Positions 1-64,000 of a stretch of 64,000 nt of DNA are shown piece after piece (position 1 is the stretch's first letter; every line of letters begins with the position of its first letter). The notes beneath the pieces were generated by a model. The model worked only from the letters and a program-made list of their open reading frames with translations, was not told the DNA's origin and did not search any database. Both the position numbers and the translations under genes were made by a program. This stretch comes from Verrucomicrobiales bacterium (GTDB lineage: Bacteria > Verrucomicrobiota > Verrucomicrobiia > Verrucomicrobiales > DEV007): NCBI GenBank assembly GCA_029213265.1, contig JARGNG010000001.1:124822-188821 (forward strand). Direction: 5' to 3'.

Positions 1-2105
1 CGCATTAAATCATCGGCCTTGAGAAGGGCCGCCCGGACCATGTGATCGGAACCGACAGATGCTTCGGCGAGAGTTTGTCCAATCCGGGCATCGGTCTGTT
101 TCTTCCAGGTCGTATTGGGAAGAACCCGGGCCGGTTCCCACTTCATTTCCTTCAGCTTCCACTGGCCGGTCCGGTTTCCGTTAGGGACAGTTTCGCTGAC
201 CGTCCACTTGTCGTCGGTGACGATGATTTCATCGGTGCCATCCTCATACTCGAGGCGGACCGCGCAAAAGGCCCCTGCGGCATTCGGTTTCGGACCGCGA
301 TTTTCCGCGACCATGAGAATCAGGTTGGTGCCCTTGCTGATTTTCTGGGTGACGGGCGCCGCTTCAAGGTCAGACCATCGTTCTCCACTCAAGATCTGTT
401 GATGATTCAGGTGGAGAACAAACGCGTTGTCTGCAGCGGCAATAACACCTGCAGCGCGAACCGGCTTGGAGGGAATGAATTCCCGTCGGAGCAAAATCTT
501 TTCGCCATGCGGGGGCAGGCCCTGGTCGACGGAAGGTCCCCATACCCAACTGCTCGGGAAACTGAGTCGATCCACCAACTCCGGAGGCACAATGCCGCGT
601 ACGATCGGTGCGTGATAGGAAGTAGGAGCGGCCTGCGTGATCTGCCAGGTGGCGTCGACAAACTGTTCCGCAGTAAGCCGCTTCGGAAGAGGACCGCTGT
701 AGCGGTAGGCATCGGAACCGGTTTCGTCGAACTCGTTCGAAGTGGCGCTTTGATAGGCCGCGGAGGTGGCAATCGTCCGGAGCGTATGTTTCAGGTCGTA
801 GCCGTTTTCCTGGAAGTCACTCGCAAGCCAGTCGAGAAGATCGACGTTCCAGGGTTCTGTTTGCATCGCATCGAGCGGATGGACGATTCCCCGTCCCATG
901 AGTTGCCCCCAGAGCCGGTTCACGAGAGTCCGGGGGACGCGCCCGTTTTCCGGATGCGTCATAAGATTGGCCAACTGCTTGAGCCTCTCCTCTTTGTCTG
1001 CCTTTGCATCGACCTGGCCGATCTCCGGGAACAGCCAGGCGGCCCTGGCCGTCTCATTGATCGGTTTGTCACATCGATGGATTTCGAGGTCCTCTTCTGC
1101 ATAGATCGCGGCAAGGCCGTACGCGTCAGCGAGCGTCCAGCGATCAATGAAGCTGTCGTGGCAGGATGCACACTTCATGTTGATGCCGAGAAAGGATTGC
1201 GAAATTGACTGGGAAAACTGAATCGGAAGAGTCTGGCCGGCGCTGACGGTTCCCCGCCATTTGATCCCGTTGATGAAGCCGGCGCTCTCTTTGTTCGGTG
1301 GAGCGATCAGCTCGCGTACCATCGCGTCGAAGGGCTTGTTCGTTTTCAGCGAGTCGTAGAGCCACGTGCTGATTTGAGTTCGCCCGCCGGTGATGAACCC
1401 GGTCCCGCCGTAGTCATTCCGGAGCAGGTCGTTCCAGAAGGTGAGCCAGTGATCCGTGTAGGAGAGGTCACGGGAGAGAAATTCGTCAATCACCTTCGTT
1501 CGTTTGTCAGGGGCGGTATCGGCGAGAAACTTACGGGTTTCTTCCGCGGAGGGAAGAAGGCCGATAAGATCGAGAGAAACCCGTCGAAAAAAGGTTGCGT
1601 CATCTACCGGGTCGGGCCGTTCCAGTTTCTCCGTGGCGAGATAGTGATCCATGATCCGGTCGACTGGATTCGTTCGTCCATCCGTCACGGCAGGCAATTC
1701 CGGTCGGCGCGGAGCAAACCGCGGTTCGTAAGCAGGTTCTCCAAAGGTAAAGCCCGGCTCCCATTTCATTCCTTCATTGACCCACTGCTTGAGCACGGCC
1801 AGTTGTTCGTCGGGAACCCGCTTCTTCTTTTCGGGGGGCATTTGGTAGTCGGGATCCGTGTCGAGAATCAGATCGATGAAATAGGATTCATCCGCCCTTC
1901 CCGGAACGGCCGTTTCGTCATCGAGGAAAAGATCGCGCGTGTTGAGGGAGAAGCCGCCCTCAGCCTCTTCGCCTCCGTGGCATTCGGTGCAGTGTTTCTC
2001 GAGTATCGGGACGACGTCATGAGCAAAATCCACCGCAGCATGTGCGGAGAAGCACGACATCCCAATTGCGAGAGCGTAAGCGAAAGTAATACTTCGTAGG
2101 TTCAC
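1..2105 (-). CDS. PSD1-type cytochrome protein (DUF1549/DUF1553), C-terminus beyond window
   Basis: This is an exported haem-type protein that runs off the left edge of the window, with about 701 residues visible. A TAA lies four codons upstream of the GTG at 2105, which fixes the start. The N-terminus (RSITFAYALAIGMSCFSAHA) reads as a signal peptide. A CTECH haem motif follows at about residue 40, then a DUF1549-like block (FRRVSLDLIGLLP), a second CASCH motif, and a DUF1553-like block (RVPRTLVNRLWGQLMGRGIV). Between there and the edge is an unusual beta-rich insert (VVIAAADNAF-like region; VRLEYEDGTDEIIV) that resembles a jelly-roll or rhamnosidase-N-type domain. These families are expanded in PVC bacteria, but their substrates are unknown. 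The gene is divergent from the OmpA-family gene. Confidence 0.88.
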   Translation of the reverse strand, partial: MNLRSITFAYALAIGMSCFSAHAAVDFAHDVVPILEKHCTECHGGEEAEGGFSLNTRDLFLDDETAVPGRADESYFIDLILDTDPDYQMPPEKKKRVPDEQLAVLKQWVNEGMKWEPGFTFGEPAYEPRFAPRRPELPAVTDGRTNPVDRIMDHYLATEKLERPDPVDDATFFRRVSLDLIGLLPSAEETRKFLADTAPDKRTKVIDEFLSRDLSYTDHWLTFWNDLLRNDYGGTGFITGGRTQISTWLYDSLKTNKPFDAMVRELIAPPNKESAGFINGIKWRGTVSAGQTLPIQFSQSISQSFLGINMKCASCHDSFIDRWTLADAYGLAAIYAEEDLEIHRCDKPINETARAAWLFPEIGQVDAKADKEERLKQLANLMTHPENGRVPRTLVNRLWGQLMGRGIVHPLDAMQTEPWNVDLLDWLASDFQENGYDLKHTLRTIATSAAYQSATSNEFDETGSDAYRYSGPLPKRLTAEQFVDATWQITQAAPTSYHAPIVRGIVPPELVDRLSFPSSWVWGPSVDQGLPPHGEKILLRREFIPSKPVRAAGVIAAADNAFVLHLNHQQILSGERWSDLEAAPVTQKISKGTNLILMVAENRGPKPNAAGAFCAVRLEYEDGTDEIIVTDDKWTVSETVPNGNRTGQWKLKEMKWEPARVLPNTTWKKQTDARIGQTLAEASVGSDHMVRAALLKADDLM

Positions 2106-2295
2106 AGTACCACGTTACGGGCAACAATCCGATTCGGCTAATACGGAAACTCGCGATACGAATGTGCGTAAGGTGCATCCGAATTTGTGTCGGATTTGGA
2201 AGGAGGCGGAATTGCGGGACTATGAAGAGCAATTTTTGAAAAAAAATCCTTCAATCTGGAGGGATCACGGTTCAACCTGAACTACGAGCACACCC
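2106..2295. promoter_or_regulatory. Divergent intergenic region
   Basis: These 190 bases separate two divergent genes and should hold both promoters. The half nearer the OmpA-family gene is A/T-rich, with a long A run near 2237. A short imperfect inverted repeat (TCCGA...TCGGA) lies near 2180. I cannot assign -35 and -10 boxes with confidence. Confidence 0.35.
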
Positions 2296-3534
2296 ATGAG
2301 AGGTTTCTACCTGAGCATCATCCTTTTTGCGTTCTCCCTGCATGGAGCATTCGGCCGCCAGGGCGAGGCGGTCCTTCCTTTTGTACTCAATCTGAGTCCC
2401 GATGGAGATGGCGTCGTCCTCCAGGGGTCAATCCCTTCCCTGGAACAGAAAGAAGCGATCTACCAGGCGGCTGTGAAAGCTCTCGGCGAAGAGAATGTGG
2501 AGAATCATCTCAAGCTCTCAGTCGAAACCGTTTCCGAGCCCTGGATTGATGACCTGCCGGATTTGATCACCAACTTCCTCGAATTCTCTCCCGGAGACGC
2601 CGATTTCACGATCGTGGATGGCAAAATCATTCTGCAGGGCGAAATTGGGGATCGTAAGAAGTATGAAGTTCTTCGCGGGGAAATCTACGAAGAGGCCCCG
2701 AAGAGTCTTGTTTTTGAAGACCGCCTTACGGTGAAAGGGGTTCGCATGGTCCCGGCAAAACAAGTTCCGGAAGATTCGGTCGAGGTGGATCTTAAAAAAG
2801 TAGCGTCGGCTCCTGCGAAGGCCGACGCTCCCGCTCCGGAAATGCCACTTCAGCCGAAAGCACCGAATCCAATCGTGGTGGAAATCCCGAAAGCGAAAAA
2901 GGATCTAGAATATCTGGGTCCGGTGCCTGTGAAAGAGGAAGCCCCGAGTCCTCCTGTCGTCGCAATTGCGAAAACGACGAAGCCTGTAGCCATGCGCGAA
3001 GCGACCTCACCGGAAGCACCGAAAGTCGAATCCGCTTCGGAGCCGAAGACGGTTGTCGTGAGCGTGGAAAAGCCGAAGCCTGCGCCTGAACCGAAAGCAA
3101 AGCCACCCACGAAGAAAGTGGTGAAAGAAACGATGCCGGAAAAGAAGGCGGTGGAAATCGCCGATCACGGGTCCGACCCGGGAGGCCCATTGTTGTTCTA
3201 TTTCCAAACCGGATCAGCGGAGATACGCGCCGAAGACCGTCACCAAATCGAGTGGGCGATCGAACGCTGCAAGAGAGAGCGCACGATCTTGTATGTGACG
3301 GGCTACGCGGATTACCGTGGAAGCTACTCGCTGAACCGGGCGCTTACGATTCATCGGACCGAAAATGTTCGCGATGCGATTTTCAAGGGAGACGTAGCCG
3401 AAGATCTCAAGGCAGAACTGACCGCGAAAGGGGACGAACAATCCGAAAGTCGCGATGCCTGGAAGAGCAAAGATTCCGAGGCCGCGTTGCAATACAGTCG
3501 GCGGGTCGTCGTGGAGACCTATCACTTGAAGTAG
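2296..3534 (+). CDS. BON-like/OmpA-family envelope protein
   Basis: This 412-residue exported protein probably anchors the outer envelope to peptidoglycan. The signal peptide is MRGFYLSIILFAFSLHGAFG. Residues about 25-155 hold two BON-like repeats (GVVLQGSIPS and KIILQGEIGD begin equivalent strands). A long Pro/Lys/Ala/Glu-rich linker spans about 160-290 and could cross the periplasm or peptidoglycan. The C-terminus is an OmpA-like domain with strand LLFYFQTGSAEI and a helix/loop ending in GYADYRGSYSLNRALT. The classical peptidoglycan-binding NxxLSxxRA motif appears only as a variant (SYSLNRALTIHR). The same BON plus OmpA arrangement is known from mycobacterial ArfA. The gene is monocistronic, and its stop lies 16 bases from the convergent giant gene. 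Confidence 0.82.
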   Translation: MRGFYLSIILFAFSLHGAFGRQGEAVLPFVLNLSPDGDGVVLQGSIPSLEQKEAIYQAAVKALGEENVENHLKLSVETVSEPWIDDLPDLITNFLEFSPGDADFTIVDGKIILQGEIGDRKKYEVLRGEIYEEAPKSLVFEDRLTVKGVRMVPAKQVPEDSVEVDLKKVASAPAKADAPAPEMPLQPKAPNPIVVEIPKAKKDLEYLGPVPVKEEAPSPPVVAIAKTTKPVAMREATSPEAPKVESASEPKTVVVSVEKPKPAPEPKAKPPTKKVVKETMPEKKAVEIADHGSDPGGPLLFYFQTGSAEIRAEDRHQIEWAIERCKRERTILYVTGYADYRGSYSLNRALTIHRTENVRDAIFKGDVAEDLKAELTAKGDEQSESRDAWKSKDSEAALQYSRRVVVETYHLK

Positions 3535-3550
3535 GAAAGGGATACTCGAG

Positions 3551-6500
3551 TTACCGCACCGGAATCAACACAATCTCCCGAATCGAAACCTGGCCTTTGG
3601 TCAACTCGTGACGAAAGGTGATTTGGGTTTCGCCTTTTGCGTTGGGAACAGTGACTTCCCCGAACTGACGTTTTCTCATGCGGCGGAGAGAGCCGGTTTT
3701 TTCTACTGTGCCGAAAACGGTTTCGTCGCCGAATTGGAGTTGGAAGGAATCACTGGCAGGAATCTCGGCTGCATCGAGGCCGGCATGAAAAAAGATCGCG
3801 TAGCGTCCTACCGGCAGCGATGACACGGACCAGGTGAGCGAATCCTTCCTGGTGATACGACTGAAGGCATCGGTGGTGGCATCATGGTGCAGCATCGGTC
3901 CGGAAGCACTGGCCTTTTGACTGGTCAGATTAATCGAGCCGTGTTGATCCGGAACGACACGATTGCCGGATCCGGTGTTCTGAAGAAATGCGAGCAGGTC
4001 CGCCATTCCCTGTTCATTGAGAGCAGCCTCGAGGCCCTCCGGCATGAGGGAGAGGCCCGTGTTCTTCAGGGAAGTAAGTTCATTTCGGAGGATTGACCGG
4101 GAAAGGCCACCTGCGCCAAGGAGTGTCAGGCTCGTCCCGGTTTCGGAAGAGAGAACGCCGGAGAGGCTTTGTCCATCAGTGGTCTCCGCGACGTGAAGCG
4201 CATATTTGCCTTCGACGGCGGCATTTGGGTCGATGATTCCGAGGAGGAGCGCTTCCTTTGATTTGTTGGTCAGCGCCGTCAGATCAGGACCGACATGGAA
4301 TCCGGTCTCCTCCACCTTGTGACAGGAACTGCACAGGGTTGTAAAGTGCACCTGACCCTGTCCGATGTCTCCTTTTCGCTCCAGGGAGGATTGAAACCGG
4401 TCCAAAACCTCCGCGCGCGAAGATCCGGAATCGGATTGGAAAATCTGCTCCGCCTGTTCGCGCACCGTTTCATCGCGATGATGCAAAAGCGCGATGCGTT
4501 GCGTGGGGGTGATCGCCCGGACGATGTCCGCGTGTGTAGAAGCCTCTTCGAGCAACTTCCGGGTCCAGGAATTTCTTCGCGTCGTGGCGTCGAGAAATGC
4601 TGTCCAGGCGGTCGAGCCGATCTGATCCCGGATTGCAAAGACCTTCTCCGGGATATGATCACTCCCCAGCACTTCGAGGCGGGAGGCGGCTGCCATTTGT
4701 AGTTCGCCGGGGCGGGTCGCTTTCAGTTGGGAAATCAAAGCGGCGATATCCGGGTCGAAGTGTTTGGCCGACGCTCCCATGACCCGGACGGCATCCTGCT
4801 TTTCGGTGAGGGTGGATTGGTCCGATTGCAGCCTGGTCCCGGCCGAAGCAAAGAGTGCGTCGAGTCCGGCCAGAGCATGTTTCAATTCAGGATTCCCGGT
4901 TTTGGCAAGGGCTTTCAGGTCGATGGCGTTCAGCGCGCGGGCGAGGGCCGAAAGAGAGTCGACCCGGGAGAGTAGCAGCGCGAGAGAGTCTTCGTCTCCG
5001 ACTCCTTTTGCGGTGCGAAAAATTCCCTCCAGGGTGGAATCGGGAAGGGTGGCGAAATGAGGGGCTGCTGCCCTCGCGACCGTCCCGGTGTGGAGGGGCA
5101 GGCTGCTCAATCCTGCGAAAATGATGTACGTGTCTGAGGTGTTTGTCAGGATTTCTCCAAGAGCTTTGCCCGCCCGGGGGGAGGGTATTTCACCAAGGGT
5201 GTAAGCGAGTTGTTGCAGGACCTGTGCGTTCGCTTCCTCCGTGAGCGAGGTGAGCACATTCAGGATGGGTTCGGAATCAGGAAAGGCCCCGGCCATCTTG
5301 ATGGCGTGTTTGCGAACGCCCGGATGAGAGTCAGTGAGTGACGTGGTCAAGGTGGGGGGATCCAGTGCTCCGAGTCCTTCCAGAGCGGCGAGGGCCTGCG
5401 CTCTCGCTTCCGGATGGGAGGCGGAGAGGGCGAGTTCTCGCAACTCGGTGGCCACAGCTTTGTCATTTCGATAGAGAAGTTCCTGATGAATCAGGTCCCG
5501 GTAGGTTCCGTTGCGATCGTCGAGGGCGGCCGCCAATTCCTCGAGGGGGATCGACGCGACCGGGCGACGCGGCTCACGTTCCTCTGCTCCGGAAGAAATT
5601 CGATAAATTCGTCCACGGTCGTGGCCTTCGCGGAGGTTGATCCGCCGCTGCCGGATTTCGGGAATCCACTGGGGGTGTTCGATGACGTGACGATACATAT
5701 CGACGACATAGACGGCGCCGTCGGGTCCCGTCCGGATCGAGGTGGGCCGGCACCAGTTGTCGGTCGAGGAAAAGAACTCCGAGCTTACCTCGCCGGGGAG
5801 ACGGGAACCCTCGAAAGTAGCTCCGCCCGGGGACAAGGCGAGGCGTGAGACGAGATTGTGGACCGGCTCGGCGACGAAGAGCTGCCCGGCACCCTCTTGT
5901 CCAGGTAGCTCATCCCGATGAAAGTTCAGTCCGCAGGCCGAGGTGAAGCGGTTGGCGGCGTCGTAGTCGTTGAATCGACTGACGGTTTTGCTTGTCGGAA
6001 AAACCGGTCCGGCGACGGGTTCGGTTCCGAGAAGGACTTTGGTGTCGGGATAGCGAACGTGAGGATTGCGTCGGAGGTATTCATCCGCAAGCGCGTAGTG
6101 CCACCAGGGCTTTGAGTTGTTGCAGGCAAACCAGTTGCCCCAATCGTCCCGGGTCAGGCCATACTGAGCCTCGCCGGACAGAAGTTCGATTTCCCCGGTA
6201 TCTGGTCGAAAGCGGAAATCGCGTGATCCCAGCTCCACACTTTGTCCCGTGATCGTGGATGTCAGGGCTCCATGGCTGCCTCCATTGCCGACGTGAACCC
6301 AGCCGTCGAGACCCCATTCGAGCCCGCCGAGCTGATGCTGCGCATTTCCGGAGTCGAAGCCGGTGATGATCGCCTTTTGCTCATCCGCCCCTCCGTCACC
6401 ATCGGTATCACGGGCAAAAAGGATCCGGTCGGCGGTGACAACGAGCACTCCATCCTGCCAGGGAAGAACGCTATTGGGGAATTTGAGCCCTGCGAGAAAC

Positions 6501-8206
6501 ACGGTGGATTCGCGGAACAGAAATTTTGGACTCCCTGGCAGGTCACCCAAAAACGGAATGGCGGTAGGCTGGAGGAGGCGTCGCACGCGTCCGCCGGGCT
6601 TTCCGTCGACTCCGGTGGGATAGTCAGCCATTTCGACCACCCAGACATTCCCGTGGCGATCCCAGGCCATGTCGACCGGATCGAAAACGTGTGGCTCGGA
6701 TGCGAAGAGTTCAACCTCGTAGCCCTCGGGAACACGAATGGTTTCGAGGGCCTCCGCTTTTTCCACCGGCGGTGGAAACTGCTTCTTTGTTTCCTCTGAA
6801 TAGAACGAAGGCGGGATCTGCTTGAGCACTTCGTCGGCAATTCGGTCCTCCGTGTCGAAAGCGAGCCGGGCCGGCTTGCCGTAGTACACCATGGAGTAGT
6901 CGACCTCATAGCCTTTCTCTCCGTAGATGCGTTTCGACGGCAGGTAACAGGGGACGTCGTTGCTGTAGGCGTTGATCCAGAGTCGCGCGGAATCGAATTC
7001 CCCGTAGAATCGATGCGCGTAGTCCACCACGACTTCCCCTCCCAGAAAGACCATGGCGAGGTCGTCTCCGAAAGTCCAGGTCTGGATCGGGTAGGTCACT
7101 TCGGTTTCAAGAGGCTCGCCCCGATCGAGTTTCTCCAGCATGGCCTCGGCGAAGTGATGGCCTTTCAGTTTCTTGCGAACCTGTTCTTCCCAGACACCAC
7201 GGGCGGGCGGTTCTTCGAGAGGGAGGGAAATCTCCCGGAAGGTACCTGAAGGACTCGTTTTCAAAGGCTTGAGCGATTTGGCAAGAAGTCGGTCCACTTC
7301 GTCAGCGAGCGCCTTGCCGTGGGCAATGGCCATGGGCAGTTTGCCCCTTGGTTCCGGATTCTGATCCGCTCCGCATCCGATCGCAATGAGAGCCGTCGTT
7401 CCGGGGTGCCGCCTTTCAATTTCTCCCTGAGCGACGCCGGCCCAGTCTCCGTGAATGCGGTTGAAGTCACCTCCGAGAGTGGTGCAATGGCAGGCGTAGT
7501 TCGCAAAGACAGCGAGGAGATCTCCTTGGAGAGACTCAAATTTCATGAGGGGGAAAGAGTGGTCGACCGGACCGTCCTTCTGAACGCCAAACCCCTTCCA
7601 GGTGCCGTTTTCGAGCAACCGTCGGTTCGCAGCGAAAGTGAGTTCACCCTTTCCCCAATGGACCCGTGCGGGTTGGGGATCTTTGCAGGCTTCCAGAGCG
7701 ACCTCGACCAATTTCTCAATGAGGTCGTCGGTGTAGGTTTTGATCATGCTTTTCTCCTCATCGGAAAGTCCTGACGGAAACATGTAGGGTAAGGTCCCGT
7801 GCAAGGTCGGAGCGGTATGGGAATGGGTCGAGCAAAGCGCAAAGTTCGCTCGTTGCACTCCAGTCTCTTCCGACAATCGCTGTCCGACTTTTTTGGTGAC
7901 CCAGGTCGGGACTCCGATGGTGTCCACCGTCAGGAGAATCGAGAGAGGGGATTCGGCAGTGTGTCCGCCGATGCTGATCGCCTTTGCAAAGAGCCGCTGT
8001 TCGACCCCTTCCGACGGGACGGTCCGTGAGCCATACCCGCTCAGGCGAATCGGTGATTCCGGTGTGATGTCGATGGAGGCGACACCTACGGGAATTTCGG
8101 CTGCCCTTTTCGAATGAAATTGGCCGTCAACAGATTCAGTCGGGGCGATCAGGAAAAGCAGAAACACGAGGGCAGGGGCGAGCGCCGCGATTCGAGGGAT
8201 CTTCAT
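3551..8206 (-). CDS. Ceramidase-like / bound-dehydrogenase / HEAT / cytochrome c fusion protein
   Basis: This is a 1551-residue secreted multidomain protein. I chose the ATG at 8206 because it begins a good signal peptide (MKIPRIAALAPALVFLLFLI); a longer reading to 8281 adds an unlikely polar leader. Residues about 40-480 match the neutral/alkaline ceramidase N-terminal family, including CSTHSHTAPTLHG, a typical zinc-site segment. The serine-containing GDVSPN-type motif is replaced by GCGADQNP, so ceramidase activity is doubtful. Next come a PVC bound-dehydrogenase propeller (EGYEVELFASEP; NVWVVEMADYP), HEAT-like repeats at about 950-1200, and a cytochrome domain with CSSCH and the late Met segment LSLMPEG. 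A beta-rich tail closes the protein. It may be a surface-associated redox enzyme, but its substrate is unknown. Confidence 0.85.
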   Translation of the reverse strand: MKIPRIAALAPALVFLLFLIAPTESVDGQFHSKRAAEIPVGVASIDITPESPIRLSGYGSRTVPSEGVEQRLFAKAISIGGHTAESPLSILLTVDTIGVPTWVTKKVGQRLSEETGVQRANFALCSTHSHTAPTLHGTLPYMFPSGLSDEEKSMIKTYTDDLIEKLVEVALEACKDPQPARVHWGKGELTFAANRRLLENGTWKGFGVQKDGPVDHSFPLMKFESLQGDLLAVFANYACHCTTLGGDFNRIHGDWAGVAQGEIERRHPGTTALIAIGCGADQNPEPRGKLPMAIAHGKALADEVDRLLAKSLKPLKTSPSGTFREISLPLEEPPARGVWEEQVRKKLKGHHFAEAMLEKLDRGEPLETEVTYPIQTWTFGDDLAMVFLGGEVVVDYAHRFYGEFDSARLWINAYSNDVPCYLPSKRIYGEKGYEVDYSMVYYGKPARLAFDTEDRIADEVLKQIPPSFYSEETKKQFPPPVEKAEALETIRVPEGYEVELFASEPHVFDPVDMAWDRHGNVWVVEMADYPTGVDGKPGGRVRRLLQPTAIPFLGDLPGSPKFLFRESTVFLAGLKFPNSVLPWQDGVLVVTADRILFARDTDGDGGADEQKAIITGFDSGNAQHQLGGLEWGLDGWVHVGNGGSHGALTSTITGQSVELGSRDFRFRPDTGEIELLSGEAQYGLTRDDWGNWFACNNSKPWWHYALADEYLRRNPHVRYPDTKVLLGTEPVAGPVFPTSKTVSRFNDYDAANRFTSACGLNFHRDELPGQEGAGQLFVAEPVHNLVSRLALSPGGATFEGSRLPGEVSSEFFSSTDNWCRPTSIRTGPDGAVYVVDMYRHVIEHPQWIPEIRQRRINLREGHDRGRIYRISSGAEEREPRRPVASIPLEELAAALDDRNGTYRDLIHQELLYRNDKAVATELRELALSASHPEARAQALAALEGLGALDPPTLTTSLTDSHPGVRKHAIKMAGAFPDSEPILNVLTSLTEEANAQVLQQLAYTLGEIPSPRAGKALGEILTNTSDTYIIFAGLSSLPLHTGTVARAAAPHFATLPDSTLEGIFRTAKGVGDEDSLALLLSRVDSLSALARALNAIDLKALAKTGNPELKHALAGLDALFASAGTRLQSDQSTLTEKQDAVRVMGASAKHFDPDIAALISQLKATRPGELQMAAASRLEVLGSDHIPEKVFAIRDQIGSTAWTAFLDATTRRNSWTRKLLEEASTHADIVRAITPTQRIALLHHRDETVREQAEQIFQSDSGSSRAEVLDRFQSSLERKGDIGQGQVHFTTLCSSCHKVEETGFHVGPDLTALTNKSKEALLLGIIDPNAAVEGKYALHVAETTDGQSLSGVLSSETGTSLTLLGAGGLSRSILRNELTSLKNTGLSLMPEGLEAALNEQGMADLLAFLQNTGSGNRVVPDQHGSINLTSQKASASGPMLHHDATTDAFSRITRKDSLTWSVSSLPVGRYAIFFHAGLDAAEIPASDSFQLQFGDETVFGTVEKTGSLRRMRKRQFGEVTVPNAKGETQITFRHELTKGQVSIREIVLIPVR

Positions 8207-8302
8207 GGGAGAAATCGTATCGGGGAGAAGGGGCGAAAGGAAGCCCATACTCCGGATCGAATTTGCCTTGCTTTGGCTCACCGGGTTCGCTCCACTACCC
8301 TC

Positions 8303-9415
8303 ATGGAAGCCAATGCAGCTGTTCTTTACGAACCCGGAACCCCGTTACGATTTGAACCTGTCACGGTCCTGCCACCGGGACGGGGGGAGGTCCAGATTCG
8401 AATGTATGCTGCCGGGGTTTGCCATAGTGATTTGCACGTCATGAAAGGCGACCAACCGATGAAAATGCCCATCATTCTCGGGCACGAAGGATCCGGCGTG
8501 GTGGAGGCGGTCGGGGACGGCGTCACTTCGGTCGAGGAGGGGGACCACGTCATTCCAATCTGGAGAATGTCCTGCGGAACCTGCGAATACTGCCTCGGCG
8601 GTCGGCCGGCTCTGTGCGATGTGGGAACCGCGTTGCGCTTTACGGGCCGGATGCCCGATGGAAAAACGCGTTTTCAGACCGCGGGCGGCGCGGAAATTCT
8701 GCACTACGCCGGGGTCTCGACTTTTTCGGAGTTGTCGACCATGCCGGAAGGAGCGGTTGTGAAAATCCCGAAAGACTTTCCTCTCGAGTTCGCCGCCTTG
8801 ATCGGTTGCGGTGTCATCACCGGATTTGGGGCCGTGTTCAACGCGGGGGATGTGACGGCGGGAGACACGGTTGCCGTGTTTGGTTGCGGCGGAATCGGAT
8901 TGAATATCGTTCAGTCGGCGAGACTCGCTGGAGCGGTGAGAATCATCGCGGTGGATACTGTTCCGAAAAAATTGGACTACGCGAAGCAGTTTGGTGCGAC
9001 GGATGTGATCAATGCCTCGGAGGTGAACCCGGTCGAAGCGATCCATGAGCTCACGGGCAATCTGGGCGTCGACTTTGCTTTTGAGGCGATTGGACTTCCC
9101 GAGCCAATTGAACAGGCCTACGACGCGACCAGAAAGGGCGGTACCTGTGTCGTCGTTGGAATTTCCCCACCGGCAGCCCGGGCAAAGATCAATGTGAATG
9201 CCCTCGTCTACGCGGAGAAAACGCTGAAGGGATCCATTTACGGTTCCACTCGCCCCCGCATCGATCTTCTCCGCTTGATTGAACTGCATCGAGCCGGGCG
9301 ACTCATGCTCGATGAGCTTTTGACCCGGACCTATCCGCTCAGTGCGATCAATGACGCCTATGCCGATTTGGAAAACGGGGAAGTCGCCCGGAGTCTTGTG
9401 ATGTGTCAGGGTTGA
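8303..9415 (+). CDS. Zinc-dependent alcohol dehydrogenase (MDR family)
   Basis: This 370-residue cytoplasmic NAD(P)-dependent dehydrogenase starts at the ATG at 8303 (MEANAAVLYEPG); an upstream extension to 8114 overlaps the divergent gene and is not protein-like. The catalytic-zinc segments are CHSDLHVMKG and GHEGSGVVEAVGDGV. The four structural-zinc cysteines lie in CGTCEYCLGGRPALC. The Rossmann motif is VFGCGGIGLN, followed by the acidic residue of AVDTV, which suggests NAD preference. It resembles the class III/mycothiol- or nicotinoprotein-type branch of the family. The ATG is 96 bases from the start of the divergent giant gene. The alcohol or aldehyde substrate cannot be read from sequence. 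Confidence 0.9.
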   Translation: MEANAAVLYEPGTPLRFEPVTVLPPGRGEVQIRMYAAGVCHSDLHVMKGDQPMKMPIILGHEGSGVVEAVGDGVTSVEEGDHVIPIWRMSCGTCEYCLGGRPALCDVGTALRFTGRMPDGKTRFQTAGGAEILHYAGVSTFSELSTMPEGAVVKIPKDFPLEFAALIGCGVITGFGAVFNAGDVTAGDTVAVFGCGGIGLNIVQSARLAGAVRIIAVDTVPKKLDYAKQFGATDVINASEVNPVEAIHELTGNLGVDFAFEAIGLPEPIEQAYDATRKGGTCVVVGISPPAARAKINVNALVYAEKTLKGSIYGSTRPRIDLLRLIELHRAGRLMLDELLTRTYPLSAINDAYADLENGEVARSLVMCQG

Positions 9416-9430
9416 TTTGGAGTGCGGTGA

Positions 9431-11602
9431 CTATTTCACTTCAATCGCTACGGCTTCGATCGTGCCGGAGAACCGGTCACCGAAATTCGCCACCGTGCCC
9501 CCGAGGTCATGGCCGATTTCGACTCCGTCGATAGGATGTCCCTTGAGAAGAGGGGCACACGGCTCGACCGCGATACGCATTTTGTTCGCCCGAAGCAGGA
9601 TCTTGTCTTTGGTTACTTTGACGTGAAACTCCTGCGCTGCGCCATCCGGTAACAATGCCGAGGCGAGATGGACGGTTTTTTGATTCCGGGTCGCGAATTG
9701 GAGTTTTCCGTCTTTGATAAATAGCGACCAGCCCATAGCACTGCCGCCCTGCGACGCAATCACTCCCTCCGCGGGGAGTCCGGAGACCTTTGCGGTGATT
9801 TCGAAGGGACGGTTCTTCACCGCCGGAGATTGTTCTCCGGGGAGACTGTCACCCGCCCTCAGGGAAAATGATTTTTGCGAAGCGGCTTTCTCTTTCTTCC
9901 AGGAACCAAACGGCACAACACCGGCGCGCTGTGTCCACGCTTCGTATTGGGCGATCATTTTGGTGGATGTGTCAGGCTGATCGGCAATGAGATTGTTCAT
10001 CTCGGTCCGGTCTTCCTCCATGTCGTAGAGTTCCCAGGGACTGTTGACTCCTTTGGAGACAAGCTTCCATTTTCCGTCGCGAACCGCGCGGTTGCCTTCG
10101 TGCTCGAAGAAGATGGGATTGCCACGCTTCAGGTCTCTCCCTTGAAGCGCGGAGCGGAGAGAAACGCCTTCCACCGGCTTGATCGACTGTTCATCGACTT
10201 TCTCCGGATATGCCGCCCCGGCCAGATCAATCGCTGTGGCGAGAACGTCAATGAGGTGGGACGGGGCGTCGTGAAGCGGGCCTTCGCCCGTTTCACGAAA
10301 GGCGGTTCCTTCCTTCGCGATTCCTTCTGGCCAGTGAGCGATGAGTGGAGTGCTGATTCCGCCTTCGTGAACGTAGTGCTTGTATTCCCGGAACGGAGTG
10401 TTGGAAATATTGGCCCAGTTCTTTCCGTAGCCGATCTCCACTTCCGGATAGGGGCCCGGCATGACACCGTCACCGCGGCGGAGGGGGTATCCATCGCGCG
10501 ACTGGGGAGGGATCATTTCAGTCTGCAATTCATCTCTTCCCATCGCCGGAAGGGTGGGGTTGTCAGGCCGCTCGAGCGGGCCTACCAGTTTTCCTCTTCC
10601 AAAGGTTTCGGCGCAGCCTCCGTTGTCCTGCAGAAAGAGGATCAAGGTGTTTTCGTATTGTCCTGTCTCCTTGAGAGCGCTGACGATGCGCCCGATGCCC
10701 TGGTCCATGTTGTCGACCATGGCCGCGTAGACTTCCATGCAGGCGGCTTCCCATTCCTTGAGTTGAACTTCCTCCCAGTTTCCAACGAGTGGAGCGGGTT
10801 CCCAGTGGTCGGGAAGAAGTTTCATGTCCTTGAGCTTCTGAATCCGCGCAGCATGGGTCGGAGCATATCCACCGTCGTATTTGCCTTCATACCTGGCGAT
10901 ATCTTCCGGAAGCGCATGCATCGGCCAGTGCGCCGCGGTGTAGGCGACATAGTGAAAGAAGGGCTGATCAGCGTGGCTCTTCGCGTGGTCCTTGATGTAA
11001 CGAACCGTGTTGTCGGAAATCGCGTCCGTGTAGTACCATGTTCCTTCGGGCTGATATTCGTGATCGTTTTCGGGGGTGATGTAGGTGTTGTCGCGGGTGA
11101 GGGAGTTGGGGTCGAAGAAGGAGCCGGCTCCGTGGATCGTTCCGAAGAATCGATCAAAGCCACGTTGCCGCGGCCAGTTGGAACGGTCGGGATTTTCCAA
11201 CTCGTTTCCCTGGTAGGGCGTGACGTGCCATTTGCCCGCCATGTAGGTTCGATATCCTGCCGGTTTCAGTGCTTCGGCGATGGTGACGCATTCCCGATTT
11301 AGCTCTCCCTGGTAGGAGGGCAGACCGTAGTCTCCCGTCATGTGACCGACACCGGCCTGGTGGGGATACAATCCGGTCAGCAGGGAAGCCCGGGTGGGGC
11401 AACAGCGTCCGGTATTGTAGAACTGGGTGAAGCGAACGCCCTCTTTCGCGAGCGCATCCAGGTTCGGTGTATTGATTTCTCCTCCGTAACACCCGATGTC
11501 AGACCACCCCATATCGTCTGACATGATCAGGATGATGTTGGGTTTTTCGGCAGCTGCTGCAAAGGAGGCAATCAGAAGGGAAAGTAGAAGAGGTCGAAAC
11601 AT
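9431..11602 (-). CDS. Secreted arylsulfatase with C-terminal LamG-like sandwich domain
   Basis: This 723-residue type I sulfatase hydrolyses a sulfate ester outside the cytoplasm. The signal peptide is MFRPLLLSLLIASFAAAA. The metal-binding start is NIILIMSDDMGWSD, and the formylglycine motif is CCPTR at Cys67 (GRCCPTRASLLTG). Further family blocks include GKWHV and LFLQDNGG. At 723 residues it exceeds the usual 450-550. The extra part, about 575-723, is a beta-sandwich (GVIASQGGSAMGWSLFIKDG) that resembles the middle domain of the sulfatase/GH43-like fusion at 37428-40460, and it probably binds glycan. Its stop lies 15 bases from the convergent alcohol dehydrogenase. The exact substrate is unknown. 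Confidence 0.93.
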   Translation of the reverse strand: MFRPLLLSLLIASFAAAAEKPNIILIMSDDMGWSDIGCYGGEINTPNLDALAKEGVRFTQFYNTGRCCPTRASLLTGLYPHQAGVGHMTGDYGLPSYQGELNRECVTIAEALKPAGYRTYMAGKWHVTPYQGNELENPDRSNWPRQRGFDRFFGTIHGAGSFFDPNSLTRDNTYITPENDHEYQPEGTWYYTDAISDNTVRYIKDHAKSHADQPFFHYVAYTAAHWPMHALPEDIARYEGKYDGGYAPTHAARIQKLKDMKLLPDHWEPAPLVGNWEEVQLKEWEAACMEVYAAMVDNMDQGIGRIVSALKETGQYENTLILFLQDNGGCAETFGRGKLVGPLERPDNPTLPAMGRDELQTEMIPPQSRDGYPLRRGDGVMPGPYPEVEIGYGKNWANISNTPFREYKHYVHEGGISTPLIAHWPEGIAKEGTAFRETGEGPLHDAPSHLIDVLATAIDLAGAAYPEKVDEQSIKPVEGVSLRSALQGRDLKRGNPIFFEHEGNRAVRDGKWKLVSKGVNSPWELYDMEEDRTEMNNLIADQPDTSTKMIAQYEAWTQRAGVVPFGSWKKEKAASQKSFSLRAGDSLPGEQSPAVKNRPFEITAKVSGLPAEGVIASQGGSAMGWSLFIKDGKLQFATRNQKTVHLASALLPDGAAQEFHVKVTKDKILLRANKMRIAVEPCAPLLKGHPIDGVEIGHDLGGTVANFGDRFSGTIEAVAIEVK

Positions 11603-11724
11603 GGTGCGCGAGACTACGCTATGATTGCCCGCGGGAGCAAGGAGATCGTGTGGCGTGTGTTTGTCTGCCGGGGCAGGTCTGAAAGCTTGCCAGAATCCAC
11701 TCCTTTTCGGAGCATCCGTAAGTT

Positions 11725-12540
11725 ATGAAAAAAATCGTCCTCGCTACCTTTCTGCTTTCTCTTTCGTCGTCTCTTCTGATGGGCGAAGACAAACCGAAAC
11801 CCAAGCCGCTCACTCCCGGAGGTGTCTGGCCGAAAGGCAGCATGGAGCGGCCCCGTCCCCGGGTGGTTGATCCTCCCGGATTCTCTTCTCAGGAAACGGC
11901 CGGGCAAGCGCCCTCAGATGCCGTCGTGTTTTTCGATGGAACGGACCTTTCCGGGTGGAAGGCGCAGAAAAAATCGGATGACGGAAACGAGGCCGCCAAA
12001 TGGAAGGTCGAAAATGGATACATGGAAGTCGTCAGGGGGACCGGTCCGATTCAGACGAAAGACCAGATCGAAGGTGATGCACAGTGGCACGTTGAGTGGT
12101 GCGCGCCTTCGGAAGTGAAGGGCAACAGCCAGGGCCGGGGGAACAGCGGGGTTTTCATCGGGGGCTATCCGGAAGTGCAGGTTCTGGATTCCTACCAAAA
12201 CGACACCTATCCGGACGGTCAGGCCTCGGCGCTCTATTCTCAGTATCCCCCGATGGTGAACGCGAGCCGGAAACCGGGTGAGTGGCAGACCTATGACATC
12301 GTTGTGGTGCGGGAAAAGAAGGATGAAAGTGGAAAGGTGACGCAGCCCGGTTCGATCACCGTTCTTCACAATGGAATCGTCGTTCACTTTGCCCGCGAAA
12401 CCGGCGGAAAGACTCCCTCGGGCGGGCTTTCTCTACAGGATCACGGGAATCCGGTCCGCTATCGGAATATCTGGGCGAGGAAGATCAATCTGGTCGATCC
12501 GGACAGTGAGGGGACTCCACCTCCGGGCAAGGCGAAGTAG
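11725..12540 (+). CDS. DUF1080 (3-keto-disaccharide hydrolase-type) secreted protein
   Basis: This is a 271-residue exported protein with signal peptide MKKIVLATFLLSLSSSLLMG. After a Pro/Lys-rich segment, residues about 70-255 form a DUF1080 fold. The conserved opening is VVFFDGTDLSGWKA, followed by KWKVENGYMEV, NSGVFIGGYPEVQVLDSY and NPVRYRNIWAR. The family is a concanavalin-like sandwich; some members hydrolyse 3-keto-glycosides, others may only bind glycan. It stands alone, divergent from the sulfatase at 9431-11602 across a 122-base gap that presumably carries both promoters. A REPIN-like element lies directly downstream. Confidence 0.9.
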   Translation: MKKIVLATFLLSLSSSLLMGEDKPKPKPLTPGGVWPKGSMERPRPRVVDPPGFSSQETAGQAPSDAVVFFDGTDLSGWKAQKKSDDGNEAAKWKVENGYMEVVRGTGPIQTKDQIEGDAQWHVEWCAPSEVKGNSQGRGNSGVFIGGYPEVQVLDSYQNDTYPDGQASALYSQYPPMVNASRKPGEWQTYDIVVVREKKDESGKVTQPGSITVLHNGIVVHFARETGGKTPSGGLSLQDHGNPVRYRNIWARKINLVDPDSEGTPPPGKAK

Positions 12541-12546
12541 GTAGAT

Positions 12547-12641
12547 GTAGCCGCGCTCGCAAGAGCGTGGGCGTGGGCGTGGGTTTGTCACGCGAGACGA
12601 TTTTTGAACCGGCGAAACCACCTTCTTGCGAAGGCGGCTAC
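12547..12641. repeat. REPIN-like element: two inverted REP hairpins
   Basis: Two 24-base arms face each other at 12547-12570 and 12618-12641. Written in the same orientation they match at 20 of 24 positions. Each arm folds into a 5-bp stem closed by a GCAA tetraloop. The four differences fall on two base pairs of that stem and both pairs are preserved, so they are compensatory. A GTGGGC micro-repeat follows the left arm. The element fills the gap between a + strand stop and a - strand stop, as expected for REP sequences. No RAYT/Y1 transposase is visible in the window. Confidence 0.75.
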
Positions 12642-12656
12642 TTGCGATACGATTTT

Positions 12657-14051
12657 TTAGGCGAGAATCTCCCGGATCACATGCGCTTCCTCCACTCCGG
12701 TCAGCCTCTGATCGAATCCCTGGAATTTGTAGGTCAGCCTCTCGTGGTCGATACCTAACAAGTGCATCATGGTCGCGTGCAGATCCCGCACCTCGGTCGG
12801 ATTTTCCGCAACTTCGTTTCCGAGATCGTTGGTGCTGCCATGGGTCACGCCGCCTTTGACACCACCGCCTGCCATCCAGATGGAGTAGGCGTCCTTCTGG
12901 TGATCGCGACCGCATTTGTTGGGATCTTCCGTCCCCTGCAGCATGGGCGTCCTTCCAAATTCGGCACCCCAGACAACGAGTGTGGAATCGAGCAGGCCAC
13001 GCTGCTTAAGATCACGGATCAGGGCGGCGATCGGTTGATCTACGTTTTTGCAGTTTCTACTGAGGCTGCCGTGTTGGTTGGCATGGGAATCCCAGTCGCC
13101 GTTGAAAAGTTCAACAAAGCGGACTCCGCGCTCGACGAGTCGCCGTGCTTTGAGACACTGGCTGGCGAATTCTCCATTGCCATACATTTCCAGGGTGGCC
13201 GGACTTTCCTGCGACAGATCAACGAGATCGGGAACGGAAGCCTGCATCCGGAAAGCCATCTCGTACTGATTGATCCTCGTTTGAATTTCCGGATCTCCCA
13301 CCAACTCGAAATTCTGCTGATTGAGAGCCTCGATCGAATCGAGTGTTCTGCGCCGCTCCTCCCTCGAAGTGTGTTCGGGATTGTTGAGAAAGAGAACGGG
13401 GTCTCCCTGACCGCGAAGCTGAACCCCCTGGTGAACGCTCGGAAGAAATCCGGATTTCCAAAGATTGGCTCCGGCCCCGGGAGTATTGCCTGTCAGGAAA
13501 ACAACATAGGCGGGCAGGTTCTCCGATTCGCTTCCGAGACCGTAGGTGGTCCACGATCCAATCGATGGATTTCCCTGGCGATTGAGACCGGTGTGGAAAA
13601 CGAGTTGGGCGGGACCGTGGTTGAACTCGGTCGTGTGCATCGATTTCACGATACACATTTCGTCGGCGACAGTGCCGAGGTGAGGAAGAAGGGAGGAGAG
13701 TTCGTTTCCACCTTCCCCATGCTTCGTGAATTCGTAGGGCGTTCCGAGAAGCTTGGGATGTCCGCGGAGAAACGAGAAACGCTTTCCTTCAAACAATTCC
13801 TTCGGTGCAAGCTGCCGGTCGTATTTCTGCAGGACAGGCTTGTAGTCAAAAAGATCGAGGTGCGAGGGAGCCCCGGTCATGTGAAAGAAAATGACGCTGC
13901 GAGCTTTCGGAGCCACTTTCTGAAAGGCTTTCGGAACCGTGGCAAGCGCGTCGTTCTGGAGGAGTGAGCCGAGGGCGAGCGAACCGACCCCCGCTCCGCT
14001 TCGGGAGAGGAACCGTCGCCGGTTCATAAGGCTGTCGATTTGGTCTTTCAT
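12657..14051 (-). CDS. DUF1501 Tat-exported protein
   Basis: This 464-residue protein belongs to the DUF1501 family, related in fold to sulfatase/alkaline-phosphatase enzymes. The N-terminus carries a twin-arginine signal (MNRRRFLSRSGAGVGSLALG), so it is exported folded. Family blocks include FFHMTGAPSHLDLFDYKP, HTTEFNHGPAQLVFHTG, ERGVRFVELFNGDWDSH, VVWGAEFGRTP and GRDHQKDAYSIWMAGGG. In PVC bacteria this gene nearly always pairs with a PSD1 cytochrome gene; here that partner ends only four bases upstream, so the two are one transcript. The biochemical role of the pair is not established. Confidence 0.93.
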   Translation of the reverse strand: MKDQIDSLMNRRRFLSRSGAGVGSLALGSLLQNDALATVPKAFQKVAPKARSVIFFHMTGAPSHLDLFDYKPVLQKYDRQLAPKELFEGKRFSFLRGHPKLLGTPYEFTKHGEGGNELSSLLPHLGTVADEMCIVKSMHTTEFNHGPAQLVFHTGLNRQGNPSIGSWTTYGLGSESENLPAYVVFLTGNTPGAGANLWKSGFLPSVHQGVQLRGQGDPVLFLNNPEHTSREERRRTLDSIEALNQQNFELVGDPEIQTRINQYEMAFRMQASVPDLVDLSQESPATLEMYGNGEFASQCLKARRLVERGVRFVELFNGDWDSHANQHGSLSRNCKNVDQPIAALIRDLKQRGLLDSTLVVWGAEFGRTPMLQGTEDPNKCGRDHQKDAYSIWMAGGGVKGGVTHGSTNDLGNEVAENPTEVRDLHATMMHLLGIDHERLTYKFQGFDQRLTGVEEAHVIREILA

Positions 14052-14055
14052 CTGG

Positions 14056-16551
14056 TTAGCCGCGGGTAATGGTTTCGTGCAGATTCAGGAGGATGGTTGC
14101 AATTTCACGATAGGCCTTTTCTTCGGATTGGCTTTCTCCGAGGACAGAGGTGAATGCCGAGTGGAGCAACTGCAATTCCGACTCGCGCGGGTTTCTTGCG
14201 AGGGCAGTGCGGAAAGCCCAGTCGATTCGGTCTTCGATCGTCTCTCCGCCTTCCAGAGAAATTCGATTCGCAAAGGCGTCTGCAATCTCGACGTAGACCG
14301 GATCGTTGAGCAGAGTCAGGGACTGCAGAGGAGTATTGGAGATGTCGCGTTGCACGACACAGGCGGAACGGTCGGGAGCGTCGAAGTTTGCAAAGCTGGG
14401 GTAATGCGCGTTGCGACGCCAGAGCGTGTAGACGCCGCGCCGATAGGCATCTTCCCCCGTCGAGGGAATGTAGTAGGTCTCCGATGCGCCAGCCGTTTTT
14501 CTCCAGAAGGTAGCGGGCTGATAGGGGCGGACGTTTACGCCGAATTGTTTTTCGGAGAGCAAGCCGCCGATGGCAAGCGCCTGATCGCGAATGACTTCGG
14601 CTCCGAGGCGGTGGCCGGGGTGCCGCCAAAGCAGTTGATTGCGGGGGTCCACTTCGGAGTATGCCTTGTTGATCGTGATCGATTGACGATAGGTCGTTGA
14701 AAGAGCGATGCGACGAAGGGCTTTCTTCAGGGACCATTGATCGTCCTCGATGAAAGCAACTGCGAGCCAGTCGAGCAATTCGGGATGAGTCGGGAGCTCT
14801 CCCTGGGTTCCGAAGTCCTCCGGAGTGGTGACGAGTCCCTGCCCGAAAACTTCAATCCAGAGGCGGTTGATAAAGGTTCGTCCGACAAGCGGGTTCGATG
14901 GATCAACGAGCCATTTTGCCAGTCCGAGGCGGTTGCGGGGGAGTTCCCCGGAAAAGCGGTGAAGAGAAGCAGGGGTGGCGGGAGAAACCTGGTTTCCTTT
15001 ACTCAGGAAATCCCCCCGCTTGGCAATGAAGGTGTCCCGTGGTTTCTCCATTTCCTCCATGACACGCGTTTCTTTCTTCCGAATCTCGGACAGCCTCGAG
15101 TTCTGGATGCCGGCCTCATCCAGGCGTCGACTCATGTCCGCGTCCTTGGGGATCAATTTTTTGGAAACGGTCCGGCACTGGGTAAGGTTCATTTCCTTTT
15201 TGGAATCGAGAATTTTCCGGACGTCTTCGGGAAGGCTTTCCCGGCCTTTCGGGTGGTCGGCAATTTTCAATTCGACCCGGGCGAGAATGTCATCGCGAAT
15301 TTCGCCGAGGAGATTTTCGAATTCCTTTTCGGCGGCGGCTTCGTTGGCTTTGTCGATCTTGCCTTTGCCGACTTTGAGAGTCGGTCCGATGTGAACCATT
15401 CCGGACATGCCCATTTTCTCCCCCTGCTGCTTCGATTCCATCGGGGTGTTGTTGAAGAAAGCGTAGAGCTCGTAGTATTCCTTCGCCGAGAGAGGATCAT
15501 ACTTGTGGTTGTGGCACTGGGCGCATCCCACCGTCAGCCCAAGCCAGATTGTGCCCGTGGTGTTGGTCCGGTCCACGTTGCGCTTGTAGTGGTCTTCTCT
15601 TGGATCGGTTCCCGCTTCGAGATTCATCGGGGAATTGCGATGAAATCCCGTTGCGACGATTTGGGATTCGGTTGGTTCGGGGAGGAGGTCTCCGGCTAGT
15701 TGTTCAATGGAAAACCGGTCGAAAGGCATGTCCGAATTGAGTGCTTCGATGACCCAGTCCCGCCATGGCCACATCGTCCGGGGCGCATCGCGCTGGTAGC
15801 CTTCGGAATCGGCGTAGCGGGCGAGGTCGAGCCACTGAACGGCCCACTTTTCGCCAAAGGCGGGAGAGGCAAGAAGCTCGTCGACGATCCTGCCATAGTT
15901 GGCCAGGGACGGATCTTCGAGAAAGTCGCCCACCTGGGCGGGGGTGGGCGGAAGGCCGATCAGATCGAGATAGGCCCGGCGAATGAGCCGCGCCGGTTCT
16001 GCTTCCGGATTCAGAGAAAGGCCTTCTCCGGCCAGTCGGGCCGCGATGAAATGATCGATCTCATTGGGCGAGCGGCCCTCCAGCATCTTCGCCCCTTCTT
16101 CAGGGAGAGCGGATTTTTCCGGAGGAAGAAACGACCAGTGCACAGGAGGTCGCCATCCGTCATCGGGCCAGACTGCGCCCGCTTCGATCCAGTGCTTCAG
16201 CGTCTCGATCTCTTTTTTCGAAAGCGGATCTCCCTTTGGAGGCATTCGTTTCTCCGGATCGGCCTCCTCAACAACATGAAGCAGAACGGACTCCTCCGGC
16301 TTCCCTGCGACGAAAAGCGCTTCGCCGGCATCCGTCGGTCTGGTGGCGTGGTAAAAGGAATCCAGCCCGATTCCGCCCTTCAAAGTCTCACCATCGTGAC
16401 AGTCGAGACAGTTGGCTTCCAGAATAGGGAACACATCCTTTTCAAAATCGAGTGCCGAAGAAAAAGAGACCAGTGAGAAAACAAAAAACGCGGCACCCAC
16501 TGCTTTCGAAAAGGAATGATGGGAGGAGGTTCTCATGGAGTTACTAACCAT
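14056..16551 (-). CDS. PSD1/DUF1549/DUF1553 planctomycete-type cytochrome protein
   Basis: This 831-residue exported protein is the partner of the DUF1501 gene that follows it. The start could be the ATG at 16551 or the one at 16536 (MRTSSHHSFSKAVGAAFF); the signal peptide is intact with either. Near residue 50 is the haem motif CLDCH with the later MPPKGDPLS segment. The DUF1549 block contains LIRRAYLDLIGLPPTPAQV and the motif TVGCAQCHNHKYDPLS. The DUF1553 block includes NRLGLAKWLVDPSNPLVGRT and FINRLWIEVFGQGLV, ending with LARNPRESEL. Two CxxCH motifs suggest covalent haem and an electron-transfer role at the envelope. Confidence 0.93.
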   Translation of the reverse strand: MVSNSMRTSSHHSFSKAVGAAFFVFSLVSFSSALDFEKDVFPILEANCLDCHDGETLKGGIGLDSFYHATRPTDAGEALFVAGKPEESVLLHVVEEADPEKRMPPKGDPLSKKEIETLKHWIEAGAVWPDDGWRPPVHWSFLPPEKSALPEEGAKMLEGRSPNEIDHFIAARLAGEGLSLNPEAEPARLIRRAYLDLIGLPPTPAQVGDFLEDPSLANYGRIVDELLASPAFGEKWAVQWLDLARYADSEGYQRDAPRTMWPWRDWVIEALNSDMPFDRFSIEQLAGDLLPEPTESQIVATGFHRNSPMNLEAGTDPREDHYKRNVDRTNTTGTIWLGLTVGCAQCHNHKYDPLSAKEYYELYAFFNNTPMESKQQGEKMGMSGMVHIGPTLKVGKGKIDKANEAAAEKEFENLLGEIRDDILARVELKIADHPKGRESLPEDVRKILDSKKEMNLTQCRTVSKKLIPKDADMSRRLDEAGIQNSRLSEIRKKETRVMEEMEKPRDTFIAKRGDFLSKGNQVSPATPASLHRFSGELPRNRLGLAKWLVDPSNPLVGRTFINRLWIEVFGQGLVTTPEDFGTQGELPTHPELLDWLAVAFIEDDQWSLKKALRRIALSTTYRQSITINKAYSEVDPRNQLLWRHPGHRLGAEVIRDQALAIGGLLSEKQFGVNVRPYQPATFWRKTAGASETYYIPSTGEDAYRRGVYTLWRRNAHYPSFANFDAPDRSACVVQRDISNTPLQSLTLLNDPVYVEIADAFANRISLEGGETIEDRIDWAFRTALARNPRESELQLLHSAFTSVLGESQSEEKAYREIATILLNLHETITRG

Positions 16552-16691
16552 GCTTCACTCACGCATGAGGGTCGAGTGCCTATTTGCGTGGGGAATTGGA
16601 GCGTAATACGGAAGGGCAGGCGCGCTCCGGACACCGGAAGACGATCTCAAAATGGAATTCACAGACTCCGGATCGGGTGTAGTTTCTTTCC

Positions 16692-17630
16692 ATGAAAATC
16701 CCTCTTGCCCTGTCATTGATTCTCTTGATTCACGCTTCGCTATGCGCCCGGACCTTCACGTCGAAAGAGGGAAAAGCACTGGAGGCGGAATTTGTCAGCA
16801 CTACGGAAACTCACGTAACCGTTCGCCGCGAAGCTGACGGGCGGCGCTTTACGATTCCGATTGCATCGCTTTCCGATGACGATCAGGTCTGGATTGCATC
16901 GCAGGGGAAGGAAGCCGATGGGGGCGGCGCGGTTGCGTTGCCGGATTCTGTGGCGTCGGTTGTGGAAGCGAGGGGAACGCTTTTATTCGAAGATGATTTC
17001 AACCGCGAGGATTCCGATGAAAGCGATGATCTGGGAACCAGCTGGACGACCAACAGCCAGAGTCGCGCTCAGGGTGCCAAGCAGAATGATCTCGTCGAGG
17101 GAGAGCTGGTCATGACCATTTCCCCGAAGGCGGACCACGCCATTTCCACGGTTCACAATACCGCCGAGCCCTACGGAGATGCGGTTGTATCCCTGCGAAT
17201 GAAACTGGAAGAAGGCGACCAACTCAAGCTTGCCTACAATGACAAGGAGGAGAAGTCAGTTTGGGCGGGACACATCAATGGAGTCATCATGACGCCGGAG
17301 CGTCTCACTCTATCCGATGAACGGGAGGGTCGTTTTCGACTCGATCTTCGCAATGGGAAGGAGACTCCCGAGGGGAAGGCCGCTTTGGAAGAGGCGCTGA
17401 AATCGACTGACAAAACCTTCCCTCTTGACCTTGAGGCGGGTGAATGGCATGAAGTCGTGACCTGGCATGACGGCGACACTCTGAAGGTATACATCGATGG
17501 AGACGAGGTCGGGACTCACACGTCCCCGGGGTTCGGGCACGGGACAAAGCGTCAGTTTGTCTTCGCGGTGGCGAAGCACGCGGTCGTCGATGATTTGAAA
17601 ATCTGGAAGTTGGCGCCGGAGGCGGAGTAA
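16692..17630 (+). CDS. SHD1 domain / LamG-like secreted protein
   Basis: This is a 312-residue exported protein with signal peptide MKIPLALSLILLIHASLCA. Residues about 20-72 form an SHD1-like small beta domain (RTFTSKEGKALEAEFVS; RRFTIPIASLSDDDQVWI), common in PVC secreted proteins. Residues about 95-310 form a concanavalin/LamG-like sandwich starting FEDDFNREDSDESDDLGTSW and ending VVDDLKIWKL. This second domain is clearly paralogous to the protein at 25233-25973, which ends IDDVKIWRL. It probably binds glycan or protein at the cell surface. It is divergent from the PSD1 gene, and a hairpin terminator follows. Confidence 0.75.
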   Translation: MKIPLALSLILLIHASLCARTFTSKEGKALEAEFVSTTETHVTVRREADGRRFTIPIASLSDDDQVWIASQGKEADGGGAVALPDSVASVVEARGTLLFEDDFNREDSDESDDLGTSWTTNSQSRAQGAKQNDLVEGELVMTISPKADHAISTVHNTAEPYGDAVVSLRMKLEEGDQLKLAYNDKEEKSVWAGHINGVIMTPERLTLSDEREGRFRLDLRNGKETPEGKAALEEALKSTDKTFPLDLEAGEWHEVVTWHDGDTLKVYIDGDEVGTHTSPGFGHGTKRQFVFAVAKHAVVDDLKIWKLAPEAE

Positions 17631-17675
17631 GCAAATCGCCATCTCCAAATTCGCAGCCATCGTTTCAGGACACAA

Positions 17676-17701
17676 AAACAGGGAGCGAAGGCTCCCTGTT
17701 T
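17676..17701. terminator. Bidirectional hairpin terminator
   Basis: A perfect 11-bp stem (17676-17686 with 17691-17701) closes on the loop GAAG. Read leftwards, the stem runs into a T tract, which suits termination of the glycine-zipper gene. It also lies 45 bases after the stop of the convergent SHD1-LamG gene, so it can serve both. Confidence 0.8.
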
Positions 17702-17748
17702 GCGCCTTCTGTTTTAAAGCACAGAAGTAGAGTATTTCGAACCGTATT

Positions 17749-18015
17749 CTAGTAGCGGTTGTAGCCTTGCTGATCCCGATAGCCGTGGTTTCGATGCGCC
17801 CGGTTTTTGGACATTTCGGAACCGGCGACGGCACCAACAGCTCCCCCAATGAGAGCTCCCGTGGCACGATTTCCGCTTCCGGCGACAGCTGCACCGAGAC
17901 CTGCTCCGACTCCACCACCGACTACCGCTCCGCGCTCTCCGGGAGTGCATGAGACAAAGGTTGAGCTGAGGGCGAGAGCTGCGGCTGCGAAAAGAATGTT
18001 TTGGAGGTTTTTCAT
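17749..18015 (-). CDS. Small glycine-zipper lipoprotein
   Basis: This 88-residue protein has a signal peptide (MKNLQNILFAAAALALSSTF) ending at a lipobox-like VSC, so Cys23 is the likely lipidated residue. The mature part is a glycine-zipper (AVVGGGVGAGLGAAVAG and GALIGGAVGAVAGSEM), as in YMGG/2TM-type outer-membrane lipoproteins, followed by a basic, Tyr-rich tail. Such proteins usually insert into or stabilise the envelope, but no specific role can be assigned. The gene stands alone, ended by the strong hairpin at 17676-17701. Confidence 0.8.
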   Translation of the reverse strand: MKNLQNILFAAAALALSSTFVSCTPGERGAVVGGGVGAGLGAAVAGSGNRATGALIGGAVGAVAGSEMSKNRAHRNHGYRDQQGYNRY

Positions 18016-18138
18016 AATTTAGGTTGTTTGGATACGAGGTAGAGGGAAGAAGAGTTCCCTCGCTCATGGAAATATAAGTCGAACCCTCGAAATTCATCAA
18101 GTGAAATCCCCTTGTAGTGGAGGCCGGGAAAACCGGTC

Positions 18139-19032
18139 TCAGATTTTCGAAAGACCACCCAGAATGGCGGATTCGTTGGTGATGGACCGGTGTGTGATCG
18201 ACAAGGAGCTCAAGGCGACCCGATACAATTCGACCAACTCGTCAGAGCCGACCAGAAACACAAACTCCGGTTGATCGGAAGCTTTGAAAACTCCGGCCAA
18301 CTCGTGACCGAGTAACAATCCCGAGAGTCGGGATCGGGCTTCCACCCCGTCGAGCTCTTCGAGAAGAGCCTCCGCTCGCAGGCGGAAGCCATCGGAGAGA
18401 AGTGACTCCGGGGACTGAAAGGAAGTGGTGACGCCTTGCAGGAAAGCCGTTTCGTCCGTGCCCTCCGGAGCGAGGGTAAGCCGCAGGACGGATTGGTTGG
18501 CGAGCAACGAAAACACCTCACCGGTGAAAAAGGTTTGAAAGCTCTGGATCTCTTTGTTTCGGACTTGAGCCCACTTGGTATGCGTTCCGGGCAGGCAGAC
18601 AAGGCCTTCAAATTCCGGATGTAGCGAGAGAAGACCCGCAATTTGAGTTTCCTCTCCCCGCATCACATCGGGCGGGGCGGACTGTTTCACACCCGAACGA
18701 ATCCAGACTTCAATTCCGTCGTCACTGGAGGGCGCCTTGCTGCGAAGAGTGGCGGGGGAGCACGGGGTTTCGCAATACGGAGCTTCGATCCATCCCTGCT
18801 TTGCGCCGACCATTCCGCAGGCTTCCACTCGAATCGTTTCGCCTTCGCGAAGCCAGGGCCGAATGAGTTCCAGTAAGGCCGTTTCGAAATTCCCTCCGCT
18901 TTTCACGATCGAATTCATACCGCTCTCTGATTCGGCGCGAAAGAGAACATGGCCGGATGAGGACATGGCCCAGCAACGGAGATTGGTAGTGCCCCAGTCC
19001 GCTGCGATCCATTCTATCGGGTCATGACTCAT
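18139..19032 (-). CDS. dgoK: 2-dehydro-3-deoxygalactonokinase-family sugar-acid kinase
   Basis: This 297-residue cytoplasmic kinase would phosphorylate a 2-keto-3-deoxy sugar acid with ATP. The family start is EWIAADWGTTNLRCWAM, an ASKHA phosphate-binding loop. Further blocks are EACGMVGAKQGWIEAPY, GLVCLPGTHTKWAQV and FFTGEVFSLL, all typical of DgoK, and the length matches. It is the last gene of a four-gene operon and overlaps the symporter gene by 11 bases. With the dehydratase and aldolase upstream it fits a De Ley-Doudoroff-type route for galactonate or a related acid. The precise substrate is inferred from family and context only. Confidence 0.9.
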   Translation of the reverse strand: MSHDPIEWIAADWGTTNLRCWAMSSSGHVLFRAESESGMNSIVKSGGNFETALLELIRPWLREGETIRVEACGMVGAKQGWIEAPYCETPCSPATLRSKAPSSDDGIEVWIRSGVKQSAPPDVMRGEETQIAGLLSLHPEFEGLVCLPGTHTKWAQVRNKEIQSFQTFFTGEVFSLLANQSVLRLTLAPEGTDETAFLQGVTTSFQSPESLLSDGFRLRAEALLEELDGVEARSRLSGLLLGHELAGVFKASDQPEFVFLVGSDELVELYRVALSSLSITHRSITNESAILGGLSKI

Positions 19033-20731
19033 TGCAGGTGAGATGTCTTTTTATCAACTTCCTGATGGCCGCTTGAACGGCACCCCCGGCCAGTATTAGA
19101 AAGGTTCCGAATCCGAATAGGACAAGCCTTCCTTCTTTTTCGATCAGGCCCAGAAGGATCATCCAGGCTCCGATGACAAGTAGGCTGAACATCACCATTC
19201 GTGCGGCGAAGGGGTCAAACCGGACCGGGGAAGTTACGCTATCTTCCTGACGGGTTTGTTTGGCCTGGTGCTCTTCGATACGCGATGCGCCGTCGTCCTT
19301 TCCCTGTCTTGCCCACTCGAAGAAAATCAGCATGAGAAGAGGTAGGATGACTCCCACGAGGACCTCCACATTTTTGGAATTTTCCAGAAGATAGAGTTGG
19401 GCCGGGTAGAGCGATGAATCCTCAGCGATTGCAGGATTGGTCGCAATCCCGAATCGCAGGGCCAGTCCGATCGTGAAACTTGTCAGGGCAATAACGATCA
19501 TGTCATGAATTCCAATTTTCCGGCTGAAAAGCCCCCACAGGGTGGGTGCGAAGAGGGGAACGACGAGCAGCGAATTGATGGAGATGATCAGCTTTTCGGC
19601 TCCTCCCATTTTCGGAACCATAATGGCTGTAAAGACAAGCAGTCCTCCTAACACAACTGTAAAAATACGACCGATCCTGACAAGCTTCAACTCCGTTGCT
19701 CCCGGGTTGAGAAAGGCCTTGTAGAAGTCGTTTGTAAGAACACCTGCAAAGACATTCAGCTGAGAGCTGACCATGCTCGCGGTGGCGGAAAACATGGCTG
19801 CGAACATGAGTCCGAGTACGCCGGGGGGAAGCACCGACTGTGCCGCGAGAATGTAGGCCTGTTCCTTGTTGACCCCTTCCACCTGCCCCCGGTAGAGCAG
19901 GGGAGGCAGGAGCCAGAAAAGCGGAGTCACCAAATACATGATACCAAACAGCCAGGAGGATTTTTTTGCTTCCCGCGGACTCCGAACTGCGAGAAAGCGC
20001 TGCACGAAGGCCCACTCCGCCCCGATCATGAAAAAGTGAATCGTGACCCAGCCAAAGAGAAAGAACCAGCCGTATTTGCCTGCGACGGGATCGAAAAAAT
20101 GAGCGGGAACAGATTCCGCGTAGGTGGCCATGTCCATTCCCGAGATCATGAGGATGGCCACCATGAAAACGACGACCGTCAGAACAATGAACTGAAGCAC
20201 GTCGGTCATGAGAACGGCCCAGAGACCACCCTGCATCGTATAGAGAACGACTATGGTCCCGAAGAGAATGATCGCCCAGGTGAGATCGATCGGCATCAGG
20301 GCCACTAACAAAATGGCAAGGGCGTAGAGAGAAACGGAAACTCCAAGGATCCGTTTGATCAACATAGTCCACGTGAAGAAATGGAGTCCGGTTGTTCCGA
20401 AGCGGAGTTGCACGAATTCAGCAGGCGTCGAGACGCCGAGTTGGTTCCACTTCCCGGCAACGAAGTAGCCGACCAGAAGCGCGGCGATTCCGTAGCAGGT
20501 ATTGATCGCTACCGCGACGAAACCGAGTTCGTAGGCGATTCCTCCCCAGACTACAAAAGTGCCGGCGGAAAACATCGTCATGAACCCGCTAAGACCGGAC
20601 GCCCACCAGGGAGAGCTCCGCCCGGCCGAGAACATCTCTTTCTGGCTCTTCGTCCTCCGTGCGGAGAAGGTGCTGATCACGAAGATCCCCGCGACATAAA
20701 GAAGGAGAGTGAGGTAGTCGGGGGTGGTCAT
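19022..20731 (-). CDS. Sodium:solute symporter (SSS family)
   Basis: This is a 569-residue inner-membrane transporter with about 14 hydrophobic segments. The N-terminal signature region GLSGFMTMFSAGTFVVWGG matches the sodium-site region of the SSS family, and STPAEFVQLRFGTTGLHF is the usual loop after helix 3. A hydrophilic loop near residues 470-500 (QGKDDGASRIEEHQAKQTRQ) separates the last helices. It overlaps the dehydratase stop by four bases and the kinase start by 11 bases, so it is the operon's importer, probably for the sugar acid that the neighbours degrade. SSS members also carry neutral sugars, so the cargo is an inference. Confidence 0.92.
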   Translation of the reverse strand: MTTPDYLTLLLYVAGIFVISTFSARRTKSQKEMFSAGRSSPWWASGLSGFMTMFSAGTFVVWGGIAYELGFVAVAINTCYGIAALLVGYFVAGKWNQLGVSTPAEFVQLRFGTTGLHFFTWTMLIKRILGVSVSLYALAILLVALMPIDLTWAIILFGTIVVLYTMQGGLWAVLMTDVLQFIVLTVVVFMVAILMISGMDMATYAESVPAHFFDPVAGKYGWFFLFGWVTIHFFMIGAEWAFVQRFLAVRSPREAKKSSWLFGIMYLVTPLFWLLPPLLYRGQVEGVNKEQAYILAAQSVLPPGVLGLMFAAMFSATASMVSSQLNVFAGVLTNDFYKAFLNPGATELKLVRIGRIFTVVLGGLLVFTAIMVPKMGGAEKLIISINSLLVVPLFAPTLWGLFSRKIGIHDMIVIALTSFTIGLALRFGIATNPAIAEDSSLYPAQLYLLENSKNVEVLVGVILPLLMLIFFEWARQGKDDGASRIEEHQAKQTRQEDSVTSPVRFDPFAARMVMFSLLVIGAWMILLGLIEKEGRLVLFGFGTFLILAGGAVQAAIRKLIKRHLTCNES

Positions 20732-21918
20732 GCCGGAATCAGGGTCATGTTCGCCCGCATCGCTTCGGAAGGTTCCACCCCGAGGCCGGCAGAGTTCGCC
20801 ACGAAATAGGATCCCTCTTCACAGCGCATCGCGTCTCCGGTGAAATGACGAAAGGGCTCGAAGATGGAATGCTGGAATTCATGGGCGGTGACGCAGGGTA
20901 GGGCGGCGCTCGCCTGCAGGCTGGCGGCGAGAAAGATGCCGGACCCGATCGTCGCGTGGGGCATCACTTCGAGTCCGTGTTCCATGGCAAGGCGACTGAT
21001 TCGCATGAACTCAGTGATCCCGGTATGCCCCATCTCAGGCTGCACGATGTGACAGGCGTTCCGGCGGATGCGGAGTCGGGCGTCGTAGAAAGTTCGCCAC
21101 TCCTCTCCCACCGCGATTCGCTGCCCCGAGGTTTCCGCTACTCTCGCCAGTGCTTCAATCTCTTCTGTCGGAACGGGTGCTTCGAGGAACCAGGGGCCGT
21201 GAGGTTCCAGTTCTTTGGCGAGGTCGATGGCATTTTGTTCGGTGAGAGACCAGTGGAGATCAATGGCGATCTTCGCCTCTCCGCCAAGCGTATTTCGAAG
21301 GCCGGTAAGTTCTGCGACGCCCCCTTCATCCGCGACCGGAAGAGCAAATTTCACGGCATCAAAACCGCGCTCTTTCCAGGAAGCGGCGAGTTCGCAGCGT
21401 TTTGTCAGGGTGTCTTCGGGAAGGCCGGAAACGTAAGCGGGAATCTTCTCGTGGAGCGTTCCGCCGAGCAGCTCACTGATCGATTGATTCGCGATTTTTC
21501 CGGTGATGTCCCAAAGGGCGATGTCGATTGCAGCAAGAGCGTCGAGGTAGAAACCTCCGGTGTATCCGCGGACTCGCATCAAGTCGTAGAGGTCGTCATG
21601 AATGATTTCGACATCACCCGGATCACGGCCGACTACGAAATCGGTCAGCAGGTCACTGATGATGGATGCGGTCGCCAGGGGAGCGACAAGTCCATAGGTT
21701 TCGCCCCATCCTTCGACGCCATCCGCCGTCCGAAGCCGCACGACAAGAGAGCGGTTTTTCCTGGGGTAGACGGTGCGATTGCCCTTTCGCACAAAATAGC
21801 CGGAGCGATTGACGGATTCCCCTTCGCGGAGTGATCCGAGGTAGGGCGTGTCCTGGCTGAGGTCGACGACGAAAATTTCGACGCTGGCGATCCGGTCCTG
21901 TGATTCGAGCAAGCTCAT
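20728..21918 (-). CDS. Enolase-superfamily acid-sugar dehydratase (MR/MLE type)
   Basis: This 396-residue enzyme of the mandelate racemase/muconate lactonizing family abstracts the proton alpha to a carboxylate. The metal ligands are the Asp of AIDLHW, the Glu of FLEAPVP and the Glu of AVGEEW, with a late His in VMPHATIG. The D-x-H arrangement (Asp-Leu-His) recalls D-galactonate dehydratase, where that His is catalytic. The usual second-strand KxK is reduced to one lysine (AVKFALP). Between a DapA-family aldolase gene and a transporter gene, overlapping each by four bases, it most likely dehydrates a hexonate or deoxyhexonate. Galactonate is a reasonable guess but not proven. Confidence 0.88.
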   Translation of the reverse strand: MSLLESQDRIASVEIFVVDLSQDTPYLGSLREGESVNRSGYFVRKGNRTVYPRKNRSLVVRLRTADGVEGWGETYGLVAPLATASIISDLLTDFVVGRDPGDVEIIHDDLYDLMRVRGYTGGFYLDALAAIDIALWDITGKIANQSISELLGGTLHEKIPAYVSGLPEDTLTKRCELAASWKERGFDAVKFALPVADEGGVAELTGLRNTLGGEAKIAIDLHWSLTEQNAIDLAKELEPHGPWFLEAPVPTEEIEALARVAETSGQRIAVGEEWRTFYDARLRIRRNACHIVQPEMGHTGITEFMRISRLAMEHGLEVMPHATIGSGIFLAASLQASAALPCVTAHEFQHSIFEPFRHFTGDAMRCEEGSYFVANSAGLGVEPSEAMRANMTLIPA

Positions 21919-22832
21919 GGAAAAACAGCCTGAAGATCCGAAAGCATGAGATCAATATCGCGTTGCGTGAATTCGTCCAGTTCAGGAAGCGGGGCGCGCA
22001 CATGAAGCGCGTCGGCGACGCCCCTTCTTTTCAGAAGATACTTGGTAAAGCGCATTCGGTAGACGGCTTGTGAAACGAGCAGGGGCAGGCTCAGTCGATA
22101 CAACTCGCGCGCCCGGGGATGATCGCCGCATTTGTGAGCGTCCCAAATCGCTACGTGAAGATCGGTCAACTCGACCGCAGGCATGGCCCCGAGTGCACCG
22201 CGGTCCAATTCATCGATGATGTAACGCGCTCCGCCTCCCCCAAAGATCGCTTTCAGATGAGGACTGTCAGTCGCGAGAAGGGAAGTGATGGCCGGACCTG
22301 AGGGCAGTGTCTCTTCCTTGATATAGGTAAGGGATTCATTTCCCGTTGCGAGTTCCGCCATGGCGTTCGCATTCAGTCCCGCCCCGATCGGAGAAGGAGC
22401 ATTTTGCAGAATGATTTCTGCGTCGGGCAGGGCGGTTGAGATCTCCGAGAAAAATCTCTGATGAGCCTCCAGATCGTCCCCAAGACCGGCCGGTGCCATG
22501 ATCATGAGGTGGTGGATTCCGTTTGCCTCCGCCTGCTGACCCGCGACGATCACTTCCTCTGCTGTTGCCGCGCTGGCTCCTCCGACGATGGGAACGCGGC
22601 CGTCGACTTCCTTCGCGACGAGAGCGATCAAAGCCCCACGTTCATCGGGAGTTAGAAAATTGTATTCGCTGGCAACTCCGGGAAAGACGACTCCGTGAGC
22701 ACCGGCCTCAAGGGCAAAGCGGACAACAGCGCGTTGAGCATCGAAATCGGGATCATCCTGATCCGTGAACAGAGTGGGTATTACGGGGAAGATTCCTTGA
22801 AGCATCGGGATCGTGATACAGGCAGGAGCCAT
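21915..22832 (-). CDS. DapA-family aldolase (keto-deoxy sugar-acid aldolase candidate)
   Basis: This 305-residue TIM-barrel enzyme belongs to the dihydrodipicolinate synthase/N-acetylneuraminate lyase family. The Schiff-base lysine is in LTYIKEET, and GVVFPGVASEYNFLTPDER replaces the usual GTTGE loop. ILQNAPSPIGAGL is the typical strand with a conserved proline. The ATG at 22832 was chosen; MLQGIFPVIPT at 22805 is an equally possible start closer to the family norm, and the TTG at 22841 is less likely. It is the first gene of the sugar-acid operon. There it probably cleaves the keto-deoxy acid (or its phosphate) to pyruvate and an aldehyde, in place of a DgoA-type aldolase. Confidence 0.88.
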   Translation of the reverse strand: MAPACITIPMLQGIFPVIPTLFTDQDDPDFDAQRAVVRFALEAGAHGVVFPGVASEYNFLTPDERGALIALVAKEVDGRVPIVGGASAATAEEVIVAGQQAEANGIHHLMIMAPAGLGDDLEAHQRFFSEISTALPDAEIILQNAPSPIGAGLNANAMAELATGNESLTYIKEETLPSGPAITSLLATDSPHLKAIFGGGGARYIIDELDRGALGAMPAVELTDLHVAIWDAHKCGDHPRARELYRLSLPLLVSQAVYRMRFTKYLLKRRGVADALHVRAPLPELDEFTQRDIDLMLSDLQAVFP

Positions 22833-22939
22833 TTTCTGCAACTCTCAATCTCGGCCCGGCACCCATCGAAGTTGTGTGAAGCAGCCCCTTCGACCATCTG
22901 GCCGGGTAGGCTGTTGGTGGGGACGGGAGCGTGTCTGAA

Positions 22940-23575
22940 TCAATCTGCTTCCGACCCTTGAAACAGATCGCTTACCATTTCCTCGAGCATTTCAAATCCC
23001 GTCGTGATCTTTTTGAGAAATGAATCCTGATGGCGGACGAGCCGGAAATTTGGATGCCGGGACCAGACGGTCCGCAGTTCGGCATCGAGCTCCGCCGCTT
23101 TGCCGATCGATTCGAGGCGGGCGGGATTTCCGCCTTCGATCGAAAGCCCTCCCACGGCGGCACTTTCAAAGAAAATGACGCCGTCGTAGCGGGCGAGCTC
23201 TTTGTCCATGGTGGTTCTCATTTCCTCAAAGAACTCATTGGGAGGCCCCGGCCAATAGGCAGCCCCATCGAGGGTGCCGCGGTCGCAAAGCAGGATTCGT
23301 CCCGGATATTCAGCAGCCTGAACATCCTCCAGATTCTGCTGCACATGGTAGATTGCCCGTTGCGCGGCATGCACTGCGTATCTCTCTTCGTATCGCGGAA
23401 ATCCGCCCGTGAACATCATCGTGGCGGCTTCCGGAACTACGACAACGCGGTCTCCGATTTCGCGGCGAAACATGTCAGCGGCGGTTGTTTTCCCTCCGCC
23501 CGGCCCCCCGGTGAGTACGATCCGGCAACGATGGTGGTTGTGGTTTGTCGGAAGTGGCATTCCCCATCTTACCAT
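22940..23575 (-). CDS. P-loop ATP/GTP-binding protein (AAA_28-like)
   Basis: This is a cytoplasmic P-loop NTPase of about 211 residues. The Walker A motif is VLTGGPGGGKTTAADMF, and the Walker B-like strand is RILLCDRGTLDGAAYW. GDRVVVVPEAATMMFTGGFP is conserved in the AAA_28 group, whose members resemble nucleoside/thymidylate kinases in fold. Possible starts are 23584 (TTG), 23575 (ATG) and 23560 (ATG, MPLPTNHNHH). It follows the sulfatase gene by about 35 bases and so may be the last gene of the sulfatase transcript, although the link in function is not obvious. Its substrate is unknown. Confidence 0.8.
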   Translation of the reverse strand: MVRWGMPLPTNHNHHRCRIVLTGGPGGGKTTAADMFRREIGDRVVVVPEAATMMFTGGFPRYEERYAVHAAQRAIYHVQQNLEDVQAAEYPGRILLCDRGTLDGAAYWPGPPNEFFEEMRTTMDKELARYDGVIFFESAAVGGLSIEGGNPARLESIGKAAELDAELRTVWSRHPNFRLVRHQDSFLKKITTGFEMLEEMVSDLFQGSEAD

Positions 23576-23610
23576 GAATTTCAAGCCGCAGAAATCCGGG
23601 AATCACTCCC

Positions 23611-25233
23611 TCAATCCGGCTTCAGATACTTGACACCGAGATCATCTGGCAGCGGAGTGACCTGGTTTTCGGCGCCCCATGTTTCCCAGGCCTTGTTCAT
23701 CTCTGCAACGCGCTCGGGATACTTCCCTGCAAGATCATTCATTTCGGTGCGGTCGACGGAGAAGTCGTAGAGTTCCCAGGGTTGGTCATCGAGCGCGACA
23801 AGTTTCCACTTCCCCCGGCGAACGGCGCGGTTGCCCTGGTGTTCAAAAAAGAGAGTGCGTTCTTCGGCCGTGCCGTGGTTGATCTGCTCAATGAGATCAA
23901 CTCCGGGGAGGGAAAGTTTCCCTTCGTAGGTGGCTCCGGCGACTGCTACAGCGGTAGGAAGCAGGTCGATGATGTGAGCCGGTTCGTGATGGATTGAGCC
24001 CGGATCTGCCTGTAAGCCTGCAGGCCAGTGGACGATTCCGGGGGAAGCGATTCCGCCCTCATGATTGAAATGTTTGTACATCCGCCACGGGGTGTTACCG
24101 GCGTTGGCCCATCCCGATCCGACGCTGTGGAAGGTTCCGGGTTCACCCATGGTTTCGATCATCTCGCCCTTGTGGAGGATATTCTGGTTGCTCGATACAA
24201 TATCAAATCCGAAGGGGTCCCACTCGAAGCAGGCTCCATTGTCGGAGGTGAAAACAATGAGTGTGTTCTCCCACTCGCCGGCCGCTTTCAGATCTTCGAC
24301 GATGCGCCCGATTTGCTGATCGAGACGATCAATCATGGCGGCATAGATCGCCATTCGCCGGGCGAGGTCGAGTCGGCGATCCTCCGGTAAAGAGTCCCAG
24401 GCGGGATTGGTTCCCGTTTTGGTTTCGCCGTAGTTTTGCCAGGTCGAGCGGGGACTTAGCAGGGTTGAGTCGGGGATGATACCCTGTTGCTTCATCCGCT
24501 GGAGCCGTTCCTCGCGGAGATTGTCCCAACCGTTGTGATAGCGATCTGCATACCTGGCGATTTCCTTCTTCGGAGCATGCAGAGGAAAATGGGGAGCATG
24601 GTAGGCGAGGTAAAGAAACCAGGGCTTCTCCGGCGTCTCCCGGGCGAGATGGAGAAAGTCGATCGCATGATCGGTTACTGCATCAGTCGCGTAAAATTCG
24701 CCTTCCGGATACTCGCGCATTTTTCGTCCTTCGGGAAAACGGACGAGATGATCGGGATCGAAGAAGCGCTTTGCGCTGACGAGCGTTCCATAGAATTCCT
24801 CGAAGCCGTTCTTCGTCGGATCGGGAGTGCCGAGGTGCCATTTGCCGGAAATGAAGGAGCGGTATCCGGTCGGGGCGAGCGCCTGTCCGATAGTCTGTGC
24901 CTCATCCGAGATCACACCGCGATAACCGGGTCGACCGAGGTCGTTCGTGGTCATGTGGCCAAGCCCGACCCGGTGGGGGTACTGGCCGGAGAGGAGCGCC
25001 GCCCGACTTGGGCAGCAGCGTCCGGTGTTGTAGAATTGTGTCAGGCGAACTCCTCCTTCAGCGAGGGTGTCGAGAACGGGAGTTTCGATTTCCCCTCCGA
25101 AACATCCGAGATCGCTGAAACCGAGGTCGTCAGCGAGAATGTAAAGGATGTTGGGGCGCGGAGCGGACTGTGACTCACCCGGAGATAGCGCGGCACAGAG
25201 AAAGAGCAGAAGGGGGAAAACGTAGCGTGGCAT
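23611..25233 (-). CDS. Secreted sulfatase, CCPSR type
   Basis: This 540-residue type I sulfatase has a signal peptide ending near residue 24 (PLLLFLCAALSPGESQS). Metal-binding NILYILADDLGFSDLG precedes the formylglycine motif at Cys73 (GRCCPSRAALLSG). GKWHLG, LYLAYHAPHFPLHAP and TLIVFTSDNGACFEW are further active-site segments. It is close in pattern to the CCPTR sulfatase at 9431-11602 but lacks its C-terminal sandwich. It overlaps the LamG-like gene upstream by one base (TAATG), so the binding protein and sulfatase are translated together. Confidence 0.94.
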   Translation of the reverse strand: MPRYVFPLLLFLCAALSPGESQSAPRPNILYILADDLGFSDLGCFGGEIETPVLDTLAEGGVRLTQFYNTGRCCPSRAALLSGQYPHRVGLGHMTTNDLGRPGYRGVISDEAQTIGQALAPTGYRSFISGKWHLGTPDPTKNGFEEFYGTLVSAKRFFDPDHLVRFPEGRKMREYPEGEFYATDAVTDHAIDFLHLARETPEKPWFLYLAYHAPHFPLHAPKKEIARYADRYHNGWDNLREERLQRMKQQGIIPDSTLLSPRSTWQNYGETKTGTNPAWDSLPEDRRLDLARRMAIYAAMIDRLDQQIGRIVEDLKAAGEWENTLIVFTSDNGACFEWDPFGFDIVSSNQNILHKGEMIETMGEPGTFHSVGSGWANAGNTPWRMYKHFNHEGGIASPGIVHWPAGLQADPGSIHHEPAHIIDLLPTAVAVAGATYEGKLSLPGVDLIEQINHGTAEERTLFFEHQGNRAVRRGKWKLVALDDQPWELYDFSVDRTEMNDLAGKYPERVAEMNKAWETWGAENQVTPLPDDLGVKYLKPD

Positions 25234-25973
25234 TATCGCAGTCTCCAGATTTTCACATCATCAATAAAGGCATTTTTTGCAATGAGAAGGCGCAAGAGCG
25301 TCTTTGTTTCGTGGGCAAACCCTTCGGAGGAAAACGTGCCGATTTCCTCTCCATTGATTCGGCAGGTGAGCGCGTCACCTTTTACGGTCACAAAAACCTG
25401 ATGCCATGCATTCGTTTTCAAGGGATGGCTGAATCGCTTCGATTTCCCGGCCAGAGATTTTTTCTGCGCTTCGGTCAGGGTTCCCGCCTTTCTTGCGTTG
25501 CGAACCTCCAGATTCATTTCCCCGGTTTTCTGGTCGGTGATGAGGACGCTTGACGTCCCGATGAGAACCTTGAAGAGGTGGCCTGCGTGGACGGACTTGA
25601 GACCAAGGTCGGCGAAGTTCAGCATCACTGAATCAGCTTTGTCCTCCAGTTGGAAGCGAAGTCCAATCGTCCCGTCCTGAAATGCAAATTCGTGTCGAAA
25701 GGACGTCGCGTGGTTGGCCTCGGCATGGGTGTAGATGTAGACGGCTCCGTCGCGGAGGTCGACCTGCTTGTATCCCTTTGCGGTTTTGTCACTGCTGGTC
25801 GTCCATCCGTTGCCGGGTTCATCTTTTGCTTCCTGTGACTCGTTTCTCTCAAAGTGGTCTTCGAAAATCAGCGTTCCGAAGTGTTCTTCGCTCTGCGCGA
25901 TAAGGGAAAAGGAAGCGCCGGTGGTCGCCGCTGTGACAGCGGCGAAAAAGAGGGAGGTTCGGCGTGCCTTCAT
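25233..25973 (-). CDS. Secreted LamG-like (concanavalin) domain protein
   Basis: This is a 246-residue exported protein. The ATG at 25973 opens a signal peptide (MKARRTSLFFAAVTAATTGA); the upstream extension to 26147 is polar, overlaps the preceding gene and is rejected. The body is one sandwich domain starting TLIFEDHFERNESQEA, with TIGLRFQLEDKADSVMLNFA and ending FIDDVKIWRLR. It is a paralogue of the C-terminal domain at 16692-17630. It lies 35 bases after a CBM6-like gene and overlaps the sulfatase start by one base. A glycan-binding role beside that sulfatase is likely, but no catalytic residues are recognisable. Confidence 0.78.
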   Translation of the reverse strand: MKARRTSLFFAAVTAATTGASFSLIAQSEEHFGTLIFEDHFERNESQEAKDEPGNGWTTSSDKTAKGYKQVDLRDGAVYIYTHAEANHATSFRHEFAFQDGTIGLRFQLEDKADSVMLNFADLGLKSVHAGHLFKVLIGTSSVLITDQKTGEMNLEVRNARKAGTLTEAQKKSLAGKSKRFSHPLKTNAWHQVFVTVKGDALTCRINGEEIGTFSSEGFAHETKTLLRLLIAKNAFIDDVKIWRLR

Positions 25974-26008
25974 GAAATGGGTTTTCAGTGGCTTTCCTGG
26001 AAGCAGGC

Positions 26009-26569
26009 CTACTGCTTCACGAACTTGAAGTAGTCGATGTCCGCAATGCTCGTCGATGGCCCTTCCCTCAGCATGGTCACCTTCATTTGATAGGTCCCTG
26101 CTTCCAATTTTACGTCCTTGTGGGTCAGCATTTCCAGCTTTGTCCACGCGCCGGTATCGGGGACGGAGATTTCGCCGGTGACGTCTTTCCCGTTGAATTC
26201 AATCATGAATTCTCCGCCCTTCTTTTTCGAAGCGACAGGCATCTCAATGCAGTAGGTCCCGGACTCCTTTACCTCCACCGTGTAGATGAGCCATTCGCCT
26301 GCTTTGGTCCATCCGATTCCGTGGCCGTTGGAAGCGTCGGAACGTTTCTCGATATCGACTTCGGTGGCTTCCCGATAGGCTTCGCCTTTGTTTTCGGGAT
26401 CCACATCGGAATAGGCGACTCCAGCAGCGCCTTCGTCCCAGTGCTCCGCCTCGATGAGACCGGGGATGATGTGGGTCCTGCCCTGAAAAGGTTTCGTATC
26501 GCCTGCTTGGACGATGGTCAGAGTGATGAGCGGAAGAAACAGGGAAATGGAAGCGCAACGCAGTTTCAT
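26009..26569 (-). CDS. Secreted CBM6-like carbohydrate-binding protein
   Basis: This 186-residue protein has signal peptide MKLRCASISLFLPLITLTIVQA. The mature part is a single galactose-binding-like jelly roll of the CBM6/CBM35 type. Conserved elements are IPGLIEAEHWDEGAAGVAYS, VDIEKRSDASNGHGIGWTKA, GEWLIYTVEVKESGTYCIE and the closing IADIDYFKF. No enzyme domain is attached. It heads an operon with the LamG-like protein and the CCPSR sulfatase, so it probably helps target the glycan that those act on. It is divergent from another sulfatase gene across about 140 bases, a shared control region. Confidence 0.85.
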   Translation of the reverse strand: MKLRCASISLFLPLITLTIVQAGDTKPFQGRTHIIPGLIEAEHWDEGAAGVAYSDVDPENKGEAYREATEVDIEKRSDASNGHGIGWTKAGEWLIYTVEVKESGTYCIEMPVASKKKGGEFMIEFNGKDVTGEISVPDTGAWTKLEMLTHKDVKLEAGTYQMKVTMLREGPSTSIADIDYFKFVKQ

Positions 26570-26712
26570 AGTTGATTCAACTTAGGGGAATCAATCGGAG
26601 CCGCCAATCACTGAAACAGGTCCCCTCTGAAATTTGGAGCGTTGCAATTCGTTGATTGTGCTTCGGCGCACTTTCCTTCAAAGTGGCGGCCCGATTTTCT
26701 CCACCTGTCCCG
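26570..26712. promoter_or_regulatory. Divergent control region between two sulfatase transcripts
   Basis: This 143-base gap separates the CBM6/LamG/sulfatase operon (leftward) from the CWPTR sulfatase gene (rightward). Both promoters should lie here, so the two arms may be co-regulated. I cannot identify convincing promoter boxes or an operator by eye. Confidence 0.35.
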
Positions 26713-28326
26713 ATGAATTTTCCTTCCCTCCTGCTCGGCAGCCTCTGCGCAATTTTCCTGATTTCGAATGCTTCAGCGGCTCCCAATATTGTCCTCATCG
26801 TTTCCGACGACATGGGATACTCCGATCTCGGGTGCTACGGAGGAGAGATCGAAACGCCGAATCTGGACGCCCTCGCTGAAGGGGGTATTCGTTTCACGAA
26901 CTACTACGTGAACAATATGTGCTGGCCGACCCGCGCGAGCCTGATGACGGGACTCTATCCCAAAATGGCGCTGCCGAAAAATGGAGGTGCAGACGGGGGA
27001 TTGCATCCGGACGCGACGACTTTGCCGGAGGCACTTCAAGCGACGGGGTACGAAACCTTCATGTCAGGCAAGTGGCATCTCTCCTCTGCAAGTGAGCCGG
27101 ATGGAGTCCATGCGCCTCACCATCGGGGCTTTGATCAGTTTTACGGGACGATTCACGGAGCGTCCGATTTCTTTGCTCCGGATGATCTGCAGCTCAACGG
27201 CAAAAGCAGGACTCACGAATGGGAGGGGCGATCCGACTACTACTACACCGATACGATCACAGACTACGCCGTGAAATTCCTGAAGGAAGCGGACGGGGAG
27301 ATGCCGTTTTTTCTTTACGTCGCCTACACGGCAGCCCATTGGCCACTCCACGCGCATCCTGAAGATATCGCTCAGTACGAGGGGCGGTATGCGGAGGGGT
27401 GGGACGAACTCCGTTTGCAGCGTCACGAAAAAATGAAGGAACTGGGAGTCGTCGATCCTGCCTGGGATCTCTCACCGCGCCATCCGGACGTTCCTGCCTG
27501 GACAGACGCCGGCGACAAAGCCTGGCAGCAGCGTCGCATGGAAGTCTACGCCGCCCAGGTTACCTGCATGGACCGGAATATCGGAAGGATCGTTGCCCAT
27601 CTCAAGGAGAGTGGCGACTTTGAAAATACGCTCTTTCTATTTCAGCACGACAACGGTGGATGCCATGTTGAATACGGCCCGGACCGGACCGGCTCCTGGA
27701 CCCGGGAAACGACCACGGATGGAAAAGACACTCCGATTGTTCCGGGGAATGTTCCCGGCGTCATGCCCGGGCCTCAATCGACCTTCCAATCCTATGGCTA
27801 CGGATGGGCCAATGCCTCCAACACTCCGTTTCGACTTTTCAAACAACACGACCACGAAGGGGGCACTCGATCTCCTCTCATTGTTTCTTGGCCTTCCGGA
27901 ATCGCCGAAGATCGAAAGGGAGGGCTCGCGAAAGAGATTTGTCACTCCATTGATATGATGCCAACGCTGCTGGAACTGGCCGGAGCCGATGCCCTGGAGC
28001 AGAAGCCGGCACCGTGGGAAGGGAAGTCTCTTCTATCCAGTATAAAAGGGGAATCGAATGTCACTGTGGAAGGGAGATCAATTTACTGGGCGCATGCGAA
28101 AGGGCGTGCGATCCGGAAGGGGGATTGGAAGCTGGTTTCCGATGGCAAAGGGCCCTGGGAGCTCTACGATTTGTCCACTGACGGGACGGAGCTTCAGAAC
28201 CTGATCGAAGAGAGCCCGGAGAAAGCATCCGGGCTTCAGTCAGAATTTGCGGCATGGGAAAAACGAATTGCCGCCTTCAACTCCGGGAAAACCAAAAAGA
28301 AAAAGTCGCCCGGGAAAGGGAAATAG
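26713..28326 (+). CDS. Secreted sulfatase, CWPTR type
   Basis: This 537-residue type I sulfatase starts at the ATG at 26713, whose signal peptide is MNFPSLLLGSLCAIFLISNA; the ORF extends upstream to 26656 with no signal. Metal-binding NIVLIVSDDMGYSDLGCYG is followed by the formylglycine motif at Cys70 (NMCWPTRASLMTG). SGKWHL and LFLFQHDNGGCH are further conserved segments. The C-terminus ends in a basic tail (KTKKKKSPGKGK), seen often in PVC exported proteins. It begins a rightward set with a spermidine-synthase-like gene and the CSTCR sulfatase. Confidence 0.94.
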   Translation: MNFPSLLLGSLCAIFLISNASAAPNIVLIVSDDMGYSDLGCYGGEIETPNLDALAEGGIRFTNYYVNNMCWPTRASLMTGLYPKMALPKNGGADGGLHPDATTLPEALQATGYETFMSGKWHLSSASEPDGVHAPHHRGFDQFYGTIHGASDFFAPDDLQLNGKSRTHEWEGRSDYYYTDTITDYAVKFLKEADGEMPFFLYVAYTAAHWPLHAHPEDIAQYEGRYAEGWDELRLQRHEKMKELGVVDPAWDLSPRHPDVPAWTDAGDKAWQQRRMEVYAAQVTCMDRNIGRIVAHLKESGDFENTLFLFQHDNGGCHVEYGPDRTGSWTRETTTDGKDTPIVPGNVPGVMPGPQSTFQSYGYGWANASNTPFRLFKQHDHEGGTRSPLIVSWPSGIAEDRKGGLAKEICHSIDMMPTLLELAGADALEQKPAPWEGKSLLSSIKGESNVTVEGRSIYWAHAKGRAIRKGDWKLVSDGKGPWELYDLSTDGTELQNLIEESPEKASGLQSEFAAWEKRIAAFNSGKTKKKKSPGKGK

Positions 28327-28347
28327 GCGAAAGAGAATGCCCACTTC

Positions 28348-29025
28348 ATGAAACCATTTCGAACCCTCGCTGAAACACACACACCGGACGGATCCCGTTT
28401 CTCGCTGCATGAGCATGACGGGGATTTCTCTCTGAAATACAACGGAACGCAGCTGATGACTTCGGGCTGGACCGAGTCGGAACTACTTCTGGCCGATGAA
28501 GCCTGTCGTTTCAAAAAACCGCATCCGGCCCCGCATGTCGTGATCGGCGGGATGGGGCTCGGGTTCAGCCTGAAGCGGGTTCTTGAACTCGTCGATGCCG
28601 AGGCGACGGTCCGGGTTGCGGAACTGCTGCCTGAAGTAATCGAATGGAACCGGGAATTCCTGCAGGAAATCAACGGGCCTCTCCTCGAAGAACCTCGTGT
28701 GAAGGTCTACGTCGGCGATGTCTACAATTGCATCGCCGAGGCAGGGAAGGCCGCCTTTGATGCCATCTTACTGGATGTCGACAATGGGCCCTCTTTCACC
28801 ATTCAACCAGACAACGACCGGCTCTACGATGCTAATGGTCTCGGTCTGCTCTACAATGCCTTGAAGCCGGGTGGGCGGGTGGCCTTCTGGTCTGCCGATC
28901 CGGAACCCCGGTTTCCGAAGAAACTTCGCAAGGCCGGATTTTTCGCCGAAGAGGTTTCCGCAAAGGCCCACAAGAAGGCGAAGCGTGCGATCCATCGGAT
29001 CTACATCGGGGAAAAAAAGGGGTAG
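28348..29025 (+). CDS. Spermidine-synthase-like methyltransferase-fold enzyme
   Basis: This 225-residue cytoplasmic protein has the class I methyltransferase fold in the polyamine aminopropyltransferase style. VVIGGMGLGFSLKRVLEL is the nucleotide-binding glycine loop, followed by VRVAELLPEVIEWNREFL and the acidic DAILLDVDNGPSF. The catalytic DxD-like segment DVDNGP resembles that of SpeE homologues, but the N-terminal domain is short, so true spermidine synthase activity is uncertain. The gene starts 21 bases after a sulfatase gene and is followed by another after about 90 bases, so it may be in one transcript by position only. Confidence 0.8.
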   Translation: MKPFRTLAETHTPDGSRFSLHEHDGDFSLKYNGTQLMTSGWTESELLLADEACRFKKPHPAPHVVIGGMGLGFSLKRVLELVDAEATVRVAELLPEVIEWNREFLQEINGPLLEEPRVKVYVGDVYNCIAEAGKAAFDAILLDVDNGPSFTIQPDNDRLYDANGLGLLYNALKPGGRVAFWSADPEPRFPKKLRKAGFFAEEVSAKAHKKAKRAIHRIYIGEKKG

Positions 29026-29112
29026 CCATCCTGTGGTCCCAAGAGCTTTTACGTTATGTCGTTCGGCTCAAGGTTTGACGGCCTGTCCAATTCAACCCAA
29101 CTTCCGTCCTCT

Positions 29113-30588
29113 ATGAAATTCTTCGCCACTCTCGCATTTTGTCTCATCGGCCTGACTGCCTTGGCCGATGATCGGCCCAACATCGTCTGGATCATTCCCG
29201 ACGACATGTCGGCGAATTTCTCCTGCTACGGGGAAACCGCGATTGAGACGCCGAATGTCGACAAGCTTGCCTCGCGCGGAGTGAAGTTCACGAACGCCTA
29301 TGTCACGGCTCCGGTTTGCTCGACCTGTCGATCCGCTTTTATCACCGGGATGTATCAAACCAGCATCGGCGCGCACCATCATCGAAGCGGTCGGGGGGAA
29401 AAGAAAATTCTCTTGCCGCAAGACGTGAAGCTCGTACCGCAGCTTTTTCAAGAGGCCGGCTATCACACCTCGATCACCGGATGGCCGGGGAAAAAGGGCC
29501 GACTCGGGAAGACGGACTACAACTTCGAGTGGGATCAGGCGGTCTACGATGGTGCTGACTGGTCGGACAGAAAAGAAGGACAGCCCTTCTTTGCCCAGAT
29601 CCAGACTCCGGGAGGGAAGCTCCGCGGCAAGGATGAATCCGGATGGGAGAAGGTTCAAAGCGATGCCGGGAAAGTGTTCGGGAATCGTATTTCCAACGAC
29701 AAGGTAAAGCTGCCCCCCTACTATCCGGGTCACCCTGACATTGTTCGAGACTGGGCCGCCTATCTCGACTCCGTTCGCTTGACGGATCACATGGTCGGCG
29801 AAGTGATCGCCCGTCTCGAGAAAGAAGGGGTTCTGGAAAATACGCTCGTCCTTTTCATGACCGATCATGGAATCAGTCACGGGCGCGGAAAGCAATTTAT
29901 GTATGACGAAGGCCTGCACGTGCCACTGGTCATCGCCGGCCCCGGAGTAAAGCCGGACACGGTGAGAGAGGATGTCGTCGAGCACATCGATATTGCCGCT
30001 TTGTCACTCGCCGCCGCGGGAATTGAAATTCCGAAAGTCATGCAGGCACAGGATATTCTGGCCGCCGACTACGAGGCCCGCGAGGCGGTATTTGCAGCCC
30101 GTGACCGCTGCGATGAAACCGTGGATCACATGCGTTCGGTTCGAACGAAGAATTTCAAATACATCCGGAACTTTCTCCCGAATCGCCCCTATCTTCAGCC
30201 TTGCGCGTACAAGGATGCCAAGAACGTTCTCAAGGCCTTGCGGGAATATCATGCGGCCGGAAAACTCGATCCGGCTCAGGAGCTTCTTTTCCGCGAGTTG
30301 CGTCCGGTCGAGGAACTCTACGATGTGAATGCAGATCCCCACGAAATTCACAATCTCGCCGGCGACCCTGCGTTTGCGGACACCTTGGAAGAGATGCGGG
30401 CACGACTCGATACCTGGATGGAGGAAAGCGGCGACAAGGGCCGCGAGCCGGAATCAAAGGAAATGTTCGACAGCGATATGGCCGTGTATCTCGATTCGTT
30501 GCGGAAGCGCAACAACGATCCTGCGCATCTCGCCACGATCGAAAAGAACATCGCGCTGATGCGCAAGTGGGCCGCGGAAGGGAAGTGA
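29113..30588 (+). CDS. Secreted sulfatase with atypical C-S-T-C-R active-site motif
   Basis: This is a 491-residue type I sulfatase-fold protein. The start is the ATG at 29113 (signal MKFFATLAFCLIGLTALA). Metal-binding NIVWIIPDDMSANFSCYG is intact. The formylglycine segment reads VCSTCRSAFITG (Cys69), where the usual pattern is C-x-P/A-S-R; Pro is replaced by Thr and Ser by Cys. GMYQTSIGAHHHRSG follows, as in a PVC sulfatase subgroup. LFMTDHGISHGRGK holds later metal ligands. Fold assignment is firm. Whether it is matured to formylglycine is open (see findings). Confidence 0.92.
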   Translation: MKFFATLAFCLIGLTALADDRPNIVWIIPDDMSANFSCYGETAIETPNVDKLASRGVKFTNAYVTAPVCSTCRSAFITGMYQTSIGAHHHRSGRGEKKILLPQDVKLVPQLFQEAGYHTSITGWPGKKGRLGKTDYNFEWDQAVYDGADWSDRKEGQPFFAQIQTPGGKLRGKDESGWEKVQSDAGKVFGNRISNDKVKLPPYYPGHPDIVRDWAAYLDSVRLTDHMVGEVIARLEKEGVLENTLVLFMTDHGISHGRGKQFMYDEGLHVPLVIAGPGVKPDTVREDVVEHIDIAALSLAAAGIEIPKVMQAQDILAADYEAREAVFAARDRCDETVDHMRSVRTKNFKYIRNFLPNRPYLQPCAYKDAKNVLKALREYHAAGKLDPAQELLFRELRPVEELYDVNADPHEIHNLAGDPAFADTLEEMRARLDTWMEESGDKGREPESKEMFDSDMAVYLDSLRKRNNDPAHLATIEKNIALMRKWAAEGK

Positions 30589-30604
30589 GTTTAACCGCCG
30601 CTCT

Positions 30605-31396
30605 TCACTTCGGCCCGATTGCCAATCCCTCGAGCCAGGGCGCTGGAATCTCCGGAGGCATACCGCCGAAGGGCTGATAGGTCGGAAGCTGGATCACGCT
30701 CATGCTGTGGGCCTGGGAGGCCATGAAGAAAAGCGTGTCTCCACAGTCTTCGCACTGGATCATCGCCTTGCGATGTTTCTCGACGGGAAGCACGGGGCGC
30801 TGGTCGACAAGAGGAGTATTGGCTTCCCCGGGAGCATATTCGGAAAGGACGATTCCCTGTTTGGCGAGCTGCGGGCGGGCCGTGAAGAGCAGGCCATGGA
30901 CAGCCCACTTTCCGGCGGTGTAGGGGATTCCGGCAAAGGAATCAAAGCCGTGTCCGGCAGTGGAGGAGACGACCACGATCTTTCCTCCGCCGTTCTCCGC
31001 CATCGGCTTGGAGACTGCCTGGATCATGTTGACCACACCGAGCACATTGATATCGAGCATCTTCTTCCAGGTCTCTTCTCCGGCAATGCGGGACGGATCT
31101 TCGTGGGCCATGAAACGGTCGGCCGTATTGATACCGGCCGTGTGAATGAGAAGGTCGGGGGCACCCGATTCCAATACCGTTTCGAGGGCGGCGGAGATGC
31201 TGGTCGTATCCGCCACGTCACAGGTCACAGGAATGATGTTGTCCGAAAGAGCCGCGGCCTCCTGAAGCGACTCCAGGGTTCGTCCGAAAACAAAGGTCTT
31301 TGCCCCCGCTTTGGCAAAACGCTCCGCCGCTGCTTTTCCCATTCCACCGCCACCACCGGTGACGATGACGATCTTGTCGGTCCAATCGGTATTCAT
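30605..31396 (-). CDS. Short-chain dehydrogenase/reductase
   Basis: This 263-residue cytoplasmic oxidoreductase of the SDR family has the cofactor loop TGGGGGMGKAAAERF and the strand end HTAGIN, a variant of the usual NNAG. The catalytic serine is in VVVSSTAGHG and the YxxxK motif is YTAGK. The acidic residue expected for NAD is not evident after the second strand (FGRT), which suggests NADP preference. It stands convergent to the CSTCR sulfatase and follows the CBM-like gene at 31465-32094 on the same strand. The substrate cannot be read from the sequence. Confidence 0.9.
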   Translation of the reverse strand: MNTDWTDKIVIVTGGGGGMGKAAAERFAKAGAKTFVFGRTLESLQEAAALSDNIIPVTCDVADTTSISAALETVLESGAPDLLIHTAGINTADRFMAHEDPSRIAGEETWKKMLDINVLGVVNMIQAVSKPMAENGGGKIVVVSSTAGHGFDSFAGIPYTAGKWAVHGLLFTARPQLAKQGIVLSEYAPGEANTPLVDQRPVLPVEKHRKAMIQCEDCGDTLFFMASQAHSMSVIQLPTYQPFGGMPPEIPAPWLEGLAIGPK

Positions 31397-31464
31397 GCGG
31401 GGACTCTAGCGAAAGTTCGAAGAGATGCGAGAGGGGAAAAGGAATTGTGATTGTCGCCGGAATC

Positions 31465-32094
31465 CTATTTCTCCGCTTCTTTCGCGGGAACTTCTTCGTG
31501 CCGGAAAAGGATTTGATCGACCTTGAATTTTTGAGAGCGTCCCGAAAGGACGAGTGTGTATTCCCCGCCGGCCTTGAGAGAATAGACCGCGACGCGCTTG
31601 TTGTTGTGACCTCCCGGGTCGAGCCGGTTTCCGGAGGCCCAGACAAACTTTCGATCGTTGCCCCCGAAGAATTTGGTATCCTTTTTCAGCATTTCGAGAG
31701 GAGCATCGGCACCGTGCTTGTCACCCGGATTCGGGCCGGTCCCCAAATCCCCTTCGAGACGGACATAACCGTCGTTGGCGAGATCGTTCCGGTCCCCGAC
31801 TTTTTCCCGCGCACACCGCAGGTGCAAATAGTAGAGGCCTCCTTTGGAAATTCGAAAACGAAAAGTCAGGGGAGAGGTCGAGGGGCCGTTCGTGGGAGAG
31901 TTGCCGGTGAATTCAAGGTAGGCATCGCCGCGGAAGCCATCGAGGTCGGTCTTCTTTTTCCACTTGCCGAGAGGGGATCCGGTTGATTCGGACTCGATGA
32001 GAACAATGCCATCGATTTCATCGATGACTTCCGAGGAGAATGCGGGAAAGCCAATCAATAGAATGGCAATGAGGAATGGAAGCTTGCGTTTCAT
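31465..32094 (-). CDS. Secreted carbohydrate-binding-like protein
   Basis: This 209-residue exported protein has signal peptide MKRKLPFLIAILLIGFPAFS. The body begins IVLIESESTGSPLGKWKKKT and has a jelly-roll-like pattern (RFRISKGGLYYLHLRCAREK; GRSQKFKVDQILFRHEEV), similar to glycan-binding domains attached to glycoside hydrolases such as the GH115 C-terminal module. No enzyme domain is seen. It follows the SGNH hydrolase gene by seven bases and so shares its transcript. Its ligand is unknown. Confidence 0.7.
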   Translation of the reverse strand: MKRKLPFLIAILLIGFPAFSSEVIDEIDGIVLIESESTGSPLGKWKKKTDLDGFRGDAYLEFTGNSPTNGPSTSPLTFRFRISKGGLYYLHLRCAREKVGDRNDLANDGYVRLEGDLGTGPNPGDKHGADAPLEMLKKDTKFFGGNDRKFVWASGNRLDPGGHNNKRVAVYSLKAGGEYTLVLSGRSQKFKVDQILFRHEEVPAKEAEK

Positions 32095-32101
32095 AGGCAG
32101 G

Positions 32102-32761
32102 TCAAAGATTGGAAAGGGATAGCACCTTGTCCGCCATTGCTTTTCCGAACGCGAGCAAGCTTTCTTCGTCGATGTGAATGGAGTCGGGAACCGGGCAACT
32201 TGCGAACTCCGCCGCGTTCAGAAACGCGACCCCTTTGTCCTCCGCCATTTCCGAATAGTAACGGGGGAATTCGAGAGACTTCTCTGCCGCTCCTTTAAAG
32301 AGGTGCCAGAAAGGACAGGGGCCCGGATTGACGGCGGCCGGGCTGACCACGAGAACCCCGGGCGGCTTCTTCCCGGGGCCGGCATCACTTTGCAGAACGA
32401 CATCAACGAGAACGCCGACGGCATGGGCGATGTCGGCGGGCGCGTGAGCCATGTGGTGCTTCAGGTCATTTGTCCCCAGCATGAGGATGACCAGGTCAAT
32501 CGGCTGATGGGTCTCCAACACGACGGGAAGATGGTCGAGCCCGCATTTGCTGATGCCGGGTTCAAAGGGGTCGTCCCAAACTGTCATGCGACCGTTCTGT
32601 CCCTCCTCAATGACCCGCCAGTCGCTACCGAGTCGGGAGGCCATAACACCGGGCCATCGCTTCCCGTAGGGGAAGCGTTCGCAATCACTCCCGGGAATGA
32701 ATCCCCAGGTATTGGAATCTCCGAAGCAGACAACTGTTTTCGGTGTGGTGGTGGTGCTCAT
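32102..32761 (-). CDS. SGNH/GDSL-family esterase
   Basis: This 219-residue hydrolase starts at the ATG at 32761, one base after the stop of the upstream gene; the ORF continues to 32815 inside that gene. Block I is VCFGDSNTWGF with the nucleophilic serine. Block II glycine and block III are EEGQNGRMTV and ILMLGTNDLKH. Block V is DSIHID with the catalytic Asp and His. No signal peptide is visible, so it is probably cytoplasmic. The closest pattern is the small SGNH esterases that de-acylate sugars or aryl esters, which would suit the glycan setting, but specificity is unknown. Confidence 0.9.
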   Translation of the reverse strand: MSTTTTPKTVVCFGDSNTWGFIPGSDCERFPYGKRWPGVMASRLGSDWRVIEEGQNGRMTVWDDPFEPGISKCGLDHLPVVLETHQPIDLVILMLGTNDLKHHMAHAPADIAHAVGVLVDVVLQSDAGPGKKPPGVLVVSPAAVNPGPCPFWHLFKGAAEKSLEFPRYYSEMAEDKGVAFLNAAEFASCPVPDSIHIDEESLLAFGKAMADKVLSLSNL

Positions 32762-32762
32762 G

Positions 32763-33554
32763 TCAGGACGATTCGGATTCACTTTCGAGCGGGTCATCTT
32801 CCTGCGGAAGATCATCCATCACAATTGTTCCGGAAAATTCCTCCGGTTCGAGACGTTTCCGGACTTTGCCGGAGATGTCTGTTTCCTTCCGGAGTTTTCC
32901 AGTCAAAGCAGCGAGGTCGGACTCGGAGGCGTCTTCGCCTGCAGAAAGCGGATCGCTCTTTTGATGGGTCGCCTGCACGCGCTGTTCACTTCGTGCATTG
33001 GCAACTGTGCGGAAAGCCTGCTCGAGTTCCTGTTTGATCGCATCTATCTTGGTCTCACCGTTTTCCGGAGACTCGAGAAGGGGGTCCGCACTGCGGCGAG
33101 CGAGGTCCGCCAGTTCGTCGGCGCTGCGAAAGGCGGATGCGACCAACGAGTCGACCAGGTCCAAAGTGGAGGAGGACTGTTGGGTGACCTCCCGGGAAGA
33201 GAGTGCGGATACAATCAATTCGCGGTCTTCCAGCATCGCAGAGAGAAAGGACTTCTCGCGATCTAATCCTGCTTTTTCCAAATTTCGAAAAGTGGCTGCA
33301 CGCAGACTTTTTTGGGCAATTCCGCCGACAGCCTGCTGATGGGCGGCCTTGATGATTGTGGATGCGGAAAAGGCCATGATCCCCACTGCTAGCGCAGTCA
33401 TCGTTCCGAACCCGATGGCTCCGCTTGTGGGCCCCTGCCCGGAAAAGGCGAATCCGGCCGCCACTCCTGCGGCAAGCCCGATCCACGCGGCCGGAGTTGC
33501 GGCGAGTTTCTTTAAAAACCATTTCGTTGGGCTGGATCTTCCAGAGGTGGGCAT
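32763..33554 (-). CDS. Unknown membrane protein with acidic coiled tail
   Basis: I do not recognise this 263-residue protein. Two hydrophobic helices near the N-terminus (TPAAWIGLAAGVAAGFAFSG and AIGFGTMTALAVGIMAFSAS) form a hairpin in the membrane. The rest is hydrophilic and largely helical, with a possible coiled coil at about 90-190, and ends in an acidic stretch (DDLPQEDDPLESESESS). It precedes the SGNH esterase gene with a one-base gap. A scaffold or regulatory role is conceivable, but nothing in the sequence fixes one. Confidence 0.72.
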   Translation of the reverse strand: MPTSGRSSPTKWFLKKLAATPAAWIGLAAGVAAGFAFSGQGPTSGAIGFGTMTALAVGIMAFSASTIIKAAHQQAVGGIAQKSLRAATFRNLEKAGLDREKSFLSAMLEDRELIVSALSSREVTQQSSSTLDLVDSLVASAFRSADELADLARRSADPLLESPENGETKIDAIKQELEQAFRTVANARSEQRVQATHQKSDPLSAGEDASESDLAALTGKLRKETDISGKVRKRLEPEEFSGTIVMDDLPQEDDPLESESESS

Positions 33555-33661
33555 AGTGAAAGGCTATCGGAAGGGAGGGAAGTAGTTCAAGGTTTTCGAG
33601 TGCGACGAACCAGTTAAGTTGGTCATCGAAACTTCCGACTCCGGTTGCGGTTGACCAGGAG

Positions 33662-33681
33662 GACAGAGCTCCCGCTCTGTC
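33662..33681. repeat. 8-bp hairpin, terminator- or REP-like
   Basis: GACAGAGC at 33662-33669 pairs perfectly with GCTCTGTC at 33674-33681 around a TCCC loop. It lies in the 211-base gap between two leftward membrane-protein genes. There is no T tract on either side, so intrinsic termination is unlikely; a dispersed REP element or a factor-dependent terminator would fit. The rest of the gap shows nothing recognisable. Confidence 0.5.
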
Positions 33682-33765
33682 TGAATCTGCGTTCGGCTGT
33701 AGATGAGTACGATTGTGGAAGATTGCGACGGGGACAGCGCGGGAACTCTTTCCATCGTCCAGATA

Positions 33766-34548
33766 CTAGGCCTGCGCAGAAAATTCCTCCAAAATTCGAA
33801 TCAGAAGCCAGATCCCGACGGCCACTGCCGGAACGGACAAAATGAGCTGAGTGACACGCATTCCCTTCCGACGGGTTTCGTGTTTTTGAAACAGGCTCAG
33901 GTAGCTGTAAAGAAAGATGAGAGTGGCGGGAACCAGGGTGATTGCAGCGAAGATGTAGGCAAAGAGGACTCCGTAGGCCACCAAATAGCCGGCACTGTCA
34001 TCTTTGGCTTTGGAAAAAAGATTGGCCCACTGATACACCGCCGCGGCTGCGGTAAGGTAGATCAGGAGAGGGATCAGTAGAAAGAGAAGATTGAGCCAGA
34101 AGCTTTTGAGGAGGAACTTCGGGAGGTAAAAAGAGATTCGTCTCGGGAATACGAGAGTGATGATCACTGCACCGACGAACAATCCGAGAGTGATGATTTG
34201 GATCACTTTCGGCTCTCGAAGAGCGGGCGCGCCTCCGGCAAGAACATTGATCAGGAACGGGGCCACCGAAAAAATCAGCGGGGCAATGAGAACAAGAATG
34301 GCGAAGTTCAAATTCGGCCGGTGCTTCCAGAGGGAGATTCCGCCTCCGATCATGCAGAGAAGCTGAAGCGGGTAGATCAGGAAAAAGAAAGCGATCGGTT
34401 CGTAAACCGATTCATGCCCTGCCGGTGTAATGAGAATCAAGGTCCAGGCTGCGCCGAGGATCAGCTCGAAGAAGAAAAGAATGCCGAGGAGACGGCGATT
34501 CGATTCCGTCTTGGGGGGCAGCGGGGGCGTGCCGGTAGGGGAGGACAT
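33766..34548 (-). CDS. Unknown polytopic membrane protein
   Basis: This is a 260-residue protein with about seven predicted transmembrane helices, for example [40 protein letters not shown] and [21 protein letters not shown] polar Pro/Thr-rich N-terminus precedes them. I recognise no family motif. It starts divergently from the CGPSR sulfatase, with 81 bases between, and shares that control region. No function is assigned. Confidence 0.78.
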
Positions 34549-34629
34549 TCCACATTGTGTCTGAATTTCTGTGGCAGTTCAATCACGCGGGGTGATTTCT
34601 GCCTTTCTTTGTGGTACTCTTGCCGGCCT
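34549..34629. promoter_or_regulatory. Divergent promoter region
   Basis: These 81 bases lie between the start of the membrane protein gene (leftward) and the start of the sulfatase gene (rightward). Both promoters must fit here unless they lie in the coding regions. I see no clear box or operator. Confidence 0.35.
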
Positions 34630-36276
34630 ATGATTTTCAAGCTCCCCCGAATTGTTTCCGGTGCCCTCGCTGGCGCGGCCACCCTTTTTTCCGTCGCCGG
34701 CCTCGCAGCGGATCGACCCAATATCGTGTTTGTTTTCTCGGACGACCACGCCACGCAGGCAATCAGTGCCTATGGCGGGCCACTCGCGAAGATTGCCCCG
34801 ACTCCGAATCTGGACCGGATGGCTGCGGAGGGAATGCTGTTTCAACGGTGCATGGTGACCAATTCCATTTGCGGTCCGAGCAGGGCCACGATCCTGACGG
34901 GGAAGTACAGCCACAAGAATGGTTTCTTTCAGAATGAGAAAACCCGCTTTGACGGATCGCAGCAGACCTTTCCCAAGCTCCTCCAAAAGGCCGGCTATGA
35001 GACGGCAGTGATCGGAAAGTGGCATCTCGCGAGCGATCCAACCGGCTTTGACCACTGGGATATCCTTCCCGGTCAGGGGAGCTACTACAATCCGGATTTT
35101 ATCAATCCCGATGGCAAGTATCGGGTGGAAGGCTATGTCAGTGAAGTGATCACGGAGAAAGCGAAGAAGTGGATGACCAAAGAGCGTGACCCCGAAAAAC
35201 CTTTCATTCTCATGGTGCAGCACAAAGCTCCGCACCGCGCCTGGGATCCGGCTCCAAAATATCTGACGGCGTTTGATGATGTGGAAATGCCCGAGCCGGA
35301 GACGCTCTTTGACGACTACTCCAATCGCGGGACGGCTGCGAAAGAGCAGGACATGACCATCGAAAAAACGATGACGATGGGGCGGGATTTAAAGGTGAAA
35401 GAACTCGATGAGACAGGGCAGTTCATGAGCAGTGCCTACGGACGGATGACTCCGATCCAGCAGGCGGAGTGGGACGCGGCCTACCAGAAAAAGAACGAGG
35501 CCATGCTCGCTGCAAATTTGAAAGGGAAGGATCTCGTCCGCTGGAAGTATCAACGATACATCAAGGACTACCTTCGCTGCATCAAATCGGTGGATGACAG
35601 CATTGGAGAACTGCAGGAATTTCTGGAAAATGCAGGCCTCGCCGAAGACACTGTCTTTATCTATTCAAGCGATCAGGGATTCTACCTTGGCGAGCACGGC
35701 TGGTTCGACAAGCGGTTCATGTTCGATGAATCCTACCGCACCCCGCTCATGGTTCGCTGGCCCGGCGTCGTGAAGGCCGGTAGCAGAAATGACGATCTCG
35801 TTTCGAATCTGGATTTCGCCCAGACTTTCCTCGATATCGCCGGCGCAGAATTGCCCGGCGACATGCAGGGAGAGAGTCTTGTTCCGATTTTGAAAGGGGA
35901 GACGCCGGAAGATTGGCGGTCCTCGCATTACTACCATTACTATGAGTATCCGGGCTGGCACATGGTGCACCGTCACGAAGGAGTTTATGACGGCCGTTAC
36001 AAGCTGATGAATTTCTATGATCTGGAGGAGTGGGAACTCTACGACCTGAAAAAGGATCCACAGGAAATGAAGAACCAGTACGAGAATCCCGAATACGCCA
36101 AAGTAGTCGAGCGATTACACAGAGAGTTGGAGACATTGCGCGGGCAATATGAGGTGCCTGAAAATCAGAAACAGGATCTCACCAATGTAGATATGCACTT
36201 CCATTCGAAAGAGATTCGAAAGCGGGGACTCGCTCGAAAGAAGGAGCTGGAGGCGAAACGGGCGAAGCAACCCTGA
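34630..36276 (+). CDS. Secreted sulfatase, CGPSR type (N-acetylglucosamine-6-sulfatase-like)
   Basis: This 548-residue type I sulfatase starts at the ATG at 34630, giving signal [20 protein letters not shown]; the reading extending to 34198 runs through the divergent gene and is rejected. [20 protein letters not shown] is the metal segment and [20 protein letters not shown] carries the formylglycine Cys81. [19 protein letters not shown] and [20 protein letters not shown] are typical of glucosamine-6-sulfatase-like enzymes. It sits 34 bases upstream of a sugar isomerase gene and probably shares its transcript. Substrate class is inferred from pattern only. Confidence 0.94.
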
Positions 36277-36310
36277 TCGGGAATTCCTGACCAACCAAGA
36301 AACAGAATTT

Positions 36311-37201
36311 ATGAATCGAAGGCAATCACTCCAAATTCTTGCGGGCGGCGCTGTCTCGCCGCTCGTTTCCTCCCCGCTTTCTGCCGGGGAAAAATCGAAG
36401 CCCTGGCTCACGCTTGCGGTCCAGCAATACAGTTTCAATCACCAGCTCCGGTCCGGTGAACTGACCATTCCGGAGTATCCGAAGACAGTTGTCGAAGGCA
36501 CAGGGATCAAAGCTCTCGAGTATTTCAATGGGCATATGGAAGACAAAGCCGGAGATACGGCTTTCTTCGAGGACTTGAGAAAGCGCACCGATGATCTGGG
36601 CGCGGTGAATACGATGATCCTGTGTCGAAGTGAAGCCGCGCTTGATTCGGCAGATTCCCAAGAACGAACTGCGGCCGTGGAAGGCTACCGCCCCTGGCTC
36701 GAAGCGATGAAGATTCTTGGCGGCCAGTGCATTCGCGTCGACGTCCGCTCGCCGGGCGACCCCGAAGAGCAGAAGGCGCATGCCGTCGCCGGATTGCAGG
36801 CGCTCACGAAGGTGGCGGATGCGGACTACGGTCTCGACATCGTGGTGGAGAATCACGGCAATCATTCGAGCAATGGCGCCTGGGTGGCAGAGGTGATGAA
36901 AGCGGTGGGCGATGACAACTGCGGCACCCTGCCTGATTTCCAGAATTTCACCGACTACGATCCCTACCGGGGCGTCGAGGAAATGATGCCCTGGGCCAAG
37001 ATTGTCTGCGCCAAGTCAAAAAAGTTCGATGAGAGCGGGAACGAAGTGAATGTCGACTACCGGCGCATGCTTAAGATCGTGAAAGACAGCGGCTATAGCG
37101 GATCCATCGGGATCGAATTCGAAGGGCACGACGTCGCGCCGATCGACGGAATTAACGCGACGAAGAAGCTGATCGAAACCGTGATGGCGGAACTGGGGTA
37201 G
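36311..37201 (+). CDS. Sugar phosphate isomerase/epimerase-like TIM-barrel protein
   Basis: This 296-residue exported protein belongs to the xylose-isomerase-like TIM-barrel family. The N-terminus MNRRQSLQILAGGAVSPLVS looks like a twin-arginine signal, which suggests export in folded form with its metal. Barrel strands include CIRVDVRSPGDPEEQ, LDIVVENHGNHSSNG and NCGTLPDFQNFTDYDPYRG, with the metal-ligand Glu in VENHG. It closes with SIGIEFEGHDVAPIDG. It follows the CGPSR sulfatase closely and may act on its product. Its last part is partly duplicated just downstream. Confidence 0.88.
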   Translation: MNRRQSLQILAGGAVSPLVSSPLSAGEKSKPWLTLAVQQYSFNHQLRSGELTIPEYPKTVVEGTGIKALEYFNGHMEDKAGDTAFFEDLRKRTDDLGAVNTMILCRSEAALDSADSQERTAAVEGYRPWLEAMKILGGQCIRVDVRSPGDPEEQKAHAVAGLQALTKVADADYGLDIVVENHGNHSSNGAWVAEVMKAVGDDNCGTLPDFQNFTDYDPYRGVEEMMPWAKIVCAKSKKFDESGNEVNVDYRRMLKIVKDSGYSGSIGIEFEGHDVAPIDGINATKKLIETVMAELG

Positions 37202-37239
37202 GTGCGAGCGTGAGCGAGACACACGACGGACGACCGGCC
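37141..37239 (+). repeat. Tandem duplication, copy A (3' end of isomerase gene plus flank)
   Basis: These 99 bases hold the last 20 codons of the isomerase gene, its stop codon and 38 bases of flank. They match the stretch 37267-37364 at 93 of 99 positions, offset about 126 bases. Confidence 0.9.
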
Positions 37240-37266
37240 GATTTGGAATGGCTGCAACGTCACGCC

Positions 37267-37364
37267 GATCGACGGAATCAACGCGACGAAGGCGCTATCG
37301 AAGCCGTGATGGCGGAACTGGGGTAGGTGCGAGCATGAGCGAGACACACGACGGACGACCGGCC
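37267..37364 (+). pseudogene. Tandem duplication, copy B: decayed isomerase C-terminus
   Basis: This copy of the last codons of the isomerase reads PIDGINATK, then loses one base, and resumes as IEAVMAELG followed by TAG. The five substitutions and one deletion relative to copy A show that it has drifted. The 27 bases before it (NGCNVT reading) also resemble the gene's coding sequence, so it is more likely the remnant of a second, diverged gene copy than a recent slip. It has no start and is not expressed as a protein. The remaining 63 bases to the fusion gene's stop show nothing notable. Confidence 0.75.
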
Positions 37365-37427
37365 TTTGCGGGATGGCAGTCCGACCGGTCCACTCACTTT
37401 CTCAGCAAGAGGGGACCCGTTCGAACT

Positions 37428-40400
37428 TCAAAACTTCTGATCTTCATCCGGCCCTGGATTGGCATACGCGGGATCCTTCGCGCGAATGTGAAGCTCTCCA
37501 TTTTTGAGCGTCTCCACTTCCATTGGTACCAACGTAACTCCCCGCTCGTTGATCGTTTGTGCGGTCACTGAGAGATCTCTCGTCTCGATGCCTTCCCGGG
37601 GAACGGGCGGAATGTTCGCGTTGTAAAAGGCGGTGCACCACCAGCGGTCATCGCTGTCTTGAAAGGGCGTTCCGTGGCCTAGAAATCGACCGGCGAACTT
37701 CCGTTCGCTGTAGGGGCCTTCGATTTTGTCCGCCGTGGCGTAGTAGAGGTTGTAGCTGCCGCGCCTCATCAGGTTCGTCGACCAGCCGGTTCCGAAGAGC
37801 ACGTATTTCCCTTCGATTTTCATGATGAGGCAGCCTTCGTGTCCCATCTTGGAACCAATGTCAGGAGAAGGGGCCGGAGATATCTGGATAGGGGGAGAGG
37901 CGAAACCGGAAAAGTCCGGCTTCAAAGGCGCTATGGAGGTCGCTCCCCAGACCAGATACCAGGTTCCGTCGTCGTCCTGGAAAAGCGAAGGGTCGTGCTT
38001 GCGCCCCAGTTCGGCGCCGAAGGGGTTGCTCCAGGGACCCTTGGGTTCGGGCCCTGCCGAAAGAGACAGGTTCGCTCCCTTGACGGGACCGGGGCTGGTG
38101 TGAGTAAGAGCCCATTTGCCAAGATGATCAATCCAGTGCAGTTCGGGAGCCCAAAGCCTCCACTGGGATCGGTCGTCTCCTGCGTGTGCCTCCGGATTTG
38201 CCTGTGGCCAGATTCCATCGAGAAGGGAGTAGGGAGTTCCGTTTTCCCCATAAGGTTCCCAGTCGATCAGATCTGCGCTCTTCCAGACTTTGGCCTTCCA
38301 CCCGACCAGCGAGGTTTCCCCGAGGCCTGTATTGTAGGGATCGGATTGTTCCCGCTCGTCCCCTGGATTGGGCGCTGTGCCGGTGAGGTAGTAGGTTCCA
38401 TCAGGACCGGTCACGATGTAGGGATCCCGAATCCAATCGTTGGTAACGTGAAAGGCCCGGTCATGGGACGCGAGGGACGAAACGATTGTATCGCGGGGGG
38501 TCGTAGGTGGAACCGGGGCCATCCTGCCTGCGATATCGACTCTCGTTCCTACGATGGTATGGGAGAACGGAAATGGGGATCGGTAGTCGCCCACGGAAGA
38601 ATCCGTTTCGTGGCCGACGGTGAAGGGATCGAGCGGCTCCACGGGAATGAGACCAGGTGATGGTTTTGTCAGGGGTGTTCCTCCATTGATCGAGAGCTTC
38701 ATCTTCTTCGGTCCGAGATCCGCTTCGATTCGATTGGTGCCGGTGATTGGCTCCATCGTCTCAATCCTGGTGCTCTTCCCCTTTGTTCGCACTTCGAACC
38801 GCAGTTTTCCGTCGACGAAATAGAGGCTGTATCCGTTTTGATTTCCACCGTGAGCCACGACGACTCCGTTGGCCTTGTTGTTTTCGCCCCGAATATTCAC
38901 CTCGGCGACGATGTGGATCGGTTTCCCGGCAATCGAGGCTGCCGGGCCCGGCTTCTTTGACGGAGTCGTCTTTTTGTTTCTGCCAACCGCTTCGGGGTAG
39001 CGACTCAAAATTTTTCTCAGTTCGGAAACAACCTTCGGTTTTTCGGTCGCGAGATTCTTTGATTCGAGGGGGGCGGACTCGTAGTCGTAGAGTTCCAGCT
39101 CCGCATTCTCCGGTCTGTCACCCGGCGTTTTCCATTCCACGAGACGGTACTGATCGGTTCGAATGGCTCGTCCAAGCTTTCCTTTCGGATAGGCATGAAA
39201 CGCATGATCGCGAACCCTGGCATCGGGATCCTTGAGCGCGGGAACGAGGGATACCCCGTCGATGGGTTGCGGCCCTTTCGGAGCGGGGAGCCCTGCCAGT
39301 TCTGCCAGGGTCGGGAAAACATCGACACTCTCTGCGAGTTGGCCGGTGGTGGACCCGGCAGTGATTCCCGGTCCGGAGAAGAGAAGGGGAATGCGATTCG
39401 CCTGTTCGTAGTTGGTGTGTTTGGTCCAGATGCCGAGGTCGCCCAGGTGGAAACCGTGATCTCCCCACAAAACCACAATCGTATTTTCGGCGAGACCGAG
39501 ATCCTCCAGTTTTTGTACGACTTTTCCAATCTGGGTGTCGACGTAGCTGGTGCTCGCGTAGTAGCCGTGGATCAATTGAAGTGCGACTTCGTCACTGATT
39601 TCTGCCGGGTCATTTTTGTCGGGAACAGGAAAATAGTTTCGAATCTCCCCACCTCGTTTTCCGGCCACGGGAGGGGAGCCGGCCGGCAGATCCTGATTGG
39701 GTGCCAGTTCAAACTTCTCCGGATCATAGAGGTCCCAGTATTTTTTCGGGGCGGAGAAAGGCAGGTGAGGGCGGGCGAAGCCGGCTGCGATGAAAAAAGG
39801 AGTTCCGTCCTTTTTGAACCGTTCCTTCGCCGCTTCGAGGCGGCGTCCTGTTTCCGCCGCGACTCGCCCGTCAGCATAGGCTTCGTCATCGACGTCAGGG
39901 GATTCAAAGGCGGCACCACGGGGGAGCGTGTTCATCCCGCCGGGAGGGGCCGGGATGTTTTGGAACATCGCTTCTTCGCGGGTAAGCTTACCGTCGGGTT
40001 TCGACTTGGGATCGACGTATTCGATGACCTTCTCTTTGAAATGAGGTACCGAGAATGATTCGGGGTCTCCTTCGTTCCCGTGACCGATGTGAAAAATCTT
40101 CCCGAGAGATTCGGTTCGGTATCCGTGCTTCGCGAAGTGCTGCGGCATTGTCACCGCATTGGGAATGGCCTTTCGCAGTTCGCTTCCGAGTCCATAGAGT
40201 CCGGTCGAAGTCGAGTGTGCGCCTAGCATCAGGGTAAACCGGGATGGCGCGCAGACGGCCTGGTTGCAGTAGGCTTTTTCAAAACGCACTCCTTTCCCAG
40301 CAAGCCGGTCAATATGGGGCGTGATCGCGAGCGGATCGCCGTAGGAACCGAGTGCGGGCTTCAGGTCGTCGACGAGAAGAAGAAGAACATTGGGCTTTTC

Positions 40401-40460
40401 CGAGGCACTTGCGAAAGAGAAGCAGGTGACGAGGAAGAGAAGAATTCGTTTCGCATTCAT
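37428..40460 (-). CDS. Sulfatase / LamG-like / GH43-like fusion protein
   Basis: This is a 1010-residue secreted enzyme starting at the ATG at 40460 (signal MNAKRILLFLVTCFSFASAS). Residues about 22-490 are a complete sulfatase of the iduronate-2-sulfatase-like kind, with NVLLLLVDDLKPALGSYG, Cys70 in AVCAPSRFTLMLG, and VVLWGDHGFHLGDLG. A Lys/Pro-rich linker leads to a beta-sandwich at about 510-645 (GVVVAHGGNQNGYSLYFVDG). From about 665 to 1000 is a five-bladed propeller of GH43/GH117 style, with candidate catalytic Asp in WIRDPYIVTGPDG, Asp in RKHDPSLFQDDDG and Glu in GHEGCLIMKIEGK. Desulfation and glycoside cleavage may occur on the same chain. It is convergent to the isomerase gene. Confidence 0.92.
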   Translation of the reverse strand: MNAKRILLFLVTCFSFASASEKPNVLLLLVDDLKPALGSYGDPLAITPHIDRLAGKGVRFEKAYCNQAVCAPSRFTLMLGAHSTSTGLYGLGSELRKAIPNAVTMPQHFAKHGYRTESLGKIFHIGHGNEGDPESFSVPHFKEKVIEYVDPKSKPDGKLTREEAMFQNIPAPPGGMNTLPRGAAFESPDVDDEAYADGRVAAETGRRLEAAKERFKKDGTPFFIAAGFARPHLPFSAPKKYWDLYDPEKFELAPNQDLPAGSPPVAGKRGGEIRNYFPVPDKNDPAEISDEVALQLIHGYYASTSYVDTQIGKVVQKLEDLGLAENTIVVLWGDHGFHLGDLGIWTKHTNYEQANRIPLLFSGPGITAGSTTGQLAESVDVFPTLAELAGLPAPKGPQPIDGVSLVPALKDPDARVRDHAFHAYPKGKLGRAIRTDQYRLVEWKTPGDRPENAELELYDYESAPLESKNLATEKPKVVSELRKILSRYPEAVGRNKKTTPSKKPGPAASIAGKPIHIVAEVNIRGENNKANGVVVAHGGNQNGYSLYFVDGKLRFEVRTKGKSTRIETMEPITGTNRIEADLGPKKMKLSINGGTPLTKPSPGLIPVEPLDPFTVGHETDSSVGDYRSPFPFSHTIVGTRVDIAGRMAPVPPTTPRDTIVSSLASHDRAFHVTNDWIRDPYIVTGPDGTYYLTGTAPNPGDEREQSDPYNTGLGETSLVGWKAKVWKSADLIDWEPYGENGTPYSLLDGIWPQANPEAHAGDDRSQWRLWAPELHWIDHLGKWALTHTSPGPVKGANLSLSAGPEPKGPWSNPFGAELGRKHDPSLFQDDDGTWYLVWGATSIAPLKPDFSGFASPPIQISPAPSPDIGSKMGHEGCLIMKIEGKYVLFGTGWSTNLMRRGSYNLYYATADKIEGPYSERKFAGRFLGHGTPFQDSDDRWWCTAFYNANIPPVPREGIETRDLSVTAQTINERGVTLVPMEVETLKNGELHIRAKDPAYANPGPDEDQKF

Positions 40461-40578
40461 AGAAATCAGCTCCCCACTTCGACCAGTGGGAGCCCAATAG
40501 TATAGGGATGTCTTCCGAACCGGCAATTCAGTCCTCTTGAGAAAGCAGACTGCGTTTTGTAGATTTCGGTTCCACGGG

Positions 40579-42066
40579 TTACCCCATCCATTGGAGGAGG
40601 AGGCGGCTCCAGACCGAGGTCAATGGGAACGCACAAAGTCCGATCACGGCGCCGGGAAGGATAAAATCCCGGGAGCGGACCTGGCCGCCGGCAAAGGCGA
40701 TCGCATTCGGCGGTGTGGAAATCGGAAGGCACATCGCAGCAGACGCGCTCAGGGCCATCGGGATAGCAAAAGCGGCGGCTTCTTTGGCGCCGGCGAGCGA
40801 TGTGCCTGCCGCGATTCCGATGGGAATGAGAATGTTGGCCGCGGCCGTGTTGCTCATGAAGTTGGAAAGCAGCAGGGTGAGAAGAGAAAACACCATCGCC
40901 ATCGCCCATGGCTGGATGGGGAGCGTGGCCAATTGACTCGCGAGCCAGCTCGCCAGTCCACTTTCGGCGACGCCCACCCCGAGAGAGAGGCCGCCGGCGA
41001 GAAGAATGAGAATGTCCCAGTCGAGCGTCCGGATTTCCTCTGCACGAATGACACCGGTGATGGAGAAAACGACAATCGGAAGGAACGAAACCACCGCTGT
41101 GGGAATTCCGTGCCAGCTTCCGGAAAGCCAGAGCGATACCGTGGCGAGAAAGACGACGAGAACGGTCCATCTTTGCCAACGGGGAAGCAGGCGGGGTTCC
41201 GCGAGACCGGCACCGGACTCGGGGATCGCCTCAGGCCCATCCGAGACATTTCCGCCGAGGTGGAGTTCCGCTCCCCTGACCTTCTTTTGAAGAACAAAAA
41301 AGAGTCCGCCCAGGAGAAGCATCGCAGGAGGAAGGCCGAACAGCATCCACCGGAGAAAGTCGACCTCGTAGACTTCGTTGAGAAGGCCCGAGGCAATCGC
41401 GTTGGGAGGCGTTCCGATAATCGTTCCCATTCCACCCAGGTTTGCGGAGAAAGCGCCGCCGATGGTCAGGGTCCTCGCCGCGCTGGACGATTGCGATGAA
41501 GCGAGCATGGGGCCGAGGATGGCTATCATCATTGCCGCCGTTGCCGTGTTCGAAAGGAACATCGAAAAGACGAAGGTGGTGAGCATTGCAACCAGCAGAA
41601 TGCGCTCGGGTTTCGCTCCGGCGAGTCGAAGAAGCCGGTCTGCGAGATCACGGTCCAATCCGGTTCTCGAAGAGGCACGTGCCAGAATGAATCCCCCGAA
41701 AAAGAGCCACATCGAGGGGCTCGCCCAGGGTTCGACAAATTGCTGCCAACTCTTGCTGTCTCCGTCGACGGCCATGACGCCGCCGGGCGCGCCGAGGATG
41801 ATGATTTGCAATCCGATTCCGAGCAGGGCGACGGCGAACGCCGGGATTGCTTCCGTCATCCAGAGGAGTCCACAGAACGCGACAATGGCAAGGCTCCAGC
41901 GGGCGGACTCCTCGAGGCCCGGATAGTTCGGGAGGAAGGCGGTAAGTGCGGCCGCAAGAAAGCAGAGAATCACTTTCAGGAAGGCGGCTCCGGAGTCGAA
42001 TTCGAGGTGTCCCAGGATCCGTCTGTATTCGGCGCGGGTGTCGGCTCTTGAAATTCGGAATTTCAT
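40579..42066 (-). CDS. DASS-family sodium/anion symporter (SLC13-like)
   Basis: This 495-residue inner-membrane transporter has about 11-12 helices. Both DASS signature repeats are present: FLSNTATAAMM with GTIIGTPPNAIA in the first half, and NFMSNTAAANIL with PISTPPNAIAF in the second. The paired SNT motifs bind the anion and sodium. Family substrates are dicarboxylates, citrate or sulfate, so this could move sulfate released by the neighbouring sulfatases or take up an organic acid. The sulfatase/GH43-like fusion gene starts 118 bases downstream, on the same strand. The gene is divergent from the GNAT gene. Confidence 0.93.
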   Translation of the reverse strand: MKFRISRADTRAEYRRILGHLEFDSGAAFLKVILCFLAAALTAFLPNYPGLEESARWSLAIVAFCGLLWMTEAIPAFAVALLGIGLQIIILGAPGGVMAVDGDSKSWQQFVEPWASPSMWLFFGGFILARASSRTGLDRDLADRLLRLAGAKPERILLVAMLTTFVFSMFLSNTATAAMMIAILGPMLASSQSSSAARTLTIGGAFSANLGGMGTIIGTPPNAIASGLLNEVYEVDFLRWMLFGLPPAMLLLGGLFFVLQKKVRGAELHLGGNVSDGPEAIPESGAGLAEPRLLPRWQRWTVLVVFLATVSLWLSGSWHGIPTAVVSFLPIVVFSITGVIRAEEIRTLDWDILILLAGGLSLGVGVAESGLASWLASQLATLPIQPWAMAMVFSLLTLLLSNFMSNTAAANILIPIGIAAGTSLAGAKEAAAFAIPMALSASAAMCLPISTPPNAIAFAGGQVRSRDFILPGAVIGLCAFPLTSVWSRLLLQWMG

Positions 42067-42199
42067 TGGGATTGGAATGAGGAGGAAAGGATTAAGCCTG
42101 CCTGTTGCACAATTCGTGCCGCAGCGTTTCGAAGAATGATCTGTTTGTTGAAGAAGTCATTCCCGGAGCTGGCACATGAAATGCTTTCCCTAATGAACT

Positions 42200-42781
42200 A
42201 TGATTGAACTTGTTGTAGAGCGATTTCCAGTACGGGTTGAATTGAGCGATGGAACCGCGTGCACCATTCGAATGATGCAGGACGGCGACGAACCCGGCTT
42301 CCGTGACTTTCATGCCGTCATTCCGGAGGAGGAGCAGTTGTTTATTCGTTCGAGGATCAAGGATGGTAGTCTTTTCCGGGAGTGGATGTCCGATCCGGAA
42401 AGCGGAGAGCACATTCCGCTGATGGCATTCGTCGATGGAAAACTCGTCGCGACCGGTTCGCTGCATCAGCGACTGGGCGGGTGGAAACGACATATTGGGA
42501 AGGTTCATTTCCTGACTCATCCTGATTATCGCGGGCTTGGATTGATCGATCATCTCCTTTCGATCATTGTCGAGGTGTCCGCCGAGTTGGGCCTAACCAA
42601 GCTGGAATCCGAGATCAACGGGGAACGCAAAGTGGCCATCGAGTCGATGGCGACGGCCGGGTTCAAAGAACTGGTTCGCCTCCCCAATTACATTCGGGAC
42701 ATGCGCGCGGAGTCCCATGACTACGTGCTCATGGGAATGAGCCTAGTGGCGGCGTATGAGAATCTCGGAGCGGGAGACTGA
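42200..42781 (+). CDS. GNAT-family N-acetyltransferase
   Basis: This is a 193-residue cytoplasmic acetyltransferase. The acetyl-CoA loop is HPDYRGLGLIDHLL, preceded by the strand HIGKVHFLT. TKLESEINGERKVAIESMAT matches the following helix and strand, and GFKELVRLPNYIRDM closes the fold. No substrate is indicated. Its stop is four bases from the stop of the convergent CVPSR sulfatase gene, and its start is 133 bases from the divergent DASS gene. Confidence 0.86.
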   Translation: MIELVVERFPVRVELSDGTACTIRMMQDGDEPGFRDFHAVIPEEEQLFIRSRIKDGSLFREWMSDPESGEHIPLMAFVDGKLVATGSLHQRLGGWKRHIGKVHFLTHPDYRGLGLIDHLLSIIVEVSAELGLTKLESEINGERKVAIESMATAGFKELVRLPNYIRDMRAESHDYVLMGMSLVAAYENLGAGD

Positions 42782-42785
42782 AGCC

Positions 42786-44111
42786 TCAGCGAGTCAAAGC
42801 CTCCAACTCAGCGGTGAGTTGTTCTACAATTCCCGGATGATCTCCGGTCAAATTCGTGGTCTCACTGATATCCGCGTCCAGATCGTAAAGGAGCGGAGGG
42901 TCGTGTTTCGTCATGGGTGATTTCTTGCGGGTCTCTGCGTTCGTTGGATGCTTCGTCACGTAGTGAATTTTGTGTTTTCCGGAGCGGTAGACACTTCGAT
43001 TGTAGAGCCAGTTTGTCCTCGGGCTCGGTTTTCCTTCGAGGAGCGCGGGGGTCAGGTCCGTCGACATCCAGCCCGGCTTTTCTGAGGGGAGATCGTCGGA
43101 TCCGGCTAGCGTGGCAAAGGTGGCGTAGAGGTCGAGATTGGCCCCCATCCCGTCGACCGTGGCCGGAGCAATTTTCCCGGGCCAATGGAAGATGGCAGGG
43201 ACACGGAACCCACCTTCCCAGGAAGTGGATTTTTCGCCGCGCAGCGGAGTCGCAACTCCCCCGTGAGGACCGAAGGCGGTCCAGGGACCGTTGTCGCTCG
43301 TGAAAACAAGGAGCGTGTTTCCGGCGATGCCGGCTTCATCGATCGCTTTGCGAACCTGCCCAACCGACCAGTCGATTTCCTCGACGACGTCACCGAATCG
43401 ACCATCCTCACTTTTTCCCTGAAACTCCGGCGAAGCAAAGATTGGCGCGTGCGGCATATTGTGCGCCAGGTAGAGAAAGAAGGGTCCGTCCTTTTGTTCC
43501 CCGATCCATTTCACGGCCTCCTCGGTATAGCGTTTTGTCAGGAGTTCCTGATTCACTGGAAACTCCACCACTTCCCGTCCGCGAATGAGAGGAACGGGAA
43601 AGGAGAATTTGTCCGCTGTATCAAAAACGGCGCGGGTTTGCTTTTTCCCGGGAGGCGGAGGGACATCGTTGCTCCCCGGTGTGCCGAAATGGGAATCGAA
43701 CCCGCAATTCAGCGGATGCATGGTGGCATTTCCAAAATCCTCTGGATAGCCGGCGAGGTGCCACTTTCCCAGAATGGCATTGGTGTAGCCCTGGCGCTTC
43801 AGCATGGAAGGCAGCAGGATATCCTGCTCCCGGATGCCAATGGGCTGGTCCTTGAGCAGGGTCGGGTGCCTTCCGCTCATGAGTCCCCGGCGGCTGGGAA
43901 CGCAGGTGGAACCGGCTGCGTAAAAGCTGGTCCATCGCTGACCTTCGGCAGCAAGCCGGTCGAGGTTCGGTGTCTTCACCTTTTTGTTTCCATAGCAGGC
44001 GAGATCCCCGTAGCCGAGGTCGTCGACGAAGATCAGCACGAGGTTGGGCTTCTCTGCGGCGGGGGAAAGGATCGGGAGGAGGCAGGCAAGAAAGAAAAGA
44101 AGGCGTTTCAT
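42786..44111 (-). CDS. Secreted sulfatase, CVPSR type
   Basis: This 441-residue sulfatase is the shortest of the nine in the window. Signal peptide MKRLLFFLACLLPILSPAA is followed by NLVLIFVDDLGYGDLACYG and the formylglycine motif at Cys70 (STCVPSRRGLMSG). GKWHLAGYPEDFGNA, YLAHNMPHAPIFASP and LLVFTSDNGPW are conserved active-site blocks, matching arylsulfatase A/galactosamine-6-sulfatase-like enzymes. It is divergent from a BNR sialidase-like gene across 145 bases, and the two could be co-regulated. Confidence 0.94.
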   Translation of the reverse strand: MKRLLFFLACLLPILSPAAEKPNLVLIFVDDLGYGDLACYGNKKVKTPNLDRLAAEGQRWTSFYAAGSTCVPSRRGLMSGRHPTLLKDQPIGIREQDILLPSMLKRQGYTNAILGKWHLAGYPEDFGNATMHPLNCGFDSHFGTPGSNDVPPPPGKKQTRAVFDTADKFSFPVPLIRGREVVEFPVNQELLTKRYTEEAVKWIGEQKDGPFFLYLAHNMPHAPIFASPEFQGKSEDGRFGDVVEEIDWSVGQVRKAIDEAGIAGNTLLVFTSDNGPWTAFGPHGGVATPLRGEKSTSWEGGFRVPAIFHWPGKIAPATVDGMGANLDLYATFATLAGSDDLPSEKPGWMSTDLTPALLEGKPSPRTNWLYNRSVYRSGKHKIHYVTKHPTNAETRKKSPMTKHDPPLLYDLDADISETTNLTGDHPGIVEQLTAELEALTR

Positions 44112-44256
44112 CTTTGGAAAGGTGGCGAGGAGACAGGTGTCGTCCTCCGTATGATAAACGAAAATCGCCCGGTTTCGGCCAGCCTAAACGCGTAGCGGCG
44201 TGGATAAGGCCCCGAATCTCCGTGCAATCGTTTCGTGATTTCGGCAGAAAGGAGTC
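44112..44256. promoter_or_regulatory. Divergent region between sulfatase and sialidase-like genes
   Basis: This 145-base gap carries the promoters of two divergent genes for exported glycan-acting proteins. A GTAGCGGCGTGG segment near 44201 resembles an arm of the REPIN at 12547, but has no hairpin partner. No operator is recognisable. Confidence 0.3.
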
Positions 44257-45396
44257 ATGAAAGCTCTCGCGACTCTCTTTTTGATATCCATCGTACCGGT
44301 ATTTTCCTTCGCCGCTGAAAACGTCTTCGGCATTCCGATCATCGACCTGAGCGGGGAGACGGATCGCCAAATCGTTGTGGACCGGGAAAAAGGCCAGTAC
44401 CTCGGGCATCCCACCACAGTTCTATTTGAGGACAACAAAACGATGCTGATTGTCTATCCGAAGGGACATGGAAAAGGGGGCATCGTCTACAAGCGCAGCA
44501 CGGACGCGGGACTCACCTGGAGCGAAAGGCTTCCGACACCGGAGAGTTGGGCAACGTCCCGGGAGGTCCCGACCCTGCATCGCGTGATCGATGCGGAGGG
44601 CAAAAAACGCATCATCATGTTCTCGGGACTCTATCCGACGCGGATGTCCGTGACGGAGGACGATGGGAAGACCTGGAGCGAACTGGCACCGGTCGGAGAC
44701 TGGGGGGGAATCGTGGTGATGGGTTGCCACATCGATCTGAAAACCGGTCCGGGTCACTACATGGCCATGTTTCACGACGACGGACGGTTTCTGACATCAG
44801 AGCCGAAGCAGGAAAAGCCGGTTCGTTTCCGCCTTTTCAAAACCCTGTCGGAGGACGGAGGCCTGACCTGGTCGGACCCGATCGAGATTCAAAACAGCAA
44901 CGAGGTTCATCTCTGCGAACCGGGGATCATTCGCAGTCCCGATGGAAAGCAACTCGCGGTATTGTTGCGGGAAAATTCCCGAACGAAAAATTCGCACATC
45001 ATCTTTTCCGATGACGAGGGGAAAACCTGGACGAAACCGAGGGAGCTTCCGAATTCACTCACCGGAGACCGGCACACGGGAAAATACGGTCCGGACGGAC
45101 GACTCTTTATTTCCTTCCGCGACCGAACTCCCAAATCCTGGCAAAGTCCCACAGCGGGAGACTGGGTCGGTTGGGTCGGCACCTACGAGGACTTGGTATC
45201 CGGAGCGCCCGGGCAATATCGGGTTCGCCTGATGGACAACACGAAGGGAGCCGACTGCGCCTATCCTCCGGTGGAGATTCTCCCGGATGGAACCTTCGTC
45301 ACGACGACCTACGGACACTGGGTGGAAGGGGAGGAACCCTACATCGTCAGTGTCCGGTTCAAACTGTCGGAACTCGACGAAAAAGCGGCCCGGTAA
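44257..45396 (+). CDS. Secreted BNR-repeat sialidase-like protein
   Basis: This 379-residue protein has signal peptide MKALATLFLISIVPVFSFAA and a six-bladed propeller with at least four Asp-box loops: STDAGLTWSERL, TEDDGKTWSEL, SEDGGLTWSDPI and SDDEGKTWTKP. The late arginine-containing segment GPDGRLFISFRDR is typical of the family. True exo-sialidases have a catalytic arginine triad, Glu and Tyr that I cannot place with certainty, so it may cleave another acidic sugar or only bind glycan. It is convergent to PhoD by five bases and divergent from a sulfatase. Confidence 0.82.
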   Translation: MKALATLFLISIVPVFSFAAENVFGIPIIDLSGETDRQIVVDREKGQYLGHPTTVLFEDNKTMLIVYPKGHGKGGIVYKRSTDAGLTWSERLPTPESWATSREVPTLHRVIDAEGKKRIIMFSGLYPTRMSVTEDDGKTWSELAPVGDWGGIVVMGCHIDLKTGPGHYMAMFHDDGRFLTSEPKQEKPVRFRLFKTLSEDGGLTWSDPIEIQNSNEVHLCEPGIIRSPDGKQLAVLLRENSRTKNSHIIFSDDEGKTWTKPRELPNSLTGDRHTGKYGPDGRLFISFRDRTPKSWQSPTAGDWVGWVGTYEDLVSGAPGQYRVRLMDNTKGADCAYPPVEILPDGTFVTTTYGHWVEGEEPYIVSVRFKLSELDEKAAR

Positions 45397-45401
45397 TTCG
45401 C

Positions 45402-46979
45402 CTAGCCCGCTATCTTTTGCGCGCCCGGTCGGCCGCTTTCGACGACGAAGGTGGCCTTGGTCTCCACCGGTGCTCCCGGCTTGTCCACGTAAGGTGTGGT
45501 CCGGAGAAAGGTGGTCCAGGTTTCCGGAGTGATTTCGCAGGAGACGTAGCCGCGATTGGAATTGTAGAACTTTACGAAATCATTCTGCGCGGCGGCCCGC
45601 TCGTATTCGGGGATCACGTTGCCGCCGTTCCCGGCTGAGGTCATTGAGGTGCCGACAAATTCCGTGCCGACAATGGGAGACTTCGGATCTTCGAAATCGA
45701 GTTGGAGATCGTTGACCCAGTTCAGATGAATGTCGCCGGTGAGGACGACCGGGTTCGATATCTTTCGATCGTGAAAGAACCGCAGAAGTCGCCGCCGACT
45801 CACTTCATAACCGGGCCACTGGTCCATGCTGTAGAGCTTTTCCTCACCCTCGCCCCGGTTGAGGGGAGCCATCATGACCTGCTGCGCGAGCACGTTCCAA
45901 TTCGATTCGGACTCGAGAAGGTTTCGCATGAGCCAGTTTTCCTGCCTTCTTCCGAGCATCGTCGCTTTCGGATCGAAAACCTTTCCTTCCATCGGCTTCT
46001 GGTGATCGCCGTTGGGCTGGTCGGTCCGATACTGACGGGTATCGAGAACCTGGAAGTTGGCGAGTCGGCCGTAACGACACTCCCGGTAGAGTGTCATGTC
46101 AGGACCCTGAGGGAAAGAACGCCGTCGCAGTGGCATGAATTCATAGTAGGCCTGGTAGGCATCCATGCGTCGCTGGAGAAAGACTTCCGGGGACACCCCG
46201 TCCTCTTCAGAAACGAGGTTGGCGCAATTGTTATCAAACTCATGATCATCCCAGGTCACGAGCCAGGGAAAGAGGCGGTGCGTTTCCTGCAGTGTTTCGT
46301 CGAGCCGATACTGAGCGTAGCGGGTCCGGTACTCGTCGAGCGTTTCGACCTCCTTGCCGATGTGTTTCCGGGGACGATTGTCGATTCCGCCATATTCATA
46401 GATGTAGTCGCCAAGGTGAACGACGAGATCGAGGTCCTCCTTCTGCATGTGAGGATAGCCGTTGAAATAACCGCTTTCGAAATGCTGGCAGGAGGTAAAG
46501 GCAAAACGAACGAGGTCCGGCGAGGCATCGTGAGCCGGCGCGGTTCGAGTCCGGCCGATCGGACTGGTTTCGTTTCCGGCATGAAAACGGTAGTAATACC
46601 AGCGATGAGATCCGAGACCGTCCACCTCAACGTGAACCGAGTGACCCAGTTGCGGCATCGCGAGTGCATCGCCCGCCTTGGCAAGATTCTTGAACTGCTC
46701 ATCGGTGGCGATCTCCCAGCGGACCCGGACCGGTTCCGGATCCATCCCTCCGCCATCAAGCGGTTTCGGAGCGAGTCGGGTCCATAGAACGACACCGTCC
46801 GGCTCCGGATCGCCGGAGGCAACTCCCAGGGTGAAAGGATTGTCGCTGAATTTCGGCTTTTCGTTGATTCTGCCTTCGGCGCGGAGCGCAGCATAGGGAA
46901 TCGCGGAAACAGTGGCAAGGTAGGCGAGAAAGGAACGTCTTTCGATACCGTAGCGACGGGAAGAAGGGCGGTGATTCAT
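45402..46979 (-). CDS. phoD: Alkaline phosphatase D-family phosphodiesterase
   Basis: This 525-residue Tat-exported metallophosphoesterase has the twin-arginine signal GIERRSFLAYLATVSAIPYA. A fibronectin-like N-terminal domain precedes the catalytic part. RFAFTSCQHFESGYFN, LDLVVHLGDYIYEYGG, VTWDDHEFDNNCAN and PVVLTGDIHLNWVNDLQ are the conserved metal-binding blocks of PhoD. The enzyme releases phosphate from phosphomonoesters or diesters outside the cytoplasm using Ca and Fe. It starts about 140 bases downstream of the five-gene operon, probably as a separate unit. No Pho box is recognisable. Confidence 0.93.
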   Translation of the reverse strand: MNHRPSSRRYGIERRSFLAYLATVSAIPYAALRAEGRINEKPKFSDNPFTLGVASGDPEPDGVVLWTRLAPKPLDGGGMDPEPVRVRWEIATDEQFKNLAKAGDALAMPQLGHSVHVEVDGLGSHRWYYYRFHAGNETSPIGRTRTAPAHDASPDLVRFAFTSCQHFESGYFNGYPHMQKEDLDLVVHLGDYIYEYGGIDNRPRKHIGKEVETLDEYRTRYAQYRLDETLQETHRLFPWLVTWDDHEFDNNCANLVSEEDGVSPEVFLQRRMDAYQAYYEFMPLRRRSFPQGPDMTLYRECRYGRLANFQVLDTRQYRTDQPNGDHQKPMEGKVFDPKATMLGRRQENWLMRNLLESESNWNVLAQQVMMAPLNRGEGEEKLYSMDQWPGYEVSRRRLLRFFHDRKISNPVVLTGDIHLNWVNDLQLDFEDPKSPIVGTEFVGTSMTSAGNGGNVIPEYERAAAQNDFVKFYNSNRGYVSCEITPETWTTFLRTTPYVDKPGAPVETKATFVVESGRPGAQKIAG

Positions 46980-47035
46980 GCCTCAGGATAAGGAGCTGTT
47001 GGAAATCGATGCAATCGTTGACTCGCCGCAAATCC

Positions 47036-47080
47036 GGCCTCGTCGGAAGGCTTGCAAAGCAGCCTTCGCGGGCGGAGGCC
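47036..47080. repeat. Imperfect hairpin downstream of the five-gene operon
   Basis: GGCCTC...GGAAGGCT at 47036-47052 pairs imperfectly with AGCCTTCG...GGAGGCC at 47061-47080, with TGCAAAGC as loop. It lies 38 bases past the stop of the giant FG-GAP gene. It could act as a transcription end or be a REP-like repeat. No T tract follows. Confidence 0.5.
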
Positions 47081-47117
47081 GAAGCGTGCCCCTCCTGAAC
47101 CGGCCTTTTGGGGAAGA

Positions 47118-50100
47118 CTACTTCACTTCGATCCGATCTATTCCGACCATGTAGCTGGGCAGCGCTTCCGGATTCTTTCCGGTGATATGGACGTCAATCT
47201 GGAGCGGTTCACTGGGACTGATGTTTACGTTCTCAAATCGAATCGGTTCACCGGGGAGAACAGTTTCCGTGTAGAAGTCCACCTCACGAAGCTGTCCGTT
47301 GATGGCGATTTTCACCTGGGCGTAGTCTTTTGCTGTCGTCGGGAAAAGGACCAGGTTGTGATTGCCGGGTTTGAGACCCTCGAGTTTTAAGGTGAGAATG
47401 TCGCCCGGTTGTGCGCCGGTCCACCAGAGCTGGTGGCTCCCGGACCAGGCCGGGCCGAAGTTGGACATGCCTTGAGGTCTCAGTTGGCCGGACTTTGGCG
47501 CAAAGTTTTCGACAAGCGATTCGGCTTCGATCCGCGTGACTCCCTTTGCCGGGGGAGGGACTTCACTTGCTTGCGAAACCGGCTTCTTTTCTCCAGGCAA
47601 TGGCACCTGTTGGGAGCTTGCCAGATACTTCACGAGGTCGGCGACCTGTTCGATCTTCATCGTGTCGAAAAGGCCGGCAGGCATGAGGGATTGGGCCATC
47701 TGCTGCCGCTCCTTGATCTCAGTGATCTTCACGTCGGTATCGGTGCCGCCGGGCATGGATACGGTGACGAACTCCGGTGTCTCCGCTTTCACCATCCCGC
47801 TGATGGTGGAGCCGTCCTTCATTGTGAAAATGTTCAGCAGGTATTCTCTTCCGACTACGGAACTCGGAGCGAGAACATTCTCCAACAGATAGGCGAGGTC
47901 AGCACGATTGGATCCGGTTAGGTCAGGGCCGAGTGCAATGCCCTCTCCGAAAAGCTGGTGGCAGGTTCCGCAAGTCATGGTGTAGGTCTGTCGGCCGCGG
48001 GAGGCGTCGGCCTTCGCCATGACCTTGGGATTCAATTTCTTTTTCCATTCTTCGATGGCAGCCGTGAGCCCGGCAATGTCGACACCACCGCCTCCACGAA
48101 GCCAGTTTTTATCGATCAGTGCGGTGATCTTCTCATTTTCGAACCGCTCGAACTGGTCGAGCATGACGGGGGAAACAAGTGAGGATTCGAGCTTCTTTCC
48201 ATCAACCGCTTCGAGAAGAGCCAGCGCCATTTCAGGACGGGAGGCGAGGAGGTTGATTGCTTCATTCCGCTGCTTCAGTGGCAAGCCGGGAAGAACCGCC
48301 ACGATTGCGTTGGCGGTCTCGGAACCGGGGTGCCGTCGCAGAGCCGCGATCGCAGCGGGGCGAAGGGGCGCTACCGGCAGAAGTTCACGGGCGAGGGCTC
48401 CAAGTTCGGGGTCGCGTCCGACCGTAAGCAGTTCGAGCGCTTCGATGCGTTGCCCGGGGCCGGTCTTCTCGTTGCGGGCGACCGTTCTCCAATGCGGGAA
48501 AAATTCGGGATCACCAAATCGAGCGCCCATTTTCCGAAGAAGAGTTTCCTGCCCATGACCGGTGCTAAAGGATCGACCCTGTTTCTTTGCTTCCTCCCAG
48601 CCATCCGGCCTCTCAACCGGGGGAAGACTTTCCAAAGCGGTGAGCAGTTGGTTGGCCTGCCCCGTCCAATCCTTCATTTGCGCCTTCGACAGGGAATCCA
48701 TGATGGCGGAACGACCTTCCGGGAAAACTGCGGCACGACGAGTGAGGAAGTCCTTCAGCATGGGCCACGATGTCCGGCTGACCAGTTCGAGCGCCCTGCC
48801 CGGATCGGCTTCGACAAGGGGTGCGATTCCGTACCAGGTCAGGTAGGGAATGTTTCGATCGCGCTCGCTGCGACCGTGCGCAATCAGTCCCCGTGCCAAT
48901 TCCCAGCGTTGCTCCAGGGGCAGTGTCTGCAGCTTCGAGGCGAGATAGCGACGAACGACCAACGACTCTTCGGTCTTCGACATTTCGATGAGGCGGGGGA
49001 GGGTGCCTTCATTGGCAACGGCAATCTGTATGGCCCATCCACGGATGTGTTCATCCGGGTCGGAGAGTGCCGCCATCAAATGCTTTTCGTCGACCGTTCC
49101 CGTGACGTGACGAGTCCAGAGCGCCCGGAGCCGAAAGGGAGTCTCACGGGAGTGTTCATTTTCAAACTCTGTCAGGGCGGCTGCGACGGCTTTGTGGTCG
49201 AGAGAGACGACCGCGGCGCGCTCTTGAAGAAGGCGTTGCGCCTGCCGAGCGTGAAAGGTGTTTTCTGATGCTAACAAAGCCACGAGAGCCTCATCGTCGC
49301 GCTCCGGCAGATCCAGCGCCGTCGTTTTGGCATCGCCATGACGAACCCGGAAGATGCGTCCGTTGCTTCGGTCCCAGGCTTCGACATCGCGGTGGTGGCA
49401 GGTTTGCCCGTCGACCCAATCGGAATAGTAGAGCGCCCCGTCGGGTCCCTGCATGACTCCCACTCCGACGGTGTCATGATTATTTGTCAGGAGGAAATCC
49501 GGACGGTGCCTCGCGAGGTAGCCCGATCCGTCGACGCCGAGGTCCTCCCGCACGATGCGGTGTCCGTGCAGGTTGTGGAAATACATCTGCCGGCGATAGG
49601 AGGCAGGAAATTCCGGGGCATCGTAGTAGACCAGCCCGCAGTGGGCATGGCCGCCGCCGACCGTGTTGGTGAAATTAATTTCCTCTTCCGGCTCGTCCCC
49701 TTTGTTTCCCCTCCACTCGGTCCAGAGGATCCTCATGTTGCCGGTGTAGTGACTGTGATCCGCAATCGTCTTGATGTCATCAAAGGTGAAGGGATCGAAA
49801 TGCTGACCGGCCTGTCGGAAATATCGACCACCATGGCTCAAGTGATAGAAATGGGGAATGACGCAGGCGCTGACGAAGAAGTCCCCGTATTCGTTGAAGT
49901 CGACGCCCCAGGGATTGCTCGTTCCGTGGGCGTAGACCTCAAACTCTTTGGAGACAGGATGAAAGCGCCACACCCCCGCATTGATGGGGATACGCTGTTC
50001 ATCCGGTGTGCCCGGCTTCCCGACTTTGGAATGGGTAAAGACGCCATGGCAGCCGTAGAGCCAGCCGTCGGGTCCCCAGGTGAATGCATTCAGCGTTTCG

Positions 50101-51746
50101 TGAGTATCCTGCCAGCCCCAGCCATCGAGAAGAATCTCGGGTTCGCCGTCGGGTTGGTCGTTTTGATCTTTGTCAGGATAGAAAAGGAGGTAGGGCGCGG
50201 CGCCGACGTAGACACCTCCGAATCCGATTTCGATTCCGCTGGCGAGATTGATGTTCTCGGCGAAGACCTTGCGGGTTTCGAAGCTGCCGTTGGAATCAGC
50301 GTCTTCAAAAATGAGGATGCGGTCTTTCCCCTCGTTGAAGTTACCCTCGTCCCGCACCGGATAGGTATGACCTTCGATCACCCAGATGCGGCCGCGCGCA
50401 TCGAAGGTCATGGCAATGGGCTGAGTCAGGACGGGTTCGGCCGCGATGAGATCGATCGTGAATCCGTCGGGAGGCGAAGCCTGCTCGCGTGCCTCTTCCG
50501 GGGAGAGATTGTTTTTGTACTGATCCTGCGGCAGGTGTTCTCCGTGACTCCATTTCGGCAGTGCTGATATCTTGCCACCGGCGATTCGCGTATGAACGAG
50601 GAGGCCCTTTTTGCTGCTGGTGACAATGTCAGGCTTTTGATCGCCGTCGAGATCGGTTACCTTCACCTCGACGCCCACCCCGGAATCATGGTCAACAAGA
50701 TGCGGAACCCAATCAATGGCACCGTCCTTTTCCGTATTCCGAAACCAGTAGAGAACCGCTTCCTGGAGTCCGCCCGGGTCACGACCCTGGTGGGCAAAGT
50801 AGCGTTTGCCGGTGACAAAATCATTTCGCCCGTCGCCATCCATGTCGGCGAGGGCAAGCGCGTGAGGTTGAGAAAACGCGACGCCGTAGGGATTTTCAGT
50901 CGAGCTTTCCCCGACGATGTTGTGTCGGGAGAACTTGCCGGGAGCGTGCTGCTTGAACCAGGCGATGCCGTAGCCGTGCGCATTGAGAGAAGTGATGATG
51001 TCGTTGTCACCATCCTGATCGAGATCATCGATCAGGATTTGGGAACCGCCACCGCCGTAGGGGATCAGTGCCCACTTGTGTTTTTTCCAGGGGCCGGCGG
51101 AGCCGTCTTCGGGTTGCTCATACCAGTGCATCTTCTCGATGACATCGGCACGGCCGTCACCGTTGATGTCCCCAACGCCCAGTCCGTGACCAAAGGGGGT
51201 AGCCGCTTCGCCGGTTGGCGAGATCGCGTGCCAGGTCCAGGGCTTTGTCGCATCGTCGCTGGCTTCGAAGTAGCCGTAGGCTTTCTCCCTCGCACAGACA
51301 ATTTCGGGATGCCCTCCGGGAATGAGGTCGACAAGGTGAGGGGATTCGTTCGCGACTTGATCAGCCACTTCGACCATTTCCCATCGCTCTTGATCGCTGT
51401 TCAGATAGAGGCGGGCGGATTTTCCGGGGAAGCCGAAAACAAGTATGTCGTTCTTTCCGTCTGCGTTGAAGTCCCTGACAAAGCTGAAAAAATTGTCGGA
51501 GTAACCGCTTCCTCCATCGAAGGGTTCACCGTCAGCGAAGCGCGTCTGCTTTTGAAAATCCGGACCGGCGAACCAGAAGGGGCCATAAGTAATGTCGACC
51601 TTGCCGTCTCCGTTGAGATCTCCCACTCCGGCTCCTTCGGCATAGAAGTCAGACAGCAGGGATGTCGTTTTCCATTGGTCTGCGGCCACGGTGGAGATCA
51701 CCAGAGGTAGGGTTGCCAGGAGGAAGAATTTCCGGGAGGTAGGCAT
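47118..51746 (-). CDS. FG-GAP / bound-dehydrogenase / HEAT / cytochrome c giant protein
   Basis: This 1542-residue secreted protein starts at the ATG at 51746, overlapping the stop of the upstream sulfatase gene by one base (TGATG); the signal is MPTSRKFFLLATLPLVISTV. Residues about 20-410 are FG-GAP/VCBS repeats with Ca-type loops (DLNGDGKVDI, DINGDGRADV, DQDGDNDI, DMDGDGRNDF). A bound-dehydrogenase propeller follows (GFTIDLIAAEPVLTQPIAM), then HEAT-like helices, a cytochrome with CGTCH and QSLMPAGL, and a C-terminal sandwich (ITRIEAESLVENF-type start) resembling a CBM. It is the last gene of the operon. Confidence 0.9.
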   Translation of the reverse strand: MPTSRKFFLLATLPLVISTVAADQWKTTSLLSDFYAEGAGVGDLNGDGKVDITYGPFWFAGPDFQKQTRFADGEPFDGGSGYSDNFFSFVRDFNADGKNDILVFGFPGKSARLYLNSDQERWEMVEVADQVANESPHLVDLIPGGHPEIVCAREKAYGYFEASDDATKPWTWHAISPTGEAATPFGHGLGVGDINGDGRADVIEKMHWYEQPEDGSAGPWKKHKWALIPYGGGGSQILIDDLDQDGDNDIITSLNAHGYGIAWFKQHAPGKFSRHNIVGESSTENPYGVAFSQPHALALADMDGDGRNDFVTGKRYFAHQGRDPGGLQEAVLYWFRNTEKDGAIDWVPHLVDHDSGVGVEVKVTDLDGDQKPDIVTSSKKGLLVHTRIAGGKISALPKWSHGEHLPQDQYKNNLSPEEAREQASPPDGFTIDLIAAEPVLTQPIAMTFDARGRIWVIEGHTYPVRDEGNFNEGKDRILIFEDADSNGSFETRKVFAENINLASGIEIGFGGVYVGAAPYLLFYPDKDQNDQPDGEPEILLDGWGWQDTHETLNAFTWGPDGWLYGCHGVFTHSKVGKPGTPDEQRIPINAGVWRFHPVSKEFEVYAHGTSNPWGVDFNEYGDFFVSACVIPHFYHLSHGGRYFRQAGQHFDPFTFDDIKTIADHSHYTGNMRILWTEWRGNKGDEPEEEINFTNTVGGGHAHCGLVYYDAPEFPASYRRQMYFHNLHGHRIVREDLGVDGSGYLARHRPDFLLTNNHDTVGVGVMQGPDGALYYSDWVDGQTCHHRDVEAWDRSNGRIFRVRHGDAKTTALDLPERDDEALVALLASENTFHARQAQRLLQERAAVVSLDHKAVAAALTEFENEHSRETPFRLRALWTRHVTGTVDEKHLMAALSDPDEHIRGWAIQIAVANEGTLPRLIEMSKTEESLVVRRYLASKLQTLPLEQRWELARGLIAHGRSERDRNIPYLTWYGIAPLVEADPGRALELVSRTSWPMLKDFLTRRAAVFPEGRSAIMDSLSKAQMKDWTGQANQLLTALESLPPVERPDGWEEAKKQGRSFSTGHGQETLLRKMGARFGDPEFFPHWRTVARNEKTGPGQRIEALELLTVGRDPELGALARELLPVAPLRPAAIAALRRHPGSETANAIVAVLPGLPLKQRNEAINLLASRPEMALALLEAVDGKKLESSLVSPVMLDQFERFENEKITALIDKNWLRGGGGVDIAGLTAAIEEWKKKLNPKVMAKADASRGRQTYTMTCGTCHQLFGEGIALGPDLTGSNRADLAYLLENVLAPSSVVGREYLLNIFTMKDGSTISGMVKAETPEFVTVSMPGGTDTDVKITEIKERQQMAQSLMPAGLFDTMKIEQVADLVKYLASSQQVPLPGEKKPVSQASEVPPPAKGVTRIEAESLVENFAPKSGQLRPQGMSNFGPAWSGSHQLWWTGAQPGDILTLKLEGLKPGNHNLVLFPTTAKDYAQVKIAINGQLREVDFYTETVLPGEPIRFENVNISPSEPLQIDVHITGKNPEALPSYMVGIDRIEVK

Positions 51747-53290
51747 CACTGTTTTCTGGTTGGCATCGAAGCTCCGGTGTTCTCCCTCCATTGGCGGAGC
51801 GCGGTAAGGAGTTCCCGGGTCTTTTCAGGATATTCTTTGCTGAGATCCCGATTCTCACTGGGATCTTCTTTCAGGTTGAAGAGCTGGACAGATCCGTTTT
51901 CAAAATACTCAATCAATTTAAAGTCTCCGTCGCGAACCGCCCCGCCGGGACTTTGCATGCCATGGTTGCTGTAGTGGGGGAAGTGCCAGAACAGAGGGCC
52001 GCGTTCAAATGACTTCTTCTCCATCAAGTGTACTAAACTGACTCCGTCGATTTCGGTGCCGGGACGCTTGCTGATGCCCACTGCTTCCAGGACTGTCGGA
52101 AAATAGTCCGTTCCGGTGACGGGTTCGTCGCAGGTCGTTCCTGCGGCCACTCTGCCCGGCCACTTGATGATTGCGGGCACGCGAATGCCACCCTCATAGA
52201 GCCACCCTTTGGCCCCGCGGAGGGGGAGGTTGGAGGTGGAAAAGGCACGATCCAATTTGTCTTTTGCGACGACACGCTTGGGATTTCCGAAATTACCTCC
52301 CGACATGCCACCATTGTCGGAAGTGAAGATGACGAGGGTATTTTTTGTCAGATTGAGTTCCTCCAGTTTTGCCACGACCCGTCCGAGGCTTTCATCCATC
52401 GCCTCGACCATGGCCGCAAACTGTGGATTGTCCTGGTGTTGCTTGATTTTCACGGTCCGGTTCGGGAGTACCTTGAAGCCTGAATGGGAGGGCCTATTGA
52501 GCAATTGATCCAGTTCGTCGCGTGTCAGGGGATCTGGATCGTCGGGGTTTCCTTCGAGGATGAACCCGGGTCCTTCGGGTGGTTCGATTTGAGCGAGCCT
52601 GTCTTCGTATTTTTTGACAAGGTCGGGGCGTCCATCGATTGGATCGTGCACAGCGAAATGACTCAGGTAAAGAAAAAAGGGCTCGTCCCTGCTCTCTTCG
52701 ATAAAACCGAGTGCCTCGTCGGTGAGACGGTCGGTGAGGTAGTCTCCCGGTTCCCCGGGGAGGCCTTCGAGCTGGAACGGCGCATGGTATCCGGCCTTCG
52801 GCCACCCTTTGAACCAGTTTTGAGGCACCATGAGGTCGAAGCCCTGCTGCATAGGGCCGGCAGGATTCTCTCCGAGGTGCCATTTTCCAAAGTGCCCTGT
52901 CGCATAGCCGTGGGCCTTGAGAATTTCAGCGAGGGTGGATTCCTCCAGCGGCAGGGCCGGTCTGTTCTCCGGCTGCCGGAGACTCTGAAAGGGAAAATCC
53001 TTCCGGCCGCTGATCCAGTCGGTCAGGTGAAGGCGGGCCGGATATTTCCCGGTAAGAATCGAGGCCCGGGAGGGAGAGCAGACGTGGCAGGTTGCGTAGG
53101 CATCGGTGAAGCGGACGCCCTCCGCCGCAAGAGCGTCAATATGAGGGGTGTCGTAGAAAGTGCTCCCGTAGCAGCCGACATCGCTCCACCCGAGATCGTC
53201 GACGAGGAAGAAGACGATGTTGGGTGATTTCGCCCCGGCGATGCCGCAGAAAAACAGGGTGAGGCAGGTAAGTGAGATTCGGCTCATCAT
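51746..53290 (-). CDS. Secreted sulfatase, CSPSR type
   Basis: This 514-residue type I sulfatase has a signal MMSRISLTCLTLFFCGIAGA; the start could be 53290 or 53287, since ATGATG spans both. Metal segment NIVFFLVDDLGWSDVGCYG and formylglycine Cys71 (HVCSPSRASILTG) are canonical, with GKYPARLHLTDWI, GKWHLGENP and LVIFTSDNGGMSGG downstream. It overlaps the previous sulfatase by four bases (ATGA) and the giant gene by one, so it is expressed strictly with both. Confidence 0.95.
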   Translation of the reverse strand: MMSRISLTCLTLFFCGIAGAKSPNIVFFLVDDLGWSDVGCYGSTFYDTPHIDALAAEGVRFTDAYATCHVCSPSRASILTGKYPARLHLTDWISGRKDFPFQSLRQPENRPALPLEESTLAEILKAHGYATGHFGKWHLGENPAGPMQQGFDLMVPQNWFKGWPKAGYHAPFQLEGLPGEPGDYLTDRLTDEALGFIEESRDEPFFLYLSHFAVHDPIDGRPDLVKKYEDRLAQIEPPEGPGFILEGNPDDPDPLTRDELDQLLNRPSHSGFKVLPNRTVKIKQHQDNPQFAAMVEAMDESLGRVVAKLEELNLTKNTLVIFTSDNGGMSGGNFGNPKRVVAKDKLDRAFSTSNLPLRGAKGWLYEGGIRVPAIIKWPGRVAAGTTCDEPVTGTDYFPTVLEAVGISKRPGTEIDGVSLVHLMEKKSFERGPLFWHFPHYSNHGMQSPGGAVRDGDFKLIEYFENGSVQLFNLKEDPSENRDLSKEYPEKTRELLTALRQWRENTGASMPTRKQ

Positions 53291-54795
53291 TTTGGTTCGT
53301 TTCGGTCCGGTTTCGGATCGACGTTCCAGCCCCGGGTGCTGATCTGGCCGTAGTAGGGGTAATAGTCCCATTCCACGGGGCCACCGGCGACACGGGGGTC
53401 GCCGGTGGATTCGAGATGGTCGAAGAGTCGCTTCCGCAACGCGGCCTGCGTTTCGGCCATGCGAATTGAGCCTGCCAGGTTCACCATCTGGTGGGGATCG
53501 GTCTTCAGGTCGTAGAGCTCCTCGGCAGGGCGCATGCCGAAGGCCAGCTCCGCGAGGCGGGCGACGCCGTGCTCGTTGCGATGCTCCATGAGAAAGGTCT
53601 TGGTGGGAGAGGAGTCGATCTCACCGAAGGGAATGGAACGGGCGCAGACCGAAGGATCCGGTGATCCGGACGGCCAGCGTGTCGGTTCGAAATTGTGAAT
53701 GTAGAGAAACTCCGCCGTTCGAATCGCGCGGCAGGGGTAGCCCTTGCCCCCTTCGCGGCAGCCGTCGTGCCGCTCCATCGCGATGAACGCGGCGTCGCGA
53801 TTCTCCGGTTCTTCATCGCGGAAAATTCCGAGCAGGCTCCGGGCTGTCATCATTGTCGGCGGCTTCAGCCCGGCAGCTTGGAGAAAGGTCGGCGCGAGGT
53901 CGCTGAGGTTGACGAAGGCATCGACGGTTCGGCCTGGATCAGTGATTCCGTTAGGCCAGCGAATCGCCAGTGGAACTCGAGTGCCGCCATCGTAGAGGCT
54001 CGCCTTGGCGCGGGGAAACGGCATTCCGTGATCACTCGTTACCACGATTATCGTATTTTCCAATTGCCCGGATTCTTCCAGCATTGCGATCGCCCGAGAT
54101 ACCATCAAATCGAAATGCTCGACTTCGACGAGGTAATCGAGGATGTCGCTGCGCACGATTTCGTTGTCGGGAAAAATCGGTGGGACGATGACTTTGTTAA
54201 GATCTTTCCCCGTTCGTTTGCCAGCGCCCAACTCGTAGGCCCGATGCGGTTCGAATGTCCCGAGCCAGAAACAGAAGGGGCTGCCTTCCGGCATTCTCGC
54301 GAGGAAATCGGCGAAGTTAGCCGCGTAGTCCGTGTTCCGGATCGCCTTGAACGGCGGCTTGAGTTTCCTGGACTGAAATTCGGCTCCTGCCGGATTTTCA
54401 GTGCGCCCGCCTGGTTCGAGTCGACCCGGGCTCCAGCCTTTGCCGGTGTATCCTACGAAGTAGCCCGCTTCGTTCAACATCTCCGTGTAGGTGGCGAACC
54501 TGGCGGGTAGCGTGCTGTGAATGTTTCCTGCTTCTTCCAGCCGCCAGATCGACTGACCCGTCAAGATGGCGCTGCGCGAAGGGCCGCAGGTTGGCGCATC
54601 GCAAAAGGCATGGAGAAACCGCAGGCCTTCCCGCGCAATCCGGTCGAACCCAGGTGTTTGCACCACCGGATCGCCATTCGCACCGGTGTGGGCATAACTC
54701 TGGTCATCGGAGATGCAGAAGAGGATGTTGGGGCGCTCCCGAGCGAAGGCGCTCCCCGGCATGATTACCAGAAAGAAGAGGATGCGAATGATCAT
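53287..54795 (-). CDS. Secreted sulfatase, CGPSR type (heparan-N-sulfatase-like)
   Basis: This 502-residue type I sulfatase starts at the ATG at 54795 (signal MIIRILFFLVIMPGSAFA); the reading extending to 54924 lies inside the upstream gene. The metal segment is unusual, NILFCISDDQSYAHTGANG, as in sulfamidase-like enzymes, with formylglycine Cys70 in PTCGPSRSAILTG. GYTGKGWSPG replaces the usual GKWH, and IIVVTSDHGMPFPRAKASLY holds late metal ligands. It overlaps neighbours on both sides by four bases. An N-sulfoglucosamine-type substrate is a guess from these motifs. Confidence 0.94.
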   Translation of the reverse strand: MIIRILFFLVIMPGSAFARERPNILFCISDDQSYAHTGANGDPVVQTPGFDRIAREGLRFLHAFCDAPTCGPSRSAILTGQSIWRLEEAGNIHSTLPARFATYTEMLNEAGYFVGYTGKGWSPGRLEPGGRTENPAGAEFQSRKLKPPFKAIRNTDYAANFADFLARMPEGSPFCFWLGTFEPHRAYELGAGKRTGKDLNKVIVPPIFPDNEIVRSDILDYLVEVEHFDLMVSRAIAMLEESGQLENTIIVVTSDHGMPFPRAKASLYDGGTRVPLAIRWPNGITDPGRTVDAFVNLSDLAPTFLQAAGLKPPTMMTARSLLGIFRDEEPENRDAAFIAMERHDGCREGGKGYPCRAIRTAEFLYIHNFEPTRWPSGSPDPSVCARSIPFGEIDSSPTKTFLMEHRNEHGVARLAELAFGMRPAEELYDLKTDPHQMVNLAGSIRMAETQAALRKRLFDHLESTGDPRVAGGPVEWDYYPYYGQISTRGWNVDPKPDRNEPK

Positions 54796-57056
54796 GGCTT
54801 CGTCACCACCTCCACTTTGCCCCAGAAGCCAAACTCCCATGACCAGTCGTTCGCGCGATTCTCGATCTCCAGGTCGACGTGTTTCCCCGCGAATTCGGTG
54901 AGGTCGAGTTCGAGTTCGAGCCACTCGCTTTTCACCGTTTCATAACTCACGATCTGATCGTGAATGACTTTCTTGTTAGCAAGGACACGGAGCTGCCAGT
55001 TGCCGTGCGGATGGTAGCTGGCACGGATTCGCAGTTTGGTCGTTTTGCCTTTCGGAACATCGAGATGGCGGCTGAGGACGCAGGGCATCTTGCGGCTGAG
55101 TGGGTGGGTCTGGACCGCGAATTCATTGCGAAACTCCGGCTGTGGCTTCACACCTCCTTCACCGACGTCGCGGACCTGGAAGCCGGGTGCAACGCGTTGC
55201 AGAATCTTCTGCGCGGCTTCGGGAGCGATGCCGGCCTTCTGATGATTCCGGTGTGAGGCAGGCGGGAGGTCGCCACTGACGAGGCGGCGGGCGACGTGTT
55301 CCTGGAGGTTGGTGAGCTTGCTTTTGGTCACGAGTTTGAGTGACTTTTCTGGCTGGAGGGGAACCATCGGCTCAAGGGCGAACCAGAGCATTCGGGGAAT
55401 GTTGTTGTCCTCCGCGTCTTTCGAATGCTGTGCCAGATTTGCGAGAATTGGCCAGCGCTCATCGTACTCGACTCGTTGCAGCGCAGCGGCGAGATAAAGC
55501 CGAACGATGGGAGACGGGTCACTCTTCGCGAGCTCTGCGAATCGGTCCAAAGCGGCTTGCGACGCGTTCTTGTCCTCGCACAAAAACTGGATCGTGAAAG
55601 CCCTCACATATTCGTCTTTATGATCGAGAAACGCCAGCAGCGCCGCCTCGCCCAGGCTGCCCGTCACATGCAGCGCCCACAGCGCGCGAAGCCGCTTCGG
55701 AGAAGTAGTCGAGTTGCCCAACATCTCACGAAGCCAGGTTCCTGCTTCTGGATCGAGGTTTCCGCTCGCCGCTCGCATCTGCAAATTCAGCCGTGCGGCC
55801 CGCACATACCAGTCGTTCGTGTGATCCTGCATCGCGACGAGGTCAGCATCGGACAGAGCCCCAATGTTGGGGCTCGCGATCGGTGCTACGCCTTTTGGCA
55901 TGATTCGATAAATCCGTCCGCTGTTGGGGAAGTCGATTTTGTTCCCGCAGATATCGGTGTCGTGCCAGTCGAGAATGTAGACACCCCCATCCGGACCCAC
56001 CTCGACACTGAAGCCCACCCAGGCCAGATCATTCGTTGTCATGAAATCCTCGCCGTGGGTTCCGATAAAGCTGGAGCCGCTCGGGACCATGATATCGGTC
56101 AGGACCTGATGTTGGTGGATGTTGCACATGAATAAGTGATCGCGATACTTTTCAGGGAAGACATCGGCGAGATAGAATCGTGCGCCCCCGTGTGCGGAGA
56201 GGTGGGTGTGGTCTCTTATCGTCGTGATGTAGTCATAGATGTACGGATTCAGGTGCGCCTTGCTCTGTTTGTGGTAGTAGCCACCCTGCACGATGTGAAA
56301 GAGATGGGGAATGACGCAGCAGGTCGCGAAACTCTGGCCGACGTCATTGAAATCAAAGCCCCACGGATTCGATAATCCCCTCGCAAACACCTCGAACTCT
56401 TTCTTGGTTGGGTGGAAGCGCCAGATCCCGCCATCGATGAACAAGCGATCCTCATCCGGGGTGCCGGGCTTGCCGACCATCGATGAGGTGAAGACTCCGT
56501 GGCAGCCGTAGAGCCAGCCGTCCGGCCCCCAGATGAAACTGTTCAGCGTCTCGTGACGATCCTGAATTCCCCAGCCATCGAGCAGCACCTCGGGCTCGCC
56601 ATCCGGCTGATCATCGCCATCTGCGTCCGGGATGAAGAGCAGGTTCGGTGGCGTGCCGACAAAAACACCGCCGAACCCTGTCGCGATCCCGGAACTGAAA
56701 GTGAGCTTGTCCGTAAACAGCTTTTTGGTGTCGAACACGCCGTCGCTGTCGGTATCCTCGAAAATCTGAATCCGCGTCAACGGCTTTTCGTCGGTGTGAC
56801 TTCGGCGATCGACGTAGTTGTAATTCTCCACGACCCAGATACGGCCGCGATCATCGAAGGTAAATGCGATGGGTTCTCCGATGTCCGGTTCGGCGGCGAA
56901 AATGTCGATCTGGAAATCGTCCGCGATCTCCATTTTGGCGACCGCCTCTTTCGGTTTCAGAAACGGGGCGTCGCTGGTTTTGTGCTGTTTGAGCTGGCCG
57001 AAAACAGCAGGCGTAGCGGCGAAAAGGGCGATGGCCCCGAGAAAGGTGGATTTCAT
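54792..57056 (-). CDS. Bound-dehydrogenase domain protein with HEAT region, no cytochrome
   Basis: This 754-residue exported protein has signal peptide MKSTFLGAIALFAATPAVFG. Residues about 40-410 form the PVC bound-dehydrogenase propeller (DFQIDIFAAEPDIGEPIAF; GRIWVVENYNYVDRR; GPDGGVYILDWHDTDICG). HEAT-like helices follow to about 600, and a beta-rich C-terminus (LRIRASYHPHGNWQLRVLA) ends it. It lacks a CxxCH motif; the cytochrome is instead on the preceding gene's product, which overlaps it by four bases. Together they equal a split form of the giant protein at 47118-51746. Confidence 0.9.
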   Translation of the reverse strand: MKSTFLGAIALFAATPAVFGQLKQHKTSDAPFLKPKEAVAKMEIADDFQIDIFAAEPDIGEPIAFTFDDRGRIWVVENYNYVDRRSHTDEKPLTRIQIFEDTDSDGVFDTKKLFTDKLTFSSGIATGFGGVFVGTPPNLLFIPDADGDDQPDGEPEVLLDGWGIQDRHETLNSFIWGPDGWLYGCHGVFTSSMVGKPGTPDEDRLFIDGGIWRFHPTKKEFEVFARGLSNPWGFDFNDVGQSFATCCVIPHLFHIVQGGYYHKQSKAHLNPYIYDYITTIRDHTHLSAHGGARFYLADVFPEKYRDHLFMCNIHQHQVLTDIMVPSGSSFIGTHGEDFMTTNDLAWVGFSVEVGPDGGVYILDWHDTDICGNKIDFPNSGRIYRIMPKGVAPIASPNIGALSDADLVAMQDHTNDWYVRAARLNLQMRAASGNLDPEAGTWLREMLGNSTTSPKRLRALWALHVTGSLGEAALLAFLDHKDEYVRAFTIQFLCEDKNASQAALDRFAELAKSDPSPIVRLYLAAALQRVEYDERWPILANLAQHSKDAEDNNIPRMLWFALEPMVPLQPEKSLKLVTKSKLTNLQEHVARRLVSGDLPPASHRNHQKAGIAPEAAQKILQRVAPGFQVRDVGEGGVKPQPEFRNEFAVQTHPLSRKMPCVLSRHLDVPKGKTTKLRIRASYHPHGNWQLRVLANKKVIHDQIVSYETVKSEWLELELDLTEFAGKHVDLEIENRANDWSWEFGFWGKVEVVTKP

Positions 57057-59227
57057 TTCGGCAGGTCGACTTGTTGGGTGGTCTGGAGGTATTTGACGAG
57101 GTCTACCACTTGCTCATCCTGCAGGGTCGTGAGCAGGCCTTCAGGCATCATGGACATGGGGGAAACTTCCCGCTTCTCGATATCACTTTTCAACACGGTG
57201 GTAGTCTGGCCGACCAGGTTGAGAACGACTCGCTGATCGTCCTCCTGCGCCACCATGCCACCTAACACTTGTCCCGTTTTCGTATGCAGAGTGACCAGCT
57301 GATACGCCTCCGGAATGTCGGCGCTGGGTTCAATCATGTTGAGCAGGATGTAGCTGAGGTCGGCCCGGTTCGATCCTGTCAGGTCCGGCCCTAAGACACC
57401 CCCTTCGCCGTAGAGCTGGTGGCAGGCCGCACAGGACGAGGTGAAGATCAGGCGACCTTTCGAGGCGTCGGCCTTGGCCAGATTCCCCGGGGTCAGCAAT
57501 TTGGTGTAGTGGGCCATCAGCTCGACCTTGTCTTTCGACATTTCGTCCAGATCACCAAACACATCGACAAATGCGCTGCCTAACAAACTCGAAAGCGGCC
57601 GTGCGACGTGCGCCGGTATGTCCTCCTTCGGCAGCCTGTTTTCCTTCAATGCGGCAAGCAGCGCGGTGGCGTAACTCTTCCGCATCGCGAGGGTCTCGAC
57701 CGCGGCCCGTTTGGCCGGTGGATCCCAGTTGGCATAGCGATCCAGGAGCAGGCCCGGCGCACGTGGATCGTTGATCGCGCCAAAGGCTCGAATTGCAGCG
57801 ATGCGCATCGGCTGGTCATCCAGCAACAACGGCAATAGTTCCTTCACCTGCGGGTTCTGCTGGGTGACGAGAGATCTCAGTAGGGTCTTGCGTTCTTCGT
57901 CGGGAACATTGACGTCCTTTAGCTTTGTAATGGCAAGCGCCGCCGCCGCCTCGTCTCCAAAGACCTGGTCGAGTTGCTGAGTGATCTCCCGGATCCTGCT
58001 GATCGGTGAAGCCTGAAGCTTGGCACTTACTGCGGTCCATCCTTCCGGTTTGGTCACGGAACGACGTCCTTCCAAACCGCGCACGATTCCGCGTAACAGT
58101 CCTTCCCGGGTTGCCGCGTCTGAAGTCTGGCCCAGCGTTTTGATCAAGAGATTCAGCGTTGCGGTCGAATCCAGTTTGACCACTTGCAACTCGCGCTGCT
58201 TCTCGAACAAGAGTCGGGATGCTTCCCGATCGACCAATCGGGCATCGAATGCCGCATATTTTACCTGCTTCGCGGGCGGTTCCGCTCTCGCGGCAGGTTT
58301 TGGCTGAGCTGCTGGTTTCGGCTTCGGTTTTCGTGCCGGCTTTAGATCCAGATTCTGCTTCAGCTCTTCCTCCGATGGGGTGGGGGAAGCGACGCCATTT
58401 TCCGGTACTTCGACATTGGCGGTCCAGAGGATTGCGTTTAACACGACCTTGCGAAACATGTCGTTCTTCCAGCTGACATGATTGTGAGCTCCGGTGAAAC
58501 CGAATCCGCGTCCTTTGCCGTCGGGACGTTCATAGGCCCAACCCACATGTTGGCTTTCTCCCTTGGCAACCGCTTTGCGCACATCCGGATTTCCGCTTCT
58601 CTCACCGTCGGGGCGCTTCAGAGTTTCCGGCGGAGGCAGATCGGAGAGAATGGGGGTGACGCCCTCCAGATCCCCCACGAAGCGCATGTGGTAATACCAC
58701 TCATCGTGCACACTGAAAGGCTCCAACCCATTGGCGATCGGGTGATCCGGAAAGGTCGAGAAATTTGGCTTCCAGTGCGGATTGACGGACCAGTTCAAGT
58801 CGCAATATCCGCCCATCCATTCGAGAAATTTCTTCGCCGGCATTCCAATCTCCGCTTCGGTGGCCCAGTGGATCATGACGACTCCAGTGCCGTTCTTCAT
58901 GAATGCGTCGAAGGCTTCGAGATGCGGATTCAGCAAATGCCCGCGATGCCCGGTGCAGAAAATCACGATCGTGGCAGCGTCTTCCAGAACGCTCGCGTCT
59001 TCGGGATACCCAACGTCAGGCAGGACCACTGCCTCGACGCCGAGATTGGATTCGTTCAGCCGTTTCGCGAGAAGCAGGTTCCCGGCGCGATGTTCGTGCG
59101 CCATCGGACCGTGACTCGGCTTTCCGGATAGGAAGACGACTTTTGCTTTTTCCTCCGCGTATAGAAATTCGGAGCTTCCGAATGAGAAGAGGGACAACAG
59201 GAGCGGGAGAAGGAGGTGTTTTTTCAT
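57053..59227 (-). CDS. ThuA-like / HEAT / cytochrome c protein
   Basis: This 724-residue exported protein opens the operon. The signal is MKKHLLLPLLLSLFSFGSSE. Residues about 28-270 are a ThuA-like (glutamine-amidotransferase-fold) domain, with KVVFLSGKPSHGPMAHEHRA, IVIFCTGHRGHLLNPH and VVMIHWATEAEIG. A Lys/Pro/Ala linker (ARKPKPKPAAQPKPAA) separates HEAT-like repeats at about 350-580. The C-terminal cytochrome carries CAACH and the late Met segment SMMPEGL. ThuA proteins are linked to trehalose/keto-sugar metabolism in rhizobia, so a sugar-oxidising partner is plausible. Its stop overlaps the dehydrogenase start by four bases. Confidence 0.9.
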   Translation of the reverse strand: MKKHLLLPLLLSLFSFGSSEFLYAEEKAKVVFLSGKPSHGPMAHEHRAGNLLLAKRLNESNLGVEAVVLPDVGYPEDASVLEDAATIVIFCTGHRGHLLNPHLEAFDAFMKNGTGVVMIHWATEAEIGMPAKKFLEWMGGYCDLNWSVNPHWKPNFSTFPDHPIANGLEPFSVHDEWYYHMRFVGDLEGVTPILSDLPPPETLKRPDGERSGNPDVRKAVAKGESQHVGWAYERPDGKGRGFGFTGAHNHVSWKNDMFRKVVLNAILWTANVEVPENGVASPTPSEEELKQNLDLKPARKPKPKPAAQPKPAARAEPPAKQVKYAAFDARLVDREASRLLFEKQRELQVVKLDSTATLNLLIKTLGQTSDAATREGLLRGIVRGLEGRRSVTKPEGWTAVSAKLQASPISRIREITQQLDQVFGDEAAAALAITKLKDVNVPDEERKTLLRSLVTQQNPQVKELLPLLLDDQPMRIAAIRAFGAINDPRAPGLLLDRYANWDPPAKRAAVETLAMRKSYATALLAALKENRLPKEDIPAHVARPLSSLLGSAFVDVFGDLDEMSKDKVELMAHYTKLLTPGNLAKADASKGRLIFTSSCAACHQLYGEGGVLGPDLTGSNRADLSYILLNMIEPSADIPEAYQLVTLHTKTGQVLGGMVAQEDDQRVVLNLVGQTTTVLKSDIEKREVSPMSMMPEGLLTTLQDEQVVDLVKYLQTTQQVDLPK

Positions 59228-59256
59228 TTTTTTCCCCAGGTGGGAGAGGGGGATTC

Positions 59257-59287
59257 AACAGGGTCAGGTCCACGACCCAACCCTGTT
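59257..59287. terminator. Two-tier hairpin between oxidoreductase and ThuA genes
   Basis: AACAGGGT at 59257-59264 pairs with ACCCTGTT at 59280-59287, and inside it GGTC pairs with GACC. It lies 12 bases beyond the stop of the oxidoreductase gene and 30 bases before the ThuA start. Without a T tract it could be an attenuator or a factor-dependent terminator that separates the oxidoreductase from the five-gene operon. Confidence 0.5.
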
Positions 59288-59298
59288 AGGTGGTTCTG

Positions 59299-60438
59299 TC
59301 AGGACGAAAGACTCCACTCCGGCAATCGCACGATCTCGCCGCCTTTTTGTGCGCTTTCGTGAGAAAGAATACCCGTCAGGGTGATGTTAGCAGATTGAAT
59401 GGCATTGGGGTAGCCTTCCCCTGAGCCTCGCAGCAACTCGACAAACTGGTGAACGAGATGCGGGTGAGATCCTCCGTGCCCGGCTCCCTGCGTGAAGCTG
59501 AGATGCTCTTCTCCGTCATCTCCTCCATAGACTCCGCCCTGGGTGAACGGGGCGATTTCATCGGGAAGAAGGTGACCATAGTCAGGGCATTTCGTTTCTT
59601 CGGGAATTTCCGGTTCCGGCTTTTTCGCGGTGTGAACGACGAGTGGTTCGCCTTCGATGAGAGGCCACTCGACTGCCTTCTTCGATCCATAGACTTCGAA
59701 GCTTTCCCGATATTGACGGGCGACGTCGAAGAGAGACCGGTAGACCTGAGCGCTGAGGTCACTCTTGTGAAACTTGATGTGGGTCGTCTCGACGGCGTAG
59801 GGCGATCCGTAGCAGTCGTGCATTTCCTCCCGGATCGTGCCGCTGGGAAAACAGCTCACGTATTCCGCTTCATTTCGAGCCAAACCGAGAACCGGTCCCA
59901 CGCAGTGGGTCGCATAGTGCATCGGGGGGAGGCCGGGCCAGTATCCGGGCCAGCCGTCCATGTCCTGCTGGTGGCTGGCTTTGAGAAATTGCAGTTTTCC
60001 GAGATCCCCGGTGTCGAAGAGCTCCTTCATGTAGAGGAATTCCCGGGCGTAGACGACTGTTTCCATCATCATGTAGTGGAGACCGGTTTCCGCGCTCAGT
60101 TCGACGATGGCTTTGCAGTCTTCTTCGCTGGTCGCCATGGGCACGGTGCAGGCAACGTGTTTTCCGGCGCGCATCGCCTTGAGGGTGTGTTCGGCGTGGT
60201 CGGGAATGGGTGTGTTGATATGGACAGCGTCGATGTCAGGATCGGCGAGCAACTCGTCGTAATCAGTGAAGCGCTTTTCGATACCGAACTTGTCCGCGAG
60301 TTCATTCAGGGATTCGGGATTTCGCTGGCAGAGCGCGACGATGTCGGCATTCGGGTGAAGCTGATAAATGGGAATGAATTCGGCGCCAAAGCCAAGGCCA
60401 ATGATCGCGATGCGGGGTTTCTCAATAGGGATACTCAT
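59299..60438 (-). CDS. Gfo/Idh/MocA-family oxidoreductase
   Basis: This 379-residue cytoplasmic NAD(P)-dependent sugar oxidoreductase starts at the ATG at 60438; an in-frame TTG nine bases upstream is weaker. The Rossmann loop is IAIIGLGFGAEFIPIY, and the domain-joining segment HVACTVPMATSEEDC replaces the usual EKP lysine (E-K-P becomes T-V-P), which is odd because that lysine is normally catalytic. HYATHCVGPVLGLA contains the conserved His-x3-His block. It may oxidise a sugar or glycoside by way of a keto intermediate, which would suit its place just upstream of the ThuA/dehydrogenase operon, but the missing lysine leaves activity uncertain. Confidence 0.88.
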   Translation of the reverse strand: MSIPIEKPRIAIIGLGFGAEFIPIYQLHPNADIVALCQRNPESLNELADKFGIEKRFTDYDELLADPDIDAVHINTPIPDHAEHTLKAMRAGKHVACTVPMATSEEDCKAIVELSAETGLHYMMMETVVYAREFLYMKELFDTGDLGKLQFLKASHQQDMDGWPGYWPGLPPMHYATHCVGPVLGLARNEAEYVSCFPSGTIREEMHDCYGSPYAVETTHIKFHKSDLSAQVYRSLFDVARQYRESFEVYGSKKAVEWPLIEGEPLVVHTAKKPEPEIPEETKCPDYGHLLPDEIAPFTQGGVYGGDDGEEHLSFTQGAGHGGSHPHLVHQFVELLRGSGEGYPNAIQSANITLTGILSHESAQKGGEIVRLPEWSLSS

Positions 60439-60574
60439 GTTTTGCAAAGAAAGTGTTGGAATGAGCCCATGGTAGCGGGAATTGGCCCTTCCTTCTTGAT
60501 TTCGATGGCCGGAATTTGTGCCGTTTTGGACAGGTGGGTTTTCGGGGAATCGATGGGCAGGCGCGTTTCGGAAA

Positions 60575-60604
60575 TGGACTTCTTCGCCAACGGTTTGCTA
60601 GAAT
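60575..60604 (+). promoter_or_regulatory. Candidate sigma-70-type promoter for the desaturase gene
   Basis: TGGACT at 60575-60580 and TAGAAT at 60599-60604 are spaced by 18 bases, a fair match to -35 and -10 boxes. The ATG at 60626 would leave a short leader. This rests on eye inspection of the 187-base divergent gap only. Confidence 0.3.
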
Positions 60605-60625
60605 AGGAGCAGAATTGGAACCTTC

Positions 60626-61894
60626 ATGAAAACAGTCTTCCTGGAATCGAAGAGAATTCGAGACTGGTCTGTCGTCAGCCCGTTTCGGAATTTGCTGTTC
60701 CTGCTGATCGACTTGATGTCAGCCTGCCTTGTCCTGGCAGGTGTGATTGCTTTTTTCGAGCTGCGCGGAGGCTGGGGACTTCACTGGTTGTGGTGTGTTC
60801 CCGCAGGGTTCCTTTCGATCCTTCTGGTCGGTGCGATCCAGCATCGGATTGCCCTGATGGGGCATGAGGCGTCCCACTATCTTGTCCATCCGAACCGGCG
60901 ATTGAATGATGCCATCGCGGAGCTGTTTTGTTTTTCCCCCTTGTTTGCCATTTTTTCCCAGTATCGTGCGAGGCATCTGGCGCATCATCTTTATACGAAC
61001 GACCCGGATAGAGATACCAACCTGGCAGGGAGGAGGGCCGAAAAGCTCTACGCAAAATTTCCGATGGAGGAAGACGCGTTTTTGAGACGCTTCTTTCTCA
61101 AGTTTCTCTGGCCCCCCGCAGTCCTATCGAACTTCTTCGACTTACTTCGAGTTGCTTTGGTTGATACCGGCTTCTCGTTGTTCCCGGGCAATCAGGTTTC
61201 GGGGGCGGGGTCGCGGGCGAAACGGCCTTTTCTTCGAAATGCGACTGTTTATGGGGTGGTTTACTTTGTCTTGTTGATTGCCGTTCTCCATTCGGCAAGA
61301 CAGCAGGGATTCCAATTTCTTCTGATTTTCGCGCCATTGGTTTGGGGGGCGGCTGTTCTGGTTTGGAGTTTCCTGCCCGTATCCTCGTTCTATGATCCGG
61401 GAGGGAAACTGTCCTATTCTCCGAAAACGTCCGGTATTCTGCGACTGACTTTCTATTCGGTTTTGTTTGTCGCGATCAATATTACAGAGATTCTCTCGGG
61501 ATGGTGGGTGGGCGGTTACGTGCTTCTTTTTTGGATTCTTCCTCTGGTTTATGTATTTCCCCATTTGATGCTCGTGCGGGAAGTCTTCCAGCATGCCAAT
61601 GCGGACCGGGGCGAAATCAGTAACTCCCGGGTCATTCATGTAAACCCGGTTCTACGATGGGCACTGCTCGGCTATGGAAACGATGTTCATATTGTGCATC
61701 ACATCTATCCGAATATTCCGCATTACCATCTCATGGGGGTTCATGGAGAGATGTGCAAAAAATCGCAAACCTATCGTGATGAAGTGGAAGAAACCTACGG
61801 CATGATTCGCGGGGAGGAGGAGCAAGCAAGTGTCATTGAGGCACTGGCCATTTCACGAAGCGGCTCAACGGAAGAAAAAGAAACGGAAGGGTGA
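60626..61894 (+). CDS. Membrane fatty acid desaturase
   Basis: This 422-residue diiron membrane enzyme introduces a double bond in a lipid acyl chain. The three histidine boxes are HEASH (about residue 80), HLAHH (about 120) and HIVHH (about 355). Helices include LLFLLIDLMSACLVLAGVIA and GVVYFVLLIAVLHSARQQGF. The C-terminus is acidic and cytoplasmic. It stops one base before the convergent sterol-desaturase-family gene, and with the following Rieske oxygenase it forms a small lipid- or terpenoid-oxidation cluster. The acyl or other substrate is not evident. Confidence 0.92.
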   Translation: MKTVFLESKRIRDWSVVSPFRNLLFLLIDLMSACLVLAGVIAFFELRGGWGLHWLWCVPAGFLSILLVGAIQHRIALMGHEASHYLVHPNRRLNDAIAELFCFSPLFAIFSQYRARHLAHHLYTNDPDRDTNLAGRRAEKLYAKFPMEEDAFLRRFFLKFLWPPAVLSNFFDLLRVALVDTGFSLFPGNQVSGAGSRAKRPFLRNATVYGVVYFVLLIAVLHSARQQGFQFLLIFAPLVWGAAVLVWSFLPVSSFYDPGGKLSYSPKTSGILRLTFYSVLFVAINITEILSGWWVGGYVLLFWILPLVYVFPHLMLVREVFQHANADRGEISNSRVIHVNPVLRWALLGYGNDVHIVHHIYPNIPHYHLMGVHGEMCKKSQTYRDEVEETYGMIRGEEEQASVIEALAISRSGSTEEKETEG

Positions 61895-61895
61895 A

Positions 61896-62681
61896 TCAGC
61901 CCCTTGTCTTCTTTTTCCCGCGAAAGAAATCGGCGAATCCGTGAAGCTGTATCCGGAGCGGGTTGTAGCTTTCAAAGTCACCGGTGATCCCGAATTCCGG
62001 CTCCTCCCTTTCCCTGACATAAGTGCCGAAGATCCGGTCCCAGATCAACAATACTCCGCCGAAATTCCGGTCGAGATAGTTTTTGTTTCTACCGTGGTGA
62101 ACGCGGTGGGCAGAGGGCGTATTGATAATCCCTTCGAGGAAACCGAGTTTTCCAATGTTGGTATTGTGAACCCAGAATTGAAACAGGAGATTGAGGACCA
62201 GGCTGGCGAGGATCGCGGAAGGGTGGGCACCGATTAGAACGGCGGGAGCGTAGAGAAATGGCTTAATCAGCGGGTCAAACCAACTGAGCCGGAACCCGGT
62301 CGTGAAATTGAGTTGTTTGCTTGAATGGTGGACGACATGGAAGGCCCAGAAGAACGGATGGATGTGCTTGAGTCGGTGCTGCCAATAGTAGAGGAAATCC
62401 GAGAGCAGGAAGGAGAGGAAAAATCCGAGTGCGTTTTCAGGGAAATGGAAGGGCGCAAAAGTGGAGAACCAGGTGAGGCAGAGGACCACCCATCCAGCAA
62501 AGAGAAAGCGGGAAAGGAGTCCCGTGATAAGAATTACAGCATTGGCGGCGACATCCTTGACGGAATAGGCGGGACGGTGGCGGACTTCGCTCCAGATCCA
62601 GTCCAGAACAATCGCGAGGAAGTAAAGGACAACGATACTGATCAAGATCGCGGGGGAGCTTTTGGCAATTTCGCTGAACAT
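61896..62681 (-). CDS. Sterol desaturase/fatty acid hydroxylase-family membrane protein
   Basis: This 261-residue diiron membrane protein starts at the ATG at 62681, two bases after the stop of the Rieske gene; the ORF extends to 62705 inside it. Histidine clusters are YYWQHRLKHIHPFFW, AFHVVHHSSKQLNF and HRVHHGRNKNYLDRNFGG. About four helices hold them, e.g. ILISIVVLYFLAIVLDWIW. The family hydroxylates or desaturates sterols, fatty acids or carotenoids. Coupled with the Rieske enzyme in one transcript, it probably acts on the same lipid. Confidence 0.92.
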   Translation of the reverse strand: MFSEIAKSSPAILISIVVLYFLAIVLDWIWSEVRHRPAYSVKDVAANAVILITGLLSRFLFAGWVVLCLTWFSTFAPFHFPENALGFFLSFLLSDFLYYWQHRLKHIHPFFWAFHVVHHSSKQLNFTTGFRLSWFDPLIKPFLYAPAVLIGAHPSAILASLVLNLLFQFWVHNTNIGKLGFLEGIINTPSAHRVHHGRNKNYLDRNFGGVLLIWDRIFGTYVREREEPEFGITGDFESYNPLRIQLHGFADFFRGKKKTRG

Positions 62682-62683
62682 CC

Positions 62684-63793
62684 TTATTCCGTGGCTTCTC
62701 CACACTTTTCGAGAACATATTTCTGAAAGCAGTAGAGCCGCTCTTCAAGCGTTCCAATGACTCCCGGGTGAGGCGATTTCTCAAGGCCCCTCTGTTGATC
62801 GGCAAAGATGGCGGCGTCCTCGAGCGCGATTTTGAGGACCGACCGCTTTCCGAAGAAGCGGGAAATCAACCAGGTGATCCACGAAATCGGATTTTTTCTT
62901 TTGCCGCGGAAGCAATAGGTGACAAGCCTGACTTTCGAAGTGCCGGCAGTGACCGGTATGTAGGAGAAAGCATACGCGTGGAGATCGACAAAGATCACCA
63001 CGAAGTTGGGATGAATGTGGTGATGGATATAGGTGTTTGTTAGTTTTGCTCCGAGCAGGAGCGCGCCGCGCCGGAGCAGTCGATAGACCAGCCAGTATTC
63101 GCGCATGTTGTATTCGAGCCTCGTGAATTTTTCGTCGAGAATGTGCGTTGAATAATCTTCGCCGGGATACACTCCGAGAAAGGAGGTGGGGTGAAGTTCA
63201 GGAATGTGGTAGGCCTCCAGAGTATTCTCGACAGGGACTTTCCAGTTGGTCCCGTAGTGGTAGTCCCACGACATTGCAAAACGGGAGGGTTCGCAAAATC
63301 GTTCGGCGATCTCATCGAAACTGTCTCCGATGAACTCTTCGATGGGAGGCGGGTCTTCGGCAAAGGAGACAAAAACGAGGTCTCCGCAGGTGGCGATGGG
63401 GAATTTCTTCAGCCTCGCGTTTTCCCTGTCAAAGGGGCGAAAGCAATTGGCCTCCGGAATCCGTCCGGTGGAGCCGTCTGCTTTGTATTCCCAACCGTGG
63501 TATTGGCATTTGAAGTTTTTCATGCACCCGCTTCGCTCGCTGTTGATCAGGCAATGCCGGTGAGAGCAAACGTTCAGAAAGGCCGCGAGATCGCCGTCGA
63601 AGTTGTAGATGATCACAGGAGTGTCGAAGAGTTCGGCGGTGATGAATGATCCCGGTTTCGCCAACTCACCTTTGGCCCCGACAAGATGCCAGCCGGGGAG
63701 GAAGAGGCACGTCAGCTCTTTCTGAAAAAAGTCTTCCGAGGTGTAGTGATCCGGTTTGAGGAGATGCTCCAGCTGATTTTTATTAACAAACAT
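62684..63793 (-). CDS. Rieske non-haem iron oxygenase, alpha subunit
   Basis: This 369-residue oxygenase has the Rieske 2Fe-2S ligands in CSHRH and CQYHGWEYKADG (C-x-H, then 17 residues, C-x2-H). The mononuclear iron site is in ENTLEAYHIPELHPTSFLG, with the bridging Asp/Glu and two histidines. Hydrophobic stretches are few, so it is soluble or peripheral and needs a reductase that is not in the window. It precedes the sterol-desaturase-family gene by two bases. Rieske enzymes of this type hydroxylate aromatics, steroids or choline-like amines; the lipid neighbours favour a sterol-like or fatty substrate. Confidence 0.93.
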   Translation of the reverse strand: MFVNKNQLEHLLKPDHYTSEDFFQKELTCLFLPGWHLVGAKGELAKPGSFITAELFDTPVIIYNFDGDLAAFLNVCSHRHCLINSERSGCMKNFKCQYHGWEYKADGSTGRIPEANCFRPFDRENARLKKFPIATCGDLVFVSFAEDPPPIEEFIGDSFDEIAERFCEPSRFAMSWDYHYGTNWKVPVENTLEAYHIPELHPTSFLGVYPGEDYSTHILDEKFTRLEYNMREYWLVYRLLRRGALLLGAKLTNTYIHHHIHPNFVVIFVDLHAYAFSYIPVTAGTSKVRLVTYCFRGKRKNPISWITWLISRFFGKRSVLKIALEDAAIFADQQRGLEKSPHPGVIGTLEERLYCFQKYVLEKCGEATE

Positions 63794-63815
63794 AGTGGCG
63801 TCCTGAAAGTGGGGG

Positions 63816-64000
63816 TCAGAGGCTTGCCGCAGTTCGTTCTGAATTGGGTGAATGCTTGGAAGGCTTTTCCGGGAAGAACCCTAACTCCTGCAGCGCCCTG
63901 ACGAGGCCTTCTGCATCCCATGATTCGGATGGGAAACTCGATTCGTCCTCCGGAAGCTGATCGAGAAAGCGGCGAAACTGACGATCGTCGAGAAGGCCCG
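63816..64000 (-). CDS. Unknown protein, C-terminal fragment at window edge
   Basis: An open frame enters from the right edge and stops with TGA at 63816-63818, giving about 61 residues. The readable parts are LLDDRQFRRFLDQLPEDESS and WDAEGLVRALQELGFFPEKP, acidic and helical. It ends 22 bases before the Rieske gene and could share its transcript. No family is recognised from this piece. Confidence 0.6.
   Translation of the reverse strand, partial: GLLDDRQFRRFLDQLPEDESSFPSESWDAEGLVRALQELGFFPEKPSKHSPNSERTAASL

Follow-up and report, generated by a model that had tools for sequence, protein, structure and literature searches.

A predicted secreted chain of a Verrucomicrobiales bacterium that joins an S1_7-type sulfatase to a GH43-type propeller

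Does a single secreted polypeptide of a Verrucomicrobiales bacterium carry two complete enzymes, a sulfatase and a glycosidase, and would the two act on the same polysaccharide? The question arises from an open reading frame on the minus strand of the window (the whole stretch of DNA analysed, 64,000 nucleotides), which runs from an ATG at 40460 to a stop at 37428 and encodes a product of 1010 residues. The original prediction read this gene (37428..40460) as a sulfatase joined through a LamG-like sandwich to a GH43-type propeller. Its coordinates and the four motifs that it named (CAPSR, WIRDPY, KHDPSLF and GHEGC) proved correct, and so did its domain calls: Pfam accepts both enzymes, the order along the chain being Sulfatase, SGSH_C and Glyco_hydro_43, and the layout is conserved in fused orthologs. 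Read by eye, the N-terminus, MNAKRILLFLVTCFSFASASEKPN, has the basic n-region, hydrophobic core and AxA site of a Sec-type signal peptide (residues 1-19, MNAKRILLFLVTCFSFASA; 40404..40460, minus strand) with cleavage between ASA and SEKPN, and the chain is a predicted secreted protein.

The N-terminal half is an S1 sulfatase module (residues 23-485; 39006..40394, minus strand) recognized by Pfam PF00884 (Sulfatase, residues 23-390, E 7.7e-43) and PF16347 (SGSH_C, residues 340-485, E 6.4e-13). Judged by sequence and conservation, Cys70 of the CAPSR motif (residues 70-74; 40239..40253, minus strand) is the predicted formylglycine precursor; Cys70, Ser73 and Arg74 are invariant in the 13 orthologs compared and also in a set of 22, and one ortholog (L032) has CTASR in place of CAPSR. 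Ten residues (D31, D32, C70, R74, K121, H124, H232, D334, H335 and K347) are invariant in 13 of 13 fused orthologs and align with the active site of human iduronate-2-sulfatase (IDS; 5FQL), which comprises its metal, sulfate and formylglycine positions. The module is in this respect the full sulfatase that had been proposed, and the genome of the window encodes a homologue of the formylglycine-generating enzyme (FGE; E 1.2e-80). The best solved relatives are 6HHM (P18_S1_7; E 9.4e-91) and IDS (E 1.6e-63), which have been assigned to S1_7 (PMC9096561 and PMC5066984, respectively), and by these nearest structures the sulfatase half is closest to the S1_7 type. It shares its active-site residues with both; unlike the fused chain, however, both are single-enzyme proteins, and their substrates, xylose-2-sulfate for P18_S1_7 and iduronate-2-sulfate for IDS, are not transferable because the sequence similarity is moderate.

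The C-terminal half (residues 671-1010; 37431..38450, minus strand) is assigned to a five-bladed GH43 propeller by Pfam, an AlphaFold2 model and fold matches. PF04616 (Glyco_hydro_43) covers residues 706-943 with an E value of 5.8e-17 and 62.4 bits against a curated cut-off of 32.2, and the propeller model, built from 53 relatives, has a mean pLDDT of 93.4 and a pTM of 0.92. Among the 50 VIA-align matches listed (Z 21.4-24.5), nearly all are GH43 xylosidases, arabinofuranosidases, arabinanases and galactanases, and one is a levan fructotransferase with a related fold; the GH43 structures superimpose with Z up to 24.5, at ∼3 Å over 254-271 residues. GH117 structures were absent from the sequence matches and from the fold matches listed.

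The predicted catalytic triad comprises D679 in WIRDPY as the base (38424..38426), D823 in KHDPSLF as the pKa modulator (37992..37994) and E875 in GHEGC as the acid (37836..37838; all minus strand). Aspartate occupies the first position in 51 of the 52 relatives that cover it, the other two residues are kept in 53 of 53, and the histidine of the GHG motif, H929, in 52 of 53. A profile alignment places HDPSLF on DPSLF and HEGC on EGP of the GH43 xylosidase 1yrz, E875 aligning also with the EGP glutamate of 3kst. The fold matches include the GsXynB3 catalytic mutants D15G, D128G and E187G; the structural alignment pairs residue 7 of the GsXynB3 chain with residue 1 of the model, and from this alignment range D679, which is model residue 9, would sit at Asp15 of GsXynB3, provided that the stretch is ungapped. 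Alignment of the acidic residues with other than catalytic positions, which would have spoken against a GH43 enzyme, was looked for and did not occur; the Asp of HDPSLF and the Glu of HEGC lie where the original prediction had put them. The most divergent relative, L093, has asparagine at the positions of both D679 and H929 and is perhaps a non-catalytic branch. The solved relatives listed for the propeller reach at most ∼24% identity: BlXynB (6MS2), the arabinofuranosidase 3QEE, GsXynB3 (2EXH) and CtGH43 (5A8C) share its fold and catalytic triad, but all lie outside the GH43 clade of the fused protein. By family precedent the propeller would be an inverting glycosidase.

Between the two enzymes, residues ∼515-645 (38526..38918, minus strand) fold as a LamG/ConA-like β-sandwich in the full-length AlphaFold2 model. 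The Laminin_G similarity of the window protein is weak (E 0.11, below the Pfam cut-off), as are the matches in orthologs, of which only L050 reaches the cut-off (24.1 bits versus 24). Mean identity among orthologs is 42% for the sandwich versus 77% for the sulfatase and 70% for the propeller, a fast divergence that would suit a spacer or a binding module. The relative orientation of the domains is not predicted, since the full-length model has a pTM of 0.49.

Among 33 genomes of the same genus, the propeller is present in 15 and is joined to the sulfatase wherever both are readable, two or three of the 15 fused copies being broken by contig ends. The fused form is also found in ∼24 other named loci from Verrucomicrobia and Planctomycetes, including three isolates (Rhodopirellula baltica BR-MGV, Stieleria tagensis and Roseiconus nitratireducens). 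The assembly of the window genome is a draft of 182 contigs, in which two adjacent genes could have been joined by a prediction or assembly error; yet the same open frame recurs in all these loci, and because the layout is repeated across the genus and in loci of at least two phyla, we give an artefact practically no credence. Unfused forms exist as well. Several other same-genus genomes have an ortholog of the sulfatase without the propeller, and the Acidobacteria tested have the propeller but not that sulfatase; neither half, therefore, strictly needs the other. Distant GH43-like proteins of another architecture, without a sulfatase and 33-34% identical to the propeller, are encoded by 632-residue open frames in two same-genus genomes (L018 and L020), and, beyond the 15 genomes with the propeller, the same-genus genome G007 has only a divergent GH43-like protein of 632 residues, likewise without a sulfatase.

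The propeller family as a whole comprises 63 loci in Verrucomicrobia, Planctomycetes, Bacteroidota and Acidobacteria (GTDB contigs). Its commonest fused architecture is sulfatase-LamG-propeller; variants are sulfatase-LamG-barrel-propeller (L051, L054 and L059), sulfatase-LamG-propeller-barrel (L022/L038) and sulfatase-sulfatase-LamG-propeller (L037), and several Bacteroidota loci as well as L056 encode a barrel-propeller protein with the sulfatase nearby. The barrel is GH-A/GH5-like (PF00150, E 8.6e-9 in L059) and flanks the propeller on either side depending on the lineage (L022:752-1960, minus strand; L059; L066). In L022 its glutamate motifs read NEP and TEW, the closest solved relative being an endo-β-mannanase (6.8e-5). 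A search of the window genome, run without a positive control, returned no homologue of this barrel at 1e-5. In quick trees calculated without bootstrap, the fused propellers lie near one clade (3 changes versus 20 in shuffles) and the fused sulfatases need 9 changes, mainly from unfused copies nested among them. These nested copies suggest that the propeller was lost after fusion; one of them (L129) is truncated by a contig end and carries no weight in this. The sulfatase of L057 groups with planctomycete single copies, possibly reflecting a second fusion event.

In eight unfused loci the orthologous sulfatase is encoded by a separate gene no more than 8 kb from the propeller, an arrangement seen in Bacteroidota; three of these loci (L066, L067 and L069) are near-identical clusters and count as one. 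The linked ortholog scores 531-611 bits, versus at most ∼250 for the other sulfatases of these loci. It is the only match at an E value of 1e-120 or better in seven of the eight genomes, and the eighth has two copies, the better of which adjoins the propeller. For genomes of 2.6-7.8 Mb, the chance that a single copy falls within such a 17-kb stretch is below 1% per genome. The genomes tested for 14 other unfused loci divide evenly, with a sulfatase match at 1e-120 in seven (that of L065 included) and none in seven. Together, the ∼24 fused and eight unfused adjacent loci form a Rosetta-stone linkage pattern.

The locus of the closest relative, L021, holds four further sulfatase genes beside the fused one, encoding sulfatase-GH127, sulfatase-sulfatase-GH43, sulfatase-GH2 and sulfatase-LamG proteins. 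Domains of this locus match separate genes of a Draconibacterium cluster (S1_7-type sulfatase 56%, propeller 65%, GH2-linked sulfatase 52%, GH2 47% and another sulfatase 48%), but neither the GH127 domain nor the second GH43 has a match in that cluster. A matching GH2 is fused to the S1_7-type sulfatase in the planctomycete G064 (L131), and the window genome encodes a sulfatase-GH2 chain (72% and 66%) on another contig, together with further double or mixed sulfatase chains. We read this as a probable polysaccharide-degradation cluster, which consists of separate genes in Bacteroidota and may have been partly collapsed into multi-enzyme chains in Verrucomicrobia and Planctomycetes. In a wider version, PVC bacteria would have merged part of a conserved Bacteroidota locus for a sulfated polysaccharide into chains (S1_7-LamG-GH43, alone or extended by the GH-A type barrel; sulfatase-GH2; sulfatase-sulfatase-GH43; and sulfatase-GH127) that take one polysaccharide from desulfation to cleavage and replace SusCD-type co-localization, with a GH43 clade whose activity needs freshly desulfated sugar; taken as a whole, this is speculative and rather unlikely. 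The chains of the window genome include the sulfatase-GH2 protein of 1265 residues (L101:2783-6577), a sulfatase-SASA esterase-BNR sialidase type protein of 1734 residues (L099:4453-9654), a sulfatase-acetyl xylan esterase-like protein (L106:317-3538) and four double sulfatases (L100:1451-5284, L102:5359-8868, L104:2307-5168 and L105:1445-4204).

In the Draconibacterium cluster, SusCD pairs and roughly a dozen sulfatases lie together with a GH2, two GH43 and a GH30-type gene; the genes scanned included no polysaccharide lyase. This content would favour a sulfated arabinogalactan, galactan or xylan as the substrate over ulvan. Ulvan, the choice by nearest structure (6HHM), was rejected in view of the moderate similarity, the lack of a lyase in the genes scanned and the polyspecificity of S1_7, which includes xylose-2S, iduronate-2S and carrageenan Gal-4S (PMC9096561, PMC5066984). 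Near the closest fused ortholog, the sulfatase joined to a GH127-type β-L-arabinofuranosidase domain (L021:1011-4499) gives a hint of an arabinose-containing substrate.

Directly upstream of the fused gene and on the same strand lies a DASS/SLC13-type anion symporter (40579..42066, minus strand; TIGR00785 2.3e-80, PF00939 2.5e-46). The 118-bp gap between them has no terminator-like site, and the two genes are possibly co-transcribed. As none of the neighbours of the fused gene, the symporter included, is conserved in same-genus genomes, synteny provides no operon argument. Several other sulfatases are encoded elsewhere in the window, as is, at 18139-22841, a run of genes for sugar-acid catabolism. 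This run belongs to a minus-strand cluster at 18139-25233 (2-keto-3-deoxy-galactonokinase, SSF symporter, enolase-superfamily dehydratase, DHDPS-family aldolase and sulfatase) that resembles a pathway for galactonate or another sugar acid, tied to desulfation. Further features are two giant proteins with DUF7133 and cytochrome c (3551-8281 and 47118-51791; 1576 and 1557 residues), to which a ceramidase-like plus HEAT part or FG-GAP repeats are added, and a PSCyt1/PSCyt2/PSD1 protein at 14056-16551.

Because both active sites are complete and relatives keep the pair fused or adjacent, the sulfatase and the GH43 propeller very likely cooperate on one sulfated polysaccharide. We infer both activities, their order and the substrate from family active sites and genomic linkage. 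In the reading that we favour, with a probability of about 0.72, the chain would be a secreted pair of enzymes for one sulfated polysaccharide in which sulfate removal precedes GH43 cleavage. FGE would convert Cys70 of the S1_7-type sulfatase to formylglycine; the matured sulfatase would hydrolyse a sulfate ester on the glycan and unmask a site; the LamG-like sandwich would serve as a spacer or glycan-binding module; and the GH43 domain would cleave a nearby pentosyl or galactosyl linkage that had been blocked or flanked by the sulfate. On this view the fusion would belong to a polysaccharide utilization locus that Bacteroidota encode as separate genes, some of which are joined in Verrucomicrobia and Planctomycetes.

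A rival reading concerns the order of action. The GH43 domain could act before the sulfatase or at another place on the same polymer, for instance by trimming unsulfated pentose or galactose branches for an endo-acting sulfatase, the fusion merely co-delivering enzymes of one pathway. Such an order would suit the endo-action of P18_S1_7, the closest solved sulfatase, on ulvan (PMC9096561), the several lineages that keep the sulfatase while the propeller is lost or absent, and the planctomycete that fuses the sulfatase to GH2 instead (L131). It is a possibility of some weight, but the S1_7-type sulfatase pairs with the propeller both as a fusion and as an adjacent gene, which is more specific than mere co-membership of a pathway, and we hold the odds to be against it. 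That one half is non-catalytic, with the propeller binding glycan and the sulfatase as the sole enzyme, appears far less probable. Catalytically dead glycosidase-fold modules exist and the neighbouring LamG-like domain is typically a binding fold; against this, nearly all 53 relatives, fused or not, retain the whole triad and the GHG histidine, and other bacteria have the propeller by itself or linked to the GH-A type barrel. The sulfate-first pair of enzymes remains our preferred reading. It would tie an uncharacterized GH43 clade to one specific sulfatase across several phyla and so limit the candidates for its substrate, and the correspondence of single domains in fused PVC chains with separate Bacteroidota genes offers a means of predicting which of the numerous sulfatases of such genomes act together. 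The S1_7-LamG-GH43 chain also offers a direct way to ask why fusions of sulfatase and glycosidase arose in PVC bacteria.

Chains of this general kind have precedents, although our search of the available literature found no characterized sulfatase-GH43 chain, S1_7-GH43 included. P36 from the ulvan locus of Formosa agariphila joins an S1_25 sulfatase to a GH78 rhamnosidase, and its domains act in consecutive steps (PMC8511951). Like P36, the window protein carries an S1 sulfatase and a glycosidase, both with complete family active sites as judged by sequence, conservation and alignment, on one chain; consecutive action on the same oligosaccharide has been shown experimentally for P36, and sulfate removal followed by glycoside cleavage is plausible by analogy here. 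P36 differs in its sulfatase subfamily and GH family, and a LamG-like spacer is not described in the accessible part of that report (PMC8511951). In Kiritimatiellales, S1_7 is fused to GH10 or GH32 (PDESU_06089, SCARR_04194 and SCARR_04167; PMC6388578). These proteins likewise pair an S1_7 sulfatase with a glycosidase in PVC bacteria, but with GH10 or GH32 instead of GH43, and they are reported as annotations only. The GH32-annotated fusion might be a similar propeller. Multi-domain sulfatases with GH43/GH117 matches, for which gene fusion was proposed, were described in 2016 from Porphyra-associated Planctomycetes (PMC4807772). They too combine a sulfatase and GH43-type matches within single proteins, and the GH43 matches were taken as distant relatedness; the S1_7-LamG-GH43 family, its active site and its unfused counterparts are not described in the accessible part of that paper. 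The sulfatase-glycosidase fusion is already known as a type, and the S1_7-LamG-GH43 chain adds another to it.
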